The translations under genes were made by a program, and so were the position numbers. From Candidatus Uhrbacteria bacterium (GTDB lineage: Bacteria > Patescibacteriota > Patescibacteriia > 2-12-FULL-60-25), in contig QEVR01000001.1 of NCBI GenBank assembly GCA_003576745.1, forward strand, positions 310,001-374,000: a stretch of DNA of 64,000 nucleotides, read 5' to 3'. Positions 1 to 64,000 of this stretch are shown one piece after another. Position 1 is the first letter of the stretch; every line of letters begins with the position of its first letter. The notes beneath the pieces are model-generated. The model saw nothing but the letters and a program-made list of their open reading frames with translations. It was not told the origin of the DNA and searched no databases.

Positions 1-1
1 G

Positions 2-49
2 GGCGTCGGCGTGCGTACGCTCATGGCCTATCTGAAGTCCCTTGCATAG
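2..49 (+). CDS. C-terminal end of a truncated coding sequence
   Basis: The window opens inside a reading frame that ends at a TAG at 47-49. The last residues read GVGVRTLMAYLKSLA. The ending AYLKSL resembles the last helix of c-type cytochromes, but 15 residues are too few to name a family. The gene body lies before the window. Confidence 0.35.
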   Translation, partial: GVGVRTLMAYLKSLA

Positions 50-77
50 GACATTGTGTGTCCTGTGGAAAGACTTG

Positions 78-86
78 TGCTATACT
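78..86 (+). promoter_or_regulatory. Extended -10 promoter element for glutaredoxin
   Basis: TGCTATACT matches the extended -10 pattern TGnTATAAT in all but one base. It lies 24 bases before the glutaredoxin ATG, so the leader would be roughly 17 bases. No convincing -35 box is visible, as is common for extended -10 promoters. The same nine-base word recurs before other genes in the window. Confidence 0.6.
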
Positions 87-110
87 CGCCCTATCTTACT
101 CCGCATTATT

Positions 111-371
111 ATGAAAATAAAAGTTTATACAACGCCCACGTGTCCGTACTGCAAGCTCGTGAAAGAGTTTTTGCATGAAAAGAACGCGGAATTCCAGGAA
201 ATCGATGTGGCGAATGACGCCTCAGCCGCCAATGAGATGGTCAAACTTTCCGGCCAAATGGGCGTTCCCGTTATCGACATCGACGGAGATGTTATTGTAG
301 GTTGGAACAAGGAGGCGCTGGAGGAAGCCTTGAGTTCGAAGAAAACGAAGGCAAAAGCCAAAGCGTCGTAA
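111..371 (+). CDS. Glutaredoxin-like protein (NrdH/Grx family)
   Basis: An 86-residue cytoplasmic thiol-disulfide oxidoreductase of the thioredoxin fold. The redox motif CPYC is at residues 11-14 after the first strand, and the cis-proline loop reads GVPVID, followed by a glycine-rich turn. Length and layout fit small monothiol-reducing glutaredoxins; the Lys/Ala-rich tail KTKAKAKAS is unremarkable. A start further upstream at 42 is possible, but it would run through the -10 element and add a stretch unlike any glutaredoxin, so the ATG at 111 is chosen. It is a single-gene unit with its own promoter and terminator, next to peroxiredoxin and superoxide dismutase, which points to redox homeostasis. 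NrdH-type function for ribonucleotide reductase is possible; no nrd gene is nearby. Confidence 0.9.
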   Translation: MKIKVYTTPTCPYCKLVKEFLHEKNAEFQEIDVANDASAANEMVKLSGQMGVPVIDIDGDVIVGWNKEALEEALSSKKTKAKAKAS

Positions 372-392
372 TCAATGGCGTAGGATCCGGAC

Positions 393-419
393 GGCTCCGG
401 GAAACCGGAGCCTTTTATT
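393..419 (+). terminator. Rho-independent terminator after glutaredoxin
   Basis: A perfect 8-bp stem, GGCTCCGG and CCGGAGCC, closes a GAAA tetraloop and is followed by TTTTATT. It starts 21 bases after the glutaredoxin stop. Confidence 0.93.
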
Positions 420-439
420 GTGTATGTCGCTTTTACGGG

Positions 440-592
440 GAGGAAGGAGGGTGCGTAGGGCGTAGGTCGGGAGGTATGGGTCGTGAGTCATGGGCCGCGG
501 ACATGCGGTATGCGGGATGCGGCGCCATGCGGTATGCGGAAAGTGCGTAACCCGAGACCAATTTCCATTGTTCCTAGACCCGAACCCCAATC
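440..592. repeat. Intergenic mosaic repeat
   Basis: Fills the gap between the convergent glutaredoxin and peroxiredoxin genes. Recognisable words are GTGCGTAGGGCGTAGG, repeats of GCGGTATGCGGGATGCGG, and CCCGAACCCC. There is no long reading frame of credible composition. The same words recur in about two dozen other gaps. Confidence 0.75.
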
Positions 593-593
593 A

Positions 594-1121
594 TCACGCC
601 TTCCCGAGCGTCTGCTCGCCCGGCTTCCATTCCATGGGGCAAAGTTCTCCGGATTGGAGCGCTTCGAGAACGCGGAGTGTTTCCGCGACGGAGCGGCCCA
701 CGGAGCCCGCGCTTACGAGGACATATTTAACGATTCCCTTCGGATCGATAAGGAACAGGCCGCGCTGGGCTTCGCCGTTTTCTTCATTCAATACCTGATA
801 GTCTCGCGCAATCTTCAGGCTCGTATCCGCCAAAACGGGATATTCCACATTCGGGAGATCGCGTTCGAACCATGCTTTATGGCACCATGTTGAATCCGTA
901 GATGCGGCAAGAACTTCGCAATTTATGTTTCGGAAGGTTTCAATGGCATTTGAGAACCCCTTTAACTCTGTGGGGCAAATAAAGGTGAAGTCTCTTGGGT
1001 AAAAGAAGAACGCGAGCCACTTTCCCCGATAGTCGGATAGGCTTACGGCTGCATCCGTCTTTCCTTTTTGATATGCCGGAACATGATTGAAGTCCGGCGC
1101 TGGTTGGTCGATATGGATCAT
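594..1121 (-). CDS. 2-Cys peroxiredoxin (AhpC/TSA family)
   Basis: A 175-residue thioredoxin-fold peroxidase that reduces hydrogen peroxide and organic peroxides in the cytoplasm. The peroxidatic cysteine is Cys49 in the motif FTFICPTE, with the preceding Pro and Thr typical of the AhpC/Prx1 group. The resolving cysteine is Cys161 in GELCPMEW, near the C-terminus. The length is slightly short of AhpC (about 187). It is downstream of superoxide dismutase on the same strand, so the pair would convert superoxide to peroxide and then to water. Reducing power could come from the thioredoxin reductase at 39.5 kb or the glutaredoxin next door; no AhpF is seen. Confidence 0.95.
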   Translation of the reverse strand: MIHIDQPAPDFNHVPAYQKGKTDAAVSLSDYRGKWLAFFFYPRDFTFICPTELKGFSNAIETFRNINCEVLAASTDSTWCHKAWFERDLPNVEYPVLADTSLKIARDYQVLNEENGEAQRGLFLIDPKGIVKYVLVSAGSVGRSVAETLRVLEALQSGELCPMEWKPGEQTLGKA

Positions 1122-1161
1122 ATTGCAGGAAGTTATTGGTTAGTCGTTTTTGGTCGGTTTT

Positions 1162-1227
1162 CAGGGTTCCAGAGTTGTAGGGTCCTAGAGTTGCTTTACC
1201 CTGAAACCCTAAAACTCTAGAACCCTG
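1162..1227. repeat. Inverted mosaic-repeat hairpin between sod and prx
   Basis: Two arms at 1162-1183 and 1206-1227 are reverse complements at 20 of 22 positions and hold the words CAGGGTTC, AGAGTT and TAGGGT. The loop is 22 bases. The same words occur at 11047-11090, 24595-24630, 52262-52290 and 58950-59030, so this is a folded member of the mosaic family. It could attenuate transcription from sod into prx. Confidence 0.7.
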
Positions 1228-1276
1228 AAATGGGTTTTGTAAATGAGATATACGCCTTGCCGTGAGAAGAATGCTT

Positions 1277-1870
1277 TTACCGTTTCGCCATCTCAAAGAG
1301 CTCGTTTGCCTTTTCCCAGTTGAGGTTTTTCCAGAAGGCTTCGATATAAGCTTTGCGGTCGGAGCCGAAGTCGATGAAGTAGGCGTGTTCATAAACATCG
1401 AGGACGATTACCGGCATGCATCCCCAAACGCCTCCCTGATTATGCGCATCGCCCGTATATACGCGAAGCGCCTTGTCATGCCTGTCCCAGGCAAGCACGC
1501 ACCATCCGCGGGCGGCCATGCCGCAGGCGGAAAAATACGCTACGAAGTTTTCAACGGACCCGTATTGCATCGCCAGCGCTTCTACGAGCGGTCCTGTCAA
1601 GGCGCCGTTGCCGCCCAGCACGTCAAAATACCATTCATGCAGATACACGCCGTTTACCGCGAACGTTTCGCCGTCTTTGAGCGCGCGGAGTTCGGAATAC
1701 GTTTGATTCGCGCTTGCTAGATCTCCGCCTCGTTCGAGCGGCTGAAGCTTTTGCGCGATCTCGTCCTTCTTTTTGACATAGCCCGCATAGAGCTTGTCGT
1801 GATGGATTTCCATAGCCTTATCGGAAATGCCATGGAGAGATCCGGTAAATGGGAGGGGTTTGGGTTCCAT
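1277..1870 (-). CDS. Superoxide dismutase, Fe/Mn family
   Basis: A 197-residue enzyme that dismutates superoxide to oxygen and hydrogen peroxide. Family landmarks are the N-terminal MEIHHDKLYAGYV (first metal-ligand histidine), NGVYLHEWYF (second histidine) and DVYEHAYFIDFG (the aspartate and third histidine; the usual signature is DxWEHAYY, here Tyr replaces Trp and Phe the last Tyr). The closing WKNLNWEKANE is typical. Length is normal. No signal peptide, so cytoplasmic. It is the first gene of a probable operon with peroxiredoxin. A Fur-like palindrome sits just before its start. The metal (Fe or Mn) cannot be decided by eye. Confidence 0.95.
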   Translation of the reverse strand: MEPKPLPFTGSLHGISDKAMEIHHDKLYAGYVKKKDEIAQKLQPLERGGDLASANQTYSELRALKDGETFAVNGVYLHEWYFDVLGGNGALTGPLVEALAMQYGSVENFVAYFSACGMAARGWCVLAWDRHDKALRVYTGDAHNQGGVWGCMPVIVLDVYEHAYFIDFGSDRKAYIEAFWKNLNWEKANELFEMAKR

Positions 1871-1892
1871 ATGATTGAGAAGATCTTTCAGA

Positions 1893-1911
1893 GTTAATGA
1901 TTGTCATTGAG
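1893..1911 (-). promoter_or_regulatory. Candidate Fur/PerR-type operator upstream of sod
   Basis: GTTAATGATTGTCATTGAG agrees with the 19-bp Fur consensus GATAATGATAATCATTATC at 13 of 19 positions. Its core AATGA-TTG-TCATT is a perfect inverted repeat. It begins 22 bases before the sod start codon, where a repressor would block transcription. Iron- or peroxide-dependent control of SOD is known in other bacteria; here it is inferred from the site alone. Confidence 0.45.
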
Positions 1912-2076
1912 ATTGAGAGTCTCACGTTTCAGGATTGAAGAGTTTTAGGGTCGGAATAAAGAAACCCCGCAATTTCTACGCCCGGAACTTATAAACGGTT
2001 TTTGATGACTACTCGTTCAATATTTTGAGTATTATTGCCAAAAAAGAGCCGGAGAGACAGAATAACAGCGTGTTCT

Positions 2077-2700
2077 ATGTCTGACCAGCCCATGGGAATC
2101 CCCAATCCGGCAACCACCGAAGACGTGATTGAAGGACGTCCATGGTGGAAAGTGTGCTGTATCGGATGTCTTTTTATGGCGATCGTGTTTGTGATTGCTA
2201 TTCTCATCGGGTTTCGCCTGTTTACGGGCTCAACTTCGCCGCAAACCCTCCGGTCACTGCCGGCGTCTTTCCCGCAGGGAGTCGTCCTGTTCCGGCCGGA
2301 ACAGAATGACGGCATCGTGTATTATCCCGCTTCATCGAAGAACAAAAATTTCGGCATCATCACGCAGTCGGTGAAGCTGTTCGGTTCGGAGGGAGATCAG
2401 CTCAGTACATTGCTCGACACAGGGCTGAAGAGCGTGAAAGACACCGATACCGTTACAATTCACTGGTCTAACATGGATGCTCCGGCAGACGAGATCATCC
2501 GTTTTTACGCTGGCGCGATGAAACAGGCGGGCGTAGGAGATCCTCAAATGAAACAAACATCGGACGCTACAGTACGGAAAATGGTCGGTCTCACGAGCAG
2601 ATTGAGCTTGCAGCTGCTGGTCGTTGACCTGCCGGACACGGAGACCGTTGACAGTATTACGTTTGTCGTGGAATATCCGAGTCTCCCGAATGGGCAGTAA
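2077..2700 (+). CDS. Uncharacterised single-pass membrane protein
   Basis: A 207-residue protein not assigned to a family. After about 25 polar residues comes CCIGCLFMAIVFVIAILIGF (around residues 28-47), a clear membrane segment, followed by an exported domain with no cysteines. The C-terminal part (IRFYAGAMKQAG... VTFVVEYP) alternates strands and one amphipathic helix. The ATG at 2077 is preferred over an in-frame TTG at 2035 because the family-like part starts here. Its stop is one base before the next gene, a lipoprotein, so the two are probably co-transcribed and act together at the cell surface. The function is unknown. Confidence 0.7.
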   Translation: MSDQPMGIPNPATTEDVIEGRPWWKVCCIGCLFMAIVFVIAILIGFRLFTGSTSPQTLRSLPASFPQGVVLFRPEQNDGIVYYPASSKNKNFGIITQSVKLFGSEGDQLSTLLDTGLKSVKDTDTVTIHWSNMDAPADEIIRFYAGAMKQAGVGDPQMKQTSDATVRKMVGLTSRLSLQLLVVDLPDTETVDSITFVVEYPSLPNGQ

Positions 2701-2701
2701 T

Positions 2702-3601
2702 ATGCAAACCGCACGATATTCTCGACTGGCCATATGTCTTTTTGCCGCGTCCTTCATGGGTGCTGGCTGTCTGCAGCAGACGCCCGCTCCATCGCAACCC
2801 GCAGGCGCCTTTTCCAATATGTCGCCGGCAGAGATCACGAAGCGTCTGGTATTCAAAGAGGGTTCGAGTTTCGTTCTTACGCGGACGGCAGTTCGGCGCG
2901 GAGATACATATGAGCTCGCGGAACAGCCGGATCAGAGCCTGCGGACCGTCACCATAAAGCATTTCAATGGAGAAACCGCTTCATTCGATTGGAAGCTCGA
3001 GGAGCGCATCGAAACGGATGAATCCCGACAGGCGAGGGCGGCGGACGCGGAAGCCGCTCCGGAGCCCGTCTACGAAACCCAGACGACGGAAGGGTCGCTC
3101 TCCGATTTGGATTTTACAGAATCGCACGCGCTGTACCTTCCGCTCCGATGGCCGGAAGAAAGAACCGGTGACCGTGAAAGCGCGGTATGGGTTTCGAAGC
3201 CTGTATTTGAAGAATTGACGCGCACGCGGAACTCAACCGTCTATCTGAATGTCATTCCGGCTCTGCTTGATGCCGCCCGCGCCGCACCGGGGCTTTCATC
3301 GGCTATCGAGCGATTCCGTCAGCAGGAAGGGGCGGTAATAGGACGCATTGATACGGATTTTATGAAGGCCGAGGGGGACCGCATTGAGTGGCCGGTCACG
3401 GTGAACGGCGAGCAGGTAAAAGTGGAGGCGTTGCGCGCGAGAAATTGGTTCGGGGAAATTGTCATTCTGAATAATGGCGCCAATCCGCTTGTTCTCAAGC
3501 TGACCGTGAATCCTCCCATCGAAGGCGCGGAAGACGCCAGCGCTGATATGAGCCTTTTAAAGGCGATGGTGAATTTTGAAATTCCATCGATCCAGCTTTA
3601 G
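2702..3601 (+). CDS. Uncharacterised lipoprotein
   Basis: A 299-residue protein with a signal peptide (Arg at residue 5, hydrophobic AICLFAASF, then GAGC) whose Cys fits a slightly atypical lipobox, so it is probably lipid-modified by the Lgt encoded at 38.5 kb and anchored on the outside of the membrane. The mature part begins with a Pro/Gln/Ser-rich linker and has no recognised domain or catalytic motif; secondary structure appears mixed. The start ATG overlaps the preceding stop region (TAATATG), which suggests translational coupling with the membrane protein before it. A terminator follows 17 bases after the stop. Confidence 0.75.
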   Translation: MQTARYSRLAICLFAASFMGAGCLQQTPAPSQPAGAFSNMSPAEITKRLVFKEGSSFVLTRTAVRRGDTYELAEQPDQSLRTVTIKHFNGETASFDWKLEERIETDESRQARAADAEAAPEPVYETQTTEGSLSDLDFTESHALYLPLRWPEERTGDRESAVWVSKPVFEELTRTRNSTVYLNVIPALLDAARAAPGLSSAIERFRQQEGAVIGRIDTDFMKAEGDRIEWPVTVNGEQVKVEALRARNWFGEIVILNNGANPLVLKLTVNPPIEGAEDASADMSLLKAMVNFEIPSIQL

Positions 3602-3617
3602 AGAGCATCGTGTATGA

Positions 3618-3650
3618 AAAAGCGGTTCCGCGAATAGCAGAACCGCTTTT
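3618..3650. terminator. Bidirectional terminator
   Basis: AAAAGCGGTTC pairs perfectly with GAACCGCTTTT around an 11-base loop. The A-run on the left and T-run on the right make it work on both strands, which fits its place between two convergent genes. Confidence 0.92.
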
Positions 3651-3671
3651 GTGAGTTGGTGCCTGTCGGCG

Positions 3672-3947
3672 CTATTTCAGCGCGCGGTCGAGCGGAAGCT
3701 GGTGTGTGAGCGGTCCGGCGTGGGCCGGCGGCGCTGCCGCGAGAGCTTCGAGCTCCTCGGTTGTCGGCGGAGCGCCCGGCTCTCGGACCAGGCCGGGCAT
3801 GTGAATGTTCCCGAGGACGGATCGATTCGATGGAGGCGGTCCCTCGCTGTCGATGTGCGCTTGCAGCTCGATGTCGTGCCTCACCGGCCGGCTTGGCCTT
3901 TCGGAATTGCGTGAACGGTGCAGATCCGCGGTCTTTCCGATTTTCAT
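3672..3947 (-). CDS. Small uncharacterised protein
   Basis: A 91-residue protein with no recognised domain. It is rich in Pro, Arg and Ala, polar throughout, with no membrane segment or signal peptide, and looks largely disordered. The ATG at 3947 is preferred over one at 3998 because AGAGGG sits a few bases before it as a ribosome binding site. The bidirectional terminator just past its stop supports it being a real gene. Low complexity makes a spurious call possible. Confidence 0.5.
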   Translation of the reverse strand: MKIGKTADLHRSRNSERPSRPVRHDIELQAHIDSEGPPPSNRSVLGNIHMPGLVREPGAPPTTEELEALAAAPPAHAGPLTHQLPLDRALK

Positions 3948-4033
3948 AGTCCCTCTTTTTCCGTGGCAGATGATCGCGTATGCAAGAAAAAAGTACAAGT
4001 GAAGCGAGAATATGCTATTTTTTGGCGGATGTC

Positions 4034-4160
4034 AATGCAGGGGAGGGGGTGAGAGTAGGGAGTGGAGAGTAGGTGTAGGGCGCGGCATGCCGCGCCCTGT
4101 AGGACGTCGTTGCGTAGGGCGTGGTTGCGTTGGGGGACCATAATTCTCCCCGAATCCTTT
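4034..4160. repeat. Intergenic mosaic repeat with palindrome
   Basis: Contains GAGTAGGGAGTGGAGAGTAGG, the 18-bp palindrome GGCGCGGCATGCCGCGCC (within 4078-4097), two GTTGCGTAGG-type words and the hairpin core at 4132-4151, followed by GAATCCTTTGCCC. It lies between two minus-strand genes. Confidence 0.8.
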
Positions 4161-4163
4161 GCC

Positions 4164-4883
4164 CTACCTTTTATCCTCCAGACTTTTTTCATCAATGAAG
4201 CTGTCTCGCAGCTTCGCCCACGAGGGGAAACACCGGCGAAAATAGAATTCATCGCGCAGAATGCGGAGATCGGATAATTCGCGGAGGGCTCGTTTCCGAA
4301 TACCTTCATACGGGCTCTGCGATGTATACAGGGCGGATGCAAACCAAGATTCGACCAAAACCGTTTCATCTTCCAAATCTTTCCCGTATCTATTCCTGCG
4401 GAGGGATTCAATGATGTTCCGGATATCGGCAATCCGTTCCTTTAGGTCATGTACGGCATCTGCGTCATAGCGCGCTATCTCTTGTTGTTTCCGGAGGACC
4501 TCGGCGAGCAGGCGCTGTGCGATGCTCTCTGCGCGTTTCGGCGAATCATTGGTATTTATCTGCCGTGAATCCGTCCACAGAAGACGGCGTATATGAAGCA
4601 ATTGTTCCTCATCGCGTTTTTCGCGCGCGGTTTCCAGGTCTTGCGTGAGGACGGGTTCTACATTTGCCGGCTTGCAGTCGTGGATGGTGGGACATAGGCG
4701 CTCAAGACCTCGCCGGACCAGGTGTTCGCGAACATCCACGAGCGTTGGCTGTTCCTCGAGCCGTTCGGATTGCCGTGATCGTTCCACATCGCGCTTGCGA
4801 TGCGCCTCTTTTGCGAATGAAACTTCCTGGGGCGTACGCGGCCCTTCCATGCGCATGGAGAAAGGTGAGGAGTGTCGGGGCAT
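4164..4883 (-). CDS. Uncharacterised charged helical protein
   Basis: A protein of about 239 residues, unrecognised. It is extremely rich in Arg, Glu, Leu and Asp, with heptad-like stretches (for example LLAEVLRKQQEIARYDADAV and LKERIADIRNIIESLRR) that suggest coiled coils. No signal peptide or membrane segment. The start is placed at the ATG at 4883, five bases past the era stop; an upstream ATG at 4910 would overlap era. Being directly downstream of era on the same strand suggests shared transcription. The function is not evident. Confidence 0.6.
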   Translation of the reverse strand: MPRHSSPFSMRMEGPRTPQEVSFAKEAHRKRDVERSRQSERLEEQPTLVDVREHLVRRGLERLCPTIHDCKPANVEPVLTQDLETAREKRDEEQLLHIRRLLWTDSRQINTNDSPKRAESIAQRLLAEVLRKQQEIARYDADAVHDLKERIADIRNIIESLRRNRYGKDLEDETVLVESWFASALYTSQSPYEGIRKRALRELSDLRILRDEFYFRRCFPSWAKLRDSFIDEKSLEDKR

Positions 4884-4888
4884 TGGGC

Positions 4889-5743
4889 TTACTGGAAGCG
4901 CTGCGGCCAATTTTTATCTACTTTGACGTTCAGATCCAAGTATACCTTGTTGCCGGTTACGGTCTCGAGTTCCTTTCTTGCCGCGGTTCCGATTTCTTTG
5001 AGCTTGCTCCCGCCTTTTCCGATGATCATACCCTTGTGATTTTCATGCGTCGTATAGATCGTCGCTTGGACGTATTCGCTGCCGTCTTCCCGGTCTTCAA
5101 TGTCGTGCACTTCCACATGCACGGCATATGGGAGCTCCTGCCCAAGGTATTGGAATGCTTTTTCGCGTATCAATTCTTCCAGCCATTCTTTCCGTCCCAT
5201 GTCCGTGAATTGCTGTTCCGGATAAAACGGTTCACCGACCGGGAGAATCTCGAATAATTTATTCACGATGAGATTCAAATTCGCGTGGGTTTTTGCGGAG
5301 ATTTCCACGGAGCCGATCTGACCCACGTCAATGGCTCGGGCGTCTTCGAGATAGGGTTTCTTCCGCGCGGGAATGTCTTTTTTATTTACGGCAAGAATAA
5401 TGGGCGTTCGGGAATTTTTCAGAAGATTTTGGATGTACTTTTCCTCATTCCCCGGTTCGCGCGTCGGGTCAACCACATATACGATCGCATCAATGCCTTC
5501 CAGATTTTCTTTGACCATTTCATTCAGTCGTTTCGACACAGGGTCCTTCTTTCCCAGGAACACCCCTGGCGTATCCACGAACACGATTTGTCCGCGTGGG
5601 TCATGAAGAACCCCCCGAACGGGATGACGCGTGGTTTGGGGTTTTTCGCTCATAATGGCGACCTTGGTCCCCACGAGCGCGTTCAAAAGCGTAGATTTTC
5701 CCACATTCGAACGCCCGGCGAGCATGACGAATCCTGATTTCAT
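4889..5743 (-). CDS. era: GTPase Era
   Basis: A 284-residue ribosome-assembly GTPase that binds the 3' end of 16S rRNA. The G domain has G1 GRSNVGKST (residues 10-18; the usual third residue Pro is Ser), G2 around TTR at 37-39, G3 DTPG (57-60) and G4 NKKD. The KH RNA-binding domain follows, with the GKGGSKLKEIG loop. Length is close to the family norm (about 300). It starts a minus-strand unit with the charged protein downstream. In many bacteria Era works with YbeY and RNase III; neither is in this window. The start is the only one that gives the canonical short N-terminus. Confidence 0.97.
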   Translation of the reverse strand: MKSGFVMLAGRSNVGKSTLLNALVGTKVAIMSEKPQTTRHPVRGVLHDPRGQIVFVDTPGVFLGKKDPVSKRLNEMVKENLEGIDAIVYVVDPTREPGNEEKYIQNLLKNSRTPIILAVNKKDIPARKKPYLEDARAIDVGQIGSVEISAKTHANLNLIVNKLFEILPVGEPFYPEQQFTDMGRKEWLEELIREKAFQYLGQELPYAVHVEVHDIEDREDGSEYVQATIYTTHENHKGMIIGKGGSKLKEIGTAARKELETVTGNKVYLDLNVKVDKNWPQRFQ

Positions 5744-5790
5744 GAGGTTGGTGGTTAATCATTCATGGATAGTGAACACGCTATCAGTTT

Positions 5791-7188
5791 TTAGGTTTCG
5801 ATTCTACTGGTCAGTTTTGCCACCACCTCCACATGCGGGGTGTGGGGAAAAAGGTCGAGGGCTTTCACATCGTCCACGCGATACGCCCGTTTGAGCTCCT
5901 TCAGTTCTTCCGTGAGCCTGTGATAGTTGCATGAGACATAGATAAGCGCGGGGTATTTCTTGTCGACGAGTGTTTGAATGACTTTAGGATGGAGCCCGGC
6001 GCGCGGCGGGTCCACAATCACCGTGTCCGCATCGATGTCTTCCCAGGCCAAATTCTCGGATTTTTCTGCAAAGAATTCGCATCTGTCTCCAACACCATTC
6101 TGTTTCGCATTGTCCGTTGCGAGTTCAATGGATGCTTCATCAATCTCGAATCCCTTCACGACGAGTTCCGGATCGCGCCGAGCGAAATTCACGGCAAAAA
6201 AACCGAGGCCGCAGTAGAGGTCAAGGAGGCGGCATGCGGTATACGGATGACGGTTTGCGTGCGCGGGCACGTTATCCCAAACAATATCTTGAAGCTTCGC
6301 AGCCATGGCGGTGTTTGTCTGAAAAAAACTATTTACATGGATGGCATACATGGTGCCATTGACTTCCTCTTCAAATATCGCATCGCCTTTGAGCGGTACT
6401 TGGACGACCCCATAGGAAATATCCGTCATTTTGGAATTCTCCGAAAGAAGAATGTCCGTCGCAAAACCGTCCAGCTTCTCTTTGAGAACTTCGCGCATAC
6501 CGTCCGAGATGCGATTCAGATCCTTTACGACGAGCGCAATGAGGCGCTGACCCGTATGTTTTCCTTCACGAATAACCGCATATCGGACATCCCCACGGTG
6601 GTGTTTCGCATCCCACGGTTCGAGGATGGGATGCTCTTTCATAAATGCGCGGAAGACATCGAGAATCGCGGGAACATCCGGAGACAGCAGAATATCCTTG
6701 CGGACGTCGATATATTTGTTCCATGCGCCGTAGGCTTTGAGCCCGATTTCTCCTTTATGGCCGAACACATAGTCCATGCGATTACGGTAAAAAAAATGGC
6801 CATGGTCCGCTGGCCGTGGGTCGTCGGGGATGACGGCGTCGATACGCTCATCGTGGCCCGCCTCTTCAAAAGCGCGGTTGATCATGTCGCGTTTAAAGCG
6901 CAGCTGGGCGTCGTAATCAATATGCAGCCACATGGCGCCGGAAAAATCTTTGAAGACGGGGTCGGGGAGGGGAATGCGATCCGGACCCGGCGACAGAATC
7001 TGTTCCAGACGCCCGAAATATCGTCCTTGTTCGCGCTTGATATGCGTTGCTTCGACCTCGTCACCGACGGTTGTAAAAGGAACGGCCATGGGTTTTTTTC
7101 TTCCATCGGGCAGAGAAATGTCGAAAATGCCCCGTCCTTTTTTATCGAAGCGGTCAATGACTCCTCGCACGATTTCTCCGTATTTCAT
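5791..7188 (-). CDS. RNA m5U methyltransferase (RlmD/TrmA family), Fe-S site lost
   Basis: A 465-residue SAM-dependent methyltransferase that makes 5-methyluridine in rRNA or tRNA. An N-terminal TRAM-like RNA-binding domain (about residues 1-60) is followed by the catalytic domain with the SAM motif LLDLYCGLGFFAVNFA, VDPPRAGLHPKV, and the catalytic cysteine in YVSCN near the C-terminus. In RlmD the segment after the TRAM domain carries four Fe-S cysteines; here the aligned stretch DPVFKDFSGAMW has none, so the cluster is absent. Whether it acts on 23S rRNA U1939, U747 or tRNA U54 cannot be told from sequence. It is on the same strand as era, 47 bases upstream. Confidence 0.92.
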   Translation of the reverse strand: MKYGEIVRGVIDRFDKKGRGIFDISLPDGRKKPMAVPFTTVGDEVEATHIKREQGRYFGRLEQILSPGPDRIPLPDPVFKDFSGAMWLHIDYDAQLRFKRDMINRAFEEAGHDERIDAVIPDDPRPADHGHFFYRNRMDYVFGHKGEIGLKAYGAWNKYIDVRKDILLSPDVPAILDVFRAFMKEHPILEPWDAKHHRGDVRYAVIREGKHTGQRLIALVVKDLNRISDGMREVLKEKLDGFATDILLSENSKMTDISYGVVQVPLKGDAIFEEEVNGTMYAIHVNSFFQTNTAMAAKLQDIVWDNVPAHANRHPYTACRLLDLYCGLGFFAVNFARRDPELVVKGFEIDEASIELATDNAKQNGVGDRCEFFAEKSENLAWEDIDADTVIVDPPRAGLHPKVIQTLVDKKYPALIYVSCNYHRLTEELKELKRAYRVDDVKALDLFPHTPHVEVVAKLTSRIET

Positions 7189-7303
7189 GAGCGGCCACCA
7201 TACAGGAAATCGCTTATGTCGTCTATTGTTGACATATGAACGGGAATGGAGACTTTTCAGCGCCTGCTTTTCGTTTCCATTGATCTTCTATAGGATGACC
7301 GCC

Positions 7304-7780
7304 ATGAAGCCCCGTATCGATGTCGTTGCCGTGAATATTCGTTCAGCATATAACGTCGGCGCATTATTTCGTTCCGCGGACGCTCTTGGCGTTCAAAAGC
7401 TCTGGTTAGCCGGTTATACGGCAGGACCGGATCACCCGGAAGTAAAAAAGACCGCCCTCGGCGCTGAACAAATCGTGGAGTGGGAGAACATCGCGGATCC
7501 CATTGAATGCCTGGAACGATTGCGGAGCGACGGATTAAGGATATGCGGTCTGGAAAGAGCGGAAGGGGCATTGATGCTCCATGAATACAAACCGTCCTAT
7601 CCCACTGCTATCGTTCTCGGGAATGAAGTCGAAGGATTGAGTGACATGGTGCTGAAACAATGCGATGATATTGTGCAGATACGGCAGTACGGCACAAAGG
7701 AATCATTGAATGTCATGGTCGCAGCGGGGATTGCGATGTGGAGATTCAGGGAGACAGGAAGTGGGGAGGAGGGTGCGTAG
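7304..7780 (+). CDS. SpoU-family RNA 2'-O-methyltransferase
   Basis: A 158-residue single-domain SPOUT methyltransferase of the TrmL/TrmH type. The N-terminal motif NIRSAYNVGALFRSADALG (motif 1), IVLGNEVEGLS (motif 2, part of the knotted SAM site) and the last motif ESLNVMVAAGIAMWRF are all present. It lacks extra RNA-binding domains, as TrmL does, so the wobble base of a tRNA is a plausible target. An alternative ATG at 7295 would add three residues. The last ten residues (RETGSGEEGA) and the stop codon lie in the mosaic repeat, so the C-terminus seems to have been replaced or extended by it. Confidence 0.93.
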   Translation: MKPRIDVVAVNIRSAYNVGALFRSADALGVQKLWLAGYTAGPDHPEVKKTALGAEQIVEWENIADPIECLERLRSDGLRICGLERAEGALMLHEYKPSYPTAIVLGNEVEGLSDMVLKQCDDIVQIRQYGTKESLNVMVAAGIAMWRFRETGSGEEGA

Positions 7781-7945
7781 GGCGTGGTTGCGTAGGACGT
7801 AGGGGGTAGGGCGTGGGTCGTGAGTTATGAGACGTGAGCCATGCGGGAAGTTGTGTAGTTGCGTAGGGGGGAAGAGGACGTAGTTGCGTAGGACGTGGTT
7901 GCGTAGGGGGAGCATAATTCTCCCCGAACCCCGTCCTGCACAGAA
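7755..7945. repeat. Intergenic mosaic repeat
   Basis: Forward-oriented mosaic with several GTAGTTGCGTAGGACGTGG-type words in loose tandem, the hairpin core at 7906-7925 and CCCCGAACCCC. Overlaps the 3' end of the preceding gene and supplies its stop codon. Confidence 0.85.
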
Positions 7946-7952
7946 TATCTTC

Positions 7953-8684
7953 ATGAAACTTTCAATCATCATTCCTGCGAAGAATGAAGAAAAAAGCCTT
8001 CCGGCGCTTTTTGATTCCTTGGATGCCCAAACCTTTCAGGATTTCGAGACGATTGTTGCGGATGCCGCGTCAACGGACGGAACGCGAGAAATCGCCAAAA
8101 GGCGAAGCGCATTCATTGTGCCGGGTGGTTTGCCGGGAGCAGGACGTAATGCAGGCGCAGAACATGCTCACGGGGAGCTTCTTTTGTTTCTTGATGCGGA
8201 TGTTGTCCTGCCGTCAAATAATTTTCTCGAATGCGCCATCGAAGAGTTTCAGGAGACGCAGGCAGATGTCGCGACCGCAGATATCGCGCCCATGTCGGAT
8301 CGCATGACGGATAAATTCTTTTTCCGCATCTATAACGGATACGTGCATTTGACGGAGCGCATCCGTCCGCATGCTCCGGGGTTTTGTATCTTTGTAAAAA
8401 AAAGGGTCCATGACGCTGTTCGCGGATTCGATGAGGGCGTGGTATTCGCGGAGGATCATGAATACGTTCAACGCATCGTAAAACATCGGTATGTCTTCCG
8501 TATTCTCCGCCGCGTTCCGCCCATCCAAACCTCGGTTCGCCGTTTCGACAAAGACGGACGCTGGGCCATCGGATTCAAATTCGTCTGGGCGGAATTGCGT
8601 ATGATATTCAAAGGACCATTCAGGAACAGATCGCCGTTCCGGTATCATATGGGAGGAGAGGGTGGTACGGGGGCAGGAGGGTAA
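7953..8684 (+). CDS. Family 2 glycosyltransferase
   Basis: A 243-residue GT-A fold enzyme. The nucleotide-binding start KLSIIIPAKNEEKSLPALFD, the acceptor-side AASTDGT, and the metal-binding LFLDADVV (DxD-type, near residue 92) are clear. The ED-type acid is in VVFAEDHEYV. No membrane helices are evident, so it is cytosolic or peripheral; the sugar and acceptor cannot be told. The start at 7953 is the ATG right before the family N-terminus. The tail GGEGGTGAGG is low-complexity G-rich sequence of the kind seen where mosaic repeats begin. Directly upstream of a Rieske protein. Confidence 0.9.
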   Translation: MKLSIIIPAKNEEKSLPALFDSLDAQTFQDFETIVADAASTDGTREIAKRRSAFIVPGGLPGAGRNAGAEHAHGELLLFLDADVVLPSNNFLECAIEEFQETQADVATADIAPMSDRMTDKFFFRIYNGYVHLTERIRPHAPGFCIFVKKRVHDAVRGFDEGVVFAEDHEYVQRIVKHRYVFRILRRVPPIQTSVRRFDKDGRWAIGFKFVWAELRMIFKGPFRNRSPFRYHMGGEGGTGAGG

Positions 8685-8706
8685 GGTATTGGGCGATGAT
8701 CACATC

Positions 8707-9075
8707 ATGAATATTCTTCGCAAGAAGATCCTTATCGCAACTTTGTCTGAGCTGCCGGAAGGCGCTTCGAAATCTTTTGCCTTTGGCGGATCTGCGGGAA
8801 TCGCTTACAATCATCGCGGCAAGATCGTAGCTTTTCTGAACCGCTGTACGCACATGGGAGGAGCAGTGGAGTTGAAGCATGAGGTAGGAAACGGTGAACT
8901 GGGAGGAAGGAGTCGCGTCCTTTCATGCCGGTGGCATGGAGCGGAATTCGATGCCGAAAGCGGCCAACGTCTGTGCGGGGAAGCGCCGGAAGGAAGCGCG
9001 CTCAAGCCTATCGAGATCGAGCAGGACGGGGAGCGGTTATTTGCCATTTTGGAAATTGTGGATGAATTCGGGTAG
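8707..9075 (+). CDS. Rieske [2Fe-2S] ferredoxin-like protein
   Basis: A 122-residue single-domain Rieske protein. The two cluster-binding boxes are CTHMGG and CRWHGAEFD, giving the Cys-X-His and Cys-X-X-His ligands. The second box is followed by AESGQRL as in NirD-like and dioxygenase ferredoxins. No signal peptide, so it is probably a cytosolic electron carrier rather than a bc1 subunit. Partner reductase or oxygenase genes are not in the window. The ATG at 8707 is chosen; an in-frame extension to 8662 would run into the preceding gene. Confidence 0.9.
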   Translation: MNILRKKILIATLSELPEGASKSFAFGGSAGIAYNHRGKIVAFLNRCTHMGGAVELKHEVGNGELGGRSRVLSCRWHGAEFDAESGQRLCGEAPEGSALKPIEIEQDGERLFAILEIVDEFG

Positions 9076-9079
9076 AGCG

Positions 9080-9365
9080 GGATGCGAAGAGTACGTAGGA
9101 CGTCGTTGCGTGGTTTCGTAGGTCATGCGCCATGCGCCGTGAGCCATGCGCCCCGTAACCCGAACCCGTTCCCTTTACCCTGTGCCCTTAGCCCTTTTAC
9201 ACTTCCTAATTGCTCATTGCTAATAGCTAACTGCTCCCACTTACAATTTTTCCCATAACCCATAACCTGTTTCCCTTAGTCCTTTGCCCTCTTTTCCCAG
9301 TTCCCAATTCCCAATTACCAATAGCTCCATCTACAATCTCCCCGTAACCCACGATTCATAACCAA
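9080..9365. repeat. Intergenic mosaic repeat
   Basis: A long gap made of AGTACGTAGGACGTCGTTGCG, GCCATGCGCC words, then TTGCTCATTGCTAATAGC, CCCATAACCC and AATTGCCAATAGCTCC words. No hairpin core. No gene is seen here. Confidence 0.75.
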
Positions 9366-9368
9366 TCA

Positions 9369-10991
9369 ATGCTGAATCTTTTCCGTCGTCTCTGGAACGG
9401 CGAAACCGAAAGTGTAACGACGGCGGCCTTCATTGTAGGGGCCGCTTCATTGGCATCCAGACTGGTCGGCGTATTCAGGGATCGCGTTCTTGCGTCGACA
9501 TTCGGCGCGGGGGATACGCTGGACGCCTATTATGCGGCATTCCGCATCCCGGATTTTTTATACAATCTTGTGATTCTCGGCGCATTGTCCGCGGCATTCA
9601 TCCCCGTCTTTACGGAATATCTCGAAAATGACAAGCGGGAAGCCTGGCGCCTTGCGGAACGAGTGCTGTCGGTAGTCGGAGCCGCCATGCTTGTGCTCTG
9701 CGCCGTATTGTTCGTCGCGGCGCCGTGGCTTGTTCCTCCCACCGTTCCTGGTTTTCTGGGAGACAAATTAGCTCTGACGGTTTCACTGTCTCGCATCATG
9801 CTGTTGTCCACCTTTTTTCTGGCGCTGTCGGCGGTGATGGGCGGCATCCTTCAGGCGACACGGCGTTTCGTGGCGTTTTCGCTCGCACCCGTGTTTTACA
9901 ATCTCGGCATCATCGTCGGCGTCATTTTTTTCGTTCCGAATTTTGGACCGATCGGCCTTGGCTGGGGCGTGGTACTCGGCGCGGCGCTTCACCTGTTCAC
10001 GCAGGTATCCGTAGCGTACCGACTGGGGTTGGAGCGTTTGCCTGTGCCTTCATTCCACCATGAAGGCGTGCGCCGTATTCTCCGGCTCATGGCGCCGCGT
10101 ACTATCGGGCTCGCCATGATGCAGATTAATCTTGTCGTGCTCGTCGGGCTTGCGTCCACACTCGCCGTCGGGTCCGTCGCTGTGTTGAACCTCGCCATGA
10201 ATCTGCAATACGTGCCGGTCGGCATTTTCGGCATTTCTTTCGCGGTTGCAGCCTTTCCTGCATTGTCGCGTGCGGCGAGCGCGCAAAACAAAGAAGCGTT
10301 TCGCCATGCGCTGAACGGGACGGCAAGAAAGATCATCTTCCTTCTTCTGCCGTCCATGGCGCTCATGCTCATTCTTCGCGCGCAGGTTGTGCGTCTTGTG
10401 CTCGGGCAGGGACAATTCGACTGGAATGACACCATCCGCACGGCCGATGCGCTGGCAATTTTTTCCTTCTCTCTCCTATCACAAGCGCTCGTGCCGCTTT
10501 TTTCTCGTTCATTCTTCGCTCTGCAGAATACGGTGACCCCGCTATGGATCGGCGCCGTGTCCGAAGGAACGAATATCGCGCTGGCCCTTTTGTTCCGCGA
10601 GCCGCTCGGTCTGAATGGTCTTGTGCTCGCTTTTACCATCGCTTCATGGATCAGCATCGCGCTCTTGTGGTGGCGGCTGCGCGCCTCGCAAGGACGCCTG
10701 GGAACGGCCGGCGTCTGGATATCCTTCAGAACGACCCTTGTGGCAACGGTCGTTCTTTGCGCCTTCGCTGTTCCGGTCAGAATTCTTGTCGGCAGTATTT
10801 GGCCGCTCCGGACATTCTGGCAAGTCGCGCTTCAAGCAGGCGCTGCCGCGGCAGCCGGACTTTTGGGTTTTTGGGTGACATCATGGCTCCTGCAGAGCAG
10901 GGAACTGTCTGAATTGCGGGAAGCATTCATCCGAAAGCTTTGGAAAAGGGGAGAGGTGCTCGAGGGTGCCGATGCCGCGCAGGGACATTGA
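9369..10991 (+). CDS. murJ: Lipid II flippase MurJ (MviN family)
   Basis: A 540-residue polytopic membrane protein of the MOP superfamily that flips the peptidoglycan precursor lipid II. The N-terminal ASLASRLVGVFRDRVLASTF with its conserved Arg and the following FRIPDFLYNL(V)ILGALSAAFIPVF are diagnostic. About 14 hydrophobic segments run to the end, with a short basic tail. Length is normal (about 510-550). It stands alone between two mosaic repeats. The murB, murC/Mpl and mraZ-rsmH genes in the last 11 kb show that a peptidoglycan pathway is present. Confidence 0.95.
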   Translation: MLNLFRRLWNGETESVTTAAFIVGAASLASRLVGVFRDRVLASTFGAGDTLDAYYAAFRIPDFLYNLVILGALSAAFIPVFTEYLENDKREAWRLAERVLSVVGAAMLVLCAVLFVAAPWLVPPTVPGFLGDKLALTVSLSRIMLLSTFFLALSAVMGGILQATRRFVAFSLAPVFYNLGIIVGVIFFVPNFGPIGLGWGVVLGAALHLFTQVSVAYRLGLERLPVPSFHHEGVRRILRLMAPRTIGLAMMQINLVVLVGLASTLAVGSVAVLNLAMNLQYVPVGIFGISFAVAAFPALSRAASAQNKEAFRHALNGTARKIIFLLLPSMALMLILRAQVVRLVLGQGQFDWNDTIRTADALAIFSFSLLSQALVPLFSRSFFALQNTVTPLWIGAVSEGTNIALALLFREPLGLNGLVLAFTIASWISIALLWWRLRASQGRLGTAGVWISFRTTLVATVVLCAFAVPVRILVGSIWPLRTFWQVALQAGAAAAAGLLGFWVTSWLLQSRELSELREAFIRKLWKRGEVLEGADAAQGH

Positions 10992-11029
10992 CGGGAACGG
11001 GTTATGTATAAGACTGTAGCTAGATTTTG

Positions 11030-11300
11030 GCTATTCGCTATTAGCAATGGGCCGTTCAAGAGTTCCAGAGTTTTGGGGTTCTGGGGTTGGGAAAGAGTTT
11101 CGTGTCTTTAATAAACAACACATTGCCTACGAACCTACGATCTTACGGACCTACGGACTTACAGACACAAGGGCAAAGGGTTCGGGGAGAATTATGCTCT
11201 CCCTACGCAACCACGTCCTACAGGGCGCGGCATGCCGCGCCTATATCCTACTCCCTACTTCCCACTTCCTTCCTCCCTGTCTCGCGCATCCCGTACCAGA
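11030..11300. repeat. Intergenic mosaic repeat, reverse orientation
   Basis: Reads in the opposite sense to most copies: CCTACGATCTTACGGACC words first, then the inverted hairpin core at 11184-11203, CTACGCAACCACGTCC, the palindrome GGCGCGGCATGCCGCGCC (11224-11241) and CCTACTCCCTACTTCCC. The first part carries GAGTTCCAGAGTTTTGGGG words. It separates two plus-strand genes, so orientation does not follow the genes. Confidence 0.85.
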
Positions 11301-11362
11301 TCCTCGAATCTTGATATTTCGTGAAATTCGGCGTACGCTCGCGCAACCCTCCGACAATCACC

Positions 11363-13171
11363 ATGGAACAATCGCGGATAAGGAATTTTTGCATTATTGC
11401 GCATATCGATCACGGGAAGTCCACGCTTGCCGATCGTTTGCTTGAGATCACAGGGACCGTTGAAAAACGGAAACTCAAAACTCAGATGCTTGATACCATG
11501 GAACTCGAGCAGGAGCGCGGCATCACCATTAAACTCCAGCCAGCGCGAATGAGCTATCGCGCCGTGGACGGGCAGGAATACCAGCTGAATCTTATCGATA
11601 CGCCCGGGCATGTGGATTTTACATACGAAGTGTCGCGATCGCTCGCGGCCGTGGAAGGCGCCATCCTCCTCGTTGATGCCACGCAGGGGGTACAGGCGCA
11701 GACCATCGCGAATTTATATCTCGCGATCGATCAAGGTCTGGAAATTATTCCCGTCCTGAACAAGATCGATTTGCCGAATGCGGACATCCCGCGCCGCGCC
11801 GAAGAGCTGAAACATCTGATCGGCTGTAAACGAGAAGATATCCTTGCCGTTTCCGGAAAAACTGGGGAAGGCGTGAGCGAGGTGCTCGGTGCCGTGGTCA
11901 AACGCATTTCCCCTCCCCAAGGGCATGCGGCCGATGCGCCGAGAGCGCTTATTTTCGATTCCAAATACGATGATTACCGCGGCGTCATCGCGTATGTGCG
12001 CATGGTGGACGGAAGGTTTTCGAAAAATGACGCTATTCGTTTTATAGCGACGCATGAATACGGGCATGCATTGGAAGTCGGGTATTTGAATCCCGCCTAT
12101 CAGGAAACGCCGGCGCTTTCCACGGGTGAAATCGGTTATATCGTTACCGGGCTCAAGGAAATCGCCGGCGTCCGCGTTGGCGACACGGTCGCGCTCAAAG
12201 CCAAGCAGGAAGCGACGAATCCGCTTCCGGGCTACAAGGTGGTGAAGCCAATGGTATATGCGGGAATTTTTCCAAAGGAAGGCGATGAGTACAACCGTTT
12301 GCGCGATGCCATGGAAAAAGTTGCATTGAACGACGCGGCGCTTACGTATGAGCCGGAACAGTCCACGGCGCTCGGATTCGGATTTCGTTGCGGCCTTTTG
12401 GGCATGCTGCATCTGGAGATTTTGCAGGAGCGCCTGAAACGCGAACATGGGCAGGAGATTATCGTTACGACTCCGTCGGTCGCGTATGAAGTGGTGATGC
12501 GGAGCGGCGAAAAAAAGACGATCACATCGCCGCTCGACTTTCCTGATCCGTCATTTATCAATGAAACGTTAGAACCGTGGGTGAAAGCCGATATTGTGAC
12601 GCCAGCGAATTATTTCGGGAACGTCATGTCTCTCGTGACGGAACGGCGCGGCATATTTCTTACCACGGAATATCTGGAAGAATCGCGGGCGATTCTTCAT
12701 TATGAAATGCCCTTGTCGTCCGTAATTGTGGATTTTTACGATCGGTTGAAAAGCGCCACGCAGGGCTATGCCTCCTTGAACTACGAATTTCTGGAATACC
12801 GGCCCGCGACGATTGTCCGTCTGGATATTCTGGTCGCGGAGGATGCCGTTCCTTCGCTCGCGACCCTCATCCACAAAGATGAAGCGCAAAGCCGCGGACG
12901 CGACGTCGTGGAAACGCTCAAAGAAACCCTTCCTCGGCAGAATTTCGTCATTAAATTGCAGGCGGCCATCGGCGGAACCATCGTTGCCTCGGAGCGGATT
13001 TCCGCGTATCGTAAGGACGTTACCGGGTATCTCTACGGCGGCGACGTGACGAGAAAAATGAAGTTGCTCGAAAAGCAGAAGAAGGGGAAAGCGAAAATGA
13101 TGGCGATGGGGAAGGGGAAAGTGGATATCCCGGCAGATGCATTCATTAAAGTGTTACGTCGAAGATCATAA
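11363..13171 (+). CDS. lepA: Elongation factor 4 (LepA)
   Basis: A 602-residue translational GTPase that acts on ribosomes during initiation or stress. G1 is AHIDHGKST, G2 region RGITIK, G3 DTPGHVDF and G4 NKID. Domains II, III and V follow and the LepA-specific C-terminal domain ends with KVDIPADAFIKVLRR. Length is normal (about 600). The start is the ATG before IRNFCIIAHIDHGKST; an in-frame ATG at 11321 would add an atypical extension. A 36-residue membrane protein follows after 3 bases. Confidence 0.97.
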   Translation: MEQSRIRNFCIIAHIDHGKSTLADRLLEITGTVEKRKLKTQMLDTMELEQERGITIKLQPARMSYRAVDGQEYQLNLIDTPGHVDFTYEVSRSLAAVEGAILLVDATQGVQAQTIANLYLAIDQGLEIIPVLNKIDLPNADIPRRAEELKHLIGCKREDILAVSGKTGEGVSEVLGAVVKRISPPQGHAADAPRALIFDSKYDDYRGVIAYVRMVDGRFSKNDAIRFIATHEYGHALEVGYLNPAYQETPALSTGEIGYIVTGLKEIAGVRVGDTVALKAKQEATNPLPGYKVVKPMVYAGIFPKEGDEYNRLRDAMEKVALNDAALTYEPEQSTALGFGFRCGLLGMLHLEILQERLKREHGQEIIVTTPSVAYEVVMRSGEKKTITSPLDFPDPSFINETLEPWVKADIVTPANYFGNVMSLVTERRGIFLTTEYLEESRAILHYEMPLSSVIVDFYDRLKSATQGYASLNYEFLEYRPATIVRLDILVAEDAVPSLATLIHKDEAQSRGRDVVETLKETLPRQNFVIKLQAAIGGTIVASERISAYRKDVTGYLYGGDVTRKMKLLEKQKKGKAKMMAMGKGKVDIPADAFIKVLRRRS

Positions 13172-13174
13172 TGT

Positions 13175-13285
13175 ATGGAAAAGCAAAAACGTGAAAAATT
13201 GTTTAAATCCTTTTGGAAGTACACGGTCATTTTTATGATCGTGGCCATGGTTCTTACGCTCATTCTTCCGTTCGTGCAGTATTAG
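13175..13285 (+). CDS. Very small membrane protein (36 aa)
   Basis: Begins 3 bases after the lepA stop. The product has a strongly basic start (MEKQKREKLFKSFWK), one membrane helix (YTVIFMIVAMVLTLILPF) and the tail VQY. Positive-inside topology would leave the basic N-terminus in the cytosol. Gene spacing, composition and helix quality argue that it is real and translationally coupled to lepA. No function can be assigned. Confidence 0.6.
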   Translation: MEKQKREKLFKSFWKYTVIFMIVAMVLTLILPFVQY

Positions 13286-13286
13286 T

Positions 13287-13460
13287 TGGCTTTTAGCTGT
13301 TGGCAATTAGCAATTGGGAAAAGAGGGCAAAGAGCAAAGGGAAGAGGGAATGGGTCTCGGGTTATACGGAGATCGGGTTACGGGTTATTGGTTATGCGGT
13401 TCGGGTTAGGGGCGCATCCCGCAACCCTACTTCCTGCCCCTACCCCTTGTGATGCATTGA
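13287..13460. repeat. Intergenic mosaic repeat
   Basis: Reverse-type words: TTGGCAATTAGCAATTGGG, GGGCAAAGAGCAAAGGG, GGGTTACGGGTTATTGG, then GCGCATCCCGCAACCC. No hairpin core is seen. No coding sequence is seen. Confidence 0.65.
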
Positions 13461-13476
13461 TGCCATAGTTTTTTTC

Positions 13477-15285
13477 ATGCCAAAAAAGTGGAATATCCTT
13501 CCGCCGTGTCCCGAGGATTTTTCCCGTTCTCTTTTACATCTGCCGCCGATATTCCCGCAGCTTTTGTGGCATCGCGGCATACGCAATGCGGATGACATAC
13601 GTTTGTTTTTTGAGCCCGAATACGAACGCGATGTCCATGATCCGTTTTTGTTCCGCGATATGCGCAAGGCCGTGGCGCGGGTATTCCAGGCCCTGGAGCA
13701 GAGCGAACGCATTGTGGTGTTCGGCGATTATGATGCGGACGGGCTTACGGGGTCCACCGTGCTTTTGGAAACGCTTTCGGAGATAGGAAACAAGGTCGCG
13801 CCGAACAATGTTCATATTGCCTCGTATATTCCCCATCGCGATAAAGAGGGCTATGGATTGCAGATGGAGAATACGAAAATCCTTATCAAGGAAGGCGCGC
13901 GCGTTATTATTACCGTAGATTGCGGCATTGCATGCGTGAATGAGATTGCGCGGGCGCGGGAGGCGGGCGTCGACGTGATTGTCGTCGATCACCATCAATT
14001 CGGCGATGTGCTGCCAGACGCCATTCTTATCCATCCCGGCCTTCCCGGTGAAACGTATCCGTTTTCTTCGCTTGCCGCCGTCGGCGTGGCATGGAAATTC
14101 GCCAGTGCCCTTATTCGGGAAGCGGAAGATCGAGGCATTGACCTTCCGCCGGGATATGCAAAGTGGCTTCTGGATCTCGTGTCCATCGCGACCGTGACGG
14201 ATATGGTTCCGCTCGTGGGCGAAAATCGTGTGCTGGAGAAGTACGGGCTTACGGTGTTGAACAAAACGCGGCGTCCCGGCCTGCGCGCGCTCATGGAACG
14301 CGGCGCGCTTCAGCTCGGGGCGGTCGGCGTCCGCGACATTGGATTCGTCATCGGTCCGCGTTTAAACGCGGCGAGCCGCATGGACCATGCGCTCCTCGCG
14401 CTCCATCTTCTTCGCGCATCCACGGCGGAAGACGCCGCCGCCCGCGCCACAGACATTGAAATGCTGAATCGCGCGCGGCAAGAGCTCATGGCGCGCATGA
14501 TGGAAGAAGCGGACGCCATGCTCGCCTCCATGCCGGAACATGCGAATATCCATGTGTTCCATCAGCCGCATTGGTCCCCGGCGCTGGTGGGACTTGTTGC
14601 CGGACGCATGAGCGATCGGTTCGGCATGCCGGTTGTCGCCGTGGGGAAACACGGTCGTCAATGGATCGGATCTGGCCGATCATTATCGTTCTATAATATT
14701 ACGGAAGCGGTGAAGCGCGCCGGCGAAGGGCTGCTCACGCGTTCGGGCGGCCATGTGCAGGCCTGCGGATTCGCCTTGGAGCGTGACGAGGATGTCCCGA
14801 CATTCGCAGAGCGTCTGCGTCAGGATGCGAAGGCGAATATATCCTCAAAGGATATCGGTCCATGTATCGATATCCACGCGGAACTTCCCTTATCCATGGC
14901 AAGTCTGGAGCTTTCATCGGCATTGCGGCAATTCGAGCCTTTTGGCGTAGGAAATCCGGAGCCGGTGTTTTATGCAAAAAATATCGAGATTCTCGCGGCG
15001 GATACCGTAGGTCAAAACAACAAGCATTTGCGAATCATCGGGAGCGACGGAACTCATGCACAAAAGTGCATTGCCTTCGGGTTTGGCGCTCGTGCGGATG
15101 AAGCAAGACCGGGCATGCATATTGACGTCGCGTATACGCTTGGCGTCAATGAATGGAATGGGAGACAGGAGGCGCAATGCAAGGTTGTTGATTTTCGGGA
15201 AGCCGCCCTCCCTGGTTCGACGCAACAGACTTCGGAAAAAGACACATCGACGGAAGAGCGCTTGGCGAAAGCCGGACTTATTTGA
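13477..15285 (+). CDS. recJ: Single-stranded-DNA exonuclease RecJ
   Basis: A 602-residue 5'-3' exonuclease of the DHH phosphoesterase family, used in recombination and mismatch or base-excision repair. Motif I is VVFGDYDADGLTG, motif II VDCGI, motif III VVDHHQ (the DHH), with a later DHHA1 domain around ...GLVAGRMSDRFGMPVVAV and SGRS. The C-terminal OB-fold part ends in a polar tail. Length is about the family norm. The start ATG at 13477 has a TGCCATAGT extended -10-like word ending 7 bases before it, suggesting a leaderless transcript. Confidence 0.96.
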   Translation: MPKKWNILPPCPEDFSRSLLHLPPIFPQLLWHRGIRNADDIRLFFEPEYERDVHDPFLFRDMRKAVARVFQALEQSERIVVFGDYDADGLTGSTVLLETLSEIGNKVAPNNVHIASYIPHRDKEGYGLQMENTKILIKEGARVIITVDCGIACVNEIARAREAGVDVIVVDHHQFGDVLPDAILIHPGLPGETYPFSSLAAVGVAWKFASALIREAEDRGIDLPPGYAKWLLDLVSIATVTDMVPLVGENRVLEKYGLTVLNKTRRPGLRALMERGALQLGAVGVRDIGFVIGPRLNAASRMDHALLALHLLRASTAEDAAARATDIEMLNRARQELMARMMEEADAMLASMPEHANIHVFHQPHWSPALVGLVAGRMSDRFGMPVVAVGKHGRQWIGSGRSLSFYNITEAVKRAGEGLLTRSGGHVQACGFALERDEDVPTFAERLRQDAKANISSKDIGPCIDIHAELPLSMASLELSSALRQFEPFGVGNPEPVFYAKNIEILAADTVGQNNKHLRIIGSDGTHAQKCIAFGFGARADEARPGMHIDVAYTLGVNEWNGRQEAQCKVVDFREAALPGSTQQTSEKDTSTEERLAKAGLI

Positions 15286-15299
15286 AGGTGCATGCAGGT

Positions 15300-15470
15300 A
15301 TTCGTGCGGTATACTCTTCGTCTGGAGGTTGGGAGTAGGGAGTGGTTGCGTAGGGGGGAAGAGTACATAGTTGCGTAGAGTGGGACATCATTCTCCCCGA
15401 ATCCCGTTCCCTTTGCCCTTTTGCTAATTGCCAAAAGCTAATCCATAAATCCGAAATTCGAAACGTTACG
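15300..15470. repeat. Intergenic mosaic repeat
   Basis: Words GGGAGTAGGGAGTGG, GTTGCGTAGGGG, GTAGTTGCGTAGAG, a degenerate hairpin core at 15382-15398, CCGAATCCCGTTCCC and TTGCTAATTGCC. No gene is seen. Confidence 0.8.
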
Positions 15471-15472
15471 TT

Positions 15473-15898
15473 ATGCGCATGCGTCAATTGAATCTTCGAA
15501 TCTATACCGATGGCGGCGCCCGTGGAAATCCCGGTCCTGCCGGTATTGGCGCGGCTATTCTCGATGCGGATACGGGAGAAACATTAAAGGAAATAAGCGA
15601 ATACATCGGCGAGACCACGAACAATCAAGCAGAGTATCGCGCCGTTATTGCGGCGCTTACCGCTGCTTTGGATTTTCGTCCTGATGCGATTATGGTTGTC
15701 GCCGATAGCGAACTGCTCGTGAAACAGCTCACGGGTTCCTATCGCGTAAAAAATCCCGGACTCGCAGAGCGGTTCTTGGAAGTGAGAAATCTCGAAACGC
15801 GGCTCGGCATTCCCGTTCGCTACCGCCACGTCCGGCGCGAGCAGAACAAACGGGCAGATACCCTCGCGAACGAGGCGATGGATCGGGGGAGGAAGTAG
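15473..15898 (+). CDS. Ribonuclease H-like protein (RNase HI family)
   Basis: A 141-residue RNase H fold protein of the short type common in small genomes. The active-site acids are in YTDGGARGNPGPAG (Asp), TTNNQAEYRA (Glu), VVADSELLVKQL (Asp) and the final Asp of KRADTLAN; the His of YRHVRREQNK is also present. It would cleave RNA in RNA-DNA hybrids, for example primers. The alternative ATG at 15479 would remove two residues. The tail RGRK and the stop abut the mosaic repeat. Confidence 0.93.
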   Translation: MRMRQLNLRIYTDGGARGNPGPAGIGAAILDADTGETLKEISEYIGETTNNQAEYRAVIAALTAALDFRPDAIMVVADSELLVKQLTGSYRVKNPGLAERFLEVRNLETRLGIPVRYRHVRREQNKRADTLANEAMDRGRK

Positions 15899-16020
15899 GA
15901 CGTCGTTGCGTGGTTGCGTAGGGGAGCATAATTTTTCCCGTTCCCTTTGCCTTCAGCTCTTTTGCTAATTGCTAACAGCTCCCACCTACGATCTTCCCCA
16001 TAACCCGTAACTCTCTTCCT
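15895..16020. repeat. Intergenic mosaic repeat
   Basis: Words GTCGTTGCGTGGTTGCGTAG, a degenerate hairpin core at 15921-15939, TTGCTAATTGCTAACAGCTCC, CTTCCCCATAACCCGTAAC. It ends four bases before the promoter of the surface-protein gene. Confidence 0.8.
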
Positions 16021-16023
16021 TCG

Positions 16024-16032
16024 TGCTATACT
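16024..16032 (+). promoter_or_regulatory. Extended -10 promoter, leaderless arrangement
   Basis: TGCTATACT, with only 8 bases between the hexamer and the ATG at 16041. Transcription starts usually lie 6-8 bases past the hexamer, so the mRNA would begin at or next to the start codon. No ribosome binding site is seen. Confidence 0.7.
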
Positions 16033-16040
16033 ATTCCAGA

Positions 16041-17927
16041 ATGAAACGACGCAGGGTTGGGCGAAGAAAGCCGTCCCATGTCATCCCGACGCCGAACGGG
16101 AGATGGAACCGTGCGCACTATCAACTGATGGGCCTTTTTGGTGTTGCGGCGTTTGGTCTCCTCGTACTGAACATTGCACTTATCGCAACGGACATCCCTC
16201 CGGCGCAGGCCACTGCCTCCGAAAATGTGGAAGGATGGGCTTGGAGTTCAACAGGAGGCTGGCTTTCCATGAATAATACGAATGCCGGCGCCGGCGGAGG
16301 GAGCTATGGCGTACATATCGATCCCGTCACGAAGATGATGACGGGGTATGCCTGGTCGGATAATCAGGGATGGGTGTGTTTTGGATCCAGCTGCGCAGGA
16401 ACCACGCCTGCCGGCGGCGCATACAGCGCATCTGTTGACGGTTCCAATCGCGTACGTGGCTGGGCGCAGTTTTTGAATCTTGGGTCTCCTGACGGCGCAA
16501 TCTCCCTGAACTGTCTTGATACGGGGGGCGGCGGAAGCTGCGGCACGAGCTCCTACGGACCGACGATCAATTTCGCCTCCAACCCGGCAACCTTCAGCGG
16601 GTTTGCTTGGCACGGCGCCACGGGCTCGGGCATCGGCTGGGGCTGGATCGATTTTTCGTTCGTGACCATGAACAGCCAGTCGGAAGGGACCACCATCCCG
16701 AGCTGCCATGACGGCATCGACAATGACTTGGACGGCGCCATCGACTGCGCGGACAATGCCTGTTATCAGAATGAAGCCCTGTTGTGCCCGGCGTTTGAAA
16801 CCAATTGCGGGCTCATCGGTCATTCGAACTGTTGCAGCGATGGCGATGACGATGATAATGACGGCGCCATCGACTGCGCGGACACAGATTGTTCCAGCCA
16901 GCCCGTGTGCATGCCGGAGAATTGCACGGATGGCATCGATAACAATCTGGACGGCAATATCGACTGCGCGGATCCGCAGTGTACGTTTGCCCCAGCCTGC
17001 ACGCCGGAAATCTGCGACAATTCTTTTGACGATGATGGGGACGGCGCCCTGGATTGTGACGATTCGGATTGTTTTGGCGCGCCGGCCTGCACGCCCGCAT
17101 GGCTGCAGTCACAGTACGGCAATGTGTATTCCCAGCTCGGCGTGGAGGGGAATGCGCCTCCGGCGGGGACATCCTTCGCGACATACTGCATTACATCCGG
17201 CGGCCTCATTCATCCCGACTTTTCCAGCGCAACGCTCTGCAAGGAAGAATCGGTTTCGCAGATCCTCGATTTGCCGACCGGCGGATCCGGGTATGTCTCG
17301 AATCTCGGACGGCTTGATGTGGACGGCATATTGAGCGGGAGATACGGCCCCGTGGTCCTCATCGCCAATGACTCGGGGATTACGAATCCCATGAACGGAC
17401 GCATTTATCTATATGACGGGGATACGCAGGGCTGTTCCGCGCCGTTCCAGCTCGGAGCGAAGATTTTTCAGAATGCGAGCGGTCCGAATGCGCGGGGGAA
17501 TGGCCTCTTAGTGGTCAAAGGGTGTAATCTGCAGATTACCGGGGACTTGTCGTATCAGCCCACCGGCGTTTCGCAATATCTTCGCAACCTCGCATCCTTC
17601 GGCATGCTGGTGCTTGCCAAGTATTCGGGCGGGAGCCCGGTTTCGGGAACCGGCGAGGTGCTTATTTCGCCCGGCGTCGGACAGGTAGTGGGGACGATCT
17701 ATGCCGAGCGTTCCATCCGCACGGGCAGCACCGGCAGTCCGGCGACGGATATCCAGCTCAAGGTATATGGCGCTCTCGTGAGTCGGGAAATCCGTCTTGA
17801 GCGGCAGTACAGCGATCCAACACAGGCCGCGGAGGATGTTATTTTCGACGGCCGCGCGGTGGTGAATCCTCCGCCGGGATTTCAGGATATCAGCAAATCC
17901 CTGCCGTCATTATCCGATACCTTTTAG
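16041..17927 (+). CDS. Large secreted protein with Cys/Asp calcium-type repeats
   Basis: A 628-residue protein at the head of the type IV pilus cluster, 3 bases before pilM. A basic start precedes a hydrophobic segment (about residues 30-50) ending PPAQATA, which could be a signal peptide or a membrane anchor. Next come aromatic repeats (GWAWSSTGGW, GYAWSDNQGW, GWAQF; about 60-140). Residues 221-352 hold four units of the type C-DGxDNDxDGxIDCxD-x-C, resembling thrombospondin type 3 and other EF-loop-like calcium-binding repeats with paired cysteines. The C-terminal third is Gly-rich and beta-like. Context suggests a pilus-associated adhesin or tip protein, stabilised by calcium and disulfides; this is inference. 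The start is fixed by the promoter. Confidence 0.85.
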   Translation: MKRRRVGRRKPSHVIPTPNGRWNRAHYQLMGLFGVAAFGLLVLNIALIATDIPPAQATASENVEGWAWSSTGGWLSMNNTNAGAGGGSYGVHIDPVTKMMTGYAWSDNQGWVCFGSSCAGTTPAGGAYSASVDGSNRVRGWAQFLNLGSPDGAISLNCLDTGGGGSCGTSSYGPTINFASNPATFSGFAWHGATGSGIGWGWIDFSFVTMNSQSEGTTIPSCHDGIDNDLDGAIDCADNACYQNEALLCPAFETNCGLIGHSNCCSDGDDDDNDGAIDCADTDCSSQPVCMPENCTDGIDNNLDGNIDCADPQCTFAPACTPEICDNSFDDDGDGALDCDDSDCFGAPACTPAWLQSQYGNVYSQLGVEGNAPPAGTSFATYCITSGGLIHPDFSSATLCKEESVSQILDLPTGGSGYVSNLGRLDVDGILSGRYGPVVLIANDSGITNPMNGRIYLYDGDTQGCSAPFQLGAKIFQNASGPNARGNGLLVVKGCNLQITGDLSYQPTGVSQYLRNLASFGMLVLAKYSGGSPVSGTGEVLISPGVGQVVGTIYAERSIRTGSTGSPATDIQLKVYGALVSREIRLERQYSDPTQAAEDVIFDGRAVVNPPPGFQDISKSLPSLSDTF

Positions 17928-17930
17928 TAT

Positions 17931-19013
17931 ATGGGACTCTTCTCATCAAAAAAATCGCAACAAAGCTACCTTGGCCTGGATTTGGGTATGAGCGGCATCA
18001 AGCTCGTGGAATTATTGAATGAAAAAGGCCGGGCTCGTCTTGTGACATACGCGTATGCGGATTATCCGGACATGAAGACGGAAATGAATTATACGGAGAA
18101 ACGCCAGGAAACCGGCGAACTTATTAAGCGCATGGTCGCGCAGGCGAAAACCACCACGAAGCGCGTGATCGCGGCACTGCCTATTTCATCGGTTTTTTCG
18201 TCCATCATCAGCGTACCGGCCGAGAACGACAAGGAATTGAAAGACGCCGTGGAATGGCAGGCGAAAAAGCTTATTCCCATGCCTCTCGAAGAAATTTCCC
18301 TCGATTCAAAAACGCTCGACTCGGAAAGCGAGCCGGGAGAAAAGGGAAAAAAGGAAAAAGTCACGCGCGTGCTTCTTACCGGCGCGCCGAAAGGCCTCGT
18401 GAAGCGCTATGTGGAAATTCTGACGACAGCGGGACTTGAACCGCTCGCGCTCGAAACCGAAGCCTTTGCCCAAATCCGTTCGCTGGTGGGACGCGATCGT
18501 TCCACGGTCATGGTTATCGATATCGGCGCATTCCGGACGAATTTGACCGTGGTTGAGCGGGGGATTCCCTTTTTGAGCAGGAGCATTGCCACGGGCGGGA
18601 GCGCCATTACCACGACCATTTCGAAGACAATCGGCATTCCGTTCGAACAGGCGGAGACCATGAAACGAGATATCAAGGCCATGCAGGCATTTGCGCCGAC
18701 AGGTGACCTCTCGCCCATTCTCGAGACATTGCTCAAACCCGTCATAGACGAGATTAAATACTCCTTCAATCTTTATCAGGGACAACGTGGAAATGGCGGG
18801 GCTCCCAAACGCATCGATAAAATCATCGTCACGGGCGGTACATCGTTATTGCCGAGGCTTCCGGAATTCCTGACCGACCTCATGAATGTTAATGCATATC
18901 GCGGCGATCCATGGGCGCGCGTTGTGTATCCGGAAGATTTGCGTCCCGTCCTGGATGAAATCGGTTCGCGCATGGCTGTTGCCGTGGGATGCGCCATGAG
19001 GGACATCGAATAG
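17931..19013 (+). CDS. pilM: Type IV pilus assembly protein PilM
   Basis: A 360-residue actin-fold protein that sits on the inner face of the membrane and connects PilN to the assembly ATPase. The N-terminal YLGLDLGMSGIKLVEL (phosphate 1), MVIDIGAFRTNLTVV (phosphate 2) and VTGGTSLLPRLPEF (adenosine motif) define the FtsA/PilM fold. Length fits PilM (about 350). It starts the contiguous pilM-N-O-unknown-B-receiver run. No membrane helix. Confidence 0.94.
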   Translation: MGLFSSKKSQQSYLGLDLGMSGIKLVELLNEKGRARLVTYAYADYPDMKTEMNYTEKRQETGELIKRMVAQAKTTTKRVIAALPISSVFSSIISVPAENDKELKDAVEWQAKKLIPMPLEEISLDSKTLDSESEPGEKGKKEKVTRVLLTGAPKGLVKRYVEILTTAGLEPLALETEAFAQIRSLVGRDRSTVMVIDIGAFRTNLTVVERGIPFLSRSIATGGSAITTTISKTIGIPFEQAETMKRDIKAMQAFAPTGDLSPILETLLKPVIDEIKYSFNLYQGQRGNGGAPKRIDKIIVTGGTSLLPRLPEFLTDLMNVNAYRGDPWARVVYPEDLRPVLDEIGSRMAVAVGCAMRDIE

Positions 19014-19074
19014 GGCGTCGTGCGCCGTTCATCGTACGCATTTCTGCGCGCGATGCCCAGCGCACGGCGACCCT

Positions 19075-20157
19075 ATGACGGATATCTCTCTCCTGCCCGA
19101 GAACATGCGCGGCAGGGAACAGGAAGAGCGAGCGTCGAGGCCGAAACCGGAAGAAACGGTTTCGGAAGGATTAAAAATGCATGTTCCGTCGGAAGAACCC
19201 GCCGAGGACATCGAAATTATCGAAGTCGACGAAAGCGAATTGGCATCCGTGCTGGCGGATGAACCATTCATGACGCGTCTTACATACCAGATCTCGCTCG
19301 GCATCGATAAGGTGAAAGAGACGCTGTTCGCAAAAAAAGCGGCTGCACCGCCTCCAAAACTTCCCCCGCAATTTTTTACGCCGCCGAAGGCAGGCCTGGT
19401 CACCAAACCGGGCGCGCCTAAAGAAGCCGCCGGAGCGCCGGCAAAACCGTCGCGACCGGGCGTGCGCATTACACCGTCGGCAACGGCGCCAAAGCGCGTT
19501 CGTGTTATCCGTCGCGTACGGAAGCCTGTGCGCGTGAGCCTCATCTCCGCCAGGGAATTGGCCGTACTTACGGTAAACATCCCCAAGCGGAAGTGGACGC
19601 TTCTGGTGGTCGGCGTCATGTTCGCGGCAATTCTGGGCGGCGGATTTTTCTTTCTCCGGGACCGCGTGCGCGTTTCCGAATCTCGGCTCGCAGAGATCCG
19701 GAAGGATATCGATCAGACCCGCGCCGCGAGCAGGGAGAAGCTTGCCATATGGAGCCAGTACGAGGATTTGCAGCAGAGGCTTACCATGCTCGGCGACGTA
19801 CTGAATAATCACATCGTCATCAGCCGTGTATTCGATTTTCTCGAAATGAGAACATTGCCCGACGTTTCCTATCGGTCGGCGACCTTTTCGCAGGACGGAA
19901 GGCTTATCTTGGACGTCATCGCAGGCAGTTACGATGCCGCCGCGCGACAGCTGGTGGCATTTGAAAGCAGTCAGATGGTGCAGAGCGTTGACGCAACGCA
20001 GTTCACCGCGCAGGAAAGCGGTGAGGATGGTTCCATGCAGGTGACATTCCAGTTGCTCGTGGGTTTGAACCCCGCCGGATTGAGAGGCCCGCTTCTGGCG
20101 CGGGATCGTGATCGCTCTATGACTCTCACGACTTCAGGCATTACTACCGCTCCCTAG
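19075..20157 (+). CDS. pilN: PilN-like type IV pilus assembly protein
   Basis: A 360-residue bitopic protein. The start MTDISLLPENMR is the conserved PilN N-terminal motif that binds PilM. An unusually long linker follows (about residues 13-175), first acidic and then rich in Pro, Ala and Lys. The membrane segment is WTLLVVGVMFAAILGGGFFF (about 180-200), then a coiled coil and a beta-alpha domain typical of PilN. Ordinary PilN is about 180-200 residues, so the spacer is an insertion. It lies between pilM and a pilO-like gene. Confidence 0.85.
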   Translation: MTDISLLPENMRGREQEERASRPKPEETVSEGLKMHVPSEEPAEDIEIIEVDESELASVLADEPFMTRLTYQISLGIDKVKETLFAKKAAAPPPKLPPQFFTPPKAGLVTKPGAPKEAAGAPAKPSRPGVRITPSATAPKRVRVIRRVRKPVRVSLISARELAVLTVNIPKRKWTLLVVGVMFAAILGGGFFFLRDRVRVSESRLAEIRKDIDQTRAASREKLAIWSQYEDLQQRLTMLGDVLNNHIVISRVFDFLEMRTLPDVSYRSATFSQDGRLILDVIAGSYDAAARQLVAFESSQMVQSVDATQFTAQESGEDGSMQVTFQLLVGLNPAGLRGPLLARDRDRSMTLTTSGITTAP

Positions 20158-20169
20158 TGAACGCGCGCT

Positions 20170-20928
20170 ATGCCCGACTTTTTGCACGAGGATCAAAACG
20201 CCATTGTCCCGCCCTCACCCGCGGGTGCTTCGGGCAAACGCGGCCGCCGTCGTTTCGAGGGCGCATCGCCGCAAGCGGAAGCGAAAAACGAACAGGAACC
20301 GGAAGACAAGAAAGAGCCGTCGGTATTGTTCACGCAATACTACGGTTCCGTATTTCTGCTCGTCACTGCGGCATTTCTGGGGAGCGGGTATCTTCTTCTC
20401 TATCCGCTTGTCCGTTCATTTAAAATGCTGGATCGCGATATCCGCAATCAGAACGAGGTGCTTCAGGACGAGCGGGCGTATTTGAACAGTCTGGACCAAT
20501 CCATTGCGGCCGCGCAAGCGATTCCCGAGGAGACTATTGATCGCGTGAATGAGGCGTTGCCGCGAACCATCGGCATCCCGAAACTGCTTCAAAATATGTC
20601 CCTTATCGCGGATGAAAACGGCGTAAAGCTGAACAGCGTCCAGTTCAACGCCGTTCCGCCGGAGGAGGCGGCTTCCCAGCGTGGACGCACCATACGCATG
20701 AGGCCTCTTGATTTGAACATTACGCTGTTTTCGCCCGGCTACCGGCAGACGCGCGCATTTCTGGAGGACCTGGAAACCAATCTTCGCGTTATGGACGTAA
20801 AGAATATTGCAGTGAACGCGAATGAACAGACGGGCGAATTGTCCTACGCGATTCTGCTCACGGCGTATTCCATTGAGCCGGCGCCGACCTCTGCTCCGAC
20901 TACGGCCGCCGCCTCCGCAGCACCCTAA
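20170..20928 (+). CDS. pilO: PilO-like type IV pilus assembly protein
   Basis: A 252-residue bitopic protein. A polar, charged N-terminus (about 50 residues) leads to the membrane helix YGSVFLLVTAAFLGSGYLLLYP, then a coiled coil (KMLDRDIRNQNEVLQDERAY) and a small ferredoxin-like domain, with an Ala/Pro/Thr tail. This is the standard PilO layout, and position after pilN supports it. PilO pairs with PilN through the coiled coil. Sequence similarity in PilO is low, so naming rests on layout and synteny. Confidence 0.8.
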   Translation: MPDFLHEDQNAIVPPSPAGASGKRGRRRFEGASPQAEAKNEQEPEDKKEPSVLFTQYYGSVFLLVTAAFLGSGYLLLYPLVRSFKMLDRDIRNQNEVLQDERAYLNSLDQSIAAAQAIPEETIDRVNEALPRTIGIPKLLQNMSLIADENGVKLNSVQFNAVPPEEAASQRGRTIRMRPLDLNITLFSPGYRQTRAFLEDLETNLRVMDVKNIAVNANEQTGELSYAILLTAYSIEPAPTSAPTTAAASAAP

Positions 20929-20930
20929 GC

Positions 20931-22265
20931 ATGGACACGAAACGATCCCTCCTTCTGTATCGCATATCGCTTGTCGTCTCGGCGCTGATCTTTTTAGGCG
21001 TTCTTTTTTGGGTCGCCATGCGATTTTTTGAGCCGGCGCCGTTCGCGGAGCCGCCGTTGCAGAAATCAAGAATCGTTTTTAACCCGAAATTCGATATCCG
21101 TTCCCACGTGTTATTCCAAGGGTTGCGCGCCTTTGTCACCGGGAGCGTGGAGCCAGGCATTCTCGGGCGGCCTGTGCCTTTTGCCGGACCGCAGGAGGCG
21201 CTACAGCTCGAATCCGGCCAAACCTCTCGGCTTGCGATTGCGGAAGAGATCCCGCTTTTCGGCGGGAGAGCCATAGACATCACGCCCGCCTCCGACGGCG
21301 CCATGCTTGCTTTGCTCGCGGGCAGGGCCGGAGAAGGGGAGACGCTGTATGAAATCCGTTCCTATGCGGCAAACGGTTCGGTTCGGACCATTTCCTCGTG
21401 GATGGCGAGCGCCGTGGCTGATTTGGAACCCGTTCGATTCGCGCAGGACAGTAGCGGCCTCATTTGGCTTGGTAGCGGCGCGGGGCGTATTGGGACGCTC
21501 ACGGACGGGTCGCCGCCTCTTTGGAAACCGGAAACGGATATCCGGCTATTTTCCGGCGTTCGACAAATGGTCTTCGATGACGCCATGCGCCTGTGGGTTA
21601 CGGACGGATTTCATGTGTCAGTCGGCATGGGTGAGGGGTTGACGCCGCTTGATATTTACGGCCGCATGACGGATGCGGACCGCATAATCCTCGGCAATCA
21701 GCTTACGCAAATACCGGAAGCCGTACGTCCGCTTCCCATGGAAGGTCCGGACGGGCTCCTTAAGGCTTCGCTGGTTCCGGAACGCCTGTTTGCGAGAGCG
21801 GACGGCGGCATGAGCCTGAATACCGGCTATGCGATCCTGCAATTTTCTTCTGCGCTCGAAAAGCCGCCCCAACTCATCAACACGCTCGCCACGAGCAGTC
21901 TCCCTATCGCGGCAGCGCCGAATGGCGATGTGTGGGCGGAACGGTATACGGACGGGGGCATCCTCCGCATATGGGCCACGGGTACGCGCTCGTATGCGGG
22001 CGCGCCCATTCCGCGCCAGGCTGTTTCTCATCCGGAGCTCTTCGCTTCCGATCGAAATGCGCTCTTTGCCCTGGATTATTCGCCGACATCTACCGTGTTA
22101 TGGTCCACGAAGGGATCGGAATGGCAGGCGCAGGTCGTTGCCGCTTCCGGTACCATTCCGGCAGATACGCCGGTAAAGGTGAGTATCGACGGAGGAGGCA
22201 ATATGTGGGCGATATTCGTTCAAGGAGGTCTGCTCCGGATACAGAAAGGCGCTGAATCGCCCTAA
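20931..22265 (+). CDS. Uncharacterised membrane-anchored protein in PilP position
   Basis: A 444-residue protein 2 bases after the PilO-like gene. One N-terminal membrane anchor (ISLVVSALIFLGVLFWVAM) is followed by an exported region of repeated beta segments of about 45 residues: SSGLIWLGSGAGRIGTL, AMRLWVTDGFHVSV, NGDVWAERYTDGGILRIW, GGNMWAIFVQGGLLRIQ. The WxxxxGxL pattern resembles propeller blades of the two-component-regulator type. It does not look like PilP. It is translated with the pilus genes and may be an extracytoplasmic accessory of the PilN-PilO complex; this is inferred from position. Confidence in the gene is high, in its role low. Confidence 0.75.
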   Translation: MDTKRSLLLYRISLVVSALIFLGVLFWVAMRFFEPAPFAEPPLQKSRIVFNPKFDIRSHVLFQGLRAFVTGSVEPGILGRPVPFAGPQEALQLESGQTSRLAIAEEIPLFGGRAIDITPASDGAMLALLAGRAGEGETLYEIRSYAANGSVRTISSWMASAVADLEPVRFAQDSSGLIWLGSGAGRIGTLTDGSPPLWKPETDIRLFSGVRQMVFDDAMRLWVTDGFHVSVGMGEGLTPLDIYGRMTDADRIILGNQLTQIPEAVRPLPMEGPDGLLKASLVPERLFARADGGMSLNTGYAILQFSSALEKPPQLINTLATSSLPIAAAPNGDVWAERYTDGGILRIWATGTRSYAGAPIPRQAVSHPELFASDRNALFALDYSPTSTVLWSTKGSEWQAQVVAASGTIPADTPVKVSIDGGGNMWAIFVQGGLLRIQKGAESP

Positions 22266-22271
22266 TACGGT

Positions 22272-24056
22272 ATGGACGAACAGATTCTTCAGTTGCTCAT
22301 ACAGCAGGGATCGCTTGCCGAAAAAGACGCGGCGGCCGTGCGGGATTTGATGGCCCGCGGGAAATCGCTCGAACAAGCGGCGGTCGGGGGTCGGTATGTC
22401 GACGAAAAAGTTTTCACGAGAGCCCGCGCGGATGCATCGGGTTTGCCGTTTGTAGACCTCGAGAGCTGGGAAATGCCCGAAGGCACCATGGAGCTCCTTC
22501 CGGAGGAGGTCGTGAAAACCTATCACGCCCTTCCGCTCGGCATGGATGGAGATACATTCGTGTATGCCCTGCTCGATTCGCGCGATATACGGGCGGAAGA
22601 AGCCATCGATTTTTATGCGGCGGGAAAGGGGTGGAAACTTCGACAGGTGCTTGTGCCGCCGTCTCAACTGAAAAAGTTTCTCAATATCGGAAGCGGCATC
22701 GGGACGGAAATACAAACCACGCTCGCCGAAGTGAGCGCCGAACGAAAACGGGAACGCGAGGCGGCGGAGGAAGAAGTCGAGAACCTGCAGGAGCTCATTA
22801 AGGGCGCGCCGGTTGCGCGCATTGTGCAATCCATCATGAGGAATGCCGTGGAAGAGCGCGGATCAGACATTCATATCGAACCCGTGGGGGATCACAGTCG
22901 CGTCCGGTATCGTATCGATGGCGTGCTTCGGAATGTCTTGGAGCTCCCTATTAACGTTCATCCGGCCCTGGTGGCGCGCATCAAAGTTTTGGCCAATCTC
23001 AAACTCGACGAAACGCGTGTGCCGCAGGACGGCCGTATCCGTCAGACGTATGGTGATAAAAAAATTGACTTCCGTATTTCGGTTCTCCCCGTGGTGGACA
23101 ATGAAAAAGTCGTCATGCGTATTCTCGATACGTCCAAGGGGGCGCCGACGTTGGAACAGCTTGGGTATCGAACGGAATTTATTCAGGTGATTAAGGAGGA
23201 AATCAAAAGATCCCACGGCCTGTTTCTCGTTACCGGTCCCACCGGTTCGGGAAAATCCACAACCCTTCAATCTTGCCTGTCGCTGTTGAACGATGAGGGC
23301 GTGAATATTTCCACGCTGGAAGATCCGGTCGAATACTATATTCCCGGCGTCAATCAATCGCAGGTGCGGCCCGAAATCGGATATACCTTCGCCACGGGCC
23401 TCCGATCTCTGCTCCGCCAGGATCCCAATGTCATCATGGTGGGCGAAATCCGCGACCGAGAAACCGCGGAGCTGGCCATCCATGCCGCGCTTACCGGACA
23501 CCTCATTTTTTCCACCCTGCACACGAATAATGCATTCGGTCTTGTGCCGCGACTTACGGATCAGGGCGTGCAGCCGTTTCTTTTGGCCGCCACCATGAAT
23601 ATCGGCATTGCCCAGCGGCTGGCCAGGCGCATTTGCGAGGCCTGCAAAGACGTGCAGGAACTCGATGCGGTGACGATGGAGCATCTCAAACGCGAGCTTT
23701 CCGCTATCCCCAAAAAGTACTTCCACCAAGGCATGGACCCCTCGAATCCGGTTTTTTACCACAGCAAAGGCTGTCCGAAATGCAAAGGAACGGGATATTC
23801 CGGCCGCGTTGCCGTCGCAGAAATCTTTTTATTCACCGAACGCGCGCGGCGGCTGGTGGAAAAAGGATTTCCTATTGAACAGGCGAAAGAGGAGGCAAAA
23901 AAACAGGATATGATCAGCGTCCGTCAGGACACCCTCTTAAAGGCCCTTGAAGGTATGACGACGATCGAGGAAGTGTACCGCTTGTCCCAGGAAACCTCGG
24001 AAGAGGAAGAAAGCGAAGGAGGGAACGCCGCGAGCGCCGTAACATCTCCCGCATAA
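22272..24056 (+). CDS. pilB: Type IV pilus assembly ATPase PilB (GspE family)
   Basis: A 594-residue hexameric motor that powers pilus extension. Residues 1-150 form the N1-type domain; the RecA-like core has Walker A GPTGSGKSTTL (near residue 321), the Asp box, Walker B in IMVGEIRDRETAE and the His box HAALTGHLIFSTLHTNNA. The zinc motif with CEAC and later CPKCKGTGYSGR is present, as in PilB/GspE. Length is typical. Acidic Glu/Ser tail. Six bases after the propeller-like gene. PilT, the retraction motor, is not in the window. Confidence 0.97.
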   Translation: MDEQILQLLIQQGSLAEKDAAAVRDLMARGKSLEQAAVGGRYVDEKVFTRARADASGLPFVDLESWEMPEGTMELLPEEVVKTYHALPLGMDGDTFVYALLDSRDIRAEEAIDFYAAGKGWKLRQVLVPPSQLKKFLNIGSGIGTEIQTTLAEVSAERKREREAAEEEVENLQELIKGAPVARIVQSIMRNAVEERGSDIHIEPVGDHSRVRYRIDGVLRNVLELPINVHPALVARIKVLANLKLDETRVPQDGRIRQTYGDKKIDFRISVLPVVDNEKVVMRILDTSKGAPTLEQLGYRTEFIQVIKEEIKRSHGLFLVTGPTGSGKSTTLQSCLSLLNDEGVNISTLEDPVEYYIPGVNQSQVRPEIGYTFATGLRSLLRQDPNVIMVGEIRDRETAELAIHAALTGHLIFSTLHTNNAFGLVPRLTDQGVQPFLLAATMNIGIAQRLARRICEACKDVQELDAVTMEHLKRELSAIPKKYFHQGMDPSNPVFYHSKGCPKCKGTGYSGRVAVAEIFLFTERARRLVEKGFPIEQAKEEAKKQDMISVRQDTLLKALEGMTTIEEVYRLSQETSEEEESEGGNAASAVTSPA

Positions 24057-24057
24057 T

Positions 24058-24426
24058 ATGGCGACAATTTTGATCGTCGATGATGACAACTTTCTGCAGG
24101 CAATTTATCAAAAACGTTTTGAAGACGGGGGGTTTGACGTCATCACGGCGAGTAATGGCGAAGACGCTCTGCGCCTTGCGCGAAATCGGCGGCCTGACCT
24201 TATCGTGTCCGATATCGTTATGCCGCGCATGGATGGTTTTGCTTTGCTCGGCGCGATTTCGGAGGATCCCGAACTCTCCCGAATTCCGGTAATGATGCTT
24301 ACGGAACTTGCGCATCAAAAGGATATAGATCTGTGCCGTTCTCTTGGATGCGCGGAATATCTCATCAAGTCGCATGTGAAGCCGGAAGAAGTTGTTCTAC
24401 GGGCGCGGAGAATTTTGCGGATGTAA
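24058..24426 (+). CDS. Response-regulator receiver protein (CheY-like)
   Basis: A 122-residue receiver domain and nothing else. The acidic pocket is ILIVDDDNF, the phospho-acceptor Asp lies in VSDIVMPRMDG, the switch Thr in MMLTEL and the conserved Lys in YLIKSHV. It starts one base after the pilB stop, so it is part of the pilus operon. As a stand-alone receiver with no output domain it may bind and control the PilB motor or another partner. No histidine kinase is nearby. Confidence 0.93.
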   Translation: MATILIVDDDNFLQAIYQKRFEDGGFDVITASNGEDALRLARNRRPDLIVSDIVMPRMDGFALLGAISEDPELSRIPVMMLTELAHQKDIDLCRSLGCAEYLIKSHVKPEEVVLRARRILRM

Positions 24427-24429
24427 GCC

Positions 24430-24705
24430 GTATGGCATGCGGACGGGGAGGAGGGTTGCGGAGGACGTAGTTGCGTAAGGGGAGCATAATTCTCCCCGAA
24501 CCCTTTGCCCTTGTGTCTGTAAGTCCGTAGGTTCGTAAGATCGCAGGTTCGAAGGGAATGCGCTGTTTATCAAAGATCTGAGACTCTTGACCCTAACCCC
24601 AGAACCCTAAAACTCTGGAACCTTGAACGGCTCCATTGCCAATTCTCCATTATCAAAAGCTCCCAGCGACAATCTCCCCCGTAATCCGATTCCCGAGATC
24701 CAAGC
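24430..24705. repeat. Intergenic mosaic repeat inside the pilus locus
   Basis: Contains GACGTAGTTGCGTAAGG, the hairpin core at 24479-24497, GTCTGTAAGTCCGTAGG, AGATCGCAGG, CCCTAAAACTCTGG, GGCTCCATTGCC and CAATCTCCCCCGTAATCC. It separates the receiver gene from pilC. Confidence 0.88.
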
Positions 24706-24708
24706 TCT

Positions 24709-25914
24709 ATGTCCACATTCAAGTATCGCGTACGCACACAGGACGGCCAGGTGCAGGCCGGCATGGTTGAGGCGCCCGCGATGGATGCCGCGCAGGGGGC
24801 TCTTGAGGATCGCGGCTATGATATTCTTTTGTTGGAGCCGTTCCATGAAACGCTCACGCAGCGTTCCGTTTCGTTCTTCAATCGCATCAAGCCAAAAGAC
24901 ATTGTGGTGGTTGCGCGGACGCTGTCCGTGATGGTTTCCGCATCCGTTCCGCTTGTGGATGCCATAAAAAACATCGCGCGCCAAACGGAAAATCCCTCAT
25001 TAAAGGCGATTATGCTTAGTGTTGCGGGGGAGGTGGAGGCGGGCGCCCGGCTCTCGGATGCCATGGAAAAGCATCCAAAGGTATTCAGCGGGTTTTTCGT
25101 GAATATGATTCGATCCGGCGAAACATCCGGACAGCTCGAGCAGGTCCTCGAATATCTTGCCGACCAGCAGGAAAAAGACTATGACCTCACGAGCAAAATC
25201 AAGGGAGCGCTTATTTATCCTGCGTTCATTTTGAGCGCGCTCTTTATTGTAGGATTTATCATGATGGCATTCGTTGTGCCGACGCTCACGCAGATTCTGA
25301 CGGAGGCCGGGCTCGATCTTCCCATTGCCACGCGCATTCTTATTGCCGTTTCCGGCTTTTTTAATAAATTCTGGTATCTTATTCTCATCGCCCTTGCGAT
25401 CATCGCGATCGTCCTTCGCATCGCCGTACAGTCGCCCGGCGGACGTCTAACATGGGATACGCTGAAGCTGAAAATCCCCATTTTCGGCATGCTTCTGGAA
25501 CGCATTTACGTTGTCCGTTTTTGCCGTTCACTCGCTACGCTCCTACATGGAGGCGTGGATCAAGTGAGCGCGCTCGAAATCGTCGCGAATGTCGTCGGCA
25601 ACCAGGTTTGGAAACGCATGGTCTTCGAGACCATTCAGGAAGTGAATGAGGGAAACTCGATCACCACGGCATTCGAGCGCAGCAAACATGTGCCTTCCAT
25701 GATGAATCAGATGCTCGCGGTAGGAGAGGAAACAGGCAAATTACAGGAAGTGCTGAATCGCGTTGCGGCTTTCTTTAATCGCGAGGTGGACAATTTGGTG
25801 GCGAACCTTGTAACGCTCATCGAACCCGTCGTCATGGTCATGCTCGGTATCGGCGTGGGTGTCATGGTGTCGGCCATTCTTCTTCCGCTCTATCAGCTTT
25901 CATCGGCGGTGTAA
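24709..25914 (+). CDS. pilC: Type IV pilus inner-membrane platform protein PilC (GspF family)
   Basis: A 401-residue polytopic protein that links the motor to the growing pilus. Two homologous cytosolic GspF domains each precede membrane segments; the first has MSVSAGEVEAG-like ...LSVAGEVEAGARLSDAME, GFFVNMIRSGETSGQLEQVL, and the second VPSMMNQMLAVGEETGKLQEVL. Hydrophobic helices lie around residues 165-190, 215-240 and at the end (VVMVMLGIGVGVMVSAILLP). Length is normal. Separated from the pilM-B run only by a mosaic repeat. Confidence 0.95.
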   Translation: MSTFKYRVRTQDGQVQAGMVEAPAMDAAQGALEDRGYDILLLEPFHETLTQRSVSFFNRIKPKDIVVVARTLSVMVSASVPLVDAIKNIARQTENPSLKAIMLSVAGEVEAGARLSDAMEKHPKVFSGFFVNMIRSGETSGQLEQVLEYLADQQEKDYDLTSKIKGALIYPAFILSALFIVGFIMMAFVVPTLTQILTEAGLDLPIATRILIAVSGFFNKFWYLILIALAIIAIVLRIAVQSPGGRLTWDTLKLKIPIFGMLLERIYVVRFCRSLATLLHGGVDQVSALEIVANVVGNQVWKRMVFETIQEVNEGNSITTAFERSKHVPSMMNQMLAVGEETGKLQEVLNRVAAFFNREVDNLVANLVTLIEPVVMVMLGIGVGVMVSAILLPLYQLSSAV

Positions 25915-26175
25915 GGGAAGGGAGAGTGGGGAGTGGGGGAGGTTGGCCGTGGGCCATGAGCCTTGGGCCATGCGGTGAACGGGATGCGAAAAGGACGTAG
26001 TTGCGTAGAGGGGAGCACAATCTTCCCCGTAACCCGTTCCCTTTGCCCTAGGTCTGTAGGATCGTAGGTCCGTAAGACCGTAGTCTGTAAGCCATGCGCC
26101 CGTAACCCGAACCCCGTAACCAGTAACCCGTTCCCTTTACCCTTTGTTCCTAGCCTTTGCCCCGTAACCCCCTAC
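25915..26175. repeat. Intergenic mosaic repeat
   Basis: Words GGAGAGTGGGGAGTGGG, GGGCCATGCGG, GGACGTAGTTGCGTAG, hairpin core at 26010-26028, GGTCTGTAGGATCGTAGG, CCGTAACCAGTAACCC. No gene is seen. Confidence 0.87.
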
Positions 26176-26192
26176 AACCTACCCGCTCAATA

Positions 26193-26209
26193 TGCTATAC
26201 TTATCCACA
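26193..26209 (+). promoter_or_regulatory. Extended -10 promoter overlapping a perfect DnaA box
   Basis: TGCTATACT (26193-26201) is directly followed by TTATCCACA (26201-26209), sharing one T. The second word is an exact DnaA-box consensus and would cover the transcription start of the first pilin. About one such 9-mer every 130 kb per two strands is expected by chance, so the box alone is weak evidence. Confidence 0.5.
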
Positions 26210-26252
26210 GCTCTTATTCATTAAGACACTAAGACACCAATTCACGTTTCTT

Positions 26253-26705
26253 ATGCCCACAAATAAAAAAGGGTTCACCCTTATCGAGCTCCTGGTGGTC
26301 ATTGCCATCATCGGGCTTCTTGCCACGCTTGCCGTGGTTGCCTTCGGTAATGCCCGCGCCCGCGCCCGCGATGCTAAGCGCATTTCCGACATGTCCAATG
26401 TGGTAAAGGCCATGTCCTCCATGGACAATGACACCATCGCTCTTGGCGGATGCACGGTCGCAAACGCGCTTTTGACCACGTGTACGCCAACGACATATAT
26501 CAATTTCGCGCAGTTGGCTGACCCCTCGAATCCTGCGGGGAACTGCTCCGGTGCTTCAACTGCACCCTGCAAATACACCATCGCCAACCAGGCGGGATCA
26601 GGTGCTCCCACCGTCACCGATTATCGCATCTACTTCTATTTGGAACAGGGTGCCGGTTCGCTGGCAAGCGGTCTTCGCACCGCCACGCCCGCAGGCCTCC
26701 AGTAA
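26253..26705 (+). CDS. Type IV pilin
   Basis: A 150-residue prepilin. The leader MPTNKKG precedes the cleavage site [21 protein letters not shown], with the +5 Glu present. The following [20 protein letters not shown] is the amphipathic second half of the stalk. Cysteines at the C-terminal half (GGCTV, TTCTP, GNCSG, APCKY) could form two disulfides. Processing would be by the PilD encoded at 27.9 kb. It is the first of three similar pilins in tandem, with its own promoter and terminator. Start at 26253 is fixed by the leader. Confidence 0.95.
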
Positions 26706-26718
26706 AGTATTACGCATC

Positions 26719-26744
26719 AAAACATCCCCGCACGGGGATGTTTT
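26719..26744 (+). terminator. Terminator after the first pilin
   Basis: A 12-bp perfect inverted repeat AAAACATCCCCG with CGGGGATGTTTT around a two-base loop, ending in the T-run. It isolates pilin 1 as a single transcript. Confidence 0.92.
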
Positions 26745-26764
26745 GATATACGGGAGCGAAACTG

Positions 26765-26773
26765 TGCTATGAT
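26765..26773 (+). promoter_or_regulatory. Extended -10 promoter for the second pilin
   Basis: TGCTATGAT, with 12 bases to the ATG at 26786, giving a leader of about 5 bases. It follows the terminator of pilin 1, so pilins 2 and 3 are separately transcribed. Confidence 0.65.
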
Positions 26774-26785
26774 ACACTTCATACT

Positions 26786-27241
26786 ATGAACGGTGCCCTG
26801 AAAAAAGGTTTCACCCTTATCGAGCTTCTCGTTGTCGTCGCCATTATTGGGCTTCTTGCCACGCTTGCGGTGGTACAGCTTACCAATGCGCGCGCGCAAT
26901 CCCGCGATGCCAAGAGGATTGGCGACATGGACGCCGTTACAAAAGCCTTTGCCATTGCCGAAACGGACGGGGGATCGCTCTCATGCGGAGCGGGCGTGGC
27001 GTTAAATACCTGCACCATCGTCGGCGGTTCCGGCCCGTATATTGATTTCAGCAAGCTTACGGATCCTGCATCGGGCGCGCCATTGTGCGGCGATCCAGCA
27101 ACGACGGTATGTAATTACCGTACGGCGAACAACGGGAGTTCATTCACCATCAGCAATTATAAAATTACGTTCTGGCTCGAAAAGGGGGCAGGCGGCTTGA
27201 GCGCGGGTGCTCATTTTGTAACCCAGGACGGCATTCAGTAA
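26786..27241 (+). CDS. Type IV pilin
   Basis: A 151-residue prepilin closely related to the one before it. Leader MNGALKKG, then [21 protein letters not shown] and RAQSRDAKRIGDMDAVTKAF. Cysteine pattern SLSCGAG, NTCTIV, PLCGD, TVCNY matches the first pilin, as does the ending FWLEKGAGGLSAG. The pair is a tandem duplication that has diverged. Pilins 2 and 3 are 4 bases apart and co-transcribed. Confidence 0.95.
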   Translation: MNGALKKGFTLIELLVVVAIIGLLATLAVVQLTNARAQSRDAKRIGDMDAVTKAFAIAETDGGSLSCGAGVALNTCTIVGGSGPYIDFSKLTDPASGAPLCGDPATTVCNYRTANNGSSFTISNYKITFWLEKGAGGLSAGAHFVTQDGIQ

Positions 27242-27245
27242 GGCT

Positions 27246-27695
27246 ATGCAGCGTCAGGAAAAAGGATTCACGCTCATCGAATTGCTCATTGTCGTAGCCA
27301 TTATCGGACTTTTGGCCACTATTTCCGTACTTATATTGAACGGGGCGAGAGCCAAAAGCCGCGATGCCAAGCGCGTGAGTGATGTTCAGGTGCTTCGCGC
27401 CGGATTGGAACAGCATTGGCTAGAACGGGCGTCATATCCCGTATCTTCGCCTATTTCGCTTGGCGTCGGGAACGCTATTGTCCTCACCTCGAACGGCTTT
27501 GAAGCCGCGGCCACGGGAGACGTATACCTTCCCCGCGTACCCCTCGGTCCGAAGAGCGGAGAAACATATCAGTATGAAGGCAATGCCTCGGGATATGCCA
27601 TACGGTTTACAACGGAGGGGCAAACGACATATGGCGGTTCCGGAACCTATTATGCCCATTCGAACGGTGTTGATACTGATCCGGGGTTAAAATAG
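27246..27695 (+). CDS. Type IV pilin, divergent
   Basis: A 149-residue prepilin with leader MQRQEKG and [21 protein letters not shown]. The stalk motif RAKSRDAKRVSDVQVLRAGL is shared with pilins 1 and 2, but the globular part lacks their cysteines and resembles minor GspG-type pilins (AIVLTSNGFEAAATGDVYLP, GETYQYEGNASGYAI). It may be a distinct subunit type. Ends before a mosaic repeat; no terminator was recognised. Confidence 0.94.
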   Translation: MQRQEKGFTLIELLIVVAIIGLLATISVLILNGARAKSRDAKRVSDVQVLRAGLEQHWLERASYPVSSPISLGVGNAIVLTSNGFEAAATGDVYLPRVPLGPKSGETYQYEGNASGYAIRFTTEGQTTYGGSGTYYAHSNGVDTDPGLK

Positions 27696-27699
27696 GAGA

Positions 27700-27890
27700 A
27701 TAGATTACGGAGCCAAGGGCTAGGCGAAAAGGGCAAAGGGCAAAAGGAACGGGTTTCGGGGAAGATTGTGCTCCCCCTACGCAACCACTTCCTACGCAAC
27801 TACGTACTCTTTCCCCCTACGCCCTACGCACCACGTCCTATGCACTTTCCTCATCCCGCATGCCGCATGCCGCACGGAACTAGCCACATT
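27700..27890. repeat. Intergenic mosaic repeat, reverse orientation
   Basis: GGGCTAGGCGAAAAGGG, GGGCAAAGGGCAAAAGG, inverted hairpin core at 27758-27776, CTACGCAACCACTTCC, CTACGCAACTACG, CGCATGCCGCATGCCGC. Lies before pilD. Confidence 0.87.
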
Positions 27891-27895
27891 CTTTC

Positions 27896-28666
27896 ATGTT
27901 ATTTTTGAGCGCGATCTTCCTTCTTCTCCTGGGCGCATCACTCGGGTCTTTTGCGAATATGCTCATCGTCCGCTTGAAAACGGGCGAATCCGTGGGCGGG
28001 CGTTCGCACTGCGTGTCCTGCAAAAAACCGCTGAAAGCTCTTCATTTGCTTCCGGTGATTTCGTGGTGCTATCTTCGCGGCAAATGCGCATATTGTTCCC
28101 GGAGTATTCATTGGCACTATCCGGCCGTAGAGGTACTCATGGCCGTATTCGCCCTCATCGCTTTTTTACGGCATGTTCCCGTTGCATCCCCATATCAATG
28201 GGGTGTCATAGGATTTGAAATCGCGCTGTCTTTTTGCCTCGTCGTCATCGCCGTCATGGATTTGCGCTGGAAACTGATTCCCATGGAATTCACCGTGGTA
28301 TCGGCTATGGTACTGGCGGCATGGAGAGTCCTTCTCGGCGTTCCGTGGCTGGAACTTATTATCGGAGCCATTGTCATAAGCGCGCTTCTGGCAGCCATCG
28401 TGGCGTTGTCGCGCGCGACCATGATGGGGGAGGGAGACCCCGTTCTTGGCCTTCTTATGGGTGTTGTGCTTGGTTTTCCGCAGGCGTTACTTGGTCTTTT
28501 GGCTTCGTTTATTGTTGGCGGAACTGCCGCGCTCGCCCTTCTTATGGGCGGATGCGTTGACCGGAAAACACAAGTGCCATTCGCTCCGTTTTTGGCGATC
28601 GGAACCCTGATCGCCTTATGGTGGGGCGGACCGCTTGAGGTGATATTCCGGTATGCCTTACTCTAA
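27896..28666 (+). CDS. pilD: Prepilin peptidase / N-methyltransferase PilD
   Basis: A 256-residue polytopic aspartyl protease that removes prepilin leaders and methylates the new N-terminus. The N-terminal GASLGSFANMLIVRL and the zinc-type CVSCKKPL ... CAYCSR cysteine pairs (methyltransferase loop) are present. The two catalytic aspartates are in VMDLRWKLIP and GEGDPVLG. About seven membrane segments. Length is typical. Its gene overlaps the next one by 14 bases, which ties it to the minor-pilin operon. Confidence 0.96.
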   Translation: MLFLSAIFLLLLGASLGSFANMLIVRLKTGESVGGRSHCVSCKKPLKALHLLPVISWCYLRGKCAYCSRSIHWHYPAVEVLMAVFALIAFLRHVPVASPYQWGVIGFEIALSFCLVVIAVMDLRWKLIPMEFTVVSAMVLAAWRVLLGVPWLELIIGAIVISALLAAIVALSRATMMGEGDPVLGLLMGVVLGFPQALLGLLASFIVGGTAALALLMGGCVDRKTQVPFAPFLAIGTLIALWWGGPLEVIFRYALL

Positions 28667-29372
28667 CCAGAGAGCATCAAACAAAAACATCGCGTATCGC
28701 GGAGCGTTCGGTATTCCGGGTTTTACGCTTGCGGAGCTCATGGTGAGCATCGCGATTCTTATTATTATCTCTTTGGCGGTTGCGGGAGATATTACGCGCA
28801 CGCGTTTTCAGGAAGAGCTTAATTCGTCCGCGCGGCTTTTGCTCGGGACGCTCCGCGATACGCAGGCGCAAGCGCTTGCCGTGAAAGGCGTCAAAACCTG
28901 CCTGGAGGACGGAGGTACGCGGCGTGTATGCGAAACAGGAACGGCGGGATGCGCGGCGGGGACTTGTCCGGATATCACGGCTCCATATGCCGTGGGCGTG
29001 ACCTTGAATGTAAGCGCGACAGGCGTTTCCGTATTTGCGGACGTGGACGCCGCGTTTAATGACCGCCGCGAACTCGCGAATACCCGCGAGCTGGTCCGTG
29101 CTGACGCGTTTCTTACCGGGAATACCGGCAGCAGATATGTCACCGTAAATGCCCTGCGTTCCGGCCCCGTGAATTTTTCAAGCGCCACCGTCACCTTTGA
29201 GCGGCAGAACGGCCGCATGCGCATCAATGCCTGCGATGATCCGCCCGGCGCGCCTTCCTGCGCCGGCAGTCCCGAACCAACGACGCTGGAAATCGATCTC
29301 ATCCATTCACGGACAAATCAGATAAAAACTATACGATTAAACGCCATTACGGGAAAAATCTCGCTTGAATGA
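28653..29372 (+). CDS. Minor pilin (GspH-like)
   Basis: A 239-residue pseudopilin. A long leader of about 23 residues ends in G-FTLAELMVSIAILIIISLAVA with Glu at +5. The mature part continues RTRFQEELNSSARLLLGTLRDTQAQALAV, like GspH/FimT N-terminal stalks. Four cysteines (TCLED, RVCET, GCAAGTC) cluster in the middle, and AC/SC in the C-terminal half. It overlaps pilD upstream and the next gene by 4 bases, so it is part of a tight operon. Confidence 0.9.
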   Translation: MPYSNQRASNKNIAYRGAFGIPGFTLAELMVSIAILIIISLAVAGDITRTRFQEELNSSARLLLGTLRDTQAQALAVKGVKTCLEDGGTRRVCETGTAGCAAGTCPDITAPYAVGVTLNVSATGVSVFADVDAAFNDRRELANTRELVRADAFLTGNTGSRYVTVNALRSGPVNFSSATVTFERQNGRMRINACDDPPGAPSCAGSPEPTTLEIDLIHSRTNQIKTIRLNAITGKISLE

Positions 29373-30052
29373 GTATGAAGGCCAAGCAAAGGACATCGCG
29401 GCCGAAGCGTTTGGCTCCGGCGAAGAACATTGCAGAGTGGCGTCACAGGGGTGTTCTCCGCGGGCAATCTCTTATCGAGCTTTTGATTGCCATGACGGTG
29501 ATTATCGTGGGCCTTACGGCAGCGGGCAGCTTGATATTTTCCAATATTCGTCTGCAGGAGCAGAGTACGGAACGGGTGATCGCCTCCAACTTGGCGCGCG
29601 AGGGCGTTGAACTTGCCAAGGCGGCTCGCGATTCAAACTGGCTCGCAGGACTCCCATTCGACAATGGCCTGTATGAACCGACCGAACCCGATTATACAGC
29701 GGTGCCGCGTATGGATGGCGGGGAATTTATTGATTTCGAGTTCGGACCCGATCTGTCTGTTCCGTCTCCCGCCCTACGCATGAAACGTTCTGCGGCCGCT
29801 TCCAGCACCGGACTGTTCGTTCAGGGGACGGGATCGACTGGATCGGATACGCCATATGAACGGATCATGATCCTCCAGCCTATTTGTAGCGACGGCGTTT
29901 CGCAGGTTCAAGCTTCCGACGGCCAGACATGCAATAATGTTCTTGCGGGTTCGACGAAAATAGGGATACGCGTCCTGTCCCGCGTGAGCTGGACCAGCCG
30001 CGGAATAAACCGGTCCACATACATTGTGGACGAACTTTATGACTGGCGATAA
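29369..30052 (+). CDS. Minor pilin (PilV-like), atypical cleavage site
   Basis: A 227-residue pseudopilin with an unusually long basic leader of about 32 residues. The site reads RG-QSLIELLIAMTVIIVGLTAAG; the +1 Phe is replaced by Gln but Glu at +5 is kept. The stalk NIRLQEQSTERVIASNLAREGVELAK matches the PilV/GspI type. Start at 29369 overlaps the previous stop (ATGA). Gln at +1 is unusual; whether PilD processes and methylates it is open. Confidence 0.88.
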   Translation: MSMKAKQRTSRPKRLAPAKNIAEWRHRGVLRGQSLIELLIAMTVIIVGLTAAGSLIFSNIRLQEQSTERVIASNLAREGVELAKAARDSNWLAGLPFDNGLYEPTEPDYTAVPRMDGGEFIDFEFGPDLSVPSPALRMKRSAAASSTGLFVQGTGSTGSDTPYERIMILQPICSDGVSQVQASDGQTCNNVLAGSTKIGIRVLSRVSWTSRGINRSTYIVDELYDWR

Positions 30053-30659
30053 GCATTATGCGCGCCCGTTTGGGTTCCGCGCACACGGAAGGGGTTTTAC
30101 GGTCATGGAATTGCTCGTTGTCGTTCTCATTTTCGCCCTCGGATCCCTTGCTGTTTCTGCCACGTATATTAATTTTACCCGTCTGCATCGGCGGGCGGCG
30201 AATGCCGAAGCCCTCGGGGAAGAACTGCGTTTCGTCATGGAGCTTTTGGTGCGCGCCGCGCGAAACAATACCGTGGAGTACCCGTCTCTTCCCGGAGCTC
30301 TGTCCCTTCCCCTGGAACAGCTTGATCTCAAGAACACGGCAGGAGGAACAACGTCATTCACGAAATTGCCGTCCACGGATCCGGCATGCGCAGGGCTCGG
30401 AGCCGATTGCCTCGCGCTGTCATTCGACGGTGGAGCCACATGGACGCCCGTGTCCGGGAAAAACATTCAGATCGACCGTTTCGACGTCTACGTGACGCCC
30501 AGAAAAAATCCGTTTCAGTCTGTGGGACTGTCATATGATAATGATATTCAGCCGCGCATAACCTTTGTGATCGATGCCAGACATCTCGCAAAGAGCCCCA
30601 GAGAAATACCGAGTTTAAGTCTGCAAACGACGGTGTCGAGCCGCGTGTATCTTCGCTAG
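30039..30659 (+). CDS. Minor pilin (PilW/GspJ-like)
   Basis: A 206-residue pseudopilin with leader ending RG and site G-FTVMELLVVVLIFALGSLAVS. The stalk TYINFTRLHRRAANAEALGEELRFVMELLVRAARNN resembles PilW/GspJ. The C-terminal half has strands and a Cys pair (PACAGLGADC). The ATG at 30039 is used; a TTG at 30024 is also in frame. It overlaps the previous gene by 14 bases and is followed after one base by a PilX-like gene. Confidence 0.9.
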   Translation: MTGDKHYARPFGFRAHGRGFTVMELLVVVLIFALGSLAVSATYINFTRLHRRAANAEALGEELRFVMELLVRAARNNTVEYPSLPGALSLPLEQLDLKNTAGGTTSFTKLPSTDPACAGLGADCLALSFDGGATWTPVSGKNIQIDRFDVYVTPRKNPFQSVGLSYDNDIQPRITFVIDARHLAKSPREIPSLSLQTTVSSRVYLR

Positions 30660-30660
30660 T

Positions 30661-31446
30661 ATGAAACTCCTCCGCGCCAATATTTTGCCGCTCGCTCTTG
30701 TTATCATGACTACCATTCTTTTGGGCGGCATCGGGTTGGGTATTGTGGTGTTAAACAGCTTGCGTCGCACGGCGGATGTTGATGCGTCCATGTCGGCGTA
30801 TTATGCGGCGGATGCGGGCGTGGAGCGCCAGATTTTCGAACTCCGAAAGCGAAATACCACGGTATCAGCTCTTTCGGATCTCGGGGATACATTTGACGCG
30901 AATGGCGCGGTGTGGCAGGCGAATACGGCGGCGTTTTTGCAGACGGATCAAAAAATGTACCCCGTCGTGAATCAGGGAGATTTCGAAGTAGTGGATTTGA
31001 TCGATCCGGACAATGTTGGCGCCGCCGCGGGAATTAACCAGGTGCAATGGTCCTGGAGCGGCCCTCCCGGTTGCGAGGTGGAGCTCGGTATCGGCGAGAT
31101 CGACATCGCAGGCGGAACGTTTCTTCCGACGTCTTTCCAGCTCGTTCGTGGACTATCAAGTCCGTGGACGCAGGCGCTGAATCCGCTTCAGGCGTATCGC
31201 CTCCGATTTCAGCCACGGCGATGCTCGGTAACAAATCTTCAGGTACGCGTATATTCGGGTGGATCGCAAGTGCCGTTCCCGGGCGACATTAGCGTGGGGG
31301 CGCAGGGGTCGTTCAAACAAACAACGCAGAATATTAGTGCGACCATTCCGCGGCAGGATATTTTGAGCGGCGTATTCCAGTTCGTGATTTTCAGCGAGTG
31401 CTCGCTCATTAAAGACCCGCTCGCCGGCGCGCCTGCATGTCCGTAG
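30661..31446 (+). CDS. PilX/GspK-like pilus accessory protein
   Basis: A 261-residue protein with an N-terminal membrane segment (ILPLALVIMTTILLGGIGLGIVVL) and the hallmark SAYYAADAGVERQIFEL that follows the stalk in PilX-type proteins. No canonical G-F-E prepilin site is seen, which is usual for PilX. The remaining 200 residues are beta-rich with two cysteine pairs (GCEVE, RRCSV; ECSLI, PACP). It ends the minor-pilin operon; the terminator follows 77 bases later. Confidence 0.82.
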   Translation: MKLLRANILPLALVIMTTILLGGIGLGIVVLNSLRRTADVDASMSAYYAADAGVERQIFELRKRNTTVSALSDLGDTFDANGAVWQANTAAFLQTDQKMYPVVNQGDFEVVDLIDPDNVGAAAGINQVQWSWSGPPGCEVELGIGEIDIAGGTFLPTSFQLVRGLSSPWTQALNPLQAYRLRFQPRRCSVTNLQVRVYSGGSQVPFPGDISVGAQGSFKQTTQNISATIPRQDILSGVFQFVIFSECSLIKDPLAGAPACP

Positions 31447-31522
31447 GGAAAAAGGGGAGGAGTGCGTAGCATTGCGTGACTCCTCTTCCACCCACGCCAT
31501 GATCAGGCGAACAATGAAAAGG

Positions 31523-31557
31523 AAAAGGACGGCCCTATATGGGTCGTCCTTTTTTTA
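31523..31557. terminator. Bidirectional terminator at the end of the pilus locus
   Basis: AAGGACGGCCC pairs with GGGTCGTCCTT around TATAT, one mismatch, with a run of seven T on the right and A-rich sequence on the left. It separates the convergent PilX-like gene and the lipoprotein gene. Confidence 0.92.
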
Positions 31558-31572
31558 TGAGAAGGGGAGGAT

Positions 31573-33288
31573 TCAGCCGCCTCCGGCCGCTCCGGCTGCG
31601 CCATCGGCAATGGCGTCCGTATCGGCATCTGTGCCTGTATCTGCATCCGCATCCGTATCGGCATCTGCGCCGGCTTCCGGCGGGATGTAGGTGATTTCGA
31701 TGGCACGGGTAACGCTTCGGAGCGATTCCGTGACAAAGAGCACCGGATACAGGGGGTCGGCCACGAGATCATTGAAGTTCCCGCCGCCGATGAGGATTTC
31801 CTGCGCGCTGTAGTCGCGTTCGATAATGCCGGTATTGCAGAGCGCCGGCAGAAGGGCGGCGTAGGCGGGACTCGTAAGCGCGAGCCAGTCGTCCACCGTT
31901 CCACTCGTTTCATTGTACGCGGCAATGACCGGCGGGGAGAGGATGGTCGTGCAGTTCAGGTCCGCTCGTGGATTCAGGGCAAGGAATAGAACGCCATTCG
32001 GCGCCTGCACCAGGCCCGTGAACGCCCGCGGCGTCTGGAAAAGCATGGTTTTTGCCGAACCGTCAGGCTTGATTTTCCACACCGAGCCGGACAGGTGGTC
32101 TCCGAACAGGAAGTCGCCGTCTGTCGCGAGCGTGAGCACGTTCGCGGTTCCCGGCATGAGAATGATCTGCGCGCCCGCATCGTCGCTTCCGACCACGGCA
32201 TAGCCCTGGGTGAGCATGCGCGATCCCCCGCTGATTTCCGTGAGGACGCTTTGCGTTCCCGCGGCGGGATCCACGGCAATGATCCGAACCGGATCGTGCT
32301 CGACGAGCAGGGAAGGATCGCTTGCTCCTCCCGCCGCATTCCAGGAATCCTGCGTCCATGTCCGGGACGTGCTCACGATGACGGTATTTCCGGAACCGCA
32401 GGCAATGCCTGACAGGCCGGCATACCCGGTGTCGTGATTCGTGCGCGGATATCCGGCATCGGCGTCCAGGGAGACCCGAATAAGCGTGCCTGATGCATTC
32501 GACACAAGGTATGCGCTATTGCCGCACAGCGCGCTTTTAAGGGCGAGCCCGGTGATGGTGGACACGGTTGCGCCATCGATCTCGATATTGTCTTTCCGGG
32601 CAAGGACGGTTGATGCTCCGAAGAAGCCGTCGATGTCCGCCGCCGTAAAGACGGGAACATTGCTCACGGTCTGCGTGCAGTCCGCCAAATAGAGCCTGGC
32701 GTTTTCGATGAGGTTCCCCGAGAGCGGACATTGTCCGCTTTGATCGATCGGCTCGAATACCGGAATGGTCGGCAGGGCCAGGTTCACGCTCGTGGTCGAA
32801 ATCCCTGACAGATCGAAGTCTGGGGACCCCGCTGTGTAGGAAGATGCGCATCCGGCATCCGTGGCCGCTTCCGGCGACGCGTCTGCGCCTGCATCGGCTT
32901 TGCCTGCGGCATCGCCGCCCGCAGCTCCTGCCGCGCCGTCGGCATCCGCATCCGTGCCTCCATCCGCGGGCGGGCATTTGTTTTCGCCCGACAGCGTCTG
33001 AAAAACCAGCCGGGAGCTCATGCCCTGCACATGCGCCATGCGCTGTCCGATTTCCGTCACGGAACCGGGAATCCCGGGGCCTTGGCCCCATGCGCCGGAT
33101 GCGCCTGCACTTCCGTCCGGAATTGTTCCGCCCGATCCGCCGGTAATCGACTGATCCGGTCCGGCATCGGGCGGCTGGCCTCCCGCTCCGCCCGTGACGG
33201 CGGAAGACGGACCCGCGTCATCTCCACCGCAATTCACGGCGAGAATGAGCGCAATGGCCGCAGCCAAAAGCTTATGCGTTTTGTTCAC
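31573..33288 (-). CDS. Lipoprotein with Asp/Ala/Gly low-complexity segments
   Basis: A 571-residue protein. The signal peptide ends in LAVNC, a lipobox, so it should be lipid-modified and surface-held. Low-complexity tracts follow: Gly/Pro/Asp-rich (about 25-75), Asp/Ala-rich (about 110-145) and a C-terminal DADTDADADTGTDADTD tract. Between them lies an ordered region with repeated beta units (SAYLVSNASGTLIRVSL, GDFLFGDHLSGSVWKI, GVLFLALNP) that looks like a propeller. GTG start at 33288 is supported by AGGAGG 8 bases before it. Such Asp/Ala/Gly lipoproteins are common in Myxococcota; transfer is possible but unproven. Confidence 0.85.
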   Translation of the reverse strand: MNKTHKLLAAAIALILAVNCGGDDAGPSSAVTGGAGGQPPDAGPDQSITGGSGGTIPDGSAGASGAWGQGPGIPGSVTEIGQRMAHVQGMSSRLVFQTLSGENKCPPADGGTDADADGAAGAAGGDAAGKADAGADASPEAATDAGCASSYTAGSPDFDLSGISTTSVNLALPTIPVFEPIDQSGQCPLSGNLIENARLYLADCTQTVSNVPVFTAADIDGFFGASTVLARKDNIEIDGATVSTITGLALKSALCGNSAYLVSNASGTLIRVSLDADAGYPRTNHDTGYAGLSGIACGSGNTVIVSTSRTWTQDSWNAAGGASDPSLLVEHDPVRIIAVDPAAGTQSVLTEISGGSRMLTQGYAVVGSDDAGAQIILMPGTANVLTLATDGDFLFGDHLSGSVWKIKPDGSAKTMLFQTPRAFTGLVQAPNGVLFLALNPRADLNCTTILSPPVIAAYNETSGTVDDWLALTSPAYAALLPALCNTGIIERDYSAQEILIGGGNFNDLVADPLYPVLFVTESLRSVTRAIEITYIPPEAGADADTDADADTGTDADTDAIADGAAGAAGGG

Positions 33289-33343
33289 TGATATTCCTCC
33301 TCGTGAAGGTGAAAGGTTCGCAGGCGTATAGCCTGATATGCCT

Positions 33344-33372
33344 TATATAGCAGAAAAATCATGCTTTGTCCA
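33344..33372 (-). promoter_or_regulatory. Canonical promoter for the lipoprotein gene
   Basis: Minus-strand -35 TGGACA (33367-33372), a 17-base spacer, and TGCTATATA as extended -10 (hexamer 33344-33349). It predicts a leader of about 50 bases with a good ribosome binding site, unlike the leaderless genes around. Confidence 0.75.
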
Positions 33373-33408
33373 GTCTCCTTGACGTATCGGTTCGCGATGC
33401 GCCGGTGA

Positions 33409-35735
<2,327 letters not shown>

Positions 35736-35737
35736 CC

Positions 35738-35767
35738 TCTTGAGCCTTTCCACGCCATCCTGTACGC
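35738..35767 (+). promoter_or_regulatory. Candidate promoter for gatC-gatA
   Basis: TTGAGC (35738-35743), 18 bases, TACGCT (35762-35767), 11 bases before the gatC ATG. A modest match to sigma-70 boxes that lies just past the mosaic repeat. Confidence 0.4.
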
Positions 35768-35778
35768 TGGCGTCTATT

Positions 35779-36084
35779 ATGGGAATGACGCGAGACGACA
35801 TTGCCTCCATCGCGCATCTGGCGCGAATCGGTCTTTCGGACGAAGAACTCGAACGGGCGGAAAAGGATTTAGAGGGCATTCTTCGATATGTTGATCGACT
35901 GCAGAAGGTCGAAACATCGGGCGTACCGGAAGCGTCCGCATCGGTGGCGAAGGCCGGGACGTTCCGCGCTGATGAAGCGCATACTTGTTCCGAAGCCGAG
36001 CGCGATCTTATTTTGAAAAATTTTCCGGCTCGAGACGGCGATTTGCTCAAGGCGCCGGCTGTTTTCGAGCGACCGAAACGCTAA
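35779..36084 (+). CDS. gatC: Asp/Glu-tRNA amidotransferase subunit C
   Basis: A 101-residue subunit that wraps around GatA and stabilises the GatCAB complex, which converts Glu-tRNA(Gln) or Asp-tRNA(Asn) to the amide. The pattern MTRDDIASIAHLARIGLSDEELE and LEGILRYVDRLQKVETSGV is characteristic. The ATG at 35779 or the one at 35785 gives the standard N-terminus. It ends one base before gatA. GatB is not in this window. Confidence 0.95.
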   Translation: MGMTRDDIASIAHLARIGLSDEELERAEKDLEGILRYVDRLQKVETSGVPEASASVAKAGTFRADEAHTCSEAERDLILKNFPARDGDLLKAPAVFERPKR

Positions 36085-36085
36085 T

Positions 36086-37522
36086 ATGTTGGATGAGATT
36101 CGCACGCTCGGGATTGCAGGCGCATCCGAACTCCTCAAAAACGGCGAGCTTTCATCGCGCGAACTTACGGATGCATATTTAAAGGAAATCGACAGCCGCA
36201 ATCCCGCGCTGAATGCGTTTCTTGATGTCTGGCACGATGATGCGCGCCGGCAGGCGAACGATGCGGATGAGCGCAGGACGCGCGGCGAATCGCTCGGCGT
36301 ATTGGACGGCATTCCCATTGCGATTAAGGACAATATGCTGGTGCAGGGAAAGCGCTGTACGGCCGGCTCGAAAATTCTGGAAAACTATATCGCCGTGAAT
36401 CATGCCACGGTCATTAAAAAATTGAATGGGACGGGCGCGGTTTATCTGGGCAAAACAAATATGGATGAGTTTGCCATGGGTTCGTCCACGGAAAACTCCG
36501 CCTTCGGTTCGGTTCGGCACCCCCGGGATCCCGATCGCGTCCCCGGCGGATCTTCCGGCGGCAGCGCCGTAGCGGTTGCCGCAGATCTCTGCGCCGCGGC
36601 GCTTGGATCCGATACGGGTGGTTCCATACGCCAGCCCGCGGCATTTTGCGGCATTGTCGGGTTCAAGCCCACGTATGGGCGCATCTCGCGTTCCGGCCTG
36701 ATCGCCATGGCCTCAAGTTTTGATCAAATCGGGCCCATGACGAAATCCGTCGAGGATGCCGCAACGCTGTTTTCCGTAATGTACGGAAAGGATTCGCTTG
36801 ATCAGACAACGGCAGATGCGGAGCCGTTTGTTCCCGCATGGCGGTCCGGGTTAAAAGGGGTGAAGGTCGGATTACCAGTGCAGGCCTGGGGCGAGGGCAT
36901 CGACAAAGATGTTCGAAGCTCCGTTGAATCGGCGGTGAAGACGCTTTCCGATCTTGGAGCGGATATCGTGGATGTGGATTTGCCGTATTCCAACGAAGCG
37001 CTGGCGGTTTATTATATTGTCATGCCGTGCGAAGTCTCCGCGAATTTATCGCGTTTCGACGGCATCCGATACGGCCGTCGCGAGCCGGCGCCAACGCTGT
37101 TGGAAACATATTTGCATTCACGCGGCGAGGGGATAGGGCCGGAACCGCGGCGTCGCATCCTTCTCGGCACATACGCCCTATCCCACGGGTACTATGATGC
37201 TTATTACCGAAAAGCCAAAAAGGTTCAGACCCTCATCCAGAATGCGTACGCCTCCGCCTTGGAGCGCGTGGATGTGCTCGTAACGCCTACGGCCCCGACA
37301 AAAGCATTCCGCATCGGCGAGAAAGTTAATGATCCTTTGTCTATGTATCTGGAAGATCTTTTTACCGTCGGGGCGAATGTCGCCGGTCTTCCCGCCATTT
37401 CCGTTCCTTGCGGCGCCTCCGAGGGACTGCCTGTCGGTATGCATCTTGTCGGACGCGCCTTTGACGAAGCATCTCTTTTGGCTGTTGCCAGGGCGTATGA
37501 GGAGGCGAGGGGTAATGGGTAG
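36086..37522 (+). CDS. gatA: Asp/Glu-tRNA amidotransferase subunit A
   Basis: A 478-residue amidase-signature enzyme that releases ammonia from glutamine for the transamidation. The Ser-cisSer-Lys triad is seen in AIKDNM (Lys), GGSSGGSAVAVAA and SDTGGSIRQPAAFCG (catalytic Ser). Length is typical. Its C-terminal tail (EARGNG) reads into the mosaic. Co-transcribed with gatC. The presence of GatA and GatC implies that Gln-tRNA or Asn-tRNA is made indirectly. Confidence 0.96.
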   Translation: MLDEIRTLGIAGASELLKNGELSSRELTDAYLKEIDSRNPALNAFLDVWHDDARRQANDADERRTRGESLGVLDGIPIAIKDNMLVQGKRCTAGSKILENYIAVNHATVIKKLNGTGAVYLGKTNMDEFAMGSSTENSAFGSVRHPRDPDRVPGGSSGGSAVAVAADLCAAALGSDTGGSIRQPAAFCGIVGFKPTYGRISRSGLIAMASSFDQIGPMTKSVEDAATLFSVMYGKDSLDQTTADAEPFVPAWRSGLKGVKVGLPVQAWGEGIDKDVRSSVESAVKTLSDLGADIVDVDLPYSNEALAVYYIVMPCEVSANLSRFDGIRYGRREPAPTLLETYLHSRGEGIGPEPRRRILLGTYALSHGYYDAYYRKAKKVQTLIQNAYASALERVDVLVTPTAPTKAFRIGEKVNDPLSMYLEDLFTVGANVAGLPAISVPCGASEGLPVGMHLVGRAFDEASLLAVARAYEEARGNG

Positions 37523-37765
37523 TGCGTGGGGCGTGAGACGTAGGATGCGGAACAGGGAGTAGGGAGTGGAGGGGTGGCCGTGAGCCATGAGCCTTGCGCC
37601 ATACGGTATGCGGGTTGCGGGATGCGAAAAGAGTACGTAGTTGCGTAGGGGGAGCATAATTCTCCCCGAACCCTTTGCCCTTTGCCCTTGGGTCAGTCGC
37701 TCCTAGGTTCGTAAGATCGTAGGTCCGTAGGCCATATGTTTCACCTGAACCCCGAACCTATCCTC
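37523..37765. repeat. Intergenic mosaic repeat
   Basis: GTGGGGCGTGAGACGTAGG, GGGAGTAGGGAGTGG, GCCATACGGTATGCGGG, GAGTACGTAGTTGCG, hairpin core at 37648-37667, GGTTCGTAAGATCGTAGG, CCGTAGGCC. No gene is seen. Confidence 0.88.
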
Positions 37766-37771
37766 TCTGCC

Positions 37772-37779
37772 TGCATACT
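37772..37779 (+). promoter_or_regulatory. Candidate -10 element for the Rx4H membrane protein
   Basis: TGCATACT, with the hexamer CATACT ending 9 bases before the ATG at 37789. It fits the near-leaderless arrangement seen elsewhere, but the TG is next to the hexamer instead of one base off. Confidence 0.4.
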
Positions 37780-37788
37780 TCCTGACAT

Positions 37789-38274
37789 ATGAACGATATC
37801 CCTCTCGATCTTGCGCTGGAAACGGCATCGCCGCGCGGCTTTTCTTATGACATCGTGCTGATGATATTTCTTGGAGCCGTTGTTCTTTTTTTGTTTGCCG
37901 CAATGATGATCGTCCTGCGTCGTCTTCTTACGCGGCCAAGCATGCATGGACTTACGCGCGAGCAAATCCGCGAGCGATGGGAAGAGATAGAGCGACTTCT
38001 GGGCGACGGCGGTCTTATGGGCGCGAAAATGGCTATCGTGGAGGCAGATAAGTTGCTTGATGGCGCATTGAAATCCCTCATGATTCCGGGGGAGACGTTG
38101 GGCGAACGGCTCAAATCGGCCGGCTACAAATATCCGGAGCTCAAACACGTGTGGTTCGCGCACAAACTTCGTAATCAGCTGGTTCATGAGCATTCCTTCG
38201 AGATCAGCCACGGACAGGCAAAGAAGGCCTTGCATGAATTTAAAAAAGCATTGAAGGTGTTGAATGTCTTATAG
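37789..38274 (+). CDS. Membrane protein with HEPN-like Rx4H motif
   Basis: A 161-residue protein of unknown family. A membrane segment (YDIVLMIFLGAVVLFLFAAMMIVL, about residues 20-43) is followed by a cytosolic, charged helical domain. The C-terminal part reads LRNQLVHEHSFEIS followed by a basic helix HGQAKKALHEFKKAL. Arg-x4-His is the conserved nuclease signature of HEPN domains, and the surrounding RNxLVHE pattern is close to HepT-type proteins. Fused to a membrane helix this is unusual. It might be an RNA-interacting regulator; the fold itself was not tested. It stands alone between two mosaic repeats. Confidence 0.65.
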   Translation: MNDIPLDLALETASPRGFSYDIVLMIFLGAVVLFLFAAMMIVLRRLLTRPSMHGLTREQIRERWEEIERLLGDGGLMGAKMAIVEADKLLDGALKSLMIPGETLGERLKSAGYKYPELKHVWFAHKLRNQLVHEHSFEISHGQAKKALHEFKKALKVLNVL

Positions 38275-38275
38275 T

Positions 38276-38505
38276 TGTATGCGAGGCAGGGAGGAGGGTT
38301 ATGGGCCATGCGGTGAGCGGGATGCGAAGAGTACGTAGTTGCGTAGGGGCACAATTCTCCCAGAACCCCGTAACCCTTCCTTTTGCCCTTTGCCCCATGC
38401 CCTTGGGTCCGTAAGATCGCAGGTCCGTAGGTTCGTAGTCTGTAAGCCATGCGCCCCGAAACCCGTAACCAGTAACCAATAACCCGTAACCTGTTTCCCT
38501 TCGCC
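38276..38505. repeat. Intergenic mosaic repeat
   Basis: GGGCCATGCGGTGAGCGG, GAGTACGTAGTTGCGTAGG, degenerate hairpin core at 38346-38362, GGTCCGTAAGATCGCAGG, GTAACCAGTAACCAATAACC. No gene is seen. Confidence 0.85.
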
Positions 38506-38508
38506 ATT

Positions 38509-39267
38509 ATGATCCCTTGGATTGAATCAAAAACATATTCTCTCGGACCGCTCACGCTGCAAACATGGGGAACCTTCGTGGCGGCAGGATTTCTTATCGG
38601 CGCATGGATTGCCGCGAAGAGGGCAAAGAAATTCGGCCTTGATCCCAAACATGTGTGGGACATGGCCTTCTGGGTTTTTTTCTCGGCCATGATCGGTTCG
38701 CGCATTTTTCATGTTCTTTTTTATGAACCTGCGTACTATCTCCAGCATCCTCTTGAAGCGATTGATCCGAGCAAGCCCGGTTTCGCGATCATGGGGGGAT
38801 TTCTCGGCGCCGCGCTCGCATTTACCCTAATCGTTCGGAAATGCAAGTTGGATTGGATGGCATATGCGGATACGCTGGTATGGGGATTGCCCTGGGGATG
38901 CGGCATCGGGCGCATTGGTTGTTTTCTCATCCATGATCACCCAGGGACCCTTACGAATTCGCCGCTCGGCGTTCAGTATCCCGACGGCAATACGCGCAAT
39001 GATCTCGGTCTGTATCTTTCCATTCTCGGATTTTCGATCGGCATACTGTTCCTTTTGCTGAATCGAAAACGATGGAGTCCGGGATTCTTTTTGGGAACGT
39101 ATATGGTCGTATACGGTATCGTCCGATTTTGGCTCGATGTTTATCGCATCGTGGACGTCCGTTATGTAGGTCTCACGCCGACACAGTGGTTTTTATTCGT
39201 CTTTGTCGCTATCGGCATTTTGATTCTCCATAAAACGCAGAAGAAAGGAATGCGGGGCAGGGAGTAG
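38509..39267 (+). CDS. lgt: Prolipoprotein diacylglyceryl transferase
   Basis: A 252-residue polytopic enzyme that adds diacylglycerol to the lipobox cysteine of prolipoproteins. The Lgt signature is seen as WGCGIGRIGCFLIHDHPG (the usual GRxGNFxNxExxG is altered, with Cys for Asn and His-Asp-His in the acid region). Around seven membrane segments, including an N-terminal His-free start typical of short Lgt. Client lipoproteins in the window start at 2702, 33288 (minus strand) and 48905. The tail KGMRGRE reads into the mosaic. Confidence 0.93.
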   Translation: MIPWIESKTYSLGPLTLQTWGTFVAAGFLIGAWIAAKRAKKFGLDPKHVWDMAFWVFFSAMIGSRIFHVLFYEPAYYLQHPLEAIDPSKPGFAIMGGFLGAALAFTLIVRKCKLDWMAYADTLVWGLPWGCGIGRIGCFLIHDHPGTLTNSPLGVQYPDGNTRNDLGLYLSILGFSIGILFLLLNRKRWSPGFFLGTYMVVYGIVRFWLDVYRIVDVRYVGLTPTQWFLFVFVAIGILILHKTQKKGMRGRE

Positions 39268-39420
39268 GGAGTAGTGAGAAGGAAGTAGGGGGAGAGTACG
39301 TAGTTGCGTAGGACGTGGTTGCGTAGGGGGACCATAATCTCCCCTTAGCCCTTAGGCCTGTAAGCCATATGCCATTTACCCGTCATCCGTTCCCTTAGCC
39401 CTTTGCTCTTTATCCTGTGC
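39262..39420. repeat. Intergenic mosaic repeat
   Basis: GGGAGTAGGGAGTAGTG, GAGTACGTAGTTGCGTAGG, hairpin core at 39326-39344, CCCTTAGCCC, GCCTGTAAGCCATATGCC. No gene is seen. Confidence 0.83.
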
Positions 39421-39448
39421 CATATTGCCAATACCCTGAAGGTTCTCG

Positions 39449-39457
39449 TGATATACT
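39449..39457 (+). promoter_or_regulatory. Extended -10 promoter, leaderless arrangement
   Basis: TGATATACT with 6 bases to the ATG at 39464. Transcription is expected to start on or next to the start codon. Confidence 0.7.
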
Positions 39458-39463
39458 CACGGT

Positions 39464-40384
39464 ATGTATGACGTTATTGTGATCGGCGGAGGGCCGGCTG
39501 GTCTTGCGGCTTCTATCTATTTTGCGCGCCAGAAATTCCATTTCGCCCTTTTCGCCGGCATGCTCGGCGGGCAAACGCTTTTGTCCTCCGAAATTGACAA
39601 CTATCTAGGTTTTCAACTCATCGACGGCGCATCGCTCGTAAAAAAATTTCGAGAGCACCTTATGGAATATGCCGAGGAGATCGAACTTCATGAAGGCGAG
39701 AATGTCGATCGCGTGGAAAAAGCGAACGCGCATTTCCGCGTGACAACCAAAAAAGGCTCATATGAGGCGCGGACCGTTTTGATCGCTACCGGCGAAGAGC
39801 ATCGCAAACTCAATGTTCCCGGAGAGAAGGAGTTTTACGGCAAAGGCGTAACGTATTGCGCTACGTGCGATGCGCCGCTGTTTCGGGGAAAAGAGGTTGC
39901 CGTCGTCGGGGGCGGGAATAGTGCCATGGAGTCTGCGCTTCTGCTCACGAAATATGCCACGCGCGTACACATCATTAATTTGAACGCCTCGCTCATGGGG
40001 GATGCCGTCGTGATGAAACGGGTTCTCTCGAATTCGTTGATTACCGTCCATTCCGAAACCAAGACAACGAAAATTTTAGGGGATGCATTCGTCACCGGCT
40101 TGGAATATGAAAAAAAAGGAATGCTTGATGTTTTGCAGGTACAGGGCGTTTTTATCGAAATCGGATTGATTCCCGTGTCGGGATTTATCGACATTGTTCG
40201 TAAGGACAAATGGGGCCAAATTGAAGTGGACGGCCGGAATCAGACGTCTGTGGAGGGGATATGGGCCGCCGGCGACGTCACGAATGTAACGGAAAAGCAG
40301 ATCGCCGTTGCCGTTGGAGAGGGGAGCAAGGCTTCGTTGGAAATCATCAAGTGGCTCCAACAGCACGAAGAGATCCCCGCGTGA
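39464..40384 (+). CDS. Thioredoxin reductase
   Basis: A 306-residue NADPH-dependent flavoenzyme. FAD motif VIGGGPAGLAASIYFARQ at the start, the redox pair CATCDAP (about residue 133), the NADPH motif VVGGGNSAMESALLLT and the C-terminal GIWAAGDVTNV all fit TrxB. Length is normal. It would reduce thioredoxins or the DsbA-like proteins' partners. The next gene, a membrane-anchored thioredoxin-fold protein, follows after 52 bases and may share the transcript. Confidence 0.95.
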   Translation: MYDVIVIGGGPAGLAASIYFARQKFHFALFAGMLGGQTLLSSEIDNYLGFQLIDGASLVKKFREHLMEYAEEIELHEGENVDRVEKANAHFRVTTKKGSYEARTVLIATGEEHRKLNVPGEKEFYGKGVTYCATCDAPLFRGKEVAVVGGGNSAMESALLLTKYATRVHIINLNASLMGDAVVMKRVLSNSLITVHSETKTTKILGDAFVTGLEYEKKGMLDVLQVQGVFIEIGLIPVSGFIDIVRKDKWGQIEVDGRNQTSVEGIWAAGDVTNVTEKQIAVAVGEGSKASLEIIKWLQQHEEIPA

Positions 40385-40436
40385 CCGTTTGCGTCATATC
40401 CTTCTATGCGTCATACTGACGCGGAAATTTACATCT

Positions 40437-41138
40437 ATGCAAACAACAGATCCTCGCAAACCTCTCATTATCGGGATTATCGCCATGGGCATTCTGGTCT
40501 TTGCTGGAATCGTCTGGGCCGTGGCCTTTGCGCCAACGGAACGGAGTGCAGGCGCTCCGGAAGCCAATCTCGCATTTGATGACTCGAATGATCCTGCGTA
40601 CGGGCCCGATAATGCGAAGATCGTGGTCCGCATGTTCGAAGATTTCCAATGCCCCGCCTGCCGGGCGGCAAAAGCCGGCGTGGATTATGCAAAAAAGAAA
40701 TTCGGCGATCGTGTAAAATTCGTCTGGGTTGATTTTCCGCTCCAATCCGTGCACCTCAATGCGCGTATCGCCGCGAATGCCGCACGATGCGGGGAAGAGC
40801 AGGGTTTGTTCTGGGAATATCATGACATCCTCTTTGATTTTCAACCGAATTGGGCGGAATCGAAAAATCCCACGGCGGAATTTACGGACCTTGCGCGTAA
40901 GACGGGTTTGAATGAAGGTGCGTTCACGGCATGTTTGAATGCGAGAACGTACGATGACAAGATTGTAAAGGACATGGAGGAGGGGAGGGCAAACAATGTT
41001 CAGGCGACCCCGACATTTTTTATCAATAAAACGCGCGTATCAGGCGCGCTCTCGGCTGCGGACTGGGACAAATACCTTTTGCCTTTGCTGAATATGGCAT
41101 CGGCGTCGCAGGAAGCGGGAGAATCCTCCGAACAATAA
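40437..41138 (+). CDS. Membrane-anchored DsbA-like thioredoxin-fold protein
   Basis: A 233-residue protein. A membrane anchor (PLIIGIIAMGILVFAGIVWAVAF, about residues 9-31) is followed by an exported domain with the redox motif FQCPACR (CPAC) and the cis-Pro loop ATPTFFINK. The DsbA_4-type helical insertion lies between. It probably oxidises or isomerises disulfides of exported proteins, such as the Cys-rich pilins. The ATG at 40437 is right before the anchor. Confidence 0.9.
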   Translation: MQTTDPRKPLIIGIIAMGILVFAGIVWAVAFAPTERSAGAPEANLAFDDSNDPAYGPDNAKIVVRMFEDFQCPACRAAKAGVDYAKKKFGDRVKFVWVDFPLQSVHLNARIAANAARCGEEQGLFWEYHDILFDFQPNWAESKNPTAEFTDLARKTGLNEGAFTACLNARTYDDKIVKDMEEGRANNVQATPTFFINKTRVSGALSAADWDKYLLPLLNMASASQEAGESSEQ

Positions 41139-41151
41139 TTCATCAGAGAGC

Positions 41152-41200
41152 AAAAAAACAGGCGCCCCCGCGCGTCATGCCGCAGGCGCCTGTGAGTTTT
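41152..41200. terminator. Bidirectional terminator
   Basis: CAGGCGCC (41159-41166) pairs with GGCGCCTG (41185-41192); A-run before and TTTTTATTT after. The minus-strand gene's stop codon at 41175 lies inside the loop, so the last codons of that gene double as the terminator. Confidence 0.85.
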
Positions 41201-41789
41201 TATTTGCGATGAGTTCCACTCTTCCGAGGAAGTCGTAGAACGAATTGACTCGCGTGATACCGTAGTACCCCGCGGGAAACCGTTCATTGTACTCGTGCGT
41301 CAGAAGAAAGACGTGCGGGACCACTCCCACGAGCGCGAGCGCCTGATCGGGAGTGTCTTCCAAGAACACTTCGATACCGAGCGCGTTGGCGACGGCTCCC
41401 TTGGTGTTCCCTTTGCCGACGCCGTGAGGCGTGCTGGAGAGCTTGATGTAACGCGTCGCGCACCAATCCTGCGCAACGATGAGTGCCCGCTGGTCGCTCG
41501 CCGTAATCACGTGTACGTCGTGGCCTTTTGCAATGAGGAGCTTCACGGTTTCGGTTGCGCCATTCACTTCCTCGATGTGACGGCCATATTCGACATCCTC
41601 GAACACCGGGTTCGTTATTCGGTCGTATTCCTCGTCCGTGAGGTACCCCGATCCGACGACGATATTGCGCCGGAAAAGCTCAGCCGGAATGAACCGGCCA
41701 AAGAGCCGCTTGGCCCTGTCTTGCTTCGCTTTGCTCGTGTATTGCATGACCCCGTGAAAATCGAGGCCAATGCGCAATTTCTTGGGCAT
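41175..41789 (-). CDS. HAD-superfamily phosphatase, 5'-nucleotidase-like
   Basis: A 204-residue HAD protein. Motif I is IGLDFHGVMQ (nucleophile Asp; the usual DxD second Asp is His), motif II in VHVITASDQ (Ser/Thr), the Lys around TPHGVGKGNTKG, and motif IV in VFLEDTPDQA. The fold is close to the NT5C-type deoxyribonucleotidase family. The His in place of the second acid could change it from phosphatase to something else. It has its own strong promoter upstream. Not in an operon. Confidence 0.82.
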   Translation of the reverse strand: MPKKLRIGLDFHGVMQYTSKAKQDRAKRLFGRFIPAELFRRNIVVGSGYLTDEEYDRITNPVFEDVEYGRHIEEVNGATETVKLLIAKGHDVHVITASDQRALIVAQDWCATRYIKLSSTPHGVGKGNTKGAVANALGIEVFLEDTPDQALALVGVVPHVFLLTHEYNERFPAGYYGITRVNSFYDFLGRVELIANKNSQAPAA

Positions 41790-41837
41790 GTGATCCTCGA
41801 TTCTTCATGAGTGGAGTTGTAAGGGGCGATTGCCGCG

Positions 41838-41866
41838 AGTATAGAAAAAAGGCCGGTTTTCGTCAA
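41838..41866 (-). promoter_or_regulatory. Strong sigma-70-type promoter
   Basis: On the minus strand: -35 TTGACG (41861-41866), 17-base spacer, -10 TATACT (41838-41843). About 48 bases precede the HAD start. One of the best matches in the window. Confidence 0.8.
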
Positions 41867-42028
41867 ATAAAAGCGACGTGTACGGGTTTTTTATATAATC
41901 CGCAAAGCGCAATAGTTCGACGAATATCCGGCATTCCCAGGCTTGAATTTCTTTCTATAGTATCCTATCCTTCCGCAACATTCGTTTCGGCGAATCATGT
42001 CTCATCAGGGTATACGCAATGGAATACT

Positions 42029-42116
42029 GGAGAGGTCGCATAGTGGTCTAGTGCACTTGCTTGGAAAGCAAGCATACCGCAAGGTATCGAGGGTTCGAAT
42101 CCCTCCCTCTCCGCCA
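42029..42116 (+). tRNA. tRNA-Ser (anticodon GGA)
   Basis: The acceptor stem GGAGAGG pairs with CCTCTCC, discriminator G, encoded CCA at 42114-42116. Anticodon stem CTTGC/GCAAG encloses loop TTGGAAA, giving anticodon GGA for UCC/UCU codons. A long variable arm (CATACCGCAAGGTATCG) confirms a class II serine tRNA, and GGTTCGAATCC is the T arm. Confidence 0.97.
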
Positions 42117-42154
42117 CATAAAAACATCTCGGCGCGCAGGGATGTTTTTATGTG
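42115..42154. terminator. Terminator after tRNA-Ser
   Basis: A 14-bp perfect inverted repeat CACATAAAAACATC with GATGTTTTTATGTG around a 12-base GC-rich loop. Because the left arm begins at the tRNA CCA, it ends the transcript right at the tRNA 3' end. It can also serve the minus-strand gene beyond. Confidence 0.88.
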
Positions 42155-42234
42155 TGCTATGCAGATCACAGACCGATGCCTTTGAGCGATCTTTGTGACA
42201 ACGAATACGTTATTGGAGCGGAATACCTGCGGTA

Positions 42235-43020
42235 TCAGCTGGATGCCCCGGCGGCTTCCACGATTTGCTTGAAGTTCGCGAACGGAATGGCTCCTTCGAT
42301 CAGCTGGCCGTTCACAAACGTTCCGGGCGTGCCTGCAATGCCGGCATTCGCACCGTCATTTTGGTGGGTGGCAACGACAGAGGCTTTTTCTCCCGAATCA
42401 AGACAATTGTTGAATGCATTCGTGTCCAGCTGCAGGGTTCCTGCGATTTTCTTCCATGCGTTCACGGACATGGTGCCGTCGGCATTTGCCTGGAAAATGG
42501 CATCATGCATTTCCCAGAATTTTTCTTGATCTGCCGCGCACTCGGAGGCTTCCGCGGCTTTTTGCGCTTCGGGATGAAGCCCCGTGAGCGGGAAATGCCG
42601 GTATACGACTCGAACATCGTTCGGATAGGCGGCGAGGAGTTGATTGAGCGTGTCCCCATGCTGAAGGCAGAACGGACACTCAAAGTCCGAGTATTCGATA
42701 AGAGTAACCTTTGCATTCTTGTTCCCGCGGATGTGGTCTGCATCCGTCACGTCTCCCGGAGGATAGGCCGGCTCATACGGATCATCCGCCGCGTCTGCTA
42801 TGGCGGTGGGCGAGGGGGCGGATGGGATGACTGCGGCAGAGGGAGCTTTTGCCGCAAGAAGATCTCCGGAGTTTCCGTTCAAAAATACGGACATAACGAA
42901 AAACAGAGCGAGCAGGGACATTCCGCCGATGCCCATGGTAAGCCCAAGAACGAACATTGTCTTCGAGGTTCCGGAAAGTCCGCCGACGCCCTCGTTTTTA
43001 TCATTGAGCAATACGTTCAT
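42235..43020 (-). CDS. DsbA-like thioredoxin-fold protein (membrane-anchored)
   Basis: A 261-residue protein. A short polar N-terminus, one membrane segment (MFVLGLTMGIGGMSLLALFFVMSVF), a Pro/Ala/Ser linker, then the DsbA_4 domain with redox motif FECPFC and cis-Pro loop GTPGTFVNG. A second CNNCL-type pair is not present, but single cysteines occur. It is related to the gene at 40437 in plan and probably in job (disulfide formation outside the cell). Start ATG at 43020. Confidence 0.92.
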   Translation of the reverse strand: MNVLLNDKNEGVGGLSGTSKTMFVLGLTMGIGGMSLLALFFVMSVFLNGNSGDLLAAKAPSAAVIPSAPSPTAIADAADDPYEPAYPPGDVTDADHIRGNKNAKVTLIEYSDFECPFCLQHGDTLNQLLAAYPNDVRVVYRHFPLTGLHPEAQKAAEASECAADQEKFWEMHDAIFQANADGTMSVNAWKKIAGTLQLDTNAFNNCLDSGEKASVVATHQNDGANAGIAGTPGTFVNGQLIEGAIPFANFKQIVEAAGASS

Positions 43021-43112
43021 AGCGTGTAAATAGGAATGAGATGCGACCAGTCTATGCGACTTTTATGAATGTATCCACTCAATCCGTCAAGATATTGTGA
43101 CTCGTTCGACAA

Positions 43113-43141
43113 TCGACATTCTTAGATATCCGCTCTATACT
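43113..43141 (+). promoter_or_regulatory. Sigma-70-type promoter upstream of uvrA
   Basis: TCGACA (43113-43118), 17 bases, TATACT (43136-43141). The start would be about 110 bases before the uvrA ATG, with a truncated terminator copy and mosaic in the leader. Confidence 0.65.
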
Positions 43142-43153
43142 CCCATAGTGCCT

Positions 43154-43187
43154 GCATTCCGCGGGGGCCTTTTGTTTACGAATGACG
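43154..43187 (+). repeat. Half of a terminator, inverted copy of 46135-46171
   Basis: About 33 bases here, including GCGGGGGCCTTTTGTTTACG, match the reverse complement of 46135-46171, where a full hairpin terminator is built. This copy lacks the left arm (GCCCCCG) and cannot form the hairpin. Confidence 0.7.
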
Positions 43188-43194
43188 GGATGCT

Positions 43195-43245
43195 GGAGGT
43201 TGCGTAGGAGGAGCATAATTCTCCCCGAACCCTTTGCCCTTAGTT
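43195..43245. repeat. Short mosaic repeat before uvrA
   Basis: GGTTGCGTAGG followed by the hairpin core at 43209-43226 and CCGAACCCTTTGCCCTTAG. One of the smallest copies; it ends 10 bases before the uvrA start. Confidence 0.8.
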
Positions 43246-43254
43246 CAGATATTC

Positions 43255-45804
43255 ATGCAAGACAAGATCGTCATCAAAGGCGCGCGCGAGCATAATCTCA
43301 AGAACATCACCGTTGAGATGCCGCGGAACAACATGATTGTGTTTACGGGACTCTCCGGCAGCGGAAAGTCCAGTTTGGCGTTTGATACGATTTTCGCCGA
43401 GGGACAGCGGCGATACGTTGAATCGCTTTCGGCGTATGCGCGGCAGTTTTTGGGACAAATGGACAAGCCCGACGTGGATGAAATTGAGGGGCTGTCACCG
43501 GCCATCTCTATTGATCAAAAAGCGCATTCGGCAAACCCGCGTTCCACGGTGGCGACGATTACGGAAATATACGACTATCTCCGCGTATTGTATGCGCGCG
43601 TCGGAAAACCGCATTGTCCCATTTGCGGCAAGCCCATCCGCCGCATGAGCGCTGATGAGATTGTCGATGCCATTTTGAAGCGGACTATCGAACTCCATGC
43701 GGATCCGGAAGGAATTCGGTCCCGTAAGAACAAAGCTTCGCGCAATGAAATCGTGGTTATGGCTCCCGCCGTCCGTGGAAGGAAAGGAGAGTATTATCAG
43801 CTCCTTCAGGATTTTTACCACGACGGATTTTTGGAAGCGCGCGTGGACGGCCGCATTTTTTCTTTGCGCGAGCGCATTCCGCTCAAGAAATTCAAACAGC
43901 ATACCATCGAGCTCGTCGTAGACCGCGTCCCTCTCGGATGGCCCGTGGAAAACAACAAGTCCCTTCGATCCAGGCTCTCGGAGGCGGTGGAAATGGCGCT
44001 GGATCGGGGGAATGATTCGGTTCAAGTGATTCTGGACGACGATTCGGAGTTGCTTATGAGTTCGCGGTTTTCCTGCCCGGACGACGGATTCTCCTTTCCG
44101 GAAATTGAACCTCGCCTGTTTTCCTTTAACTCACCGTATGGCGCATGCGAAACCTGCAATGGGCTCGGCACGGAGGATATATTTTCCGAAATCGTCTGTC
44201 CGGCCTGCAAAGGCGCTCGGCTTCGGAGAGAATCCCTGCATGTCCTTTTGGAGAACCGGAATATCGTGGAACTCACGAACATGCATATCGATGCCGCGCA
44301 CGATGCACTTGGCGCGCTCTCACTGTCGGCGGCCGATGCGGCCGTCGCCGAACCTCTACTGCGTGAAATCCAGAATCGCTTGCAGTTTCTCTTGAACGTC
44401 GGCCTGCATTACCTTTCGCTCGATCGGAAAGCGGGCACGCTGTCCGGCGGCGAAGCCCAGCGCATCCGCCTTGCTTCACAAATCGGAAGCCGGCTCGTGG
44501 GAGCGCTGTATGTGCTCGACGAACCGACCATCGGCCTGCATCAACGCGACAATGCAAAACTCGTGGAAACGCTGGAAGCCCTTCGCGATCTCGGAAATAC
44601 CATCATCGTGGTCGAGCACGATGAAGACACGATTGCCGCATCGGACTATCTCATCGACATCGGTCCCGGGGCGGGACGGCACGGGGGCGAAGTGGTCGCC
44701 GCCGGCCCCATGCCCGAGATTCTTCAAAACACGAACAGCGTTACCTGCGCATATCTTCGGGGCGATCGGCAGATTCCATATCCGAAAAAACGGCGGCCCG
44801 AGGCAACGACCTTTTTGGAAATCCGCGGCGCGCGAGAGAATAATCTCAAAAACATCAACGTGAAAATTCCTCTAAAGCGATTTGTGTGCATTACGGGCGT
44901 ATCCGGATCCGGAAAATCCACCCTTCTGATAGACATTTTGTATCGCGCTCTCGCAAGGGAATTTCATGGATCGCAGGCGGAACCCGGATCACATAAAAGT
45001 ATTCTCGGAGCGGGGTGGATCGATAAAATCATCGATGTCGATCAGTCTCCCATTGGGCGGACGCCGCGTTCCAATCCCGCTACCTATACCGGCATTTGGA
45101 ATCATGTCCGCGACTTATATACGATGACATCCGAAGCGAGAGTGCGCGGATATAAAAAAGGGAGATTCAGTTTTAATGTTCCGGGCGGACGCTGCGAGCA
45201 TTGCGAAGGAAACGGGCAAATCGCCATCGAGATGCATTTCCTTCCCACGGTTTTTGTTCCGTGCGATGTGTGCAAGGGCAGGCGGTTCAGCCGCGAAACG
45301 CTGGAGGTAGCGTACCGCGGCAAATCCGTTCATGATGTTCTTACAATGACCGTGGAAGAAGCGAATGAGTTTTTTAAGGACATTCCGCCGATTCGCGATC
45401 GTACGCAAGTGCTTCTCGATGTTGGGCTCGGCTATATCCAGCTCGGACAATCCGCGACCACGCTTTCCGGCGGCGAAGCGCAACGAATAAAATTATCCTC
45501 CGAATTGGCGCGCCGTGATACGGGGAAGACGTTTTATTTATTCGATGAACCTACCACGGGACTGCATTTTGAGGACATACGGAAATTTCTCGACGTGCTG
45601 CATCGTCTTGTAAATCGCGGCAATACCGTGTGCATCATCGAACATAATCTCGATATCATTAAAAATGCCGACTGGGTCATCGATCTTGGCCCGGAAGGAG
45701 GGGATATGGGAGGGAAAATCGTCGCCCAGGGAATGCCGGAAGACGTTGCGAAGGTGAAGGAAAGTTATACAGGGCAGTATTTGAAAAAGGTTTTGCGGAG
45801 GTGA
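43255..45804 (+). CDS. uvrA: Excinuclease ABC subunit UvrA
   Basis: An 849-residue ABC-type ATPase that finds DNA damage with UvrB and hands it to UvrC. Both ATP-binding modules are intact: Walker [12 protein letters not shown] and [11 protein letters not shown], signatures LSGGEAQRI in each half, and [13 protein letters not shown] / [13 protein letters not shown]. Zinc modules [17 protein letters not shown] and CEHCEGNG ... CDVCKGRRF are present. It is about 90 residues shorter than E. coli UvrA (940), mainly in insertion regions. UvrC is at 51 kb; UvrB is not in the window. Start ATG at 43255 gives the usual N-terminus; an earlier in-frame start at 43234 lies in the mosaic. Confidence 0.97.
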
Positions 45805-45834
45805 GTCAGACTTCGGGCAGTTTGTCGTTGGACA

Positions 45835-46130
45835 TTTTTCGTTCTAGCAATTGGCGATTGGGAAAAGAGGGCAAAGAGCTAAGTGCAAAGGGAACGTGTT
45901 ACGTGTTATTGGTTACGGGTTCGGATTATGGGGTGCATGGCTCATGGCCCAAGGCTCATGACCTACGGACCTACGATCCTACAGACCTAGGGCAAAGAGT
46001 TTGGGGAGAATTATGTCCCACCCTACGCAACTACGTACTCTTTTCGCATCCCGCAACCCGCATACCGTATGGCGCAAGGCTCATGGCTCACGGCTCACGG
46101 CCACCCCTCCACTCCCCACTCCTTCATTCA
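45835..46130. repeat. Intergenic mosaic repeat, reverse orientation
   Basis: TTCTAGCAATTGGCGATTGGG, GGCAAAGAGCTAAGTGC, GGTTACGGGTTCGG, CCTACGGACCTACGATCC, inverted hairpin core at 46003-46020, CTACGCAACTACG, CGCATACCGTATGGCGC. No gene is seen. Confidence 0.87.
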
Positions 46131-46143
46131 TAAACGTCATCCG

Positions 46144-46182
46144 TAAACAAAAGGCCCCCGCGCAGGAATGCGGACGGGGGCG
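46144..46182 (-). terminator. Terminator for the large minus-strand gene
   Basis: On the minus strand GCCCCCG (46175-46181 region) pairs with CGGGGGC (46154-46160), 14-base loop, then CTTTTGTTT. It follows the stop at 46206 by about 25 bases. Confidence 0.85.
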
Positions 46183-46205
46183 TGTACATAGAGAGGAGAA
46201 TCTTT

Positions 46206-48830
46206 TTACCACGCGCGGGCAAATCTTGATGAGATTGTCGCGAACTTTTTTCTCGATGGACCGAATAGGGCTTCGATCACCTGTGCAGTCGCGGGGTCAT
46301 TCGGTTTCAGTCTGGCCCGCTCCTGACGAAGAAGAGCATAGCGCCACTCGAGCTCCGGCAGAGGCGTGAGGAGTCGGCGCCAGTCTAGGCAGGGATCGAG
46401 CGTTGCGGAATCCAGCGGAGAATCCGACAGGGACTCCACGGCCAGTTTGCGCTGACGGTTGATGATTTCCATGAGGACCTGCGGATGCAGGAAGAGGGGA
46501 GCCAGATGCTTATGGAGCTGTGGCGGCTTCTGCAGCAGGTTCGTCTTTGCGTGGTATTCGCGAAGGCCGTAGCTGCGAATCATGCCGTAAATAACGAGCA
46601 ATGGCTGCCGGTGCAGAGCCAGCATATGCGGATGGCGCATCAGGAATGTTTTTCCCGTGACCGTATTCCGCGCTTCCGGAGGTTCATTATAAGCTGTCCC
46701 GTCTTCCGCCTGTTCGTCGCATCGTCGCGTTGCCAACCACTTGTCCAGCTCGTTCAACGCGTCCGTGAGCGGATTCGAGGATTCCCGTATTTCTTCCTCT
46801 TGTCGCGCTTCTGCGAGGCGGTGGACAGAGACGGCCAGCTCCTGCGCCATTCCCTCTGTTCCGAATCCTGCATACCAGGCGTGGTTTTTCCGGCGATCCG
46901 CCGCGTTACGGCGATCCAGCTCGTTCAGGCGGGGAGCGTATTCCACCACGGAGGCGATACCTTGAGACAGGGCGTGTGTGAACGGCGATCCGCGGAGGCC
47001 TAGATGATGCGCGAGGAGTCGGATCGATTCGTACAGGATGTTCGCGGGCTGTCGTGAAAGGGAGGGGAATGCTCTGAAGTGCGCTTCCACAGCGGGTCTT
47101 TTCCAGCCATTTGAGAGGAAGGCATCCTCCGGCCGGCTCAGTGACGGCGCCCGCGTTCTGGAGGCGGAGCGCAGTTCGTCGGCTCCGGCGTCGTTCGGCT
47201 TGTGTTCCTCATGTTTTTTCAGACTGTCGCCGGAAGCGGATTCGCGCGCCGTCTGTTTTTTTCTGAGCTGGATCCGTAAGGTTACCGCCCTCATTCGGAG
47301 CGTACCGGTAGAATTGACAAGAATGTTCCGTTTTTCATCGGCGGCGCCTCCGTCGCATGCCGCTTCAAGGCGCTTTTCACATTCCTGCACGCCAATCGTT
47401 AGCAGGAAATCATTGTCGATCAGGATGCGGGCGGCCATGTCGGCATCAATGCCGGCTTTGTCGCGGAACAGTGCCATCCAGAGGATGTACATCTCGCTCG
47501 GCACGCGCAATGCGCGGCACGATGGAGATTGAAATAGCCGGAGGAAATGCTCGTCCGTCCACCCGAGAGTCCGCATGCGTCCGATCCATGCCATGCCCAG
47601 CCGAACGGATCCGAAGACGCGACGAAGGCGTAACAGGGCTTTGTTCCGCATGCCGGGCGAAAGCCGTAAGGCGTAAAGATACTGCTCCGCTTGCCGTATG
47701 GCTACGGTCTCCTGATTGGGCGCGGCGAGCGCTTGTGCGGCGGCCGCATCGGCTTCCGGAGCGTCGATGATTAAGGGTTCATATGTCGAGGTCTTTCTTT
47801 CCGGTGAAGCTTCCTCCGCGATGTGTTCGAGGACTTCCGGCGCGTATGTTCCACGCATCGGTCTGTCGAAGAGTGCCAGTTGCGTTTCCCCGGACGGAGC
47901 TTCCTGCGGCAGGGGAGGCCTTGACCTCTGCGATTTGCCCGCTTCCGGCCGCCGCGTCATGAAGACTGGTGCATGTCCTGGAAGCATATCGTCGAATTTC
48001 AGCTGTACCGTTGACCGGGCGGGGGCGTTCAGCCTCGCCGATGAGCGATGTCCCTGAGAAGACGCGCGGTTTGTGAGCGCAGGCGGGCTCGAATGAATGA
48101 CCGGTCCATGCTGAGGGGCAGCCTCGCTTTGGCGGCGCAGCTGTGTCTCCAGTGTCTTTTCATATGCTTTCCTTGCTGTTTCGAGCTCGTCCTTGGTGTA
48201 CTGCGAAAAGCTTTTCAGTTGTTGCCAGAACGCGGGTACATCGCCGTCTTTCTTCAACGAGAATCCACGGCCCGTGAAGGCGCGTACCTTTACCGGATCC
48301 AGCGAGAAGTATTGAGGATAGGCGTAGAGGAAGTTCTGCCGCTCCTGCGGCGACGAGATGAGGCCGAAGAGGCTCTCGATGAGCGCGTCGAAGTGATCCT
48401 TCGGACATTGAATCATCTCGTATTCGCGAATGATCATATCGAAAGCGAATCGAAGCTTCAGGTCGGGACACACCCTGCCGAGTTCGGAAACGCGGGGCGC
48501 GACCTCTTCCAGCCACGGACGGACGTCCTTCGGCGCATAGGAAATGAGCCGTTGGGCGATGTCCGTACCGAAGGTGGCGATATAGCGTTCCATCATCACG
48601 CGGATTTCCTGAACGGAGAGCCGTTCGAAAACCCGCTTCGTTCGGAGGATGGAGACGGTCGACTGATCAATGCGATATTCTTTTGCCAGCACGGCATAAA
48701 TATCCGTGTCGTCGGGAGGCGGATTCGGATCCGCCACAGATCGCGGTTCGGATTCGTTTCCGTTCAAGAGGTTCTCCTTATTGTGAAGGTTCGCACCACG
48801 CCGCATCATACGGCGTTCGACGCTGTTCAT
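46206..48830 (-). CDS. Large uncharacterised helical protein (874 aa)
   Basis: No family recognised. The sequence is almost entirely alpha-helical and basic, without membrane segments or a signal peptide, and has Pro/Ser/Arg-rich linkers (about residues 235-330 and 555-600). Several blocks share a loose pattern of leucines, Pro and Gly, for example QNFLYAYPQYFSLDPVKVRA, LRVPSEMYILWMAL and LLQKPPQLHKHLAPLFLHPQ, which recalls mTERF-type helical repeats; this is a weak similarity. The start is set at the ATG at 48830 since earlier ones would overlap the divergent gene. Basic charge and helical repeats would suit nucleic-acid binding. Start could also be among Met codons a few residues on. Confidence 0.7.
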   Translation of the reverse strand: MNSVERRMMRRGANLHNKENLLNGNESEPRSVADPNPPPDDTDIYAVLAKEYRIDQSTVSILRTKRVFERLSVQEIRVMMERYIATFGTDIAQRLISYAPKDVRPWLEEVAPRVSELGRVCPDLKLRFAFDMIIREYEMIQCPKDHFDALIESLFGLISSPQERQNFLYAYPQYFSLDPVKVRAFTGRGFSLKKDGDVPAFWQQLKSFSQYTKDELETARKAYEKTLETQLRRQSEAAPQHGPVIHSSPPALTNRASSQGHRSSARLNAPARSTVQLKFDDMLPGHAPVFMTRRPEAGKSQRSRPPLPQEAPSGETQLALFDRPMRGTYAPEVLEHIAEEASPERKTSTYEPLIIDAPEADAAAAQALAAPNQETVAIRQAEQYLYALRLSPGMRNKALLRLRRVFGSVRLGMAWIGRMRTLGWTDEHFLRLFQSPSCRALRVPSEMYILWMALFRDKAGIDADMAARILIDNDFLLTIGVQECEKRLEAACDGGAADEKRNILVNSTGTLRMRAVTLRIQLRKKQTARESASGDSLKKHEEHKPNDAGADELRSASRTRAPSLSRPEDAFLSNGWKRPAVEAHFRAFPSLSRQPANILYESIRLLAHHLGLRGSPFTHALSQGIASVVEYAPRLNELDRRNAADRRKNHAWYAGFGTEGMAQELAVSVHRLAEARQEEEIRESSNPLTDALNELDKWLATRRCDEQAEDGTAYNEPPEARNTVTGKTFLMRHPHMLALHRQPLLVIYGMIRSYGLREYHAKTNLLQKPPQLHKHLAPLFLHPQVLMEIINRQRKLAVESLSDSPLDSATLDPCLDWRRLLTPLPELEWRYALLRQERARLKPNDPATAQVIEALFGPSRKKFATISSRFARAW

Positions 48831-48904
48831 AGCATAATGCACGCGCTCCGTCGAGGGGAGATCTAGGTTGCGGACAAAAAGATTCCTCGGTACCCTCCAA
48901 GCCA

Positions 48905-50056
48905 ATGCTTCGGCGTTTTTTCGCAGGAATGCTCGCATTTAGTTTTCTTGTTCTCGCCGGACAGGGCTGTTTCCGGTCTCCAGCCGCAGGGGATATTACG
49001 GGGAGTCCGGGGGCATCGACATTCGAGTTTGCCGCGGAAATCACCAATGTCCAGGGAGCAGTTATTCTGACGCGGAACGGCGAGGAAATCGGTGTGGATA
49101 ACCATACGCGGGTTCAGACCGGGGACCGCCTCGACACAAAAGAGGGGAGTAGCGTAACGGTCGAGTTCTACAAAGGGAGCCGAATGGCGCTCGATGAGAA
49201 TTCTTCGGTCGTGATCGCGGAAACTTCTGTGGACGGATCGGACTGGAAGAAGCAAGTTGTTCGTTTGCAGCTTATTGGCGGAAGGGTATGGAGCCGGACG
49301 CTGAAGCTTTTAGATATCGATTCTTTATATGAAGTTAAGTATCAAAACGCGATCGCAACGGTTCGGGGAACGGCTTTTCTCATGACCGGAGTATCCGAAC
49401 GGCTAAAAATTGATGAATACGACGGGAGTATCCTGCTTCAGGGGGCCGTTTCGGGAATCCTTTCGGAAGGGTTCACGACGGATTTTGATACGCGGAATCC
49501 TCCGCAGGATTTTCCGTCGGTTATCCTGCCGACGACCGATGATGACAGGAATGAACCTTTTGTGCGCCGCCAGCTGAAAGCGGACGCAATCTTTGCGGAA
49601 GAAGCTTCGCGGATTCGTCGGGATGCAGGCATTCAGGAAGACGTAAGCCGCGTTGGTCATGAGGCGGGGGTGTTCACACTCGACGAGCCGAGCGCCGTGC
49701 ATTCTGGGTTTCAGCGCGTTGAAATAGAGGCGGTGGATCCGAAAACACTAGATGACGGTACGGTAGTTATGCTTGATGACAGCGATCAGGCATTCAGGGC
49801 GTACGCAATATTCATCGACGCGCGCGGAGAACGGCGGGATGATATTACAGCGAGAGCAACCTGGCAGCTTGGGAATTCCGACACCGGCGTATTGAGCCCG
49901 ACGGGGTTATTCCATTCCGCTGCCGGATATATGGGAGGCGTAAATATCGTCGCGCGCTATAATGACGGGACGCACGAACATTCCGGAGCTGTACATGTGG
50001 AAGTTTTTACCAGGATATTCATCGAAAGTATTTTACCGGATTTCAGTATTTTTTGA
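48905..50056 (+). CDS. Lipoprotein with FecR domain
   Basis: A 383-residue protein. The signal peptide (LRRFFAGMLAFSFLVLAGQGC) has a lipobox-like LAGQGC. Residues about 45-165 form a FecR domain: VQGAVILTRNGEEIGV, VQTGDRLDTKEGSSVTVEFYKGSRMALDENSSV, LQLIGGRVWSRTLKL and YQNAIATVRGTAF. The last 150 residues include an Ig-like part (ARATWQLGNSDTGVLSPTGLFHSAAGYMGGVNIVARYN). FecR domains in extracytoplasmic proteins often bind surface components or regulate; here no sigma factor is next to it. Divergent from the large helical protein, 74 bases apart. Confidence 0.88.
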   Translation: MLRRFFAGMLAFSFLVLAGQGCFRSPAAGDITGSPGASTFEFAAEITNVQGAVILTRNGEEIGVDNHTRVQTGDRLDTKEGSSVTVEFYKGSRMALDENSSVVIAETSVDGSDWKKQVVRLQLIGGRVWSRTLKLLDIDSLYEVKYQNAIATVRGTAFLMTGVSERLKIDEYDGSILLQGAVSGILSEGFTTDFDTRNPPQDFPSVILPTTDDDRNEPFVRRQLKADAIFAEEASRIRRDAGIQEDVSRVGHEAGVFTLDEPSAVHSGFQRVEIEAVDPKTLDDGTVVMLDDSDQAFRAYAIFIDARGERRDDITARATWQLGNSDTGVLSPTGLFHSAAGYMGGVNIVARYNDGTHEHSGAVHVEVFTRIFIESILPDFSIF

Positions 50057-50059
50057 GTA

Positions 50060-50395
50060 AGAATCGCATGTAGGATTGCGGATGGGCGAATGACGAATTG
50101 CAGGTCTTGCGTCGTGAGCCGTGAGCCATGCGGTGAGCGGGTTGCGGGATGCGAAGAGAGTACGTAGGACGTGGTGCGTAGGGCGTAGGGGGGAAGAGTA
50201 CGTAGTTGCGTAGGACGTGGTTGCGTAGGGCGAGACCGTGCGTCATGAGACTTGCGTCCCGTAATCCGTTCCCTTTGCCATAGGTCTGTAAGATCGTAGG
50301 TCCGTAGGTTATGAGCCTTGGGCCATGAGCCATGCACCCCATAATCCGAACCCCGTAACCAGTAACCCGAAACCCGAACCCCCCGCTCACCGCAT
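50060..50395. repeat. Intergenic mosaic repeat (long)
   Basis: Over 330 bases with no gene. Words: GTGAGCCATGCGGTGAGCGG, GAGTACGTAGGACGTGGTG, GAGTACGTAGTTGCGTAGG, GTCTGTAAGATCGTAGG, CCGTAACCAGTAACCC. Unusual in lacking the hairpin core. Confidence 0.8.
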
Positions 50396-50401
50396 ATGCG
50401 A

Positions 50402-50428
50402 ACGCCCCGATGCGCGGTCGGGGCGTAG
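50402..50428. terminator. Candidate hairpin beyond a minus-strand gene
   Basis: GCCCCG pairs with CGGGGC around ATGCGCGGT-type loop near 50406-50426. There is only a weak T-run on either side. It follows the stop of the 149-residue gene and may end its transcript. Confidence 0.4.
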
Positions 50429-50433
50429 CAGTT

Positions 50434-50883
50434 TTATGGAAGCGCGCCGCATTTAGGGGATCCGGCGTCAGAAGGGTCGAGAGAGCGAAAATCGAGAATA
50501 GCTTGCTGGAACGGGAGCATGCGCTTTTCCGCCTCATCCGCGGTCCTTCGAATCAAATCCGCGGCCGCGGCGCGCCAGTCGGGAAACGATTCCGATGGAT
50601 CGTCCGGCAACTTGAAGGCATCGATCATCTCCGATCCTTCGGGGTTTGGAAGGTGCAGATACCCTACGCCGCTCCAGTCGAAGACGTAGTAAAAGAGGAT
50701 CGGTCCGTCGGGGCGGTCGTGCTGACGTTCTCTGATTTCGACCTCCACAGCTCCCGCGAACACCCACTCATCTTCGCTCAACACGCGGATTTCGATGGCG
50801 GGGAGATGTATGGTTGCCAGTTTCTGGAGCTCGTCGCCGAGCCTTTTATGAAGATCGGGCTCGATGAACGGAATATTCAGCAT
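50434..50883 (-). CDS. Uncharacterised small protein
   Basis: A 149-residue protein, unrecognised. It has an alternating hydrophobic-acidic pattern that suggests a mixed alpha/beta fold (VEVEIRERQHD, ILFYYVFDWSGVGYLHLP), with no signal peptide or membrane helix. The ATG at 50883 is preferred to an in-frame start at 50937 because AAAGGAGGA lies just upstream, the best ribosome binding site in this part of the window. It runs divergent from uvrC. Confidence 0.65.
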   Translation of the reverse strand: MLNIPFIEPDLHKRLGDELQKLATIHLPAIEIRVLSEDEWVFAGAVEVEIRERQHDRPDGPILFYYVFDWSGVGYLHLPNPEGSEMIDAFKLPDDPSESFPDWRAAAADLIRRTADEAEKRMLPFQQAILDFRSLDPSDAGSPKCGALP

Positions 50884-50945
50884 GACTCCTCCTTTCAAGG
50901 GACGCTTGTGTTCTACCGTGTCTGGCAAGATTGTCAATGTTTTTG

Positions 50946-50951
50946 CATACT
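50946..50951 (+). promoter_or_regulatory. Candidate -10 element for uvrC
   Basis: CATACT preceded by TTTTTG, with 6 bases to the ATG at 50958. Fits the leaderless pattern but is a degenerate -10. Confidence 0.45.
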
Positions 50952-50957
50952 ACCGGC

Positions 50958-52202
50958 ATGATCCCGAAAACCGTTCGTATAAAGGGAAAGACGCTGCCCG
51001 ACACGCCGGGCGTCTATTTGATGAAGGACGCGAAGGGGAAAGTCATGTACGTGGGAAAGGCGTCGTCGCTCAACAAACGCGTGAACCAGTATTTCCAGAA
51101 AGCGCATGATGCGCGCATTGAGGATATGGTGCGGCAAATTCGGAGCATCGAGTATATCCAGCGTGATACGGCGCTTGAAGCGCTCATTCTCGAAGCGAAT
51201 CTCATTAAGTTCTATTGGCCTCCGTACAATGTCCTCGGAAAGGACAATAAGAGTTTTTTGTATCTTGCGATCACGAAAGAAGAATATCCGCGGCCGATAT
51301 TCGTGCGCGGCCATGATCTTGGCGAGGACGCGTCAAAAACATACAAAGCCGTCTTCGGGCCGTATACCTCACCGCGCTCTCTTCGTGCGGCGCTTGATGT
51401 GCTTCGAAAAGTTTTTGCGTGGACTTCATGCACGCCCGGCATGAAACGGCCGTGTTTTTATTATCATCTTAAACAATGTCCGGGCGTTTGCATCGGCGTC
51501 GCAGACAAGGAGTCATACCAAAAAACCATTCGCGATCTCATCAGATTTTTTGAAGGAAAAAAAGACGTGCTTTTGCGGGATTTTCGAAAACACATGAGGC
51601 GGGCGGCAAAAGAGCATCGTTTTGAAGAAGCGGCGGCATATCGTAACAAGATTTTTTTTCTGGAACATATTCAAGACGTCGCCATCCTTAAACGGGAACA
51701 CGAGGCTGTGGATAAGATTCTGGAAGGGGAGACAAGCGTGAATATCTTCGGCCGCATCGAAGGATATGATGTGTCGAATATTTCCGGAACCTCCACGGTC
51801 GCGAGCATGGTGGTATTTGAGCAGGGAGCGCCGGCGAAATCTGAATATCGCAAATTTCGTATCCGTTCAGTACGCGGCTCTGATGACATTGCTTCGCTTC
51901 GGGAGACGCTTATCCGCCGCTTTCGCAATCGCTGGAAACATCCGGATATTATCCTTATAGATGGCGGTAAGGGGCAGGTAAATATTGCAACAAGTGTTTT
52001 ACGACACTTGAATCTTGCTATTCCGGTTATCGGCATGGCCAAAGGCCGTACGCGCAAGAAAACCGATCTTGTCTGCGACGACACCAATCTCGAACTTTGT
52101 AAACTCTGCCAGAAATATCTCAATCTTTTTATTCAGGTCCGAGATGAAGCGCATCGTTTCGCAATCGCCTATCACAGGAAAGTAAGGAGGATGAAGGCGT
52201 GA
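50958..52202 (+). CDS. uvrC: UvrC, short form lacking the C-terminal HhH domain
   Basis: A 414-residue version of the UvrABC incision nuclease (usual length about 600). The GIY-YIG domain (PGVYLMKDAKGKVMYVGKASSLNKRV) for the 3' cut, the Cys-rich region (CTPGMKRPCFYYHLKQCPGVC), the UVR-like helix (RRAAKEHRFEEAAAYRNKI) and the RNase H-like domain for the 5' cut (GYDVSNISGTSTVASMVVF, IILIDGGKGQVN, RDEAHRFAI) are all present. It stops right after the last motif; the tandem helix-hairpin-helix tail is missing. No frameshift is visible that would restore it, since mosaic begins at once. ATG 50958 is preferred over a TTG at 50931. Confidence 0.93.
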   Translation: MIPKTVRIKGKTLPDTPGVYLMKDAKGKVMYVGKASSLNKRVNQYFQKAHDARIEDMVRQIRSIEYIQRDTALEALILEANLIKFYWPPYNVLGKDNKSFLYLAITKEEYPRPIFVRGHDLGEDASKTYKAVFGPYTSPRSLRAALDVLRKVFAWTSCTPGMKRPCFYYHLKQCPGVCIGVADKESYQKTIRDLIRFFEGKKDVLLRDFRKHMRRAAKEHRFEEAAAYRNKIFFLEHIQDVAILKREHEAVDKILEGETSVNIFGRIEGYDVSNISGTSTVASMVVFEQGAPAKSEYRKFRIRSVRGSDDIASLRETLIRRFRNRWKHPDIILIDGGKGQVNIATSVLRHLNLAIPVIGMAKGRTRKKTDLVCDDTNLELCKLCQKYLNLFIQVRDEAHRFAIAYHRKVRRMKA

Positions 52203-52204
52203 GG

Positions 52205-52480
52205 GCGGTTTTAGCTATTAGCTGTTGTTAAAATTAGCAATTGGCAATGGGTACTGGGGCCATTCTAGTGTTCTAGAGTTTTAGGGTTTTATGGTTGGGA
52301 ACGGGGATCGGGTTTAGGATGAACAGCATATCCTACAAACCTACGGTCTTACGGACCCAGGATCCTAGAGACCTAGGGCAAGGGGCAAAGAGTTCCGGGA
52401 GAACCATGCTCCCCCTACGCACTACGTCCTACGCAACCACGCAACTACGTCCTACGTACTTTTCGCATCACGCATCTCGT
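52205..52480. repeat. Intergenic mosaic repeat, reverse orientation
   Basis: TTAGCAATTGGCAATGGG, CTAGAGTTTTAGGG, CTACAAACCTACGGTC, GGGCAAGGGGCAAAGAG, inverted hairpin core at 52396-52415, CTACGCACTACGTCCTACG. It ends at the terminator of the next minus-strand gene. Confidence 0.85.
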
Positions 52481-52483
52481 TAA

Positions 52484-52515
52484 TGAAAACGCGCCCGGGG
52501 TAAGGCGGACGCGTT
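52484..52515 (-). terminator. Terminator of the DnaA-domain gene
   Basis: On the minus strand AACGCG and CGCGTT close a 16-base loop, followed by TTTTCATT. The hairpin overlaps the stop codon at 52514. Confidence 0.65.
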
Positions 52516-53275
52516 AGTCATAGTGGAGGTAGAGTTCAAGCTCATGAGGCCGGCATTTTGCCGATGATGAATATTCGCCGCAATGCATGGTGGCCACAAT
52601 CCACGCATCCTGATCGCCGGCGGTGCGCAGGCTTATGTACAATTCGGCGCTTTGCGTGAGCAGACGGACGAGCGATTCGGATACGACGCGCTCCCAGGAG
52701 ATTGCCTCATTGCTGAACGCAGCGACATCGATGGCCGATACGGGGAGCAAATCCATCTCGAGCGGATTCGGGAATTCTACCCGGGCGACGGTGCCGTTCA
52801 GAAAATTAATCGAAGCGATGGTATTCCCGTTGCGTCGTTCCAGCGTGTAAGAGAGTTTTACGCCGTGTTTGAGCCCCAGGTTCCGGAAAGAGCACCGCAA
52901 GGGCGTCTCGCCTTCTCTTGCGGGGTACAAAAGATGCATGCGCTGCCAGCGCGACAATGATCCAACGATTTGCTGGGTAAGGAGCAGAAGATCTTTGCGC
53001 AGATCCGGCGTCTCTTTGGACTGATATGCGATACGACGGACGGCAGACATGGCCGTCGTATGATCCTTTTTCCCCATGAGCGCGCTTATTTCGGGGAATG
53101 ACAATTTCGCATGCTCTCGAAGCAAATACATGGCCACGTGCCGTGCCAGCGCAACGCGCTTGTGCCGGTCGCGTTTTTGTAAGTCTTCGACGCGGAAGCC
53201 GTAATAGGCTGCGACGAAATGGAGGATCTGCATCGACGGATGCAGCAGGTCAATACGCTGCGTTGTTTTCTCCAC
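52514..53275 (-). CDS. Protein with isolated DnaA domain IV plus unknown C-terminal domain
   Basis: A 253-residue protein. Residues about 16-85 match the C-terminal DNA-binding domain of the replication initiator DnaA: YYGFRVEDL, RHVAMYLLREHAKLSFPEI and the hallmark KKDHTTAMSAVRRI. The AAA+ ATPase, domain I and linker of DnaA are missing, and the remaining 165 residues are not recognised. So it should bind DnaA boxes but not load helicase. The GTG at 53275 is the longest start; an ATG at 53233 would still keep the domain. It is divergent from mraZ. A function as regulator of cell-division genes or a DnaA competitor is an inference. Confidence 0.88.
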   Translation of the reverse strand: MEKTTQRIDLLHPSMQILHFVAAYYGFRVEDLQKRDRHKRVALARHVAMYLLREHAKLSFPEISALMGKKDHTTAMSAVRRIAYQSKETPDLRKDLLLLTQQIVGSLSRWQRMHLLYPAREGETPLRCSFRNLGLKHGVKLSYTLERRNGNTIASINFLNGTVARVEFPNPLEMDLLPVSAIDVAAFSNEAISWERVVSESLVRLLTQSAELYISLRTAGDQDAWIVATMHCGEYSSSAKCRPHELELYLHYD

Positions 53276-53306
53276 GTTTGAACTCGAAGGTGCGTACTAT
53301 TTGCCT

Positions 53307-53335
53307 TGAATATCAGACTAAGGACTTTTCGTAAA
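53307..53335 (-). promoter_or_regulatory. Candidate promoter of the DnaA-domain gene
   Basis: Minus strand -35 TTTACG (53330-53335), 17 bases, TGATATTCA extended -10 with hexamer at 53307-53312. The leader would be about 25 bases. Confidence 0.55.
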
Positions 53336-53377
53336 GGGAAATGAAGCGCATCCGTATTTATGATGTGGGAAATGACG

Positions 53378-53386
53378 TTATTCACA
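53378..53386 (+). promoter_or_regulatory. DnaA-box match in the divergent control region
   Basis: TTATTCACA fits the DnaA-box consensus TTATnCACA exactly. A weaker match (TTTCCCACA on the minus strand, 53365-53373) lies 5 bases to the left. It sits between the two promoters of the DnaA-domain gene and mraZ, so it could be the target of that gene's product or of DnaA itself. Confidence 0.45.
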
Positions 53387-53448
53387 TGAAACAGAAATAG
53401 AACAACTTTTTAGCTGTATTTAGCTAAGAAATTTGTTTCATAGAACCT

Positions 53449-53477
53449 TTGACCATTTGATTATAGTGGCATAGAAT
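53449..53477 (+). promoter_or_regulatory. Promoter of the mraZ operon
   Basis: TTGACC (53449-53454), 17-base spacer, TAGAAT (53472-53477). Start of transcription would lie in the MraZ repeats, leaving a leader of about 100 bases. Confidence 0.82.
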
Positions 53478-53501
53478 GGGAGCAAGTGGTGATAAGTGGG
53501 A
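53477..53501 (+). promoter_or_regulatory. MraZ operator (three direct repeats)
   Basis: TGGGA (53477-53481), TGGTG (53487-53491), TGGGA (53497-53501), spaced exactly 10 bp apart and beginning in the -10 hexamer. MraZ is known to bind such TGGGA direct repeats with about 10 bp period, so autoregulation is likely. Confidence 0.78.
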
Positions 53502-53583
53502 AACATAGAGGCGGGAGATTTCAACCGACTCTTCCGATTCGCCGGCCAAAATAGTCGGCGTGTCATTCCAGGCACCCAGTGGC

Positions 53584-54015
53584 ATGTTCATCGGTGAATA
53601 TCGTCATACCCTTGATGACAAGGGTCGGTTGTCGGTCCCCATCAAATTCCGCGATGACGTTGCTCATGGCCTCGTCATTACCCGCGGTTTGGACCGATCT
53701 CTTTTCCTGTACCCAAAGAACGAGTGGGAGCGGCTTGCACAAAAGCTCGCCGCTCTTCCTCTCGGACAGGCTGACACGCGCGCCTTCGCCCGACTCATGC
53801 TTGCGGGCGCCATGGAGGCAGAACTCGACGGCTCCGGCCGTATCGTCATTCCTCCCTATTTGCGCGCATATGCCGGTCTCCGAAAAAAAGTCGTTCTTAC
53901 CGGCCTTATGGATCGTATGGAAATCTGGGACGAAGCGTCCTGGGACACCTATCGCGCGGCAACCGAAGCGAACAGCGATGCGATCGCTGAACGGCTCGGC
54001 GACCGTGGGGTCTAA
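53584..54015 (+). CDS. mraZ: Transcriptional regulator MraZ
   Basis: A 143-residue DNA-binding protein that heads the division and cell-wall (dcw) cluster and represses it. Two SpoVT-AbrB-like halves: FIGEYRHTLDDKGRLSVPIKFR at the start and AELDGSGRIVIPPYLRAYAGL in the second half, with Asp-x-Lys-Gly-Arg and Asp-Gly-Ser-Gly-Arg as key loops. Start is the ATG at 53584, which gives the standard N-terminus; a GTG at 53560 would add eight residues. The gene follows its operator by about 80 bases and precedes rsmH by 4. Confidence 0.95.
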   Translation: MFIGEYRHTLDDKGRLSVPIKFRDDVAHGLVITRGLDRSLFLYPKNEWERLAQKLAALPLGQADTRAFARLMLAGAMEAELDGSGRIVIPPYLRAYAGLRKKVVLTGLMDRMEIWDEASWDTYRAATEANSDAIAERLGDRGV

Positions 54016-54019
54016 CGCT

Positions 54020-54913
54020 ATGGCTTCTCTGCATAAAGCGGTGATGACGCAAGCCGTCATAGACGCCATCAGCTCAAAGCAGGACGGTCGCTATGCCGAC
54101 GGGACGCTTGGCGGAGCTGCGCATACGCGGGCGCTCTTGAATGCATCTGCTCCGCATGGGCGCGTACTGTCTCTGGACCTAGACCCCAAGGCAATCGAAG
54201 CGGCGCGTACATTGCTTGCGCCATACGGAGAACGGTGGATCGGCGTCGAGGCGAATTTTCGCCACATCGATCGCATCGCGGATGAAAACGGGATGACGCC
54301 GCTTGACGGCATCATTCTCGACCTCGGTCTGTCATCGGACGAGCTTCTGGATGCCTCCAAGGGTCTTTCCTTTCAGATCGATGGTCCTCTGGACATGCGT
54401 TTGGGGCCGAAAGCTAATGAGGACGGGATGACGGCGGCGGAAATCGTCAACACGTGGTCGCAGGAAGAGCTGGGAAAGATGCTCCGCGTCTTCGGCGAGG
54501 AACCGCATGCATACCGCATCGCCAAGGAGATTGTCCGCGCGCGGAAAGCCGCGCGCATCGTGGGAACGCTGGATCTTGTAAGCATTATTAAGCGATCCGC
54601 CCCCTCTTCTCCTCATTCGCGCATCCATCCGGCGACACGCACGTTCCAGGCGCTCCGTATTGCCGTGAATGACGAACTCGAATCTCTCAAACAAGCTATT
54701 CAGGCGGCGTATCGTGCGCTCAAACCCGGGGGACGTCTGGCGGTACTTTCCTTTCATTCATTGGAAGACCGCATTGTCAAGCGCGCATTTGCGGGTCCGG
54801 AATGGAATGTGATCACAAAAAAACCGATCACGCCCGACGAAAAAGAGATTCGTGAAAACCCGCGCTCGCGAAGCGCAAAACTCCGCGTTGCGGAAAAAGC
54901 CGTACAGTCCTGA
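54020..54913 (+). CDS. rsmH: 16S rRNA m4C1402 methyltransferase RsmH (MraW)
   Basis: A 297-residue SAM-dependent enzyme that methylates N4 of C1402 in 16S rRNA. Motifs DGTLGGAAHTRALL, LSLDLDPKA, GIILDLGLSS and VLSFHSLEDRIVK are as in the family. Length is slightly short (about 310). Second gene of the dcw cluster as in most bacteria. Confidence 0.96.
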   Translation: MASLHKAVMTQAVIDAISSKQDGRYADGTLGGAAHTRALLNASAPHGRVLSLDLDPKAIEAARTLLAPYGERWIGVEANFRHIDRIADENGMTPLDGIILDLGLSSDELLDASKGLSFQIDGPLDMRLGPKANEDGMTAAEIVNTWSQEELGKMLRVFGEEPHAYRIAKEIVRARKAARIVGTLDLVSIIKRSAPSSPHSRIHPATRTFQALRIAVNDELESLKQAIQAAYRALKPGGRLAVLSFHSLEDRIVKRAFAGPEWNVITKKPITPDEKEIRENPRSRSAKLRVAEKAVQS

Positions 54914-54992
54914 TCAGGAGAACTGCACGCAGAGCCTTCCATGCCGCACGCATGGGCAGGTTCTTCATACCAATATCAAATCATCAAATACA

Positions 54993-55358
54993 ATGAGAAC
55001 GTACGCACTCACCATGACGAAGCCGCATGAAAAACTCGGACTTCCGTTGCCGCTTGCGCGGCAGATTGCCCAACATGCTTATCTCGGCTGGTACTTGGCC
55101 ATCTGGTTCCTACTTTTCGGCTTAGCCATCACGTATATCGGATTTATTACGGCATCCTCCGCGAAAGGATTCCAGCTTCGTGATGCGGAACGGCGCGTGG
55201 AACGGCTGGGGACAGAGTCGAGACAGCTTGAAATGCAGGTTGCGTCTCTCTCCTCCATTCAGGCGATGACAGAGCAAGCATCCAAAAACGGATTCGTGGC
55301 GGTAGATGCCATACAAACCATAAACGCAGCAGGGCATTCGTACGCCTTCGCCAGGTGA
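54993..55358 (+). CDS. ftsL: FtsL-like cell-division protein
   Basis: A 121-residue bitopic protein. Cytosolic start, one membrane helix (YLAIWFLLFGLAITYIGFI, about residues 33-52), then a short coiled coil (FQLRDAERRVERLGTESRQLEMQVASL). This is the FtsL layout, and FtsL follows rsmH in many dcw clusters. Sequence conservation in FtsL is low, so the call rests on layout and position. The following ftsI/murE genes of a classical cluster are absent here; a terminator ends the unit. Confidence 0.72.
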   Translation: MRTYALTMTKPHEKLGLPLPLARQIAQHAYLGWYLAIWFLLFGLAITYIGFITASSAKGFQLRDAERRVERLGTESRQLEMQVASLSSIQAMTEQASKNGFVAVDAIQTINAAGHSYAFAR

Positions 55359-55411
55359 GTTCCAATACAAAAACCAAATTCCAGTTCTGAGTACGGACTC
55401 ACACACTGGTT

Positions 55412-55443
55412 AGCTCCGGCGCGAACAGGCGCTGGAGCTTTCA
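55412..55443 (+). terminator. Terminator after the mraZ operon
   Basis: AGCTCCGGCGC and GCGCTGGAGCT (one bulge) around a short loop, followed by TTTCATAATAAT. Stem of about 10 bp. It ends the mraZ-rsmH-ftsL unit. Confidence 0.75.
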
Positions 55444-55446
55444 TAA

Positions 55447-55680
55447 TAATAAAGGTGTGGAGGGAGTGGGGCGTAGGGTGCGTAGGCCATGCGCCGTAGG
55501 CCATGGGTTATGAGTCATGAGGTATGGGTCGTGAGTCATGCGGAATACCTACATCCGAAAATCCAATTACCAATTGCTCATTGCTAACAGCTTCCACCTA
55601 CAATCTTCCCCATAACCCATAACCTTTTTCCCTTTGTCCTTTTGCCAATTGCTCATAGCCAAGAATCATCCCTGCCGGCT
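55447..55680. repeat. Intergenic mosaic repeat
   Basis: GGAGTGGGGCGTAGGGTGCG, GCCATGCGCC, GGGTCGTGAGTCATGCGG, AATTACCAATTGCTCATTGC, CAATCTTCCCCATAACCC. No hairpin core and no gene. Confidence 0.78.
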
Positions 55681-55703
55681 CAAAGCTTTTCGGCCTCAGT
55701 CCG

Positions 55704-55712
55704 TGCTATACT
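55704..55712 (+). promoter_or_regulatory. Extended -10 promoter, leaderless arrangement
   Basis: TGCTATACT with 6 bases to the ATG at 55719. Confidence 0.7.
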
Positions 55713-55718
55713 GGTGGC

Positions 55719-56126
55719 ATGAAATCCCGCATGGGCGCCGTTGCCCAGCTGCTCTTCGTGGATCTTCTCGGGAGCATCGCCTGGTATCCGATATGGTGGT
55801 ATACGAAGGGGCTTCAGAAGGTTGTGCGAGCGGCGATTCAACAGTTAGAATACCGGTTCCGGTCATACGCATTCGGGATCTGGATTCGGAATTTTTTTGT
55901 ACCCATGTACGGACAATATGATTGGTCAGGACGACTGATAAGCGTTTTTATGCGCTTTTTTGTTATCCTCGGAAGAGGAATTGCGATTGTATTCGAATCT
56001 CTGGTGTATGCGGCAGGCGTCGTTCTTTGGATTATTGCGCCGCCCGCTGCTCTTTTGTTGGCTCTGTATAGCGGGACGGCGGGAATCGCGGGCGATCGCA
56101 TTCCTTTGATTCAGGAATTCAAATAA
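55719..56126 (+). CDS. Uncharacterised membrane protein upstream of the Clp-like ATPase
   Basis: A 135-residue protein with three or so membrane segments (QLLFVDLLGSIAWYPIWWY, LISVFMRFFVILGRGIAIVF, LVYAAGVVLWIIAPPAALLL). Several Trp/Tyr residues in the first helix. No known domain. It is 3 bases before the Clp-like gene and shares its promoter, and both are membrane proteins, so a complex is likely. It could be a membrane partner or substrate entry factor; this is inference. Confidence 0.75.
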   Translation: MKSRMGAVAQLLFVDLLGSIAWYPIWWYTKGLQKVVRAAIQQLEYRFRSYAFGIWIRNFFVPMYGQYDWSGRLISVFMRFFVILGRGIAIVFESLVYAAGVVLWIIAPPAALLLALYSGTAGIAGDRIPLIQEFK

Positions 56127-56129
56127 TGT

Positions 56130-58856
56130 ATGGCGGGTATCGAACGTCTTGCGGCAGAAGAACGCGCCTCCGAAGAGGAGCGGCTCGAGCGTGAGTCGCG
56201 GTTTCGCGAAGAGCAAGGCATTGACGTGGGGCTTCAATCCGTTGACGGGTTGCTGGTATGGGGTTCGCCCGTTGACGATTTTTCCCTCCGGTTTCGGAAG
56301 CTTAAAAAGCAGATCACCATTTCATTCCATCTTTTTCTTATCATCTTGTCCGCATTCACGCTGGCCGCACTCGTGTGGCACATTGTGAGACTCGATGCTT
56401 TGGATGATGCTTTAACCTTGCCTTTCTGGACCAGCGGATCATGGGAGATTACCGTATTTTGGCTTGGAGTATTTCTTGATACGTTCATCATTTTTCGTCT
56501 GTCGGAATACAGTCAGGATACACGCGTATTGCCGAACTGGGGAAAGAGCCGCCGACAACAGGAATCCTATGAAGCCGCGGCTGAAGGGCGCCGGAACCAT
56601 CGGTTCGATATTAGCGCGTATTTTTCCGACGAAGGTTGGGAGGTTATCGGCGGAGCATATCGGCTGGCGAAGAATCTTCACCGTCGCGATATTGGAATCA
56701 TTCATCTTTTCGCCGCCGCGCTTTCTTCCCGCGTCGGATCGGTTTTCCTGACCCGCGTCGGCCTGCCGTTCGACAAGGTCAAGGAACCTCTCGCGCGGCT
56801 CGTGAATTCCGGAGAATCGGGATCCGGCAGCGCGCCGCCTCTTTCGCGCGATGCGAAGAAAATGTTGTTGCTTGCGTATGAAGATGCGCGCGCGGCGAAG
56901 CGAAAACATGTAGGCGTTATCGAGCTATTTCTGAATGCATATGCCGCGGATGAGCGTTTGCGCGAGATGTTCGACGAACTCGGATTTCCTCCAAGCCATG
57001 TCATCCATGTTGCGGAATGGGTACGCCTGCGGGAAAAACTTCGAGAGGAGCATGAGCGTTTCGTGATGCTTGCCCGGCTCAAGCCCGCCGGCGCCATGAA
57101 TCGCGCCATGACTGCGCGCGCAACGCCTCTGCTCGATCGGTTCAGCGAGGATCTTACGGTATCCGCGCGTTCGGGATATCTTCCTCCGCTCATCAACCGC
57201 GAAAAAGAAATGAACGACCTCCTTCGAGCCGTCGAAAGCGGCAGGCGTTCCGTGATCCTCGTAGGCGATCGTGGCGTCGGCAAGCAAGCGATCGTGGAAG
57301 GCTTGGCACGGCGCATGGTAGAAGAGGATGTTCCACAGGAGTTGTTCGACAGGCGCTTGGTGTCCGTGAGCCTCCCTCAAGTCATCGCCGCAGGCGATCC
57401 GAGTCTCGCCTCCGAGCGATTTTACGCTATGCTCCAGGAGGTTTCATTGAGCGGGAACATTATCCTCGTGCTCTACGGCATTGAAGCGCTTACCGGCGGT
57501 TCCGGCCAAGGACCGCTTGATTTGGCCGAAGGTCTCGCCACCGAGCTCGATCGGGGCCGATTTATCGTCATCGGGAGCACCACGCCCCAGAACTACACCC
57601 AATATATTGAACGGCGTTCGCTTGGCGGCAAGCTCATCCGCGTGGATGTCCCGGAAATGAACGCAGATCAGTCTGTTCGCGTCCTTATGGCCAAATGCGG
57701 GGCTATTGAATATCAGAACAACGTGTTCTTTACGTTTGCGGCGATTGAGCGTGCCGTTACCCTGTCCGGACGCTTTCTGCACGATCACGCTCTTCCGGAA
57801 AAGGCATTGGATATTATCCGTGAAGCTGCGGTCCTCGCGCGGAAAAAGCGAGGGGAGCAATCATTCGTTACGGCCGAGGACGTCGCGAGCATTATTCATG
57901 ATAAAACGAATATTCCCGTCGAGTCCGTATCGGAAGACGAAACACAAAAATTGCTGCATCTGGAAGATCGCTTGTACGGACGCGTGATCGGACAAGATGC
58001 CGCTGTGACCGCGGTTGCACAGGCTATGCGGAGAGCTCGAGCAGAATTGCGGGAAGGAAAGCGGCCGATCGCGAATTTTCTGTTTTTGGGGCCTACGGGT
58101 GTCGGAAAAACCGAAACGGCCAAATCGCTTGCTGCGGAATACTTCGGGCGTGAAGACAATATGGTGCGGCTCGACATGTCCGAATATCAGGATGCGGGCT
58201 CCGTCAACCGAATGATCGGCGCGCCGGGAGACGAGCGCGGGGGATTCCTCACCGAAGCGGTTCGGAGGAATCCGTTCTCCATCGTCCTTTTGGACGAAAT
58301 CGAAAAAGCGCATCCGGATATCCTTAATTTGTTTTTGCAGGTGATGGACGACGGGCGGCTGACAGACGGCGTGGGGCGGACCGTCGATTTTACGAATGTT
58401 GTTCTTATCGCTACCTCGAATGCGGGGACGCAATTTATCCAGGACGAAGTTCAGAAGGGGACGGATACGTCGCAGATCAGAATGATGCTTTTAGAACGTG
58501 AATTGAAAGGGATATTCCGTCCGGAATTCCTAAACAGATTCGACGCCATTATCGTCTTTACCCCGCTTACGCCGGATGACGTAGAGCGAATCGCGTGGCT
58601 CTTGCTGAAAAAGATTGAGGCTCGTTTGGCGGAAAAGGGCATTCTGTTCCGCGCGGACGATGCGGCGGTAGAGGCGCTCGCGCGCTCCGGCTACGATCCA
58701 TTGTTCGGCGCCCGCCCCCTCCGCCGGGTTATGCAAGACCGGGTGGAGAATCAATTGGCAGACCTGATTTTACGTGGCAGTGTTTCGCGACGGGATACGA
58801 TCGCTCTTGGCGCAGACGGAACGCTCACGGTTGAAAAGGCGGCGCCCATCGCGTAG
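56130..58856 (+). CDS. Membrane-anchored Clp/Hsp100-type ATPase with degenerate first AAA module
   Basis: A 908-residue protein. Two membrane segments (about 62-86 and 105-123) precede a Clp_N-like helical domain (about 160-300), then two AAA+ modules. The second is intact: Walker A GPTGVGKTE (about 650), Walker B VLLDEIEKAH (about 717), sensor in TSNAGTQ, C-terminal D2-small domain. The first is degenerate: Walker A GDRGVGKQA has Gln where Ser/Thr is needed, and Walker B IILVLYGIEAL lacks the acidic pair. No IGF/LGF ClpP loop was seen between the last strands of AAA2. So it is probably a membrane-bound unfoldase or remodeler not coupled to ClpP. Membrane-anchored Clp-type proteins are known; this combination is unusual. 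Confidence 0.92.
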   Translation: MAGIERLAAEERASEEERLERESRFREEQGIDVGLQSVDGLLVWGSPVDDFSLRFRKLKKQITISFHLFLIILSAFTLAALVWHIVRLDALDDALTLPFWTSGSWEITVFWLGVFLDTFIIFRLSEYSQDTRVLPNWGKSRRQQESYEAAAEGRRNHRFDISAYFSDEGWEVIGGAYRLAKNLHRRDIGIIHLFAAALSSRVGSVFLTRVGLPFDKVKEPLARLVNSGESGSGSAPPLSRDAKKMLLLAYEDARAAKRKHVGVIELFLNAYAADERLREMFDELGFPPSHVIHVAEWVRLREKLREEHERFVMLARLKPAGAMNRAMTARATPLLDRFSEDLTVSARSGYLPPLINREKEMNDLLRAVESGRRSVILVGDRGVGKQAIVEGLARRMVEEDVPQELFDRRLVSVSLPQVIAAGDPSLASERFYAMLQEVSLSGNIILVLYGIEALTGGSGQGPLDLAEGLATELDRGRFIVIGSTTPQNYTQYIERRSLGGKLIRVDVPEMNADQSVRVLMAKCGAIEYQNNVFFTFAAIERAVTLSGRFLHDHALPEKALDIIREAAVLARKKRGEQSFVTAEDVASIIHDKTNIPVESVSEDETQKLLHLEDRLYGRVIGQDAAVTAVAQAMRRARAELREGKRPIANFLFLGPTGVGKTETAKSLAAEYFGREDNMVRLDMSEYQDAGSVNRMIGAPGDERGGFLTEAVRRNPFSIVLLDEIEKAHPDILNLFLQVMDDGRLTDGVGRTVDFTNVVLIATSNAGTQFIQDEVQKGTDTSQIRMMLLERELKGIFRPEFLNRFDAIIVFTPLTPDDVERIAWLLLKKIEARLAEKGILFRADDAAVEALARSGYDPLFGARPLRRVMQDRVENQLADLILRGSVSRRDTIALGADGTLTVEKAAPIA

Positions 58857-59125
58857 GAAGTTACGTAGGACGTAGTTGCGTAGAGCGCGGAAGAGGACGT
58901 AGGTCGTGAGTCATGGGTTATGGGCCGCGCGCCCTTTCTCTGTACCCATCAGTTCTAGGGTTTCAGGGTTCCAGAGTTCTGGAGTTTCTCTTTACGCAGC
59001 CCTAGAACCCTAAAACTCTGGAACTCTTGAACGGCTCCATTGCCAATAGCTAAAAGCTCCCATCTACAATCTTCCTCATAATCCATAACTCATAACCTGT
59101 TTCCAATTCCTAATTGCCAATAGTT
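58857..59125. repeat. Intergenic mosaic repeat with inverted halves
   Basis: GACGTAGTTGCGTAGAG, GGTCGTGAGTCATGGG, then TTCTAGGGTTTCAGGG and CCAGAGTTCTGGAG, followed by CCTAGAACCCTAAAACTCTGG in the opposite sense (58951-59030), then GGCTCCATTGCCAATAGC and CAATCTTCCTCATAATCC. The middle could fold. Confidence 0.82.
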
Positions 59126-59127
59126 TC

Positions 59128-60198
59128 ATGGCTCCCCTTGAATACGCACTTACGCCCATCGTGATCATTTCGATCGCGTGTTCGGTATTGCTTACGCCGG
59201 TTGTTCGGAAGCTCGCGGTCCGAAAAAACGTAATTGATCAGCCGAAAGGAGGAAGGAAAATTCATGTACAACCCACGGCGCTTTGGGGAGGGCTGGCGAC
59301 GGGCATTACGATTCTGGTCGTACTTGCCCTACTCCTCCCGTATGCACAGGGTACGGAACTTCGTGCCGGCCAGGTGATTGGTTTTATGATCGGCATCGCT
59401 ATTCTTATTGCGGGAGGCTTGTTGGACGATGCGTATGATCTTCCGCCGAGGTTGCAAATTCTTGCGCCGATCCTTGCTTCGATCGCGATCGTCGTTTCCG
59501 GCAGCGGCATTGTCCAGGTTACCAATCCGTTCGGTCCCGGCGCATTTTCGCTCGTATGGACGCAATGGAATATCGGACAGATTCTGACCATCTCGTTTCC
59601 GGCGGACCTCATTACGATCCTGTGGCTCCTTGTCGTAACCTATGCCATGAAATTTTTAGACGGTTTGGACGGGCTCGTCGCCGGCATGACGGCCATTGGC
59701 GGCGCGCTCATCGCGGCCTTGGCCGGTTCGCAGGCATATTTTCAACCGCTTGTCGCCGTGATGGCTCTTGCCATCGCGGGCGCGCATTTGGGATTCCTTC
59801 CGTATAACAGGCAGGGATCTATGTTCCTCGGCGAGGCGGGAAGCACCATTGCAGGCTTTAGCCTTGGCGTCCTCGCGGTCATTTCCGGAGCAAAACTCGC
59901 GACGGCCGCCGCCGCACTCGGCGTGCCGCTCGTCGATATCGGCCTTGTTGTCATCGGCAGGCTTGTTCGCGGCGTGTCGCCGTTCCGCGGCGATGCGACG
60001 CATTTGCATTTTCGCCTGTTACAGGCGGGAATGAGCCAGCGGAACGCCGTGCGCGCCCTTTGGGGCATTGCGCTCGTCTTTGGCCTCCTCGCGCTTACCC
60101 TGCAGACGCAAGGAAAAATATTCCTGCTTTTCGGCCTCGTCTTTCTTACGCTCACGATTTCGTTCATCGCGTATCTGCGCGCGAACAGAAAAGTATGA
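59128..60198 (+). CDS. Polyprenyl-phosphate N-acetylhexosamine-1-phosphate transferase (WecA/MraY family)
   Basis: A 356-residue polytopic enzyme that links a UDP-HexNAc phosphate sugar to undecaprenyl phosphate, the first lipid step of a surface polymer. The loops GGLLDDAYDLPPRLQ, KFLDGLDGLVAG, GSMFLGEAGSTIAGF and SPFRGDATHLHFRLL match the WecA/TagO branch rather than MraY (which would have a pentapeptide-specific HHH motif). The Asp-Asp, Asp-xx-Asp and Gly-Asp/Glu acids are present. About eleven membrane segments. Start ATG at 59128 follows a mosaic. Overlaps the next start (ATGA). Confidence 0.92.
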   Translation: MAPLEYALTPIVIISIACSVLLTPVVRKLAVRKNVIDQPKGGRKIHVQPTALWGGLATGITILVVLALLLPYAQGTELRAGQVIGFMIGIAILIAGGLLDDAYDLPPRLQILAPILASIAIVVSGSGIVQVTNPFGPGAFSLVWTQWNIGQILTISFPADLITILWLLVVTYAMKFLDGLDGLVAGMTAIGGALIAALAGSQAYFQPLVAVMALAIAGAHLGFLPYNRQGSMFLGEAGSTIAGFSLGVLAVISGAKLATAAAALGVPLVDIGLVVIGRLVRGVSPFRGDATHLHFRLLQAGMSQRNAVRALWGIALVFGLLALTLQTQGKIFLLFGLVFLTLTISFIAYLRANRKV

Positions 60199-60752
60199 CG
60201 GACTTTTCACGATTACGGCAATTCCCCCCCGCGTCATTTCCTGCGCGTATCATGGCGGGTGTCTTGATCCTCGCCGTTGCGGGATGGCTCGTTTGGATAT
60301 CGCTGCCAATGAGGCGTTCTGTTCAGGATCCGTTTCCGTCCGCAGGGCTGGAGACTGCGGTCATTGACGTGAAAGGCCATCGCGTAACGGTTGAGCTCGC
60401 GACGACGCCGGAAACTCAGGAAACCGGGCTCTCATACCGCGAATCCCTGCCCGACGACCACGGCATGTTATTTATATTCCCGAAGGCTACAAACCAGGTT
60501 TTTTGGATGAATGGCATGCGTTTTCCGCTCGATATAGTATTTTTGCGTAATGGAACGGTCATACACATCGCCGCAGACGTTCCAGCGCCGGGCGACGGAT
60601 CGCCGCGCATCGTGACGTCGGTGGAACCTTCCGACATGGTTCTGGAACTGAATGCCGCCGCAGCGGCTGCATATGGCCTTCAGGTTGGGGACGTAATTGG
60701 TGTGCCCGACGGCGCTGCGCGCGGATCTGTTGAATTGCAAAATTTCCCATGA
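60195..60752 (+). CDS. DUF192 protein, membrane-anchored
   Basis: A 185-residue protein. A membrane anchor (IMAGVLILAVAGWLVWISL) near the N-terminus precedes a DUF192 domain: VELATTPETQETGLSYRESLPDDHGMLFIFP, VFWMNGMRFPLDIVFL and GDVIG. The function of DUF192 is unknown. Its start overlaps the stop of the WecA-like gene by 4 bases. Confidence 0.9.
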   Translation: MTDFSRLRQFPPASFPARIMAGVLILAVAGWLVWISLPMRRSVQDPFPSAGLETAVIDVKGHRVTVELATTPETQETGLSYRESLPDDHGMLFIFPKATNQVFWMNGMRFPLDIVFLRNGTVIHIAADVPAPGDGSPRIVTSVEPSDMVLELNAAAAAAYGLQVGDVIGVPDGAARGSVELQNFP

Positions 60753-60769
60753 ACCGTTAGGTTTCTCCC

Positions 60770-62179
60770 ATGGTTGACAAACGCGTCCACTGTATTGGTA
60801 TCGGCGGCATCCACGTTTCCGCTGTGGCAAAGCTCCTGAACAGCAGGGGTGTGCTTGTGAGCGGGAGCGATGCCGTTGAGAATGAGCACGTTCGGGAGCT
60901 TCGGGCGCTCGGCATTCAGGTCGCCATCGGCCACGCGGCGTCGAATATTCCGGAAGGAACAGGTACCGTTGTATACAGCGATGCCGTTCCGGAAACGAAC
61001 CCGGAACGAATGGAAGCGGCAGCGAGAGGCATCGAGCAATGTCATTCGCACCAGTTTCTGGGAAATCTGTTTCTTGACGCACGGCAGGTGGTAATCACCG
61101 GAACGCATGGGAAAAGCACGACCACGGCAATGGTGGGGACGCTGCTCATTGCCGCCGGTGAAGATCCGACCGTCGTCGTCGGCACAAAGGTTCCTTCCTT
61201 CTCTGGCGGAAACCTTCACATCGGCGGCAGCAATCTCCTTGTTGTCGAAGGGGATGAATATCGGTCGCATGTGCTGTCCTATCATCCAAATGTCCTCGTC
61301 ATCACGAATATCGAGCATGACCACCCCGATGTTTTTCCGAACCTTTCGGCATATACGGATCTGTTCCGCAAGGTTATGGACCAGATCCGCGAACAAGGGG
61401 TGCTCATCTATGAATGCGATGATGAACATGCGCGCGAGCTCGTGGAGTCGCAAAGGGAATCGCTCCGCGCGCGCGAAATCCGCGTCATCTCCGTCGGACA
61501 GGAGTCCGGCGATGTTCAGTTCAGTCAGCCGCATGTGCAGAACGGCCGCTGGTGCTCGCGCATGCGGCAGGGCGATCGCGACCTTCAGCTCGCGGTTAGG
61601 GTTCCCGGGGAAATGAATATGCGGAATGCGGCGCTTGCCGCGGCCGTTTCCTGGAATTGGACATCCGAGATAGACAGCACGATTATCTCAGGCTCGCTCG
61701 GCGAATTTCCCGGCTGCTGGCGTCGATTCGAATATGTATGCGATTGGAACGGCGTCCGGATTATTTCGGATTACGCGCATCATCCCACGGAGGTCGCGGA
61801 AACCCTCAAAGCCGCCAAGGCGGCATTCCCGCAATCGCGCATCATCCTTTGTTTCCAGCCGCATCAGCACAGTCGCACGAAAGGATTGTTTGACGCTTTT
61901 CTTCCGGCATTTGACGGCGCGGATGTTCTCATCCTCGCGGAAATTTATGATGTTCCGGGTAGGGAAGCGGCGGAAGACGCTGATGTTTCTTCGGAACAGC
62001 TGCTGACGGAAATCGCTAAACGCGATACCGTCAAATGCATCACGCGGGAGCTTGTCTATGCAAAAAATCCAACCGTCGCGGAGCGTCTTGTACGAGAACG
62101 GGCGAAAGAAGGTGACCTCGTTCTCATCATGGGAGCGGGGGACATCGATGCGGTAGCGAGGCAGCTTTGTATGGAATGA
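60770..62179 (+). CDS. Mur ligase, MurC/Mpl-type
   Basis: A 469-residue ATP-dependent ligase. The N-terminal UDP-binding motif CIGIGGIHVSAVAKLL, the central ATP motif GTHGKSTTTAM, the Glu/Asp motif VVEGDEYRSHV and NIEHDHPDVFPNLSAY, and the C-terminal HHPTEV in ISDYAHHPTEVAETL are typical. MurC adds L-Ala to UDP-MurNAc; Mpl adds a recycled tripeptide. The VFPNLSAY part resembles Mpl, the overall length MurC. It lies just before murB (both are in the peptidoglycan precursor pathway). The start ATG at 60770 gives the standard N-terminus. Confidence 0.9.
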   Translation: MVDKRVHCIGIGGIHVSAVAKLLNSRGVLVSGSDAVENEHVRELRALGIQVAIGHAASNIPEGTGTVVYSDAVPETNPERMEAAARGIEQCHSHQFLGNLFLDARQVVITGTHGKSTTTAMVGTLLIAAGEDPTVVVGTKVPSFSGGNLHIGGSNLLVVEGDEYRSHVLSYHPNVLVITNIEHDHPDVFPNLSAYTDLFRKVMDQIREQGVLIYECDDEHARELVESQRESLRAREIRVISVGQESGDVQFSQPHVQNGRWCSRMRQGDRDLQLAVRVPGEMNMRNAALAAAVSWNWTSEIDSTIISGSLGEFPGCWRRFEYVCDWNGVRIISDYAHHPTEVAETLKAAKAAFPQSRIILCFQPHQHSRTKGLFDAFLPAFDGADVLILAEIYDVPGREAAEDADVSSEQLLTEIAKRDTVKCITRELVYAKNPTVAERLVRERAKEGDLVLIMGAGDIDAVARQLCME

Positions 62180-62385
62180 CGGGACAGGAAGTAGGGAGTA
62201 TGGTTGCGTAGTACGTAGGACATAGTTGCGTAGGGGGAGTATATTTCTACCCGAACCCTTTGCCCTAGGTCTGTAGGATCGTAGGTCCGTAAGACCGTAG
62301 GTTTGTAGGATATGCTGTTCATCCTAAACCCGATCCCCGTTCCCTTTGCCTTTTGTCCTTAGCCCCCGGGTTCGTAACCAACGAC
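62180..62385. repeat. Intergenic mosaic repeat
   Basis: GGTTGCGTAGTACGTAGG, GTTGCGTAGG, degenerate hairpin core at 62233-62252, GGTCTGTAGGATCGTAGG, CCGTAAGACCGTAGG. It ends three bases before murB. No gene is seen. Confidence 0.85.
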
Positions 62386-62387
62386 GC

Positions 62388-63374
62388 ATGACTCCTCTTT
62401 CAGACGAACAGATTGCATTTGTGCAGGGCGCGCTTCCCGGCGTCATTTTGCATGAGGCTATGTCGAAGCATACGAATTTTCGACTTGGAGGACCTGCGGC
62501 ATTGTATGTCGTTGCGTCGAGTTCGGATGGACTGCTTACCGCGGTCCAAACGGCATTGCAGGCGGGGATTCCGTTCTATGTATTCGGAGGAGGTTCAAAT
62601 ATCCTCGTTTCTGACGATGGGTATAAAGGCCTGATGATCCAGGCGGCGAATCGGGAGATGTCTATTCACGAAAACCGAGTGAAATGCGAATCCGGCGTCA
62701 TTACGGCGTTTGTGGCGCGGAAATCGGCGGAGGCCGGCCTCTCCGGCTTTGAGTGGGCCGTGGGCGTGCCGGGGACCATCGGGGGCGCGGTCTATGGCAA
62801 TGCGGGATGTTTCGGCGGGGAAATAAAGGATGTCGTCGCAACGGTCGATGCGTATCGTTTGTCGGACGGGAGTCGCATGGAATATCCGAATGCGGCATGC
62901 GCATTCGGATACCGAGATTCTCTTTTTAAACACGAACCGCATGTCATCCTCGGATGTACGCTCACGCTTCAGCCGGGGGATACGGACGCTGCAATGCGAA
63001 CATTGAACGAGATCAATGCCCGGCGCAAAGCAAAACAGCCGCTTGCGGAAGCAAGCGCCGGGTGCATGTTTAAGAATTTCGATTTCCGTGATGAATCAGA
63101 GCTGAAAGCGCTCAGACGCAATTCCGACATTCCACAGGGCATGATCGAAGCCAAACGCCTATCCGCGGGATGGCTCGTGGACCAAGCGGGGCTGCTTGGA
63201 AAAACCATGGGAAACATTAAAGTAAGCGACAAACACGGAAATTTTATTATCAATACCGGCGGTGGCAGGGCACAGGATGTGGTCGCGATGACATCGCTCG
63301 TAAAAATGAAGATCCGCGACGAATTCGGCATCATGCTGGAAGACGAGGTTCAGCTGGTGGGTTTTGGGGAGTAG
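62388..63374 (+). CDS. murB: UDP-N-acetylenolpyruvoylglucosamine reductase MurB
   Basis: A 328-residue FAD enzyme that makes UDP-MurNAc. FAD-binding motifs include HTNFRLGGPAALYVV, FGGGSNILVSDDG, WAVGVPGTIGGAVYGNAGCFGGE. The catalytic loop reads ASAGCMFKNF, where typical MurB has GSxFKNP with a serine that protonates the intermediate; here Cys replaces it. The C-terminal IKVSDKHGNFIINTGGGRAQDVV and Glu near the end of the family are present. Start ATG at 62388 is used; an upstream in-frame ATG at 62346 lies in the mosaic. Short mosaic follows at the stop. Confidence 0.93.
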   Translation: MTPLSDEQIAFVQGALPGVILHEAMSKHTNFRLGGPAALYVVASSSDGLLTAVQTALQAGIPFYVFGGGSNILVSDDGYKGLMIQAANREMSIHENRVKCESGVITAFVARKSAEAGLSGFEWAVGVPGTIGGAVYGNAGCFGGEIKDVVATVDAYRLSDGSRMEYPNAACAFGYRDSLFKHEPHVILGCTLTLQPGDTDAAMRTLNEINARRKAKQPLAEASAGCMFKNFDFRDESELKALRRNSDIPQGMIEAKRLSAGWLVDQAGLLGKTMGNIKVSDKHGNFIINTGGGRAQDVVAMTSLVKMKIRDEFGIMLEDEVQLVGFGE

Positions 63375-63375
63375 G

Positions 63376-63560
63376 GGAGAGTACGTAGTTGTGTATAGGA
63401 CGTAGTTGCGTAGGGGGGACATAATTCTCCCCGAACACCGTAACCAGTAACCAATAACCCGTAACCCGATCCTCATTCCCTTTGTCCTTATCCCTCTTTC
63501 TCCAATTGCCAGTTGGTCCAAGCTGCAATCTTCCCTGTAACCATAGCTCCAAGGCTCCCC
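63376..63560. repeat. Intergenic mosaic repeat
   Basis: GGGAGTAGGGGAGAGTACG, GTAGTTGTGTATAGGACG, GTAGTTGCGTAGGGGG, hairpin core at 63413-63432, CCGTAACCAGTAACCAATAACC, CAATCTTCCCTGTAACC. No gene is seen. Confidence 0.85.
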
Positions 63561-63583
63561 AGATTGAGCATGGTTTCACGCCC

Positions 63584-63612
63584 TTTACTCTCCACCTTTC
63601 GTCCTCTACTAT
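63584..63612 (+). promoter_or_regulatory. Promoter of the hibernation factor gene
   Basis: TTTACT (63584-63589), 17-base spacer, TACTAT (63607-63612), 8 bases before the ATG at 63621. Confidence 0.6.
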
Positions 63613-63620
63613 TGAAATGT

Positions 63621-63923
63621 ATGTATATCAATATTCAACCCAAATCCATGGAGCTAACGGATGCGGTAAAGAGCTATTGCGAAGAAAAATTTCACATGCT
63701 GGAAAAGTATTACGACCATATCGAGGAAATCAATTGTGAGCTTGGAATGACCTCGCGGAAGCACAATAAAGGTTCCATCTATACCTGCACGGGACACCTT
63801 TTTGTCCCGGGAAAGGACTTTTACGTGGAAAAGCAGGAAGAGGATTTATATAAAGCGATCGATAAAGTAAAAGACCATTTACAGGAAATGCTCGTCGACT
63901 GGAAAGAGAAGAAACGGGGATAG
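63621..63923 (+). CDS. hpf: Ribosome hibernation promoting factor (HPF/RaiA family)
   Basis: A 100-residue short HPF that binds the 30S decoding region and silences ribosomes in stress. The pattern MYINIQPKSMELTDAVKSYCEEKFHMLEKYY, IYTCTGHLFVPGKDFYVEKQEEDLYKAIDKVKDHLQ is typical of the beta-alpha-beta fold. It has no dimerisation domain, so it is a short type, as in RaiA or short HPF. Start ATG at 63621. Alone in a unit, with a mosaic upstream. Confidence 0.92.
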   Translation: MYINIQPKSMELTDAVKSYCEEKFHMLEKYYDHIEEINCELGMTSRKHNKGSIYTCTGHLFVPGKDFYVEKQEEDLYKAIDKVKDHLQEMLVDWKEKKRG

Positions 63924-63939
63924 CGGGGAGCTTGCCATT

Positions 63940-64000
63940 GGAAGTTTTTTCGTTTTTGGTTATTGGATATTGGTTTTTTGTTATTGCAATTGGTACTGGA
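63940..64000. repeat. Start of an AT-rich mosaic-like repeat, cut by the window end
   Basis: Words GGTTATTGGATATTGG and TTGCAATTGG resemble the ATTGCCAATAGC class of mosaic words. Too short to say more. Confidence 0.4.

Follow-up and report, generated by a model that had tools for sequence, protein, structure and literature searches.

We describe a family of pilus-associated surface proteins, represented in the window (the whole 64,000-nucleotide stretch of DNA analysed) by the product of the first gene of a pilus operon, here labelled SURF. The family is what is new; the repeat within it had already been named by NCBI, and open-licence PubMed Central texts yielded no description of the family itself. 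Directly established are the position of the SURF gene in the operon, its conservation upstream of pilM, its joint presence with the platform gene, and the architecture of its sequence. We give an even chance to the reading that SURF is an accessory type IV pilus protein acting like PilY1 or ComZ, that is, located at the tip without being a pilin.

The SURF gene and its operon

The gene was placed correctly, both in coordinates and at the head of the pil operon, by the first-pass annotation (Table 1). Starting with ATG at 16041, its reading frame runs uninterrupted to the stop codon at 17925-17927; an alternative GTG start is possible upstream at 16023, and 3 bp separate the stop from the start of pilM. 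The operon continues with a pilN-like gene, pilO, a gene for a membrane protein at the pilP position, pilB, a response regulator, pilC, three pilin-like genes, pilD, three minor pilin-like genes and a PilX-like gene. The names pilN, pilC and PilX-like are assumed from position and from the usual gene order; the gene at 24709..25914 we take to be pilC from position and orthology rather than from a family profile. In 28653-31446, the first three genes matched N_methyl, and the PilX-like name comes from position and N-terminus only. A retraction ATPase gene, above the pilT_fam cut-off, is located elsewhere in the genome (G000:C3:440204-441217). The genome is 1.06 Mb in four contigs and 97% complete, and the source bacterium is tiny and probably host-dependent. 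A promoter scan of 15700-16300 revealed one promoter-like site, at 16248 within the SURF gene, and no usable site upstream of it.

The two DsbA-like proteins noticed at first reading are real: thioredoxin-fold proteins encoded at 40443-41138 (+) and 42235-43020 (-) match Thioredoxin_4 and DSBA, and are candidates for oxidising the SURF cysteines.

Table 1 Coordinates of SURF, its segments and the accompanying pilus genes
Feature	Coordinates	Strand	Description
SURF	16041..17927 (stop codon counted)	+	628-aa exported surface protein, first gene of pilus operon
Likely type I signal peptide	16041..16211	+	residues 1-57, cut after Ala57 as judged from the site pattern
GWAW domain	16218..16676	+	residues 60-212, aromatic-rich, predicted beta-rich
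Cys/Asp unit 1	16704..16787	+	residues 222-249
Cys/Asp unit 2	16833..16910	+	residues 265-290
Cys/Asp unit 3	16923..17000	+	residues 295-320
Cys/Asp unit 4	17013..17090	+	residues 325-350
C-terminal domain	17094..17924	+	residues 352-628, predicted ComZ-like / ice-binding-like beta-solenoid, conserved tail
pilM	17931..19013	+	PilM_2, E 9.8e-42
pilN-like gene	19075..20157	+	by position; without Pfam match
pilO	20170..20928	+	PilO, E 4.7e-6
Membrane protein at pilP position	20931..22265	+	genus-specific C-terminal extension
pilB, assembly ATPase	22272..24056	+	T2SSE, E 1.3e-119
pilC, platform protein	24709..25914	+	presumed from position and orthology
Three minor pilin-like genes and PilX-like gene	28653..31446	+	presumed docking partners of SURF

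Occurrence of SURF with pilM and pilC

Relatives of SURF that carry names come mostly from Candidatus Uhrbacteria and other Patescibacteria. Within the family (Ca. Uhrbacteria and kin), 26 of 41 genomes gave matches at E 0.001, and orthologs were counted in 24, with G013 and G038 left out for weak matches confined to the repeat region. The next gene was pilM in 22 of the 24 carriers, comprising 20 fetched loci (gap of -2 to 15 bp), the window and one genome with a broken-reading pilM. In the remaining two, G015 and G037, SURF reaches the contig end, and in G015 a SURF tail lies directly before pilM on a different contig. Outside the family, pilM was next in 11 of 14 named loci (20-375 bp), with two more at contig ends and ligA next in L136; outside the class, it was next in two of the four fetched loci (L167 and L168; not G391 or L174). 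A 25,343-aa open frame in G391 was first taken for a giant SURF and then dropped as a run of N, because the stretches retrieved contain no stop in any of the six frames. Five loci (L124, L125, L127, L129 and L132) hold a tandem SURF pair before pilM, one protein of 470-558 aa and a giant of 1315-1563 aa; Pfam gave only weak Big and Wzt_C matches, below cut-offs, for the five giants.

The pilM locus was fetched for 15 of the 17 family genomes without SURF. At these loci, several of them short stretches, blastp at 1e-5 detected no pilN, pilO, pilC or minor pilin genes, and two held a pilB-like ORF at just 26-31% identity. At the outset, the finding of unrelated proteins here in close relatives had been named as evidence against the reading; the site where SURF would stand was found to be mostly empty. 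Both rnhA and pilM were on the contig at 11 of these loci, at most 150 bp apart in eight; the exceptions are L086 and L091, with other ORFs between the two genes, and L095, with an unread 0.8 kb gap. Most of these loci (L081-L095) retain pilM, the response regulator and a pilin-like gene, and often pilD.

An ortholog of pilC (53% identity or more) was present in 24 of the 41 family genomes. SURF and pilC occurred together in 23 and were both missing from 16, with SURF only in G008 and pilC only in G023 (39 of 41 concordant). Both exceptions look like assembly gaps: these assemblies consist of 170 and 130 contigs, respectively, the G008 contig stops before pilC, and G023 also lacks a pilM ortholog. 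On a pilM tree of 37 rows, omitting G003 and G019 (pilM too short) and G023 and G039 (no ortholog), the SURF label requires one change; the pattern of presence and absence in the family therefore counts as a single event, for which the tree cannot separate gain from loss.

The comparison was extended to a draw of 285 genomes from the class, in counts that ignore relatedness among genomes. With SURF at E 1e-20 and the main pilC at 1e-90, 128 genomes had both, 12 SURF only, 51 pilC only and 94 neither; with SURF at E 1e-10, the numbers were 139, 21, 40 and 85. The cut-offs were our own choice (SURF E 1e-10 to 1e-40; main pilC, best E 1e-90, with G192 at 7.3e-90 scored as not main). SURF was matched in 160 of the 285 genomes at E 1e-10, a few of them through repeat units alone; the match was placed in the repeats only in G113, G178 and G255, of which at least G178 is among the 12 with SURF and no strong pilC. 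Carriers and non-carriers are mixed in 23 of 86 class families, 11 of which are fully concordant with pilC and 12 not, in a count of 278 of the 285 genomes that leaves out seven without a pilC match, not listed by name. By family majority, 35 families had both, 3 SURF only, 20 pilC only and 28 neither. The pilus linkage proposed at first reading is thus borne out by synteny and by joint presence with pilC, and SURF tends strongly to accompany the pilus. At least a fifth to a quarter of main-pilC pili are without detectable SURF, and it is not required for every pilus, since it was missing from 51 of the 179 main-pilC class genomes at E 1e-20 (40 at 1e-10). In G006, G007, G010, G022 and G024 a further pilM/pilC pair was observed that is divergent (identity of about 27-33%) and has no second full-length SURF match to go with it.

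Architecture of the SURF protein

SURF comprises a likely signal peptide, one GWAW domain, four Cys/Asp units and a C-terminal domain. Two alignments were analysed, A1 with 20 rows and A2 with 29 rows (P0001, the window protein, and 28 relatives). The presumed -1 residue of the signal peptidase site is Ala in all 20 rows of A1 and in 28 of the 29 of A2; the presumed -3 residue is A, V or T throughout A1 and one of A, V, T, C or S throughout A2. At residues 22-49 (28 residues in the model), the hydrophobic helix exceeds the usual length of a signal peptide, and it could remain as a membrane anchor. Neither of the two signals that the first-pass annotation had suggested looking for was found: a prepilin-like (class III signal peptide) motif was present by motif pattern in none of the 29 A2 rows, and no sortase signal (LPXTG-type motif with hydrophobic tail) was present among the last 30 residues of the 29 rows. 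N_methyl gave no Pfam match in SURF or the 29 aligned proteins. Pfam returned nothing for full-length SURF at E 1 and nothing for any of the 29 aligned proteins at 0.01, and the PilY1 domain (PF05567) was accordingly missing from P0001 and from the aligned proteins at these same thresholds. Judged by sequence, SURF is not a pilin, not a member of the PilY1 family and not sortase-anchored. Foldseek with the SURF model and a search of a viral fold library gave no match at E 0.001, and a PHROGs search gave none. All 26 cysteines lie C-terminal of residue 112, and the earlier description of a disulfide-rich extracytoplasmic protein is supported. Mean pairwise identity is 0.51 for the C-terminal domain, 0.47 for the GWAW domain and 0.40 for the repeat region; the GWAW and C-terminal domains are the conserved core of SURF, and the Cys/Asp units a variable insert.

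The aromatic GWAW motifs first read as repeats are present, not as repeat units but within one domain (residues about 60-212). Modelled alone, this domain reached pLDDT 85 and pTM 0.83. Foldseek and VIA returned only barrels for it (HphA, factor H binding protein, TbpB and avidins; Z <= 7.9), and since the barrel is a common arrangement we claim no fold.

The Cys/Asp units follow the pattern C-x13-C-x4-C from residues 222, 265, 295 and 325, and the NCBIfam model NF033662 (acidic double-disulfide repeat) matched four stretches of SURF (97.9 bits against a cut-off of 41, E 1.9e-28), in agreement with the four units originally counted. NF033662 was matched by 24 of the 29 aligned proteins at E 0.01; in SURF it covers the units only, the remainder of the protein lying outside the model. 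Across the alignment, 82 units of this spacing occur in 25 of the 29 proteins; 200 letter-shuffled sets averaged 1.1. The number per protein ranges from 0 to 6. By spacing, four of the deepest A2 relatives (L126, L133, L134 and L137) have none and L131 has one. The same acidic Cys/Asp repeats are matched by other proteins, in open frames of 807-1180 aa, at G027:C2, G032:C4, G033:C2 and G024:C30.

The nearest solved structure by sequence is the C-rich domain of teneurin-4 (7plp), a module employed by teneurins in the nervous system of animals, at E 0.002 with whole SURF and 2.4e-4 with the units alone; the Foldseek superposition of the SURF model on 7plp spans 30 columns, with 1.3 A and 47% identity (E 3.7, short chain). 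The structural report on the teneurin domain describes three disulfides and three calcium ions, which are held by N844, backbone and eight acidic residues (PMC9058538). Seven of the eight acids (E835 left out) and N844 were scored for D/N/E in the 82 units of 25 proteins, giving 74 units at D840, 73 at D843, 74 at N844, 78 at D845, 68 at D847, 81 at D851, 81 at D854 and 30 at D856. Six of the eight scored positions are therefore D/N/E in 73 to 81 of the 82 units, and a seventh in 68. SURF units and the teneurin domain share the cysteine spacing, two matching disulfide pairs and calcium-ligand positions; they differ in that teneurin has six Cys in a single copy, whereas SURF has four per unit and the family 0 to 6 copies. 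As read from the aligned residues, the units preserve most of the calcium ligands of teneurin, along with the cysteines for two of its three disulfides, which lends substance to the original term calcium-type repeats and suggests that they bind calcium. Being a variable insert that is absent from most of the deepest relatives, the units are likelier to be a stalk than the conserved portion of SURF that does the work.

The C-terminal domain is both the most conserved segment by mean pairwise identity and the best-modelled part, with block pLDDT of 91-97 over most of residues 431-560. The top VIA match of its model was ComZ of Thermus thermophilus (PDB 6qvi; Z 13.4, 3.6 A, 213 aligned), followed by twenty rows of ice-binding proteins (DUF3494; Z 10.3-12.0); later rows scored below 8 and fell mostly on the GWAW domain. 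The region, noted earlier as Gly-rich and beta, is predicted from the model to be a beta-solenoid of ComZ-like / ice-binding-like fold, an arrangement that it would have in common with the ice-binding-like solenoids DUF3494, choice_anch_A, pAdhesive_15, DUF7305 and tapirin. Weak profile matches were obtained in the aligned proteins to choice_anch_A (3.3e-4, 1 of 29), tapirin (0.052, 1 of 29), DUF7305 (0.047, 2 of 29) and pAdhesive_15 (0.1, 1 of 29); the window SURF itself matched none of these solenoid families, DUF3494 included, and profile comparison of the C-terminal domain against the PDB gave nothing at E up to 10. Tapirins were considered as relatives of SURF and set aside, the two Foldseek rows (ranks 6 and 41, probability 0.03 or less) and the single profile match being too weak; a literature search for tapirin with type IV pili and cellulose found nothing. 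The C-terminal tail contains DGRAVVNPPPG and SLP; its conservation is strong, and the last residue is Phe in most family members.

Proposed role and alternative explanations

The favoured reading, that of a tip protein, is consistent with comparisons to two known pilus proteins. In ComZ, a beta-solenoid likened to an ice-binding protein is inserted in a pilin fold, and the authors argue that only a location at the pilus tip fits (PMC6561018). ComZ and SURF share a large beta-solenoid, an association with type IV pili and the resemblance to ice-binding proteins; they differ in that ComZ is a pilin, whereas SURF has no prepilin motif and no sequence match to it, and has an added GWAW domain and the Cys/Asp units. 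The tip protein PilY1 / PilC has a type I signal peptide, a variable N-terminal part and a conserved C-terminal domain, and is encoded with pilus genes (PMC7541494). SURF has a similar order of parts, the signal peptide being likely by pattern, and a similar neighbourhood of pilus genes, but lacks the PilY1 domain. A search of the class matched PF05567 in 0 of 285 genomes, a figure that does not show absence because the control search also matched 0 of 14. The tip adhesin first proposed thus gains indirect support from the ComZ-like solenoid and PilY1-like layout, but its tip position and its binding of a partner ligand are inferred.

In the proposed pathway, Sec would export SURF, signal peptidase I would cleave it at the conserved A-x-A site, behind A57, and its cysteines would be oxidised outside the cytoplasm, perhaps via the two nearby DsbA-like proteins. 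By analogy with the teneurin-4 domain, calcium binding would turn the Cys/Asp units into a stiff stalk of variable length. The conserved C-terminal solenoid and tail may dock on the minor pilins of the same operon, helping to start or cap the pilus, while the GWAW domain, the faces of the solenoid or both may contact a partner cell, a surface or DNA.

The 28-residue helix of the model would also suit an anchored part of the pilus machine, in which the helix stays uncut and the domains outside the cytoplasm line the outlet of the pilus in the envelope, or guard it, replacing parts that are present on the outer side in other bacteria. Such a part would account for the constant position beside pilM and the joint presence with the platform gene, and inspection of the gene list noticed no secretin gene in the operon. 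However, an uncut anchor does not need the A-x-A site, which is kept in 28 of 29 rows, and a unit number of 0 to 6 together with giant versions would be unusual in a machine part; we consider this explanation unlikely. A general surface adhesin or coat protein, located in the operon yet unrelated to the pilus itself, is doubtful to a greater degree: that SURF directly precedes pilM across families and classes, and that 11 families show fully concordant SURF/pilC contrasts, argue against it, although about a quarter of main-pilC class genomes are without detectable SURF and relatives carry similar repeats in other proteins.

The solenoid raises the further question of whether SURF has the role of ComZ as DNA receptor for a competence pilus; ComZ is its best structural match (Z 13.4) and binds DNA (PMC6561018). 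A fold in common with ComZ proves no function, and many ice-binding proteins of the same fold score almost equally (Z 10-12). The DNA-binding lysines of ComZ are described as lying between the pilin and solenoid domains (PMC6561018), whereas SURF has no pilin domain, and the acidic Cys/Asp units speak against DNA at that part of the protein. A DNA receptor therefore appears improbable, the most so of the explanations weighed here.

Returning to the tip protein, a broader and distinctly tentative proposal is that many Patescibacteria have a separate, unnamed tip protein in the role of PilY1, in which the solenoid would prime or cap the pilus, the GWAW domain would form a head and, in some lineages, a teneurin-type module would provide a calcium-locked stalk. 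SURF might then be the part of the pili that recognises the partner, with stalk length and giant versions as sources of variation. Host recognition in Patescibacteria is the wider question, to which SURF offers one definite gene, of a family with no Pfam model, a constant operon position and a wide distribution in the class. Because it is exported, disulfide-rich, probably calcium-stiffened and tends to be kept or lost with the pilus machine, SURF is a good, unstudied candidate for the pilus part that contacts the partner cell. Pili have been implicated in host recognition by one cultivated patescibacterial lineage, and in Nanosynbacter lyticus (Saccharibacteria) PilX1 and PilX2 are reported to have extra C-terminal domains and no predicted PilD signal, with PilX2 proposed as the adhesin (PMC12206443). 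These proteins resemble SURF as patescibacterial pilus proteins with extra domains and without a PilD signal; they differ in being described as pilin-like, with a jelly roll or a propeller.

Two other proteins were observed along the operon. Immediately after the PilX-like gene, on the opposite strand, 31573-33288 (-) encodes a 571-aa Gly/Ala/Asp-rich protein that looks secreted by eye and has no match in Pfam or NCBIfam. The gene flanked by pilO and pilB (20931-22265) codes for about 430-445 aa, both in the window and in three relatives of its genus, at 35-37% identity over the full length, and the protein at this place in 18 other family loci is only 117-177 aa and matches the first 83-123 residues of the window copy alone. 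The extra part of the window copy gives weak lectin-propeller matches (NCBIfam 0.0014), and the protein may be regarded as a second candidate adhesin, particular to this genus.

What the first reader, a model, noticed from the sequence alone, without database searches (positions are those of the whole stretch)
52514..53275. Stand-alone DnaA domain IV protein divergent from mraZ
The DnaA DNA-binding signature (KKDHTTAMSAVRRI and the preceding helix) is intact but there is no AAA+ domain; the remaining two thirds are of an unknown fold. The gene faces mraZ across a 300-base region holding a DnaA-box match, and MraZ direct repeats. It could link DnaA-box occupancy with division-gene expression, a control circuit I do not recognise from the literature.
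Basis: partly seen in the sequence, partly recalled or inferred. Interest (0 to 1): 0.75.

Follow-up and report, generated by a model that had tools for sequence, protein, structure and literature searches.

The report
Lone DnaA DNA-binding domain beside mraZ
A small-genome bacterium carries an extra gene that holds only the DNA-gripping end of the replication starter DnaA, facing the cell-division genes across a DnaA-binding site that is conserved in its whole family, so the site (and perhaps the extra protein) could tie division-gene expression to DNA replication; the gene itself is unique to this species.

Summary
The 253-aa ORF at 52514-53275(-) has a strong DnaA domain IV match (Pfam Bac_DnaA_C, 79 bits, residues 16-82), no AAA+ domain and an orphan C-terminal part. 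A full-length dnaA exists elsewhere in the same assembly, so it is not a broken dnaA. The interpretation splits in two. (1) The gene beside mraZ is not conserved: it is absent from three same-genus genomes and from every uvrC-mraZ spacer read in the family, and no relative of its C-terminal part was found in about 760 genome draws of its class and phylum. recA, nrd and dnaA upstreams are enriched too, so this looks like a DnaA-box regulon that includes the division cluster. The stand-alone protein is best read as a species-specific DnaA-box-binding regulator added to it (unproven). Extra DnaA_C proteins, some fused to sigma-factor regions, occur in 13 of 383 genomes of the class.

The parts
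52514..53275 (-). stand-alone DnaA domain IV protein gene, 253 aa (GTG start)
   Evidence: codon-usage score best in this frame for both halves
53030..53230 (-). Bac_DnaA_C (DnaA domain IV), residues 16-82; keeps equivalents of E. coli R399, R407, D433, H434, T435, T436
   Evidence: 79-82 bits; alignment; residue roles from established E. coli domain IV-DNA structure work (recalled, not re-tested)
52517..52963 (-). orphan C-terminal part, residues 105-253, weakly predicted beta-rich
   Evidence: no Pfam match at E 10; no relative in 381 class genomes, 380 phylum genomes, plasmids or phages; AF2 single-sequence model poor, pLDDT 46.6
53365..53373 (+). GTGGGAAAT, start of the conserved upstream block
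53378..53386 (+). DnaA box TTATTCACA, conserved position 89 bp before the MraZ box
53388..53404 (+). GAAACAGAAATAGAACA element (family consensus GGAACAGAAAAAGAACA), unknown binding site
53410..53427 (+). small hairpin TTAGCT-GTATTT-AGCTAA; in several relatives a terminator-like stem plus T-run at this place
   Evidence: sequence and family comparison; not called as a terminator here
53449..53477 (+). mraZ promoter: TTGACC - 17 - TAGAAT
   Evidence: 10 of 12 matches; conserved in family
53467..53500 (+). MraZ-type box: four TGG units, period 10, overlapping the -10
53560..54015 (+). mraZ (likely true start ATG 53584)
54020..54913 (+). rsmH, second gene of the division cluster
   Evidence: synteny in 20 relatives
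50931..52202 (+). uvrC, left border of the variable spacer
   Evidence: synteny in 18 relatives

Best explanation
The gene encodes a DnaA-box-binding regulator without initiator activity: domain IV for DNA binding joined to an unrelated, fast-evolving C-terminal domain. It was probably gained in this species and inserted between uvrC and the pre-existing, family-wide regulatory block of mraZ. The block's DnaA box (normally read by full-length DnaA) lies about 100 bp from the start of the new gene and 89 bp before the MraZ box and promoter of mraZ. Most likely the protein occupies this box, alone or in competition with DnaA, and adjusts its own and mraZ-rsmH transcription; other boxes in the genome (recA, nrd, dcd) could be affected too. 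Shown: the domain, intact contact residues, and the conserved box, promoter and MraZ site. Inferred: the gain, binding, competition with DnaA, the sign of regulation and the role of the C-terminal part.
For: Domain IV 79 bits. Box-contact residues kept (KKDHTT, R399 and R407 equivalents), as in an ordinary Sungbacteria DnaA with the same GKKDHTT; several other solo proteins have altered this motif (RDHST, NHST, RDNST). Conserved box and promoter block. The genome has 26 TTATNCACA against 7 reversed-pattern controls, including sites at recA, nrd, dcd and mraZ. Domain IV is joined to sigma-70 region 2/4 in three other proteins of the class, consistent with its use in transcription. A full-length dnaA is present.
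Against: The gene is absent in all relatives examined, so the conserved box cannot have been maintained for it. No promoter for the gene was recognised by the simple scan. The C-terminal half has a weaker coding signal (0.076 bits/codon against about 0.3 for core genes). No expression or binding data.
Confidence: 0.45

Rival explanations
1. Bystander in a variable spacer: a gained or fast-evolving ORFan with a DnaA-like HTH that happens to lie between uvrC and mraZ; the conserved box is read by full-length DnaA only and the protein's targets are elsewhere or none.
For: The uvrC-mraZ spacer holds unrelated genes in relatives (glpK-like, glmS-like, tsaB-like, or nothing). The gene is unique to one species. 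Dispersed repeats lie just downstream of it, 52383-52415.
Against: Box-contact residues are intact rather than drifted. The domain scores 79-82 bits. The gene faces a DnaA box about 100 bp from its start.
Confidence: 0.3
2. Replication modulator: the protein competes with DnaA at origin or reservoir boxes and delays initiation (a natural dominant-negative domain IV); the mraZ site is only one of several boxes it touches.
For: Same box-contact residues as DnaA. The genome has only 26 exact TTATNCACA sites, so one extra binding protein could titrate them.
Against: No origin-linked conservation of the gene; solo domain-IV proteins are sporadic (13 of 383 genomes with any extra PF08299 protein). 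No exact TTATNCACA box in 20 kb around the own dnaA, so the origin is not mapped and the idea could not be tested.
Confidence: 0.15
3. Decayed second dnaA or pseudogene fragment.
For: The domain is clearly homologous to DnaA domain IV.
Against: The frame is open for 260 codons and scores best by codon usage in both halves. The C-terminal 150 residues do not exist in DnaA. The 284-bp region upstream of the start is largely the conserved mraZ block, not AAA+ remains. The domain does not group with the family's own DnaA in the tree, although support is weak.
Confidence: 0.05

Closest known systems
DnaA acting as a transcription factor on division genes (B. subtilis ftsL promoter binding; Caulobacter ftsZ), reviewed in PMC8203912
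   Same: A DnaA box lies upstream of a division-gene promoter, and nrd/repair genes also carry boxes.
   Different: Here the box sits at a fixed distance from an MraZ box in a reduced-genome lineage, and the genome adds a second protein with only domain IV. The division-gene targets in the review are ftsL and ftsZ; mraZ is not mentioned there.
Non-initiator uses of Bac_DnaA_C (HUH/RAYT-type transposases with a C-terminal Bac_DnaA_C, PMC6006769; Bac_DnaA_C counted among prokaryotic TF families, PMC7017128)
   Same: Domain IV used without AAA+.
   Different: No HUH/Y1 domain here. The solo domain is N-terminal and followed by an orphan, probably beta-rich part. The box-contact motif is intact and a DnaA box lies next to the gene.
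MraZ-autoregulated dcw promoters (E. coli, Mollicutes; from established knowledge)
   Same: TGG direct repeats with period 10 overlapping the mraZ promoter.
   Different: Four repeats, preceded by a conserved DnaA box and a GGAACAGAAAAAGAACA element.

Membership tests
DnaA (chromosomal replication initiator) | Domain IV helix-turn-helix with DnaA-box contact residues | tested here: met
   PF08299 79 bits; alignment
DnaA (chromosomal replication initiator) | AAA+ ATPase domain III (and domain I) | tested here: not met
   Pfam and NCBIfam match only the C-terminal part
Stand-alone Bac_DnaA_C proteins | PF08299 above cut-off with no other known domain, in a genome that also has full dnaA | tested here: met
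HUH/RAYT transposase with DnaA_C | Y1/HUH endonuclease domain | tested here: not met
   no Pfam match besides PF08299
Sigma-factor-linked DnaA_C proteins of this class | Sigma-70 region in the same protein or the neighbouring gene | tested here: not met
   none in the protein; own sigma-70 region 2 genes lie at other places
DnaA-box-regulated promoter | Conserved TTATNCACA near the promoter | tested here: met
DnaA-box-regulated promoter | DnaA or stand-alone protein binds and changes transcription | not testable with these tools
   needs binding and reporter assays
MraZ-regulated dcw operon | TGG repeats with period 10 in the mraZ promoter | tested here: met

The most novel reading that the evidence does not exclude
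In this class of small-genome bacteria the DnaA DNA-binding domain has repeatedly been detached from the initiator and turned into transcription regulators (solo, Zn-ribbon-like, sigma-factor fusions). The window's copy is one that moved in beside a conserved DnaA-box switch of the division cluster, giving a two-protein competition (DnaA versus the lone domain IV) that sets division-gene expression by replication state.
Probability: 0.3. Interest if true: 0.75.

Novelty: new variant of a known kind. Interest (0 to 1): 0.55.

Why it matters
[quoted passage not shown] A fixed-position DnaA box upstream of mraZ across a family, with recA, nrd and dnaA upstreams enriched too, gives a simple, testable link in a lineage with little known regulation. 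The stand-alone domain IV protein is a natural competitor with which to probe it.

Tried and rejected
Broken dnaA or sequencing break: rejected, full dnaA is present. mraZ spacer as replication origin: rejected, no GC-skew switch in the window and a single exact box in the spacer. Rfam element at the block: no match. Phage or plasmid origin: phage hits were only to the domain IV part, at most 45% of the query; no C-terminal relative in phages or plasmids and no relative in viral contigs; PHROGs only E 0.15 and above. C-terminal fold: AF2 without relatives gave pLDDT 40.8 and 46.6, and Foldseek found nothing at E <= 0.001, so no fold is claimed. Tree of domain IV: too few columns; the window copy falls weakly with the G031 accessory protein (87/36) and not with its own DnaA.

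Full report
The gene. The ORF at 52514-53275(-) encodes 253 aa. Pfam gives one family, Bac_DnaA_C, residues 16-82, 79 bits. The DnaA equivalog model aligns only at its C-terminal end. Residues 104-253 match nothing in Pfam at E 10. Against solved structures the significant matches are all to DnaA domain IV. The helix-turn-helix keeps KKDHTT, and aligned by hand to E. coli DnaA (recalled) it keeps the equivalents of R399, R407, D433, H434, T435 and T436. The same GKKDHTT occurs in an ordinary Sungbacteria DnaA. Codon usage favours this frame over the other five in both halves, more weakly in the C-terminal one (0.255 and 0.076 bits per codon).

Not a broken dnaA. The same assembly (1.06 Mb, 4 contigs, 97% complete) has a full-length dnaA on another contig.

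The arrangement is not conserved. uvrC-mraZ-rsmH order holds throughout the family, but what lies between uvrC and mraZ varies, and in no other genome read is it this gene. Three same-genus genomes have only their ordinary dnaA. The C-terminal 168 residues have no convincing relative in 381 class genomes, 380 phylum genomes (the two samples overlap), plasmids or phages, and the whole protein found only six matches confined to the DnaA domain IV part in a pattern-based scan of 84,980 species genomes; the one read in full is an ordinary dnaA. The gene is therefore a species- or near-species-level novelty in present data.

The DnaA box is conserved. In relatives, the block before the mraZ promoter reads AGTGGGRAAT-n4-TTATCCACA-TTGGAACAGAAAAAGAACA, a hairpin region, then TTTGACC-n17-TAKAAT, with TGG repeats of period 10 overlapping the -10. 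Exact TTATNCACA within 300 bp upstream: mraZ 14 of 31 (0.38 expected from first-order simulations), dnaA 8 of 23 (0.28), recA 9 of 31 (0.38), nrd 3 of 18 (0.13); uvrC, rsmH, clp-like, a small conserved gene and mraY, 0 of 92 in all. Other families of the class: mraZ 4 of 9 within 400 bp (0.15 expected). In 24 of 28 family loci with the anchor, a site with at most two mismatches sits 89-91 bp before the MraZ box, from 12 genera; its positions 2, 8 and 9 never vary. The register was chosen by the box itself among three shifts, which inflates conservation slightly, and the genomes share ancestry, so the counts are not independent events. In the own genome the motif occurs 26 times against 7 for the reversed pattern; sites lie 95 bp before recA, 243 bp before a gene with an N-terminal ATP-cone in a 1089-aa frame (taken as a ribonucleotide reductase) and at the start of dcd.

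Wider context. 13 of 383 genomes of the class have extra PF08299 proteins. Three are joined to sigma-70 regions: one with alpha-CTD, sigma region 2, region 4 and DnaA_C in 782 aa, and two with DnaA_C plus region 4. Two more lie beside a sigma-70 gene, RNase III and a DEAH helicase (the last two named from sequence, not scanned). Several solo copies have changed the recognition motif. Domain IV is thus reused outside initiation in this class, at least partly in transcription.

Mechanism. The best-supported reading is a regulator that binds DnaA boxes, including the one it faces, and competes or cooperates with DnaA there. Shown: domain, intact contact residues, conserved box and promoter. Inferred: binding, competition, the effect on mraZ. 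Main rival: a bystander in a variable spacer while ordinary DnaA serves the conserved box.

Known versus new. DnaA as a regulator of division genes is known (PMC8203912), and PF08299 outside DnaA is known (PMC6006769, PMC7017128). A text search for DnaA box and mraZ together returned no title that links them, and those papers were not read. New here, as far as the library searched shows, are the fixed-position box at mraZ across this family, the sigma-DnaA_C fusions, and this particular solo protein beside the box.

Noticed in passing
L131:5860-8208(-) (G410): 782-aa protein with RNA polymerase alpha-CTD, sigma-70 region 2, region 4 and a C-terminal DnaA domain IV: a sigma factor fused to the DnaA DNA-binding domain.
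   Followed up: partly
L135:5116-6516(+) (G323); L129:5135-6055(+) (G105): Two further proteins that join DnaA domain IV to a sigma region 4-like HTH, in different families of the class.
   Followed up: partly
L033:3205-10654 (G029); L036:4262-11909 (G031): Shared cluster of DEAH helicase, DnaA_C protein, RNase III and an extra sigma-70 factor in two genera of the family; partners carry Cys-rich Zn-ribbon-like N-termini.
   Followed up: partly
window 53388-53404 and the same place in relatives: GGAACAGAAAAAGAACA element directly after the DnaA box, as conserved as the box, with no match to a known site.
   Followed up: partly
G000 recA, nrd, dcd upstreams (L151, L159, L152): Exact DnaA boxes upstream of recA and nrd and at the start of dcd; family-wide enrichment for recA, nrd and dnaA upstreams suggests a DnaA regulon.
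   Followed up: partly
L137 (20 kb around own dnaA): No exact TTATNCACA near dnaA in this genome; the origin is not obvious there. Three boxes lie within 1.6 kb near the end of contig C1 (98872-100453).
   Followed up: no
window 45917-46099, 50108-50353, 52383-52415: Dispersed intergenic repeat in three places, two of them an 81-nt inverted pair with 96% complementarity, bracketing a 910-aa gene and a 383-aa gene.
   Followed up: no
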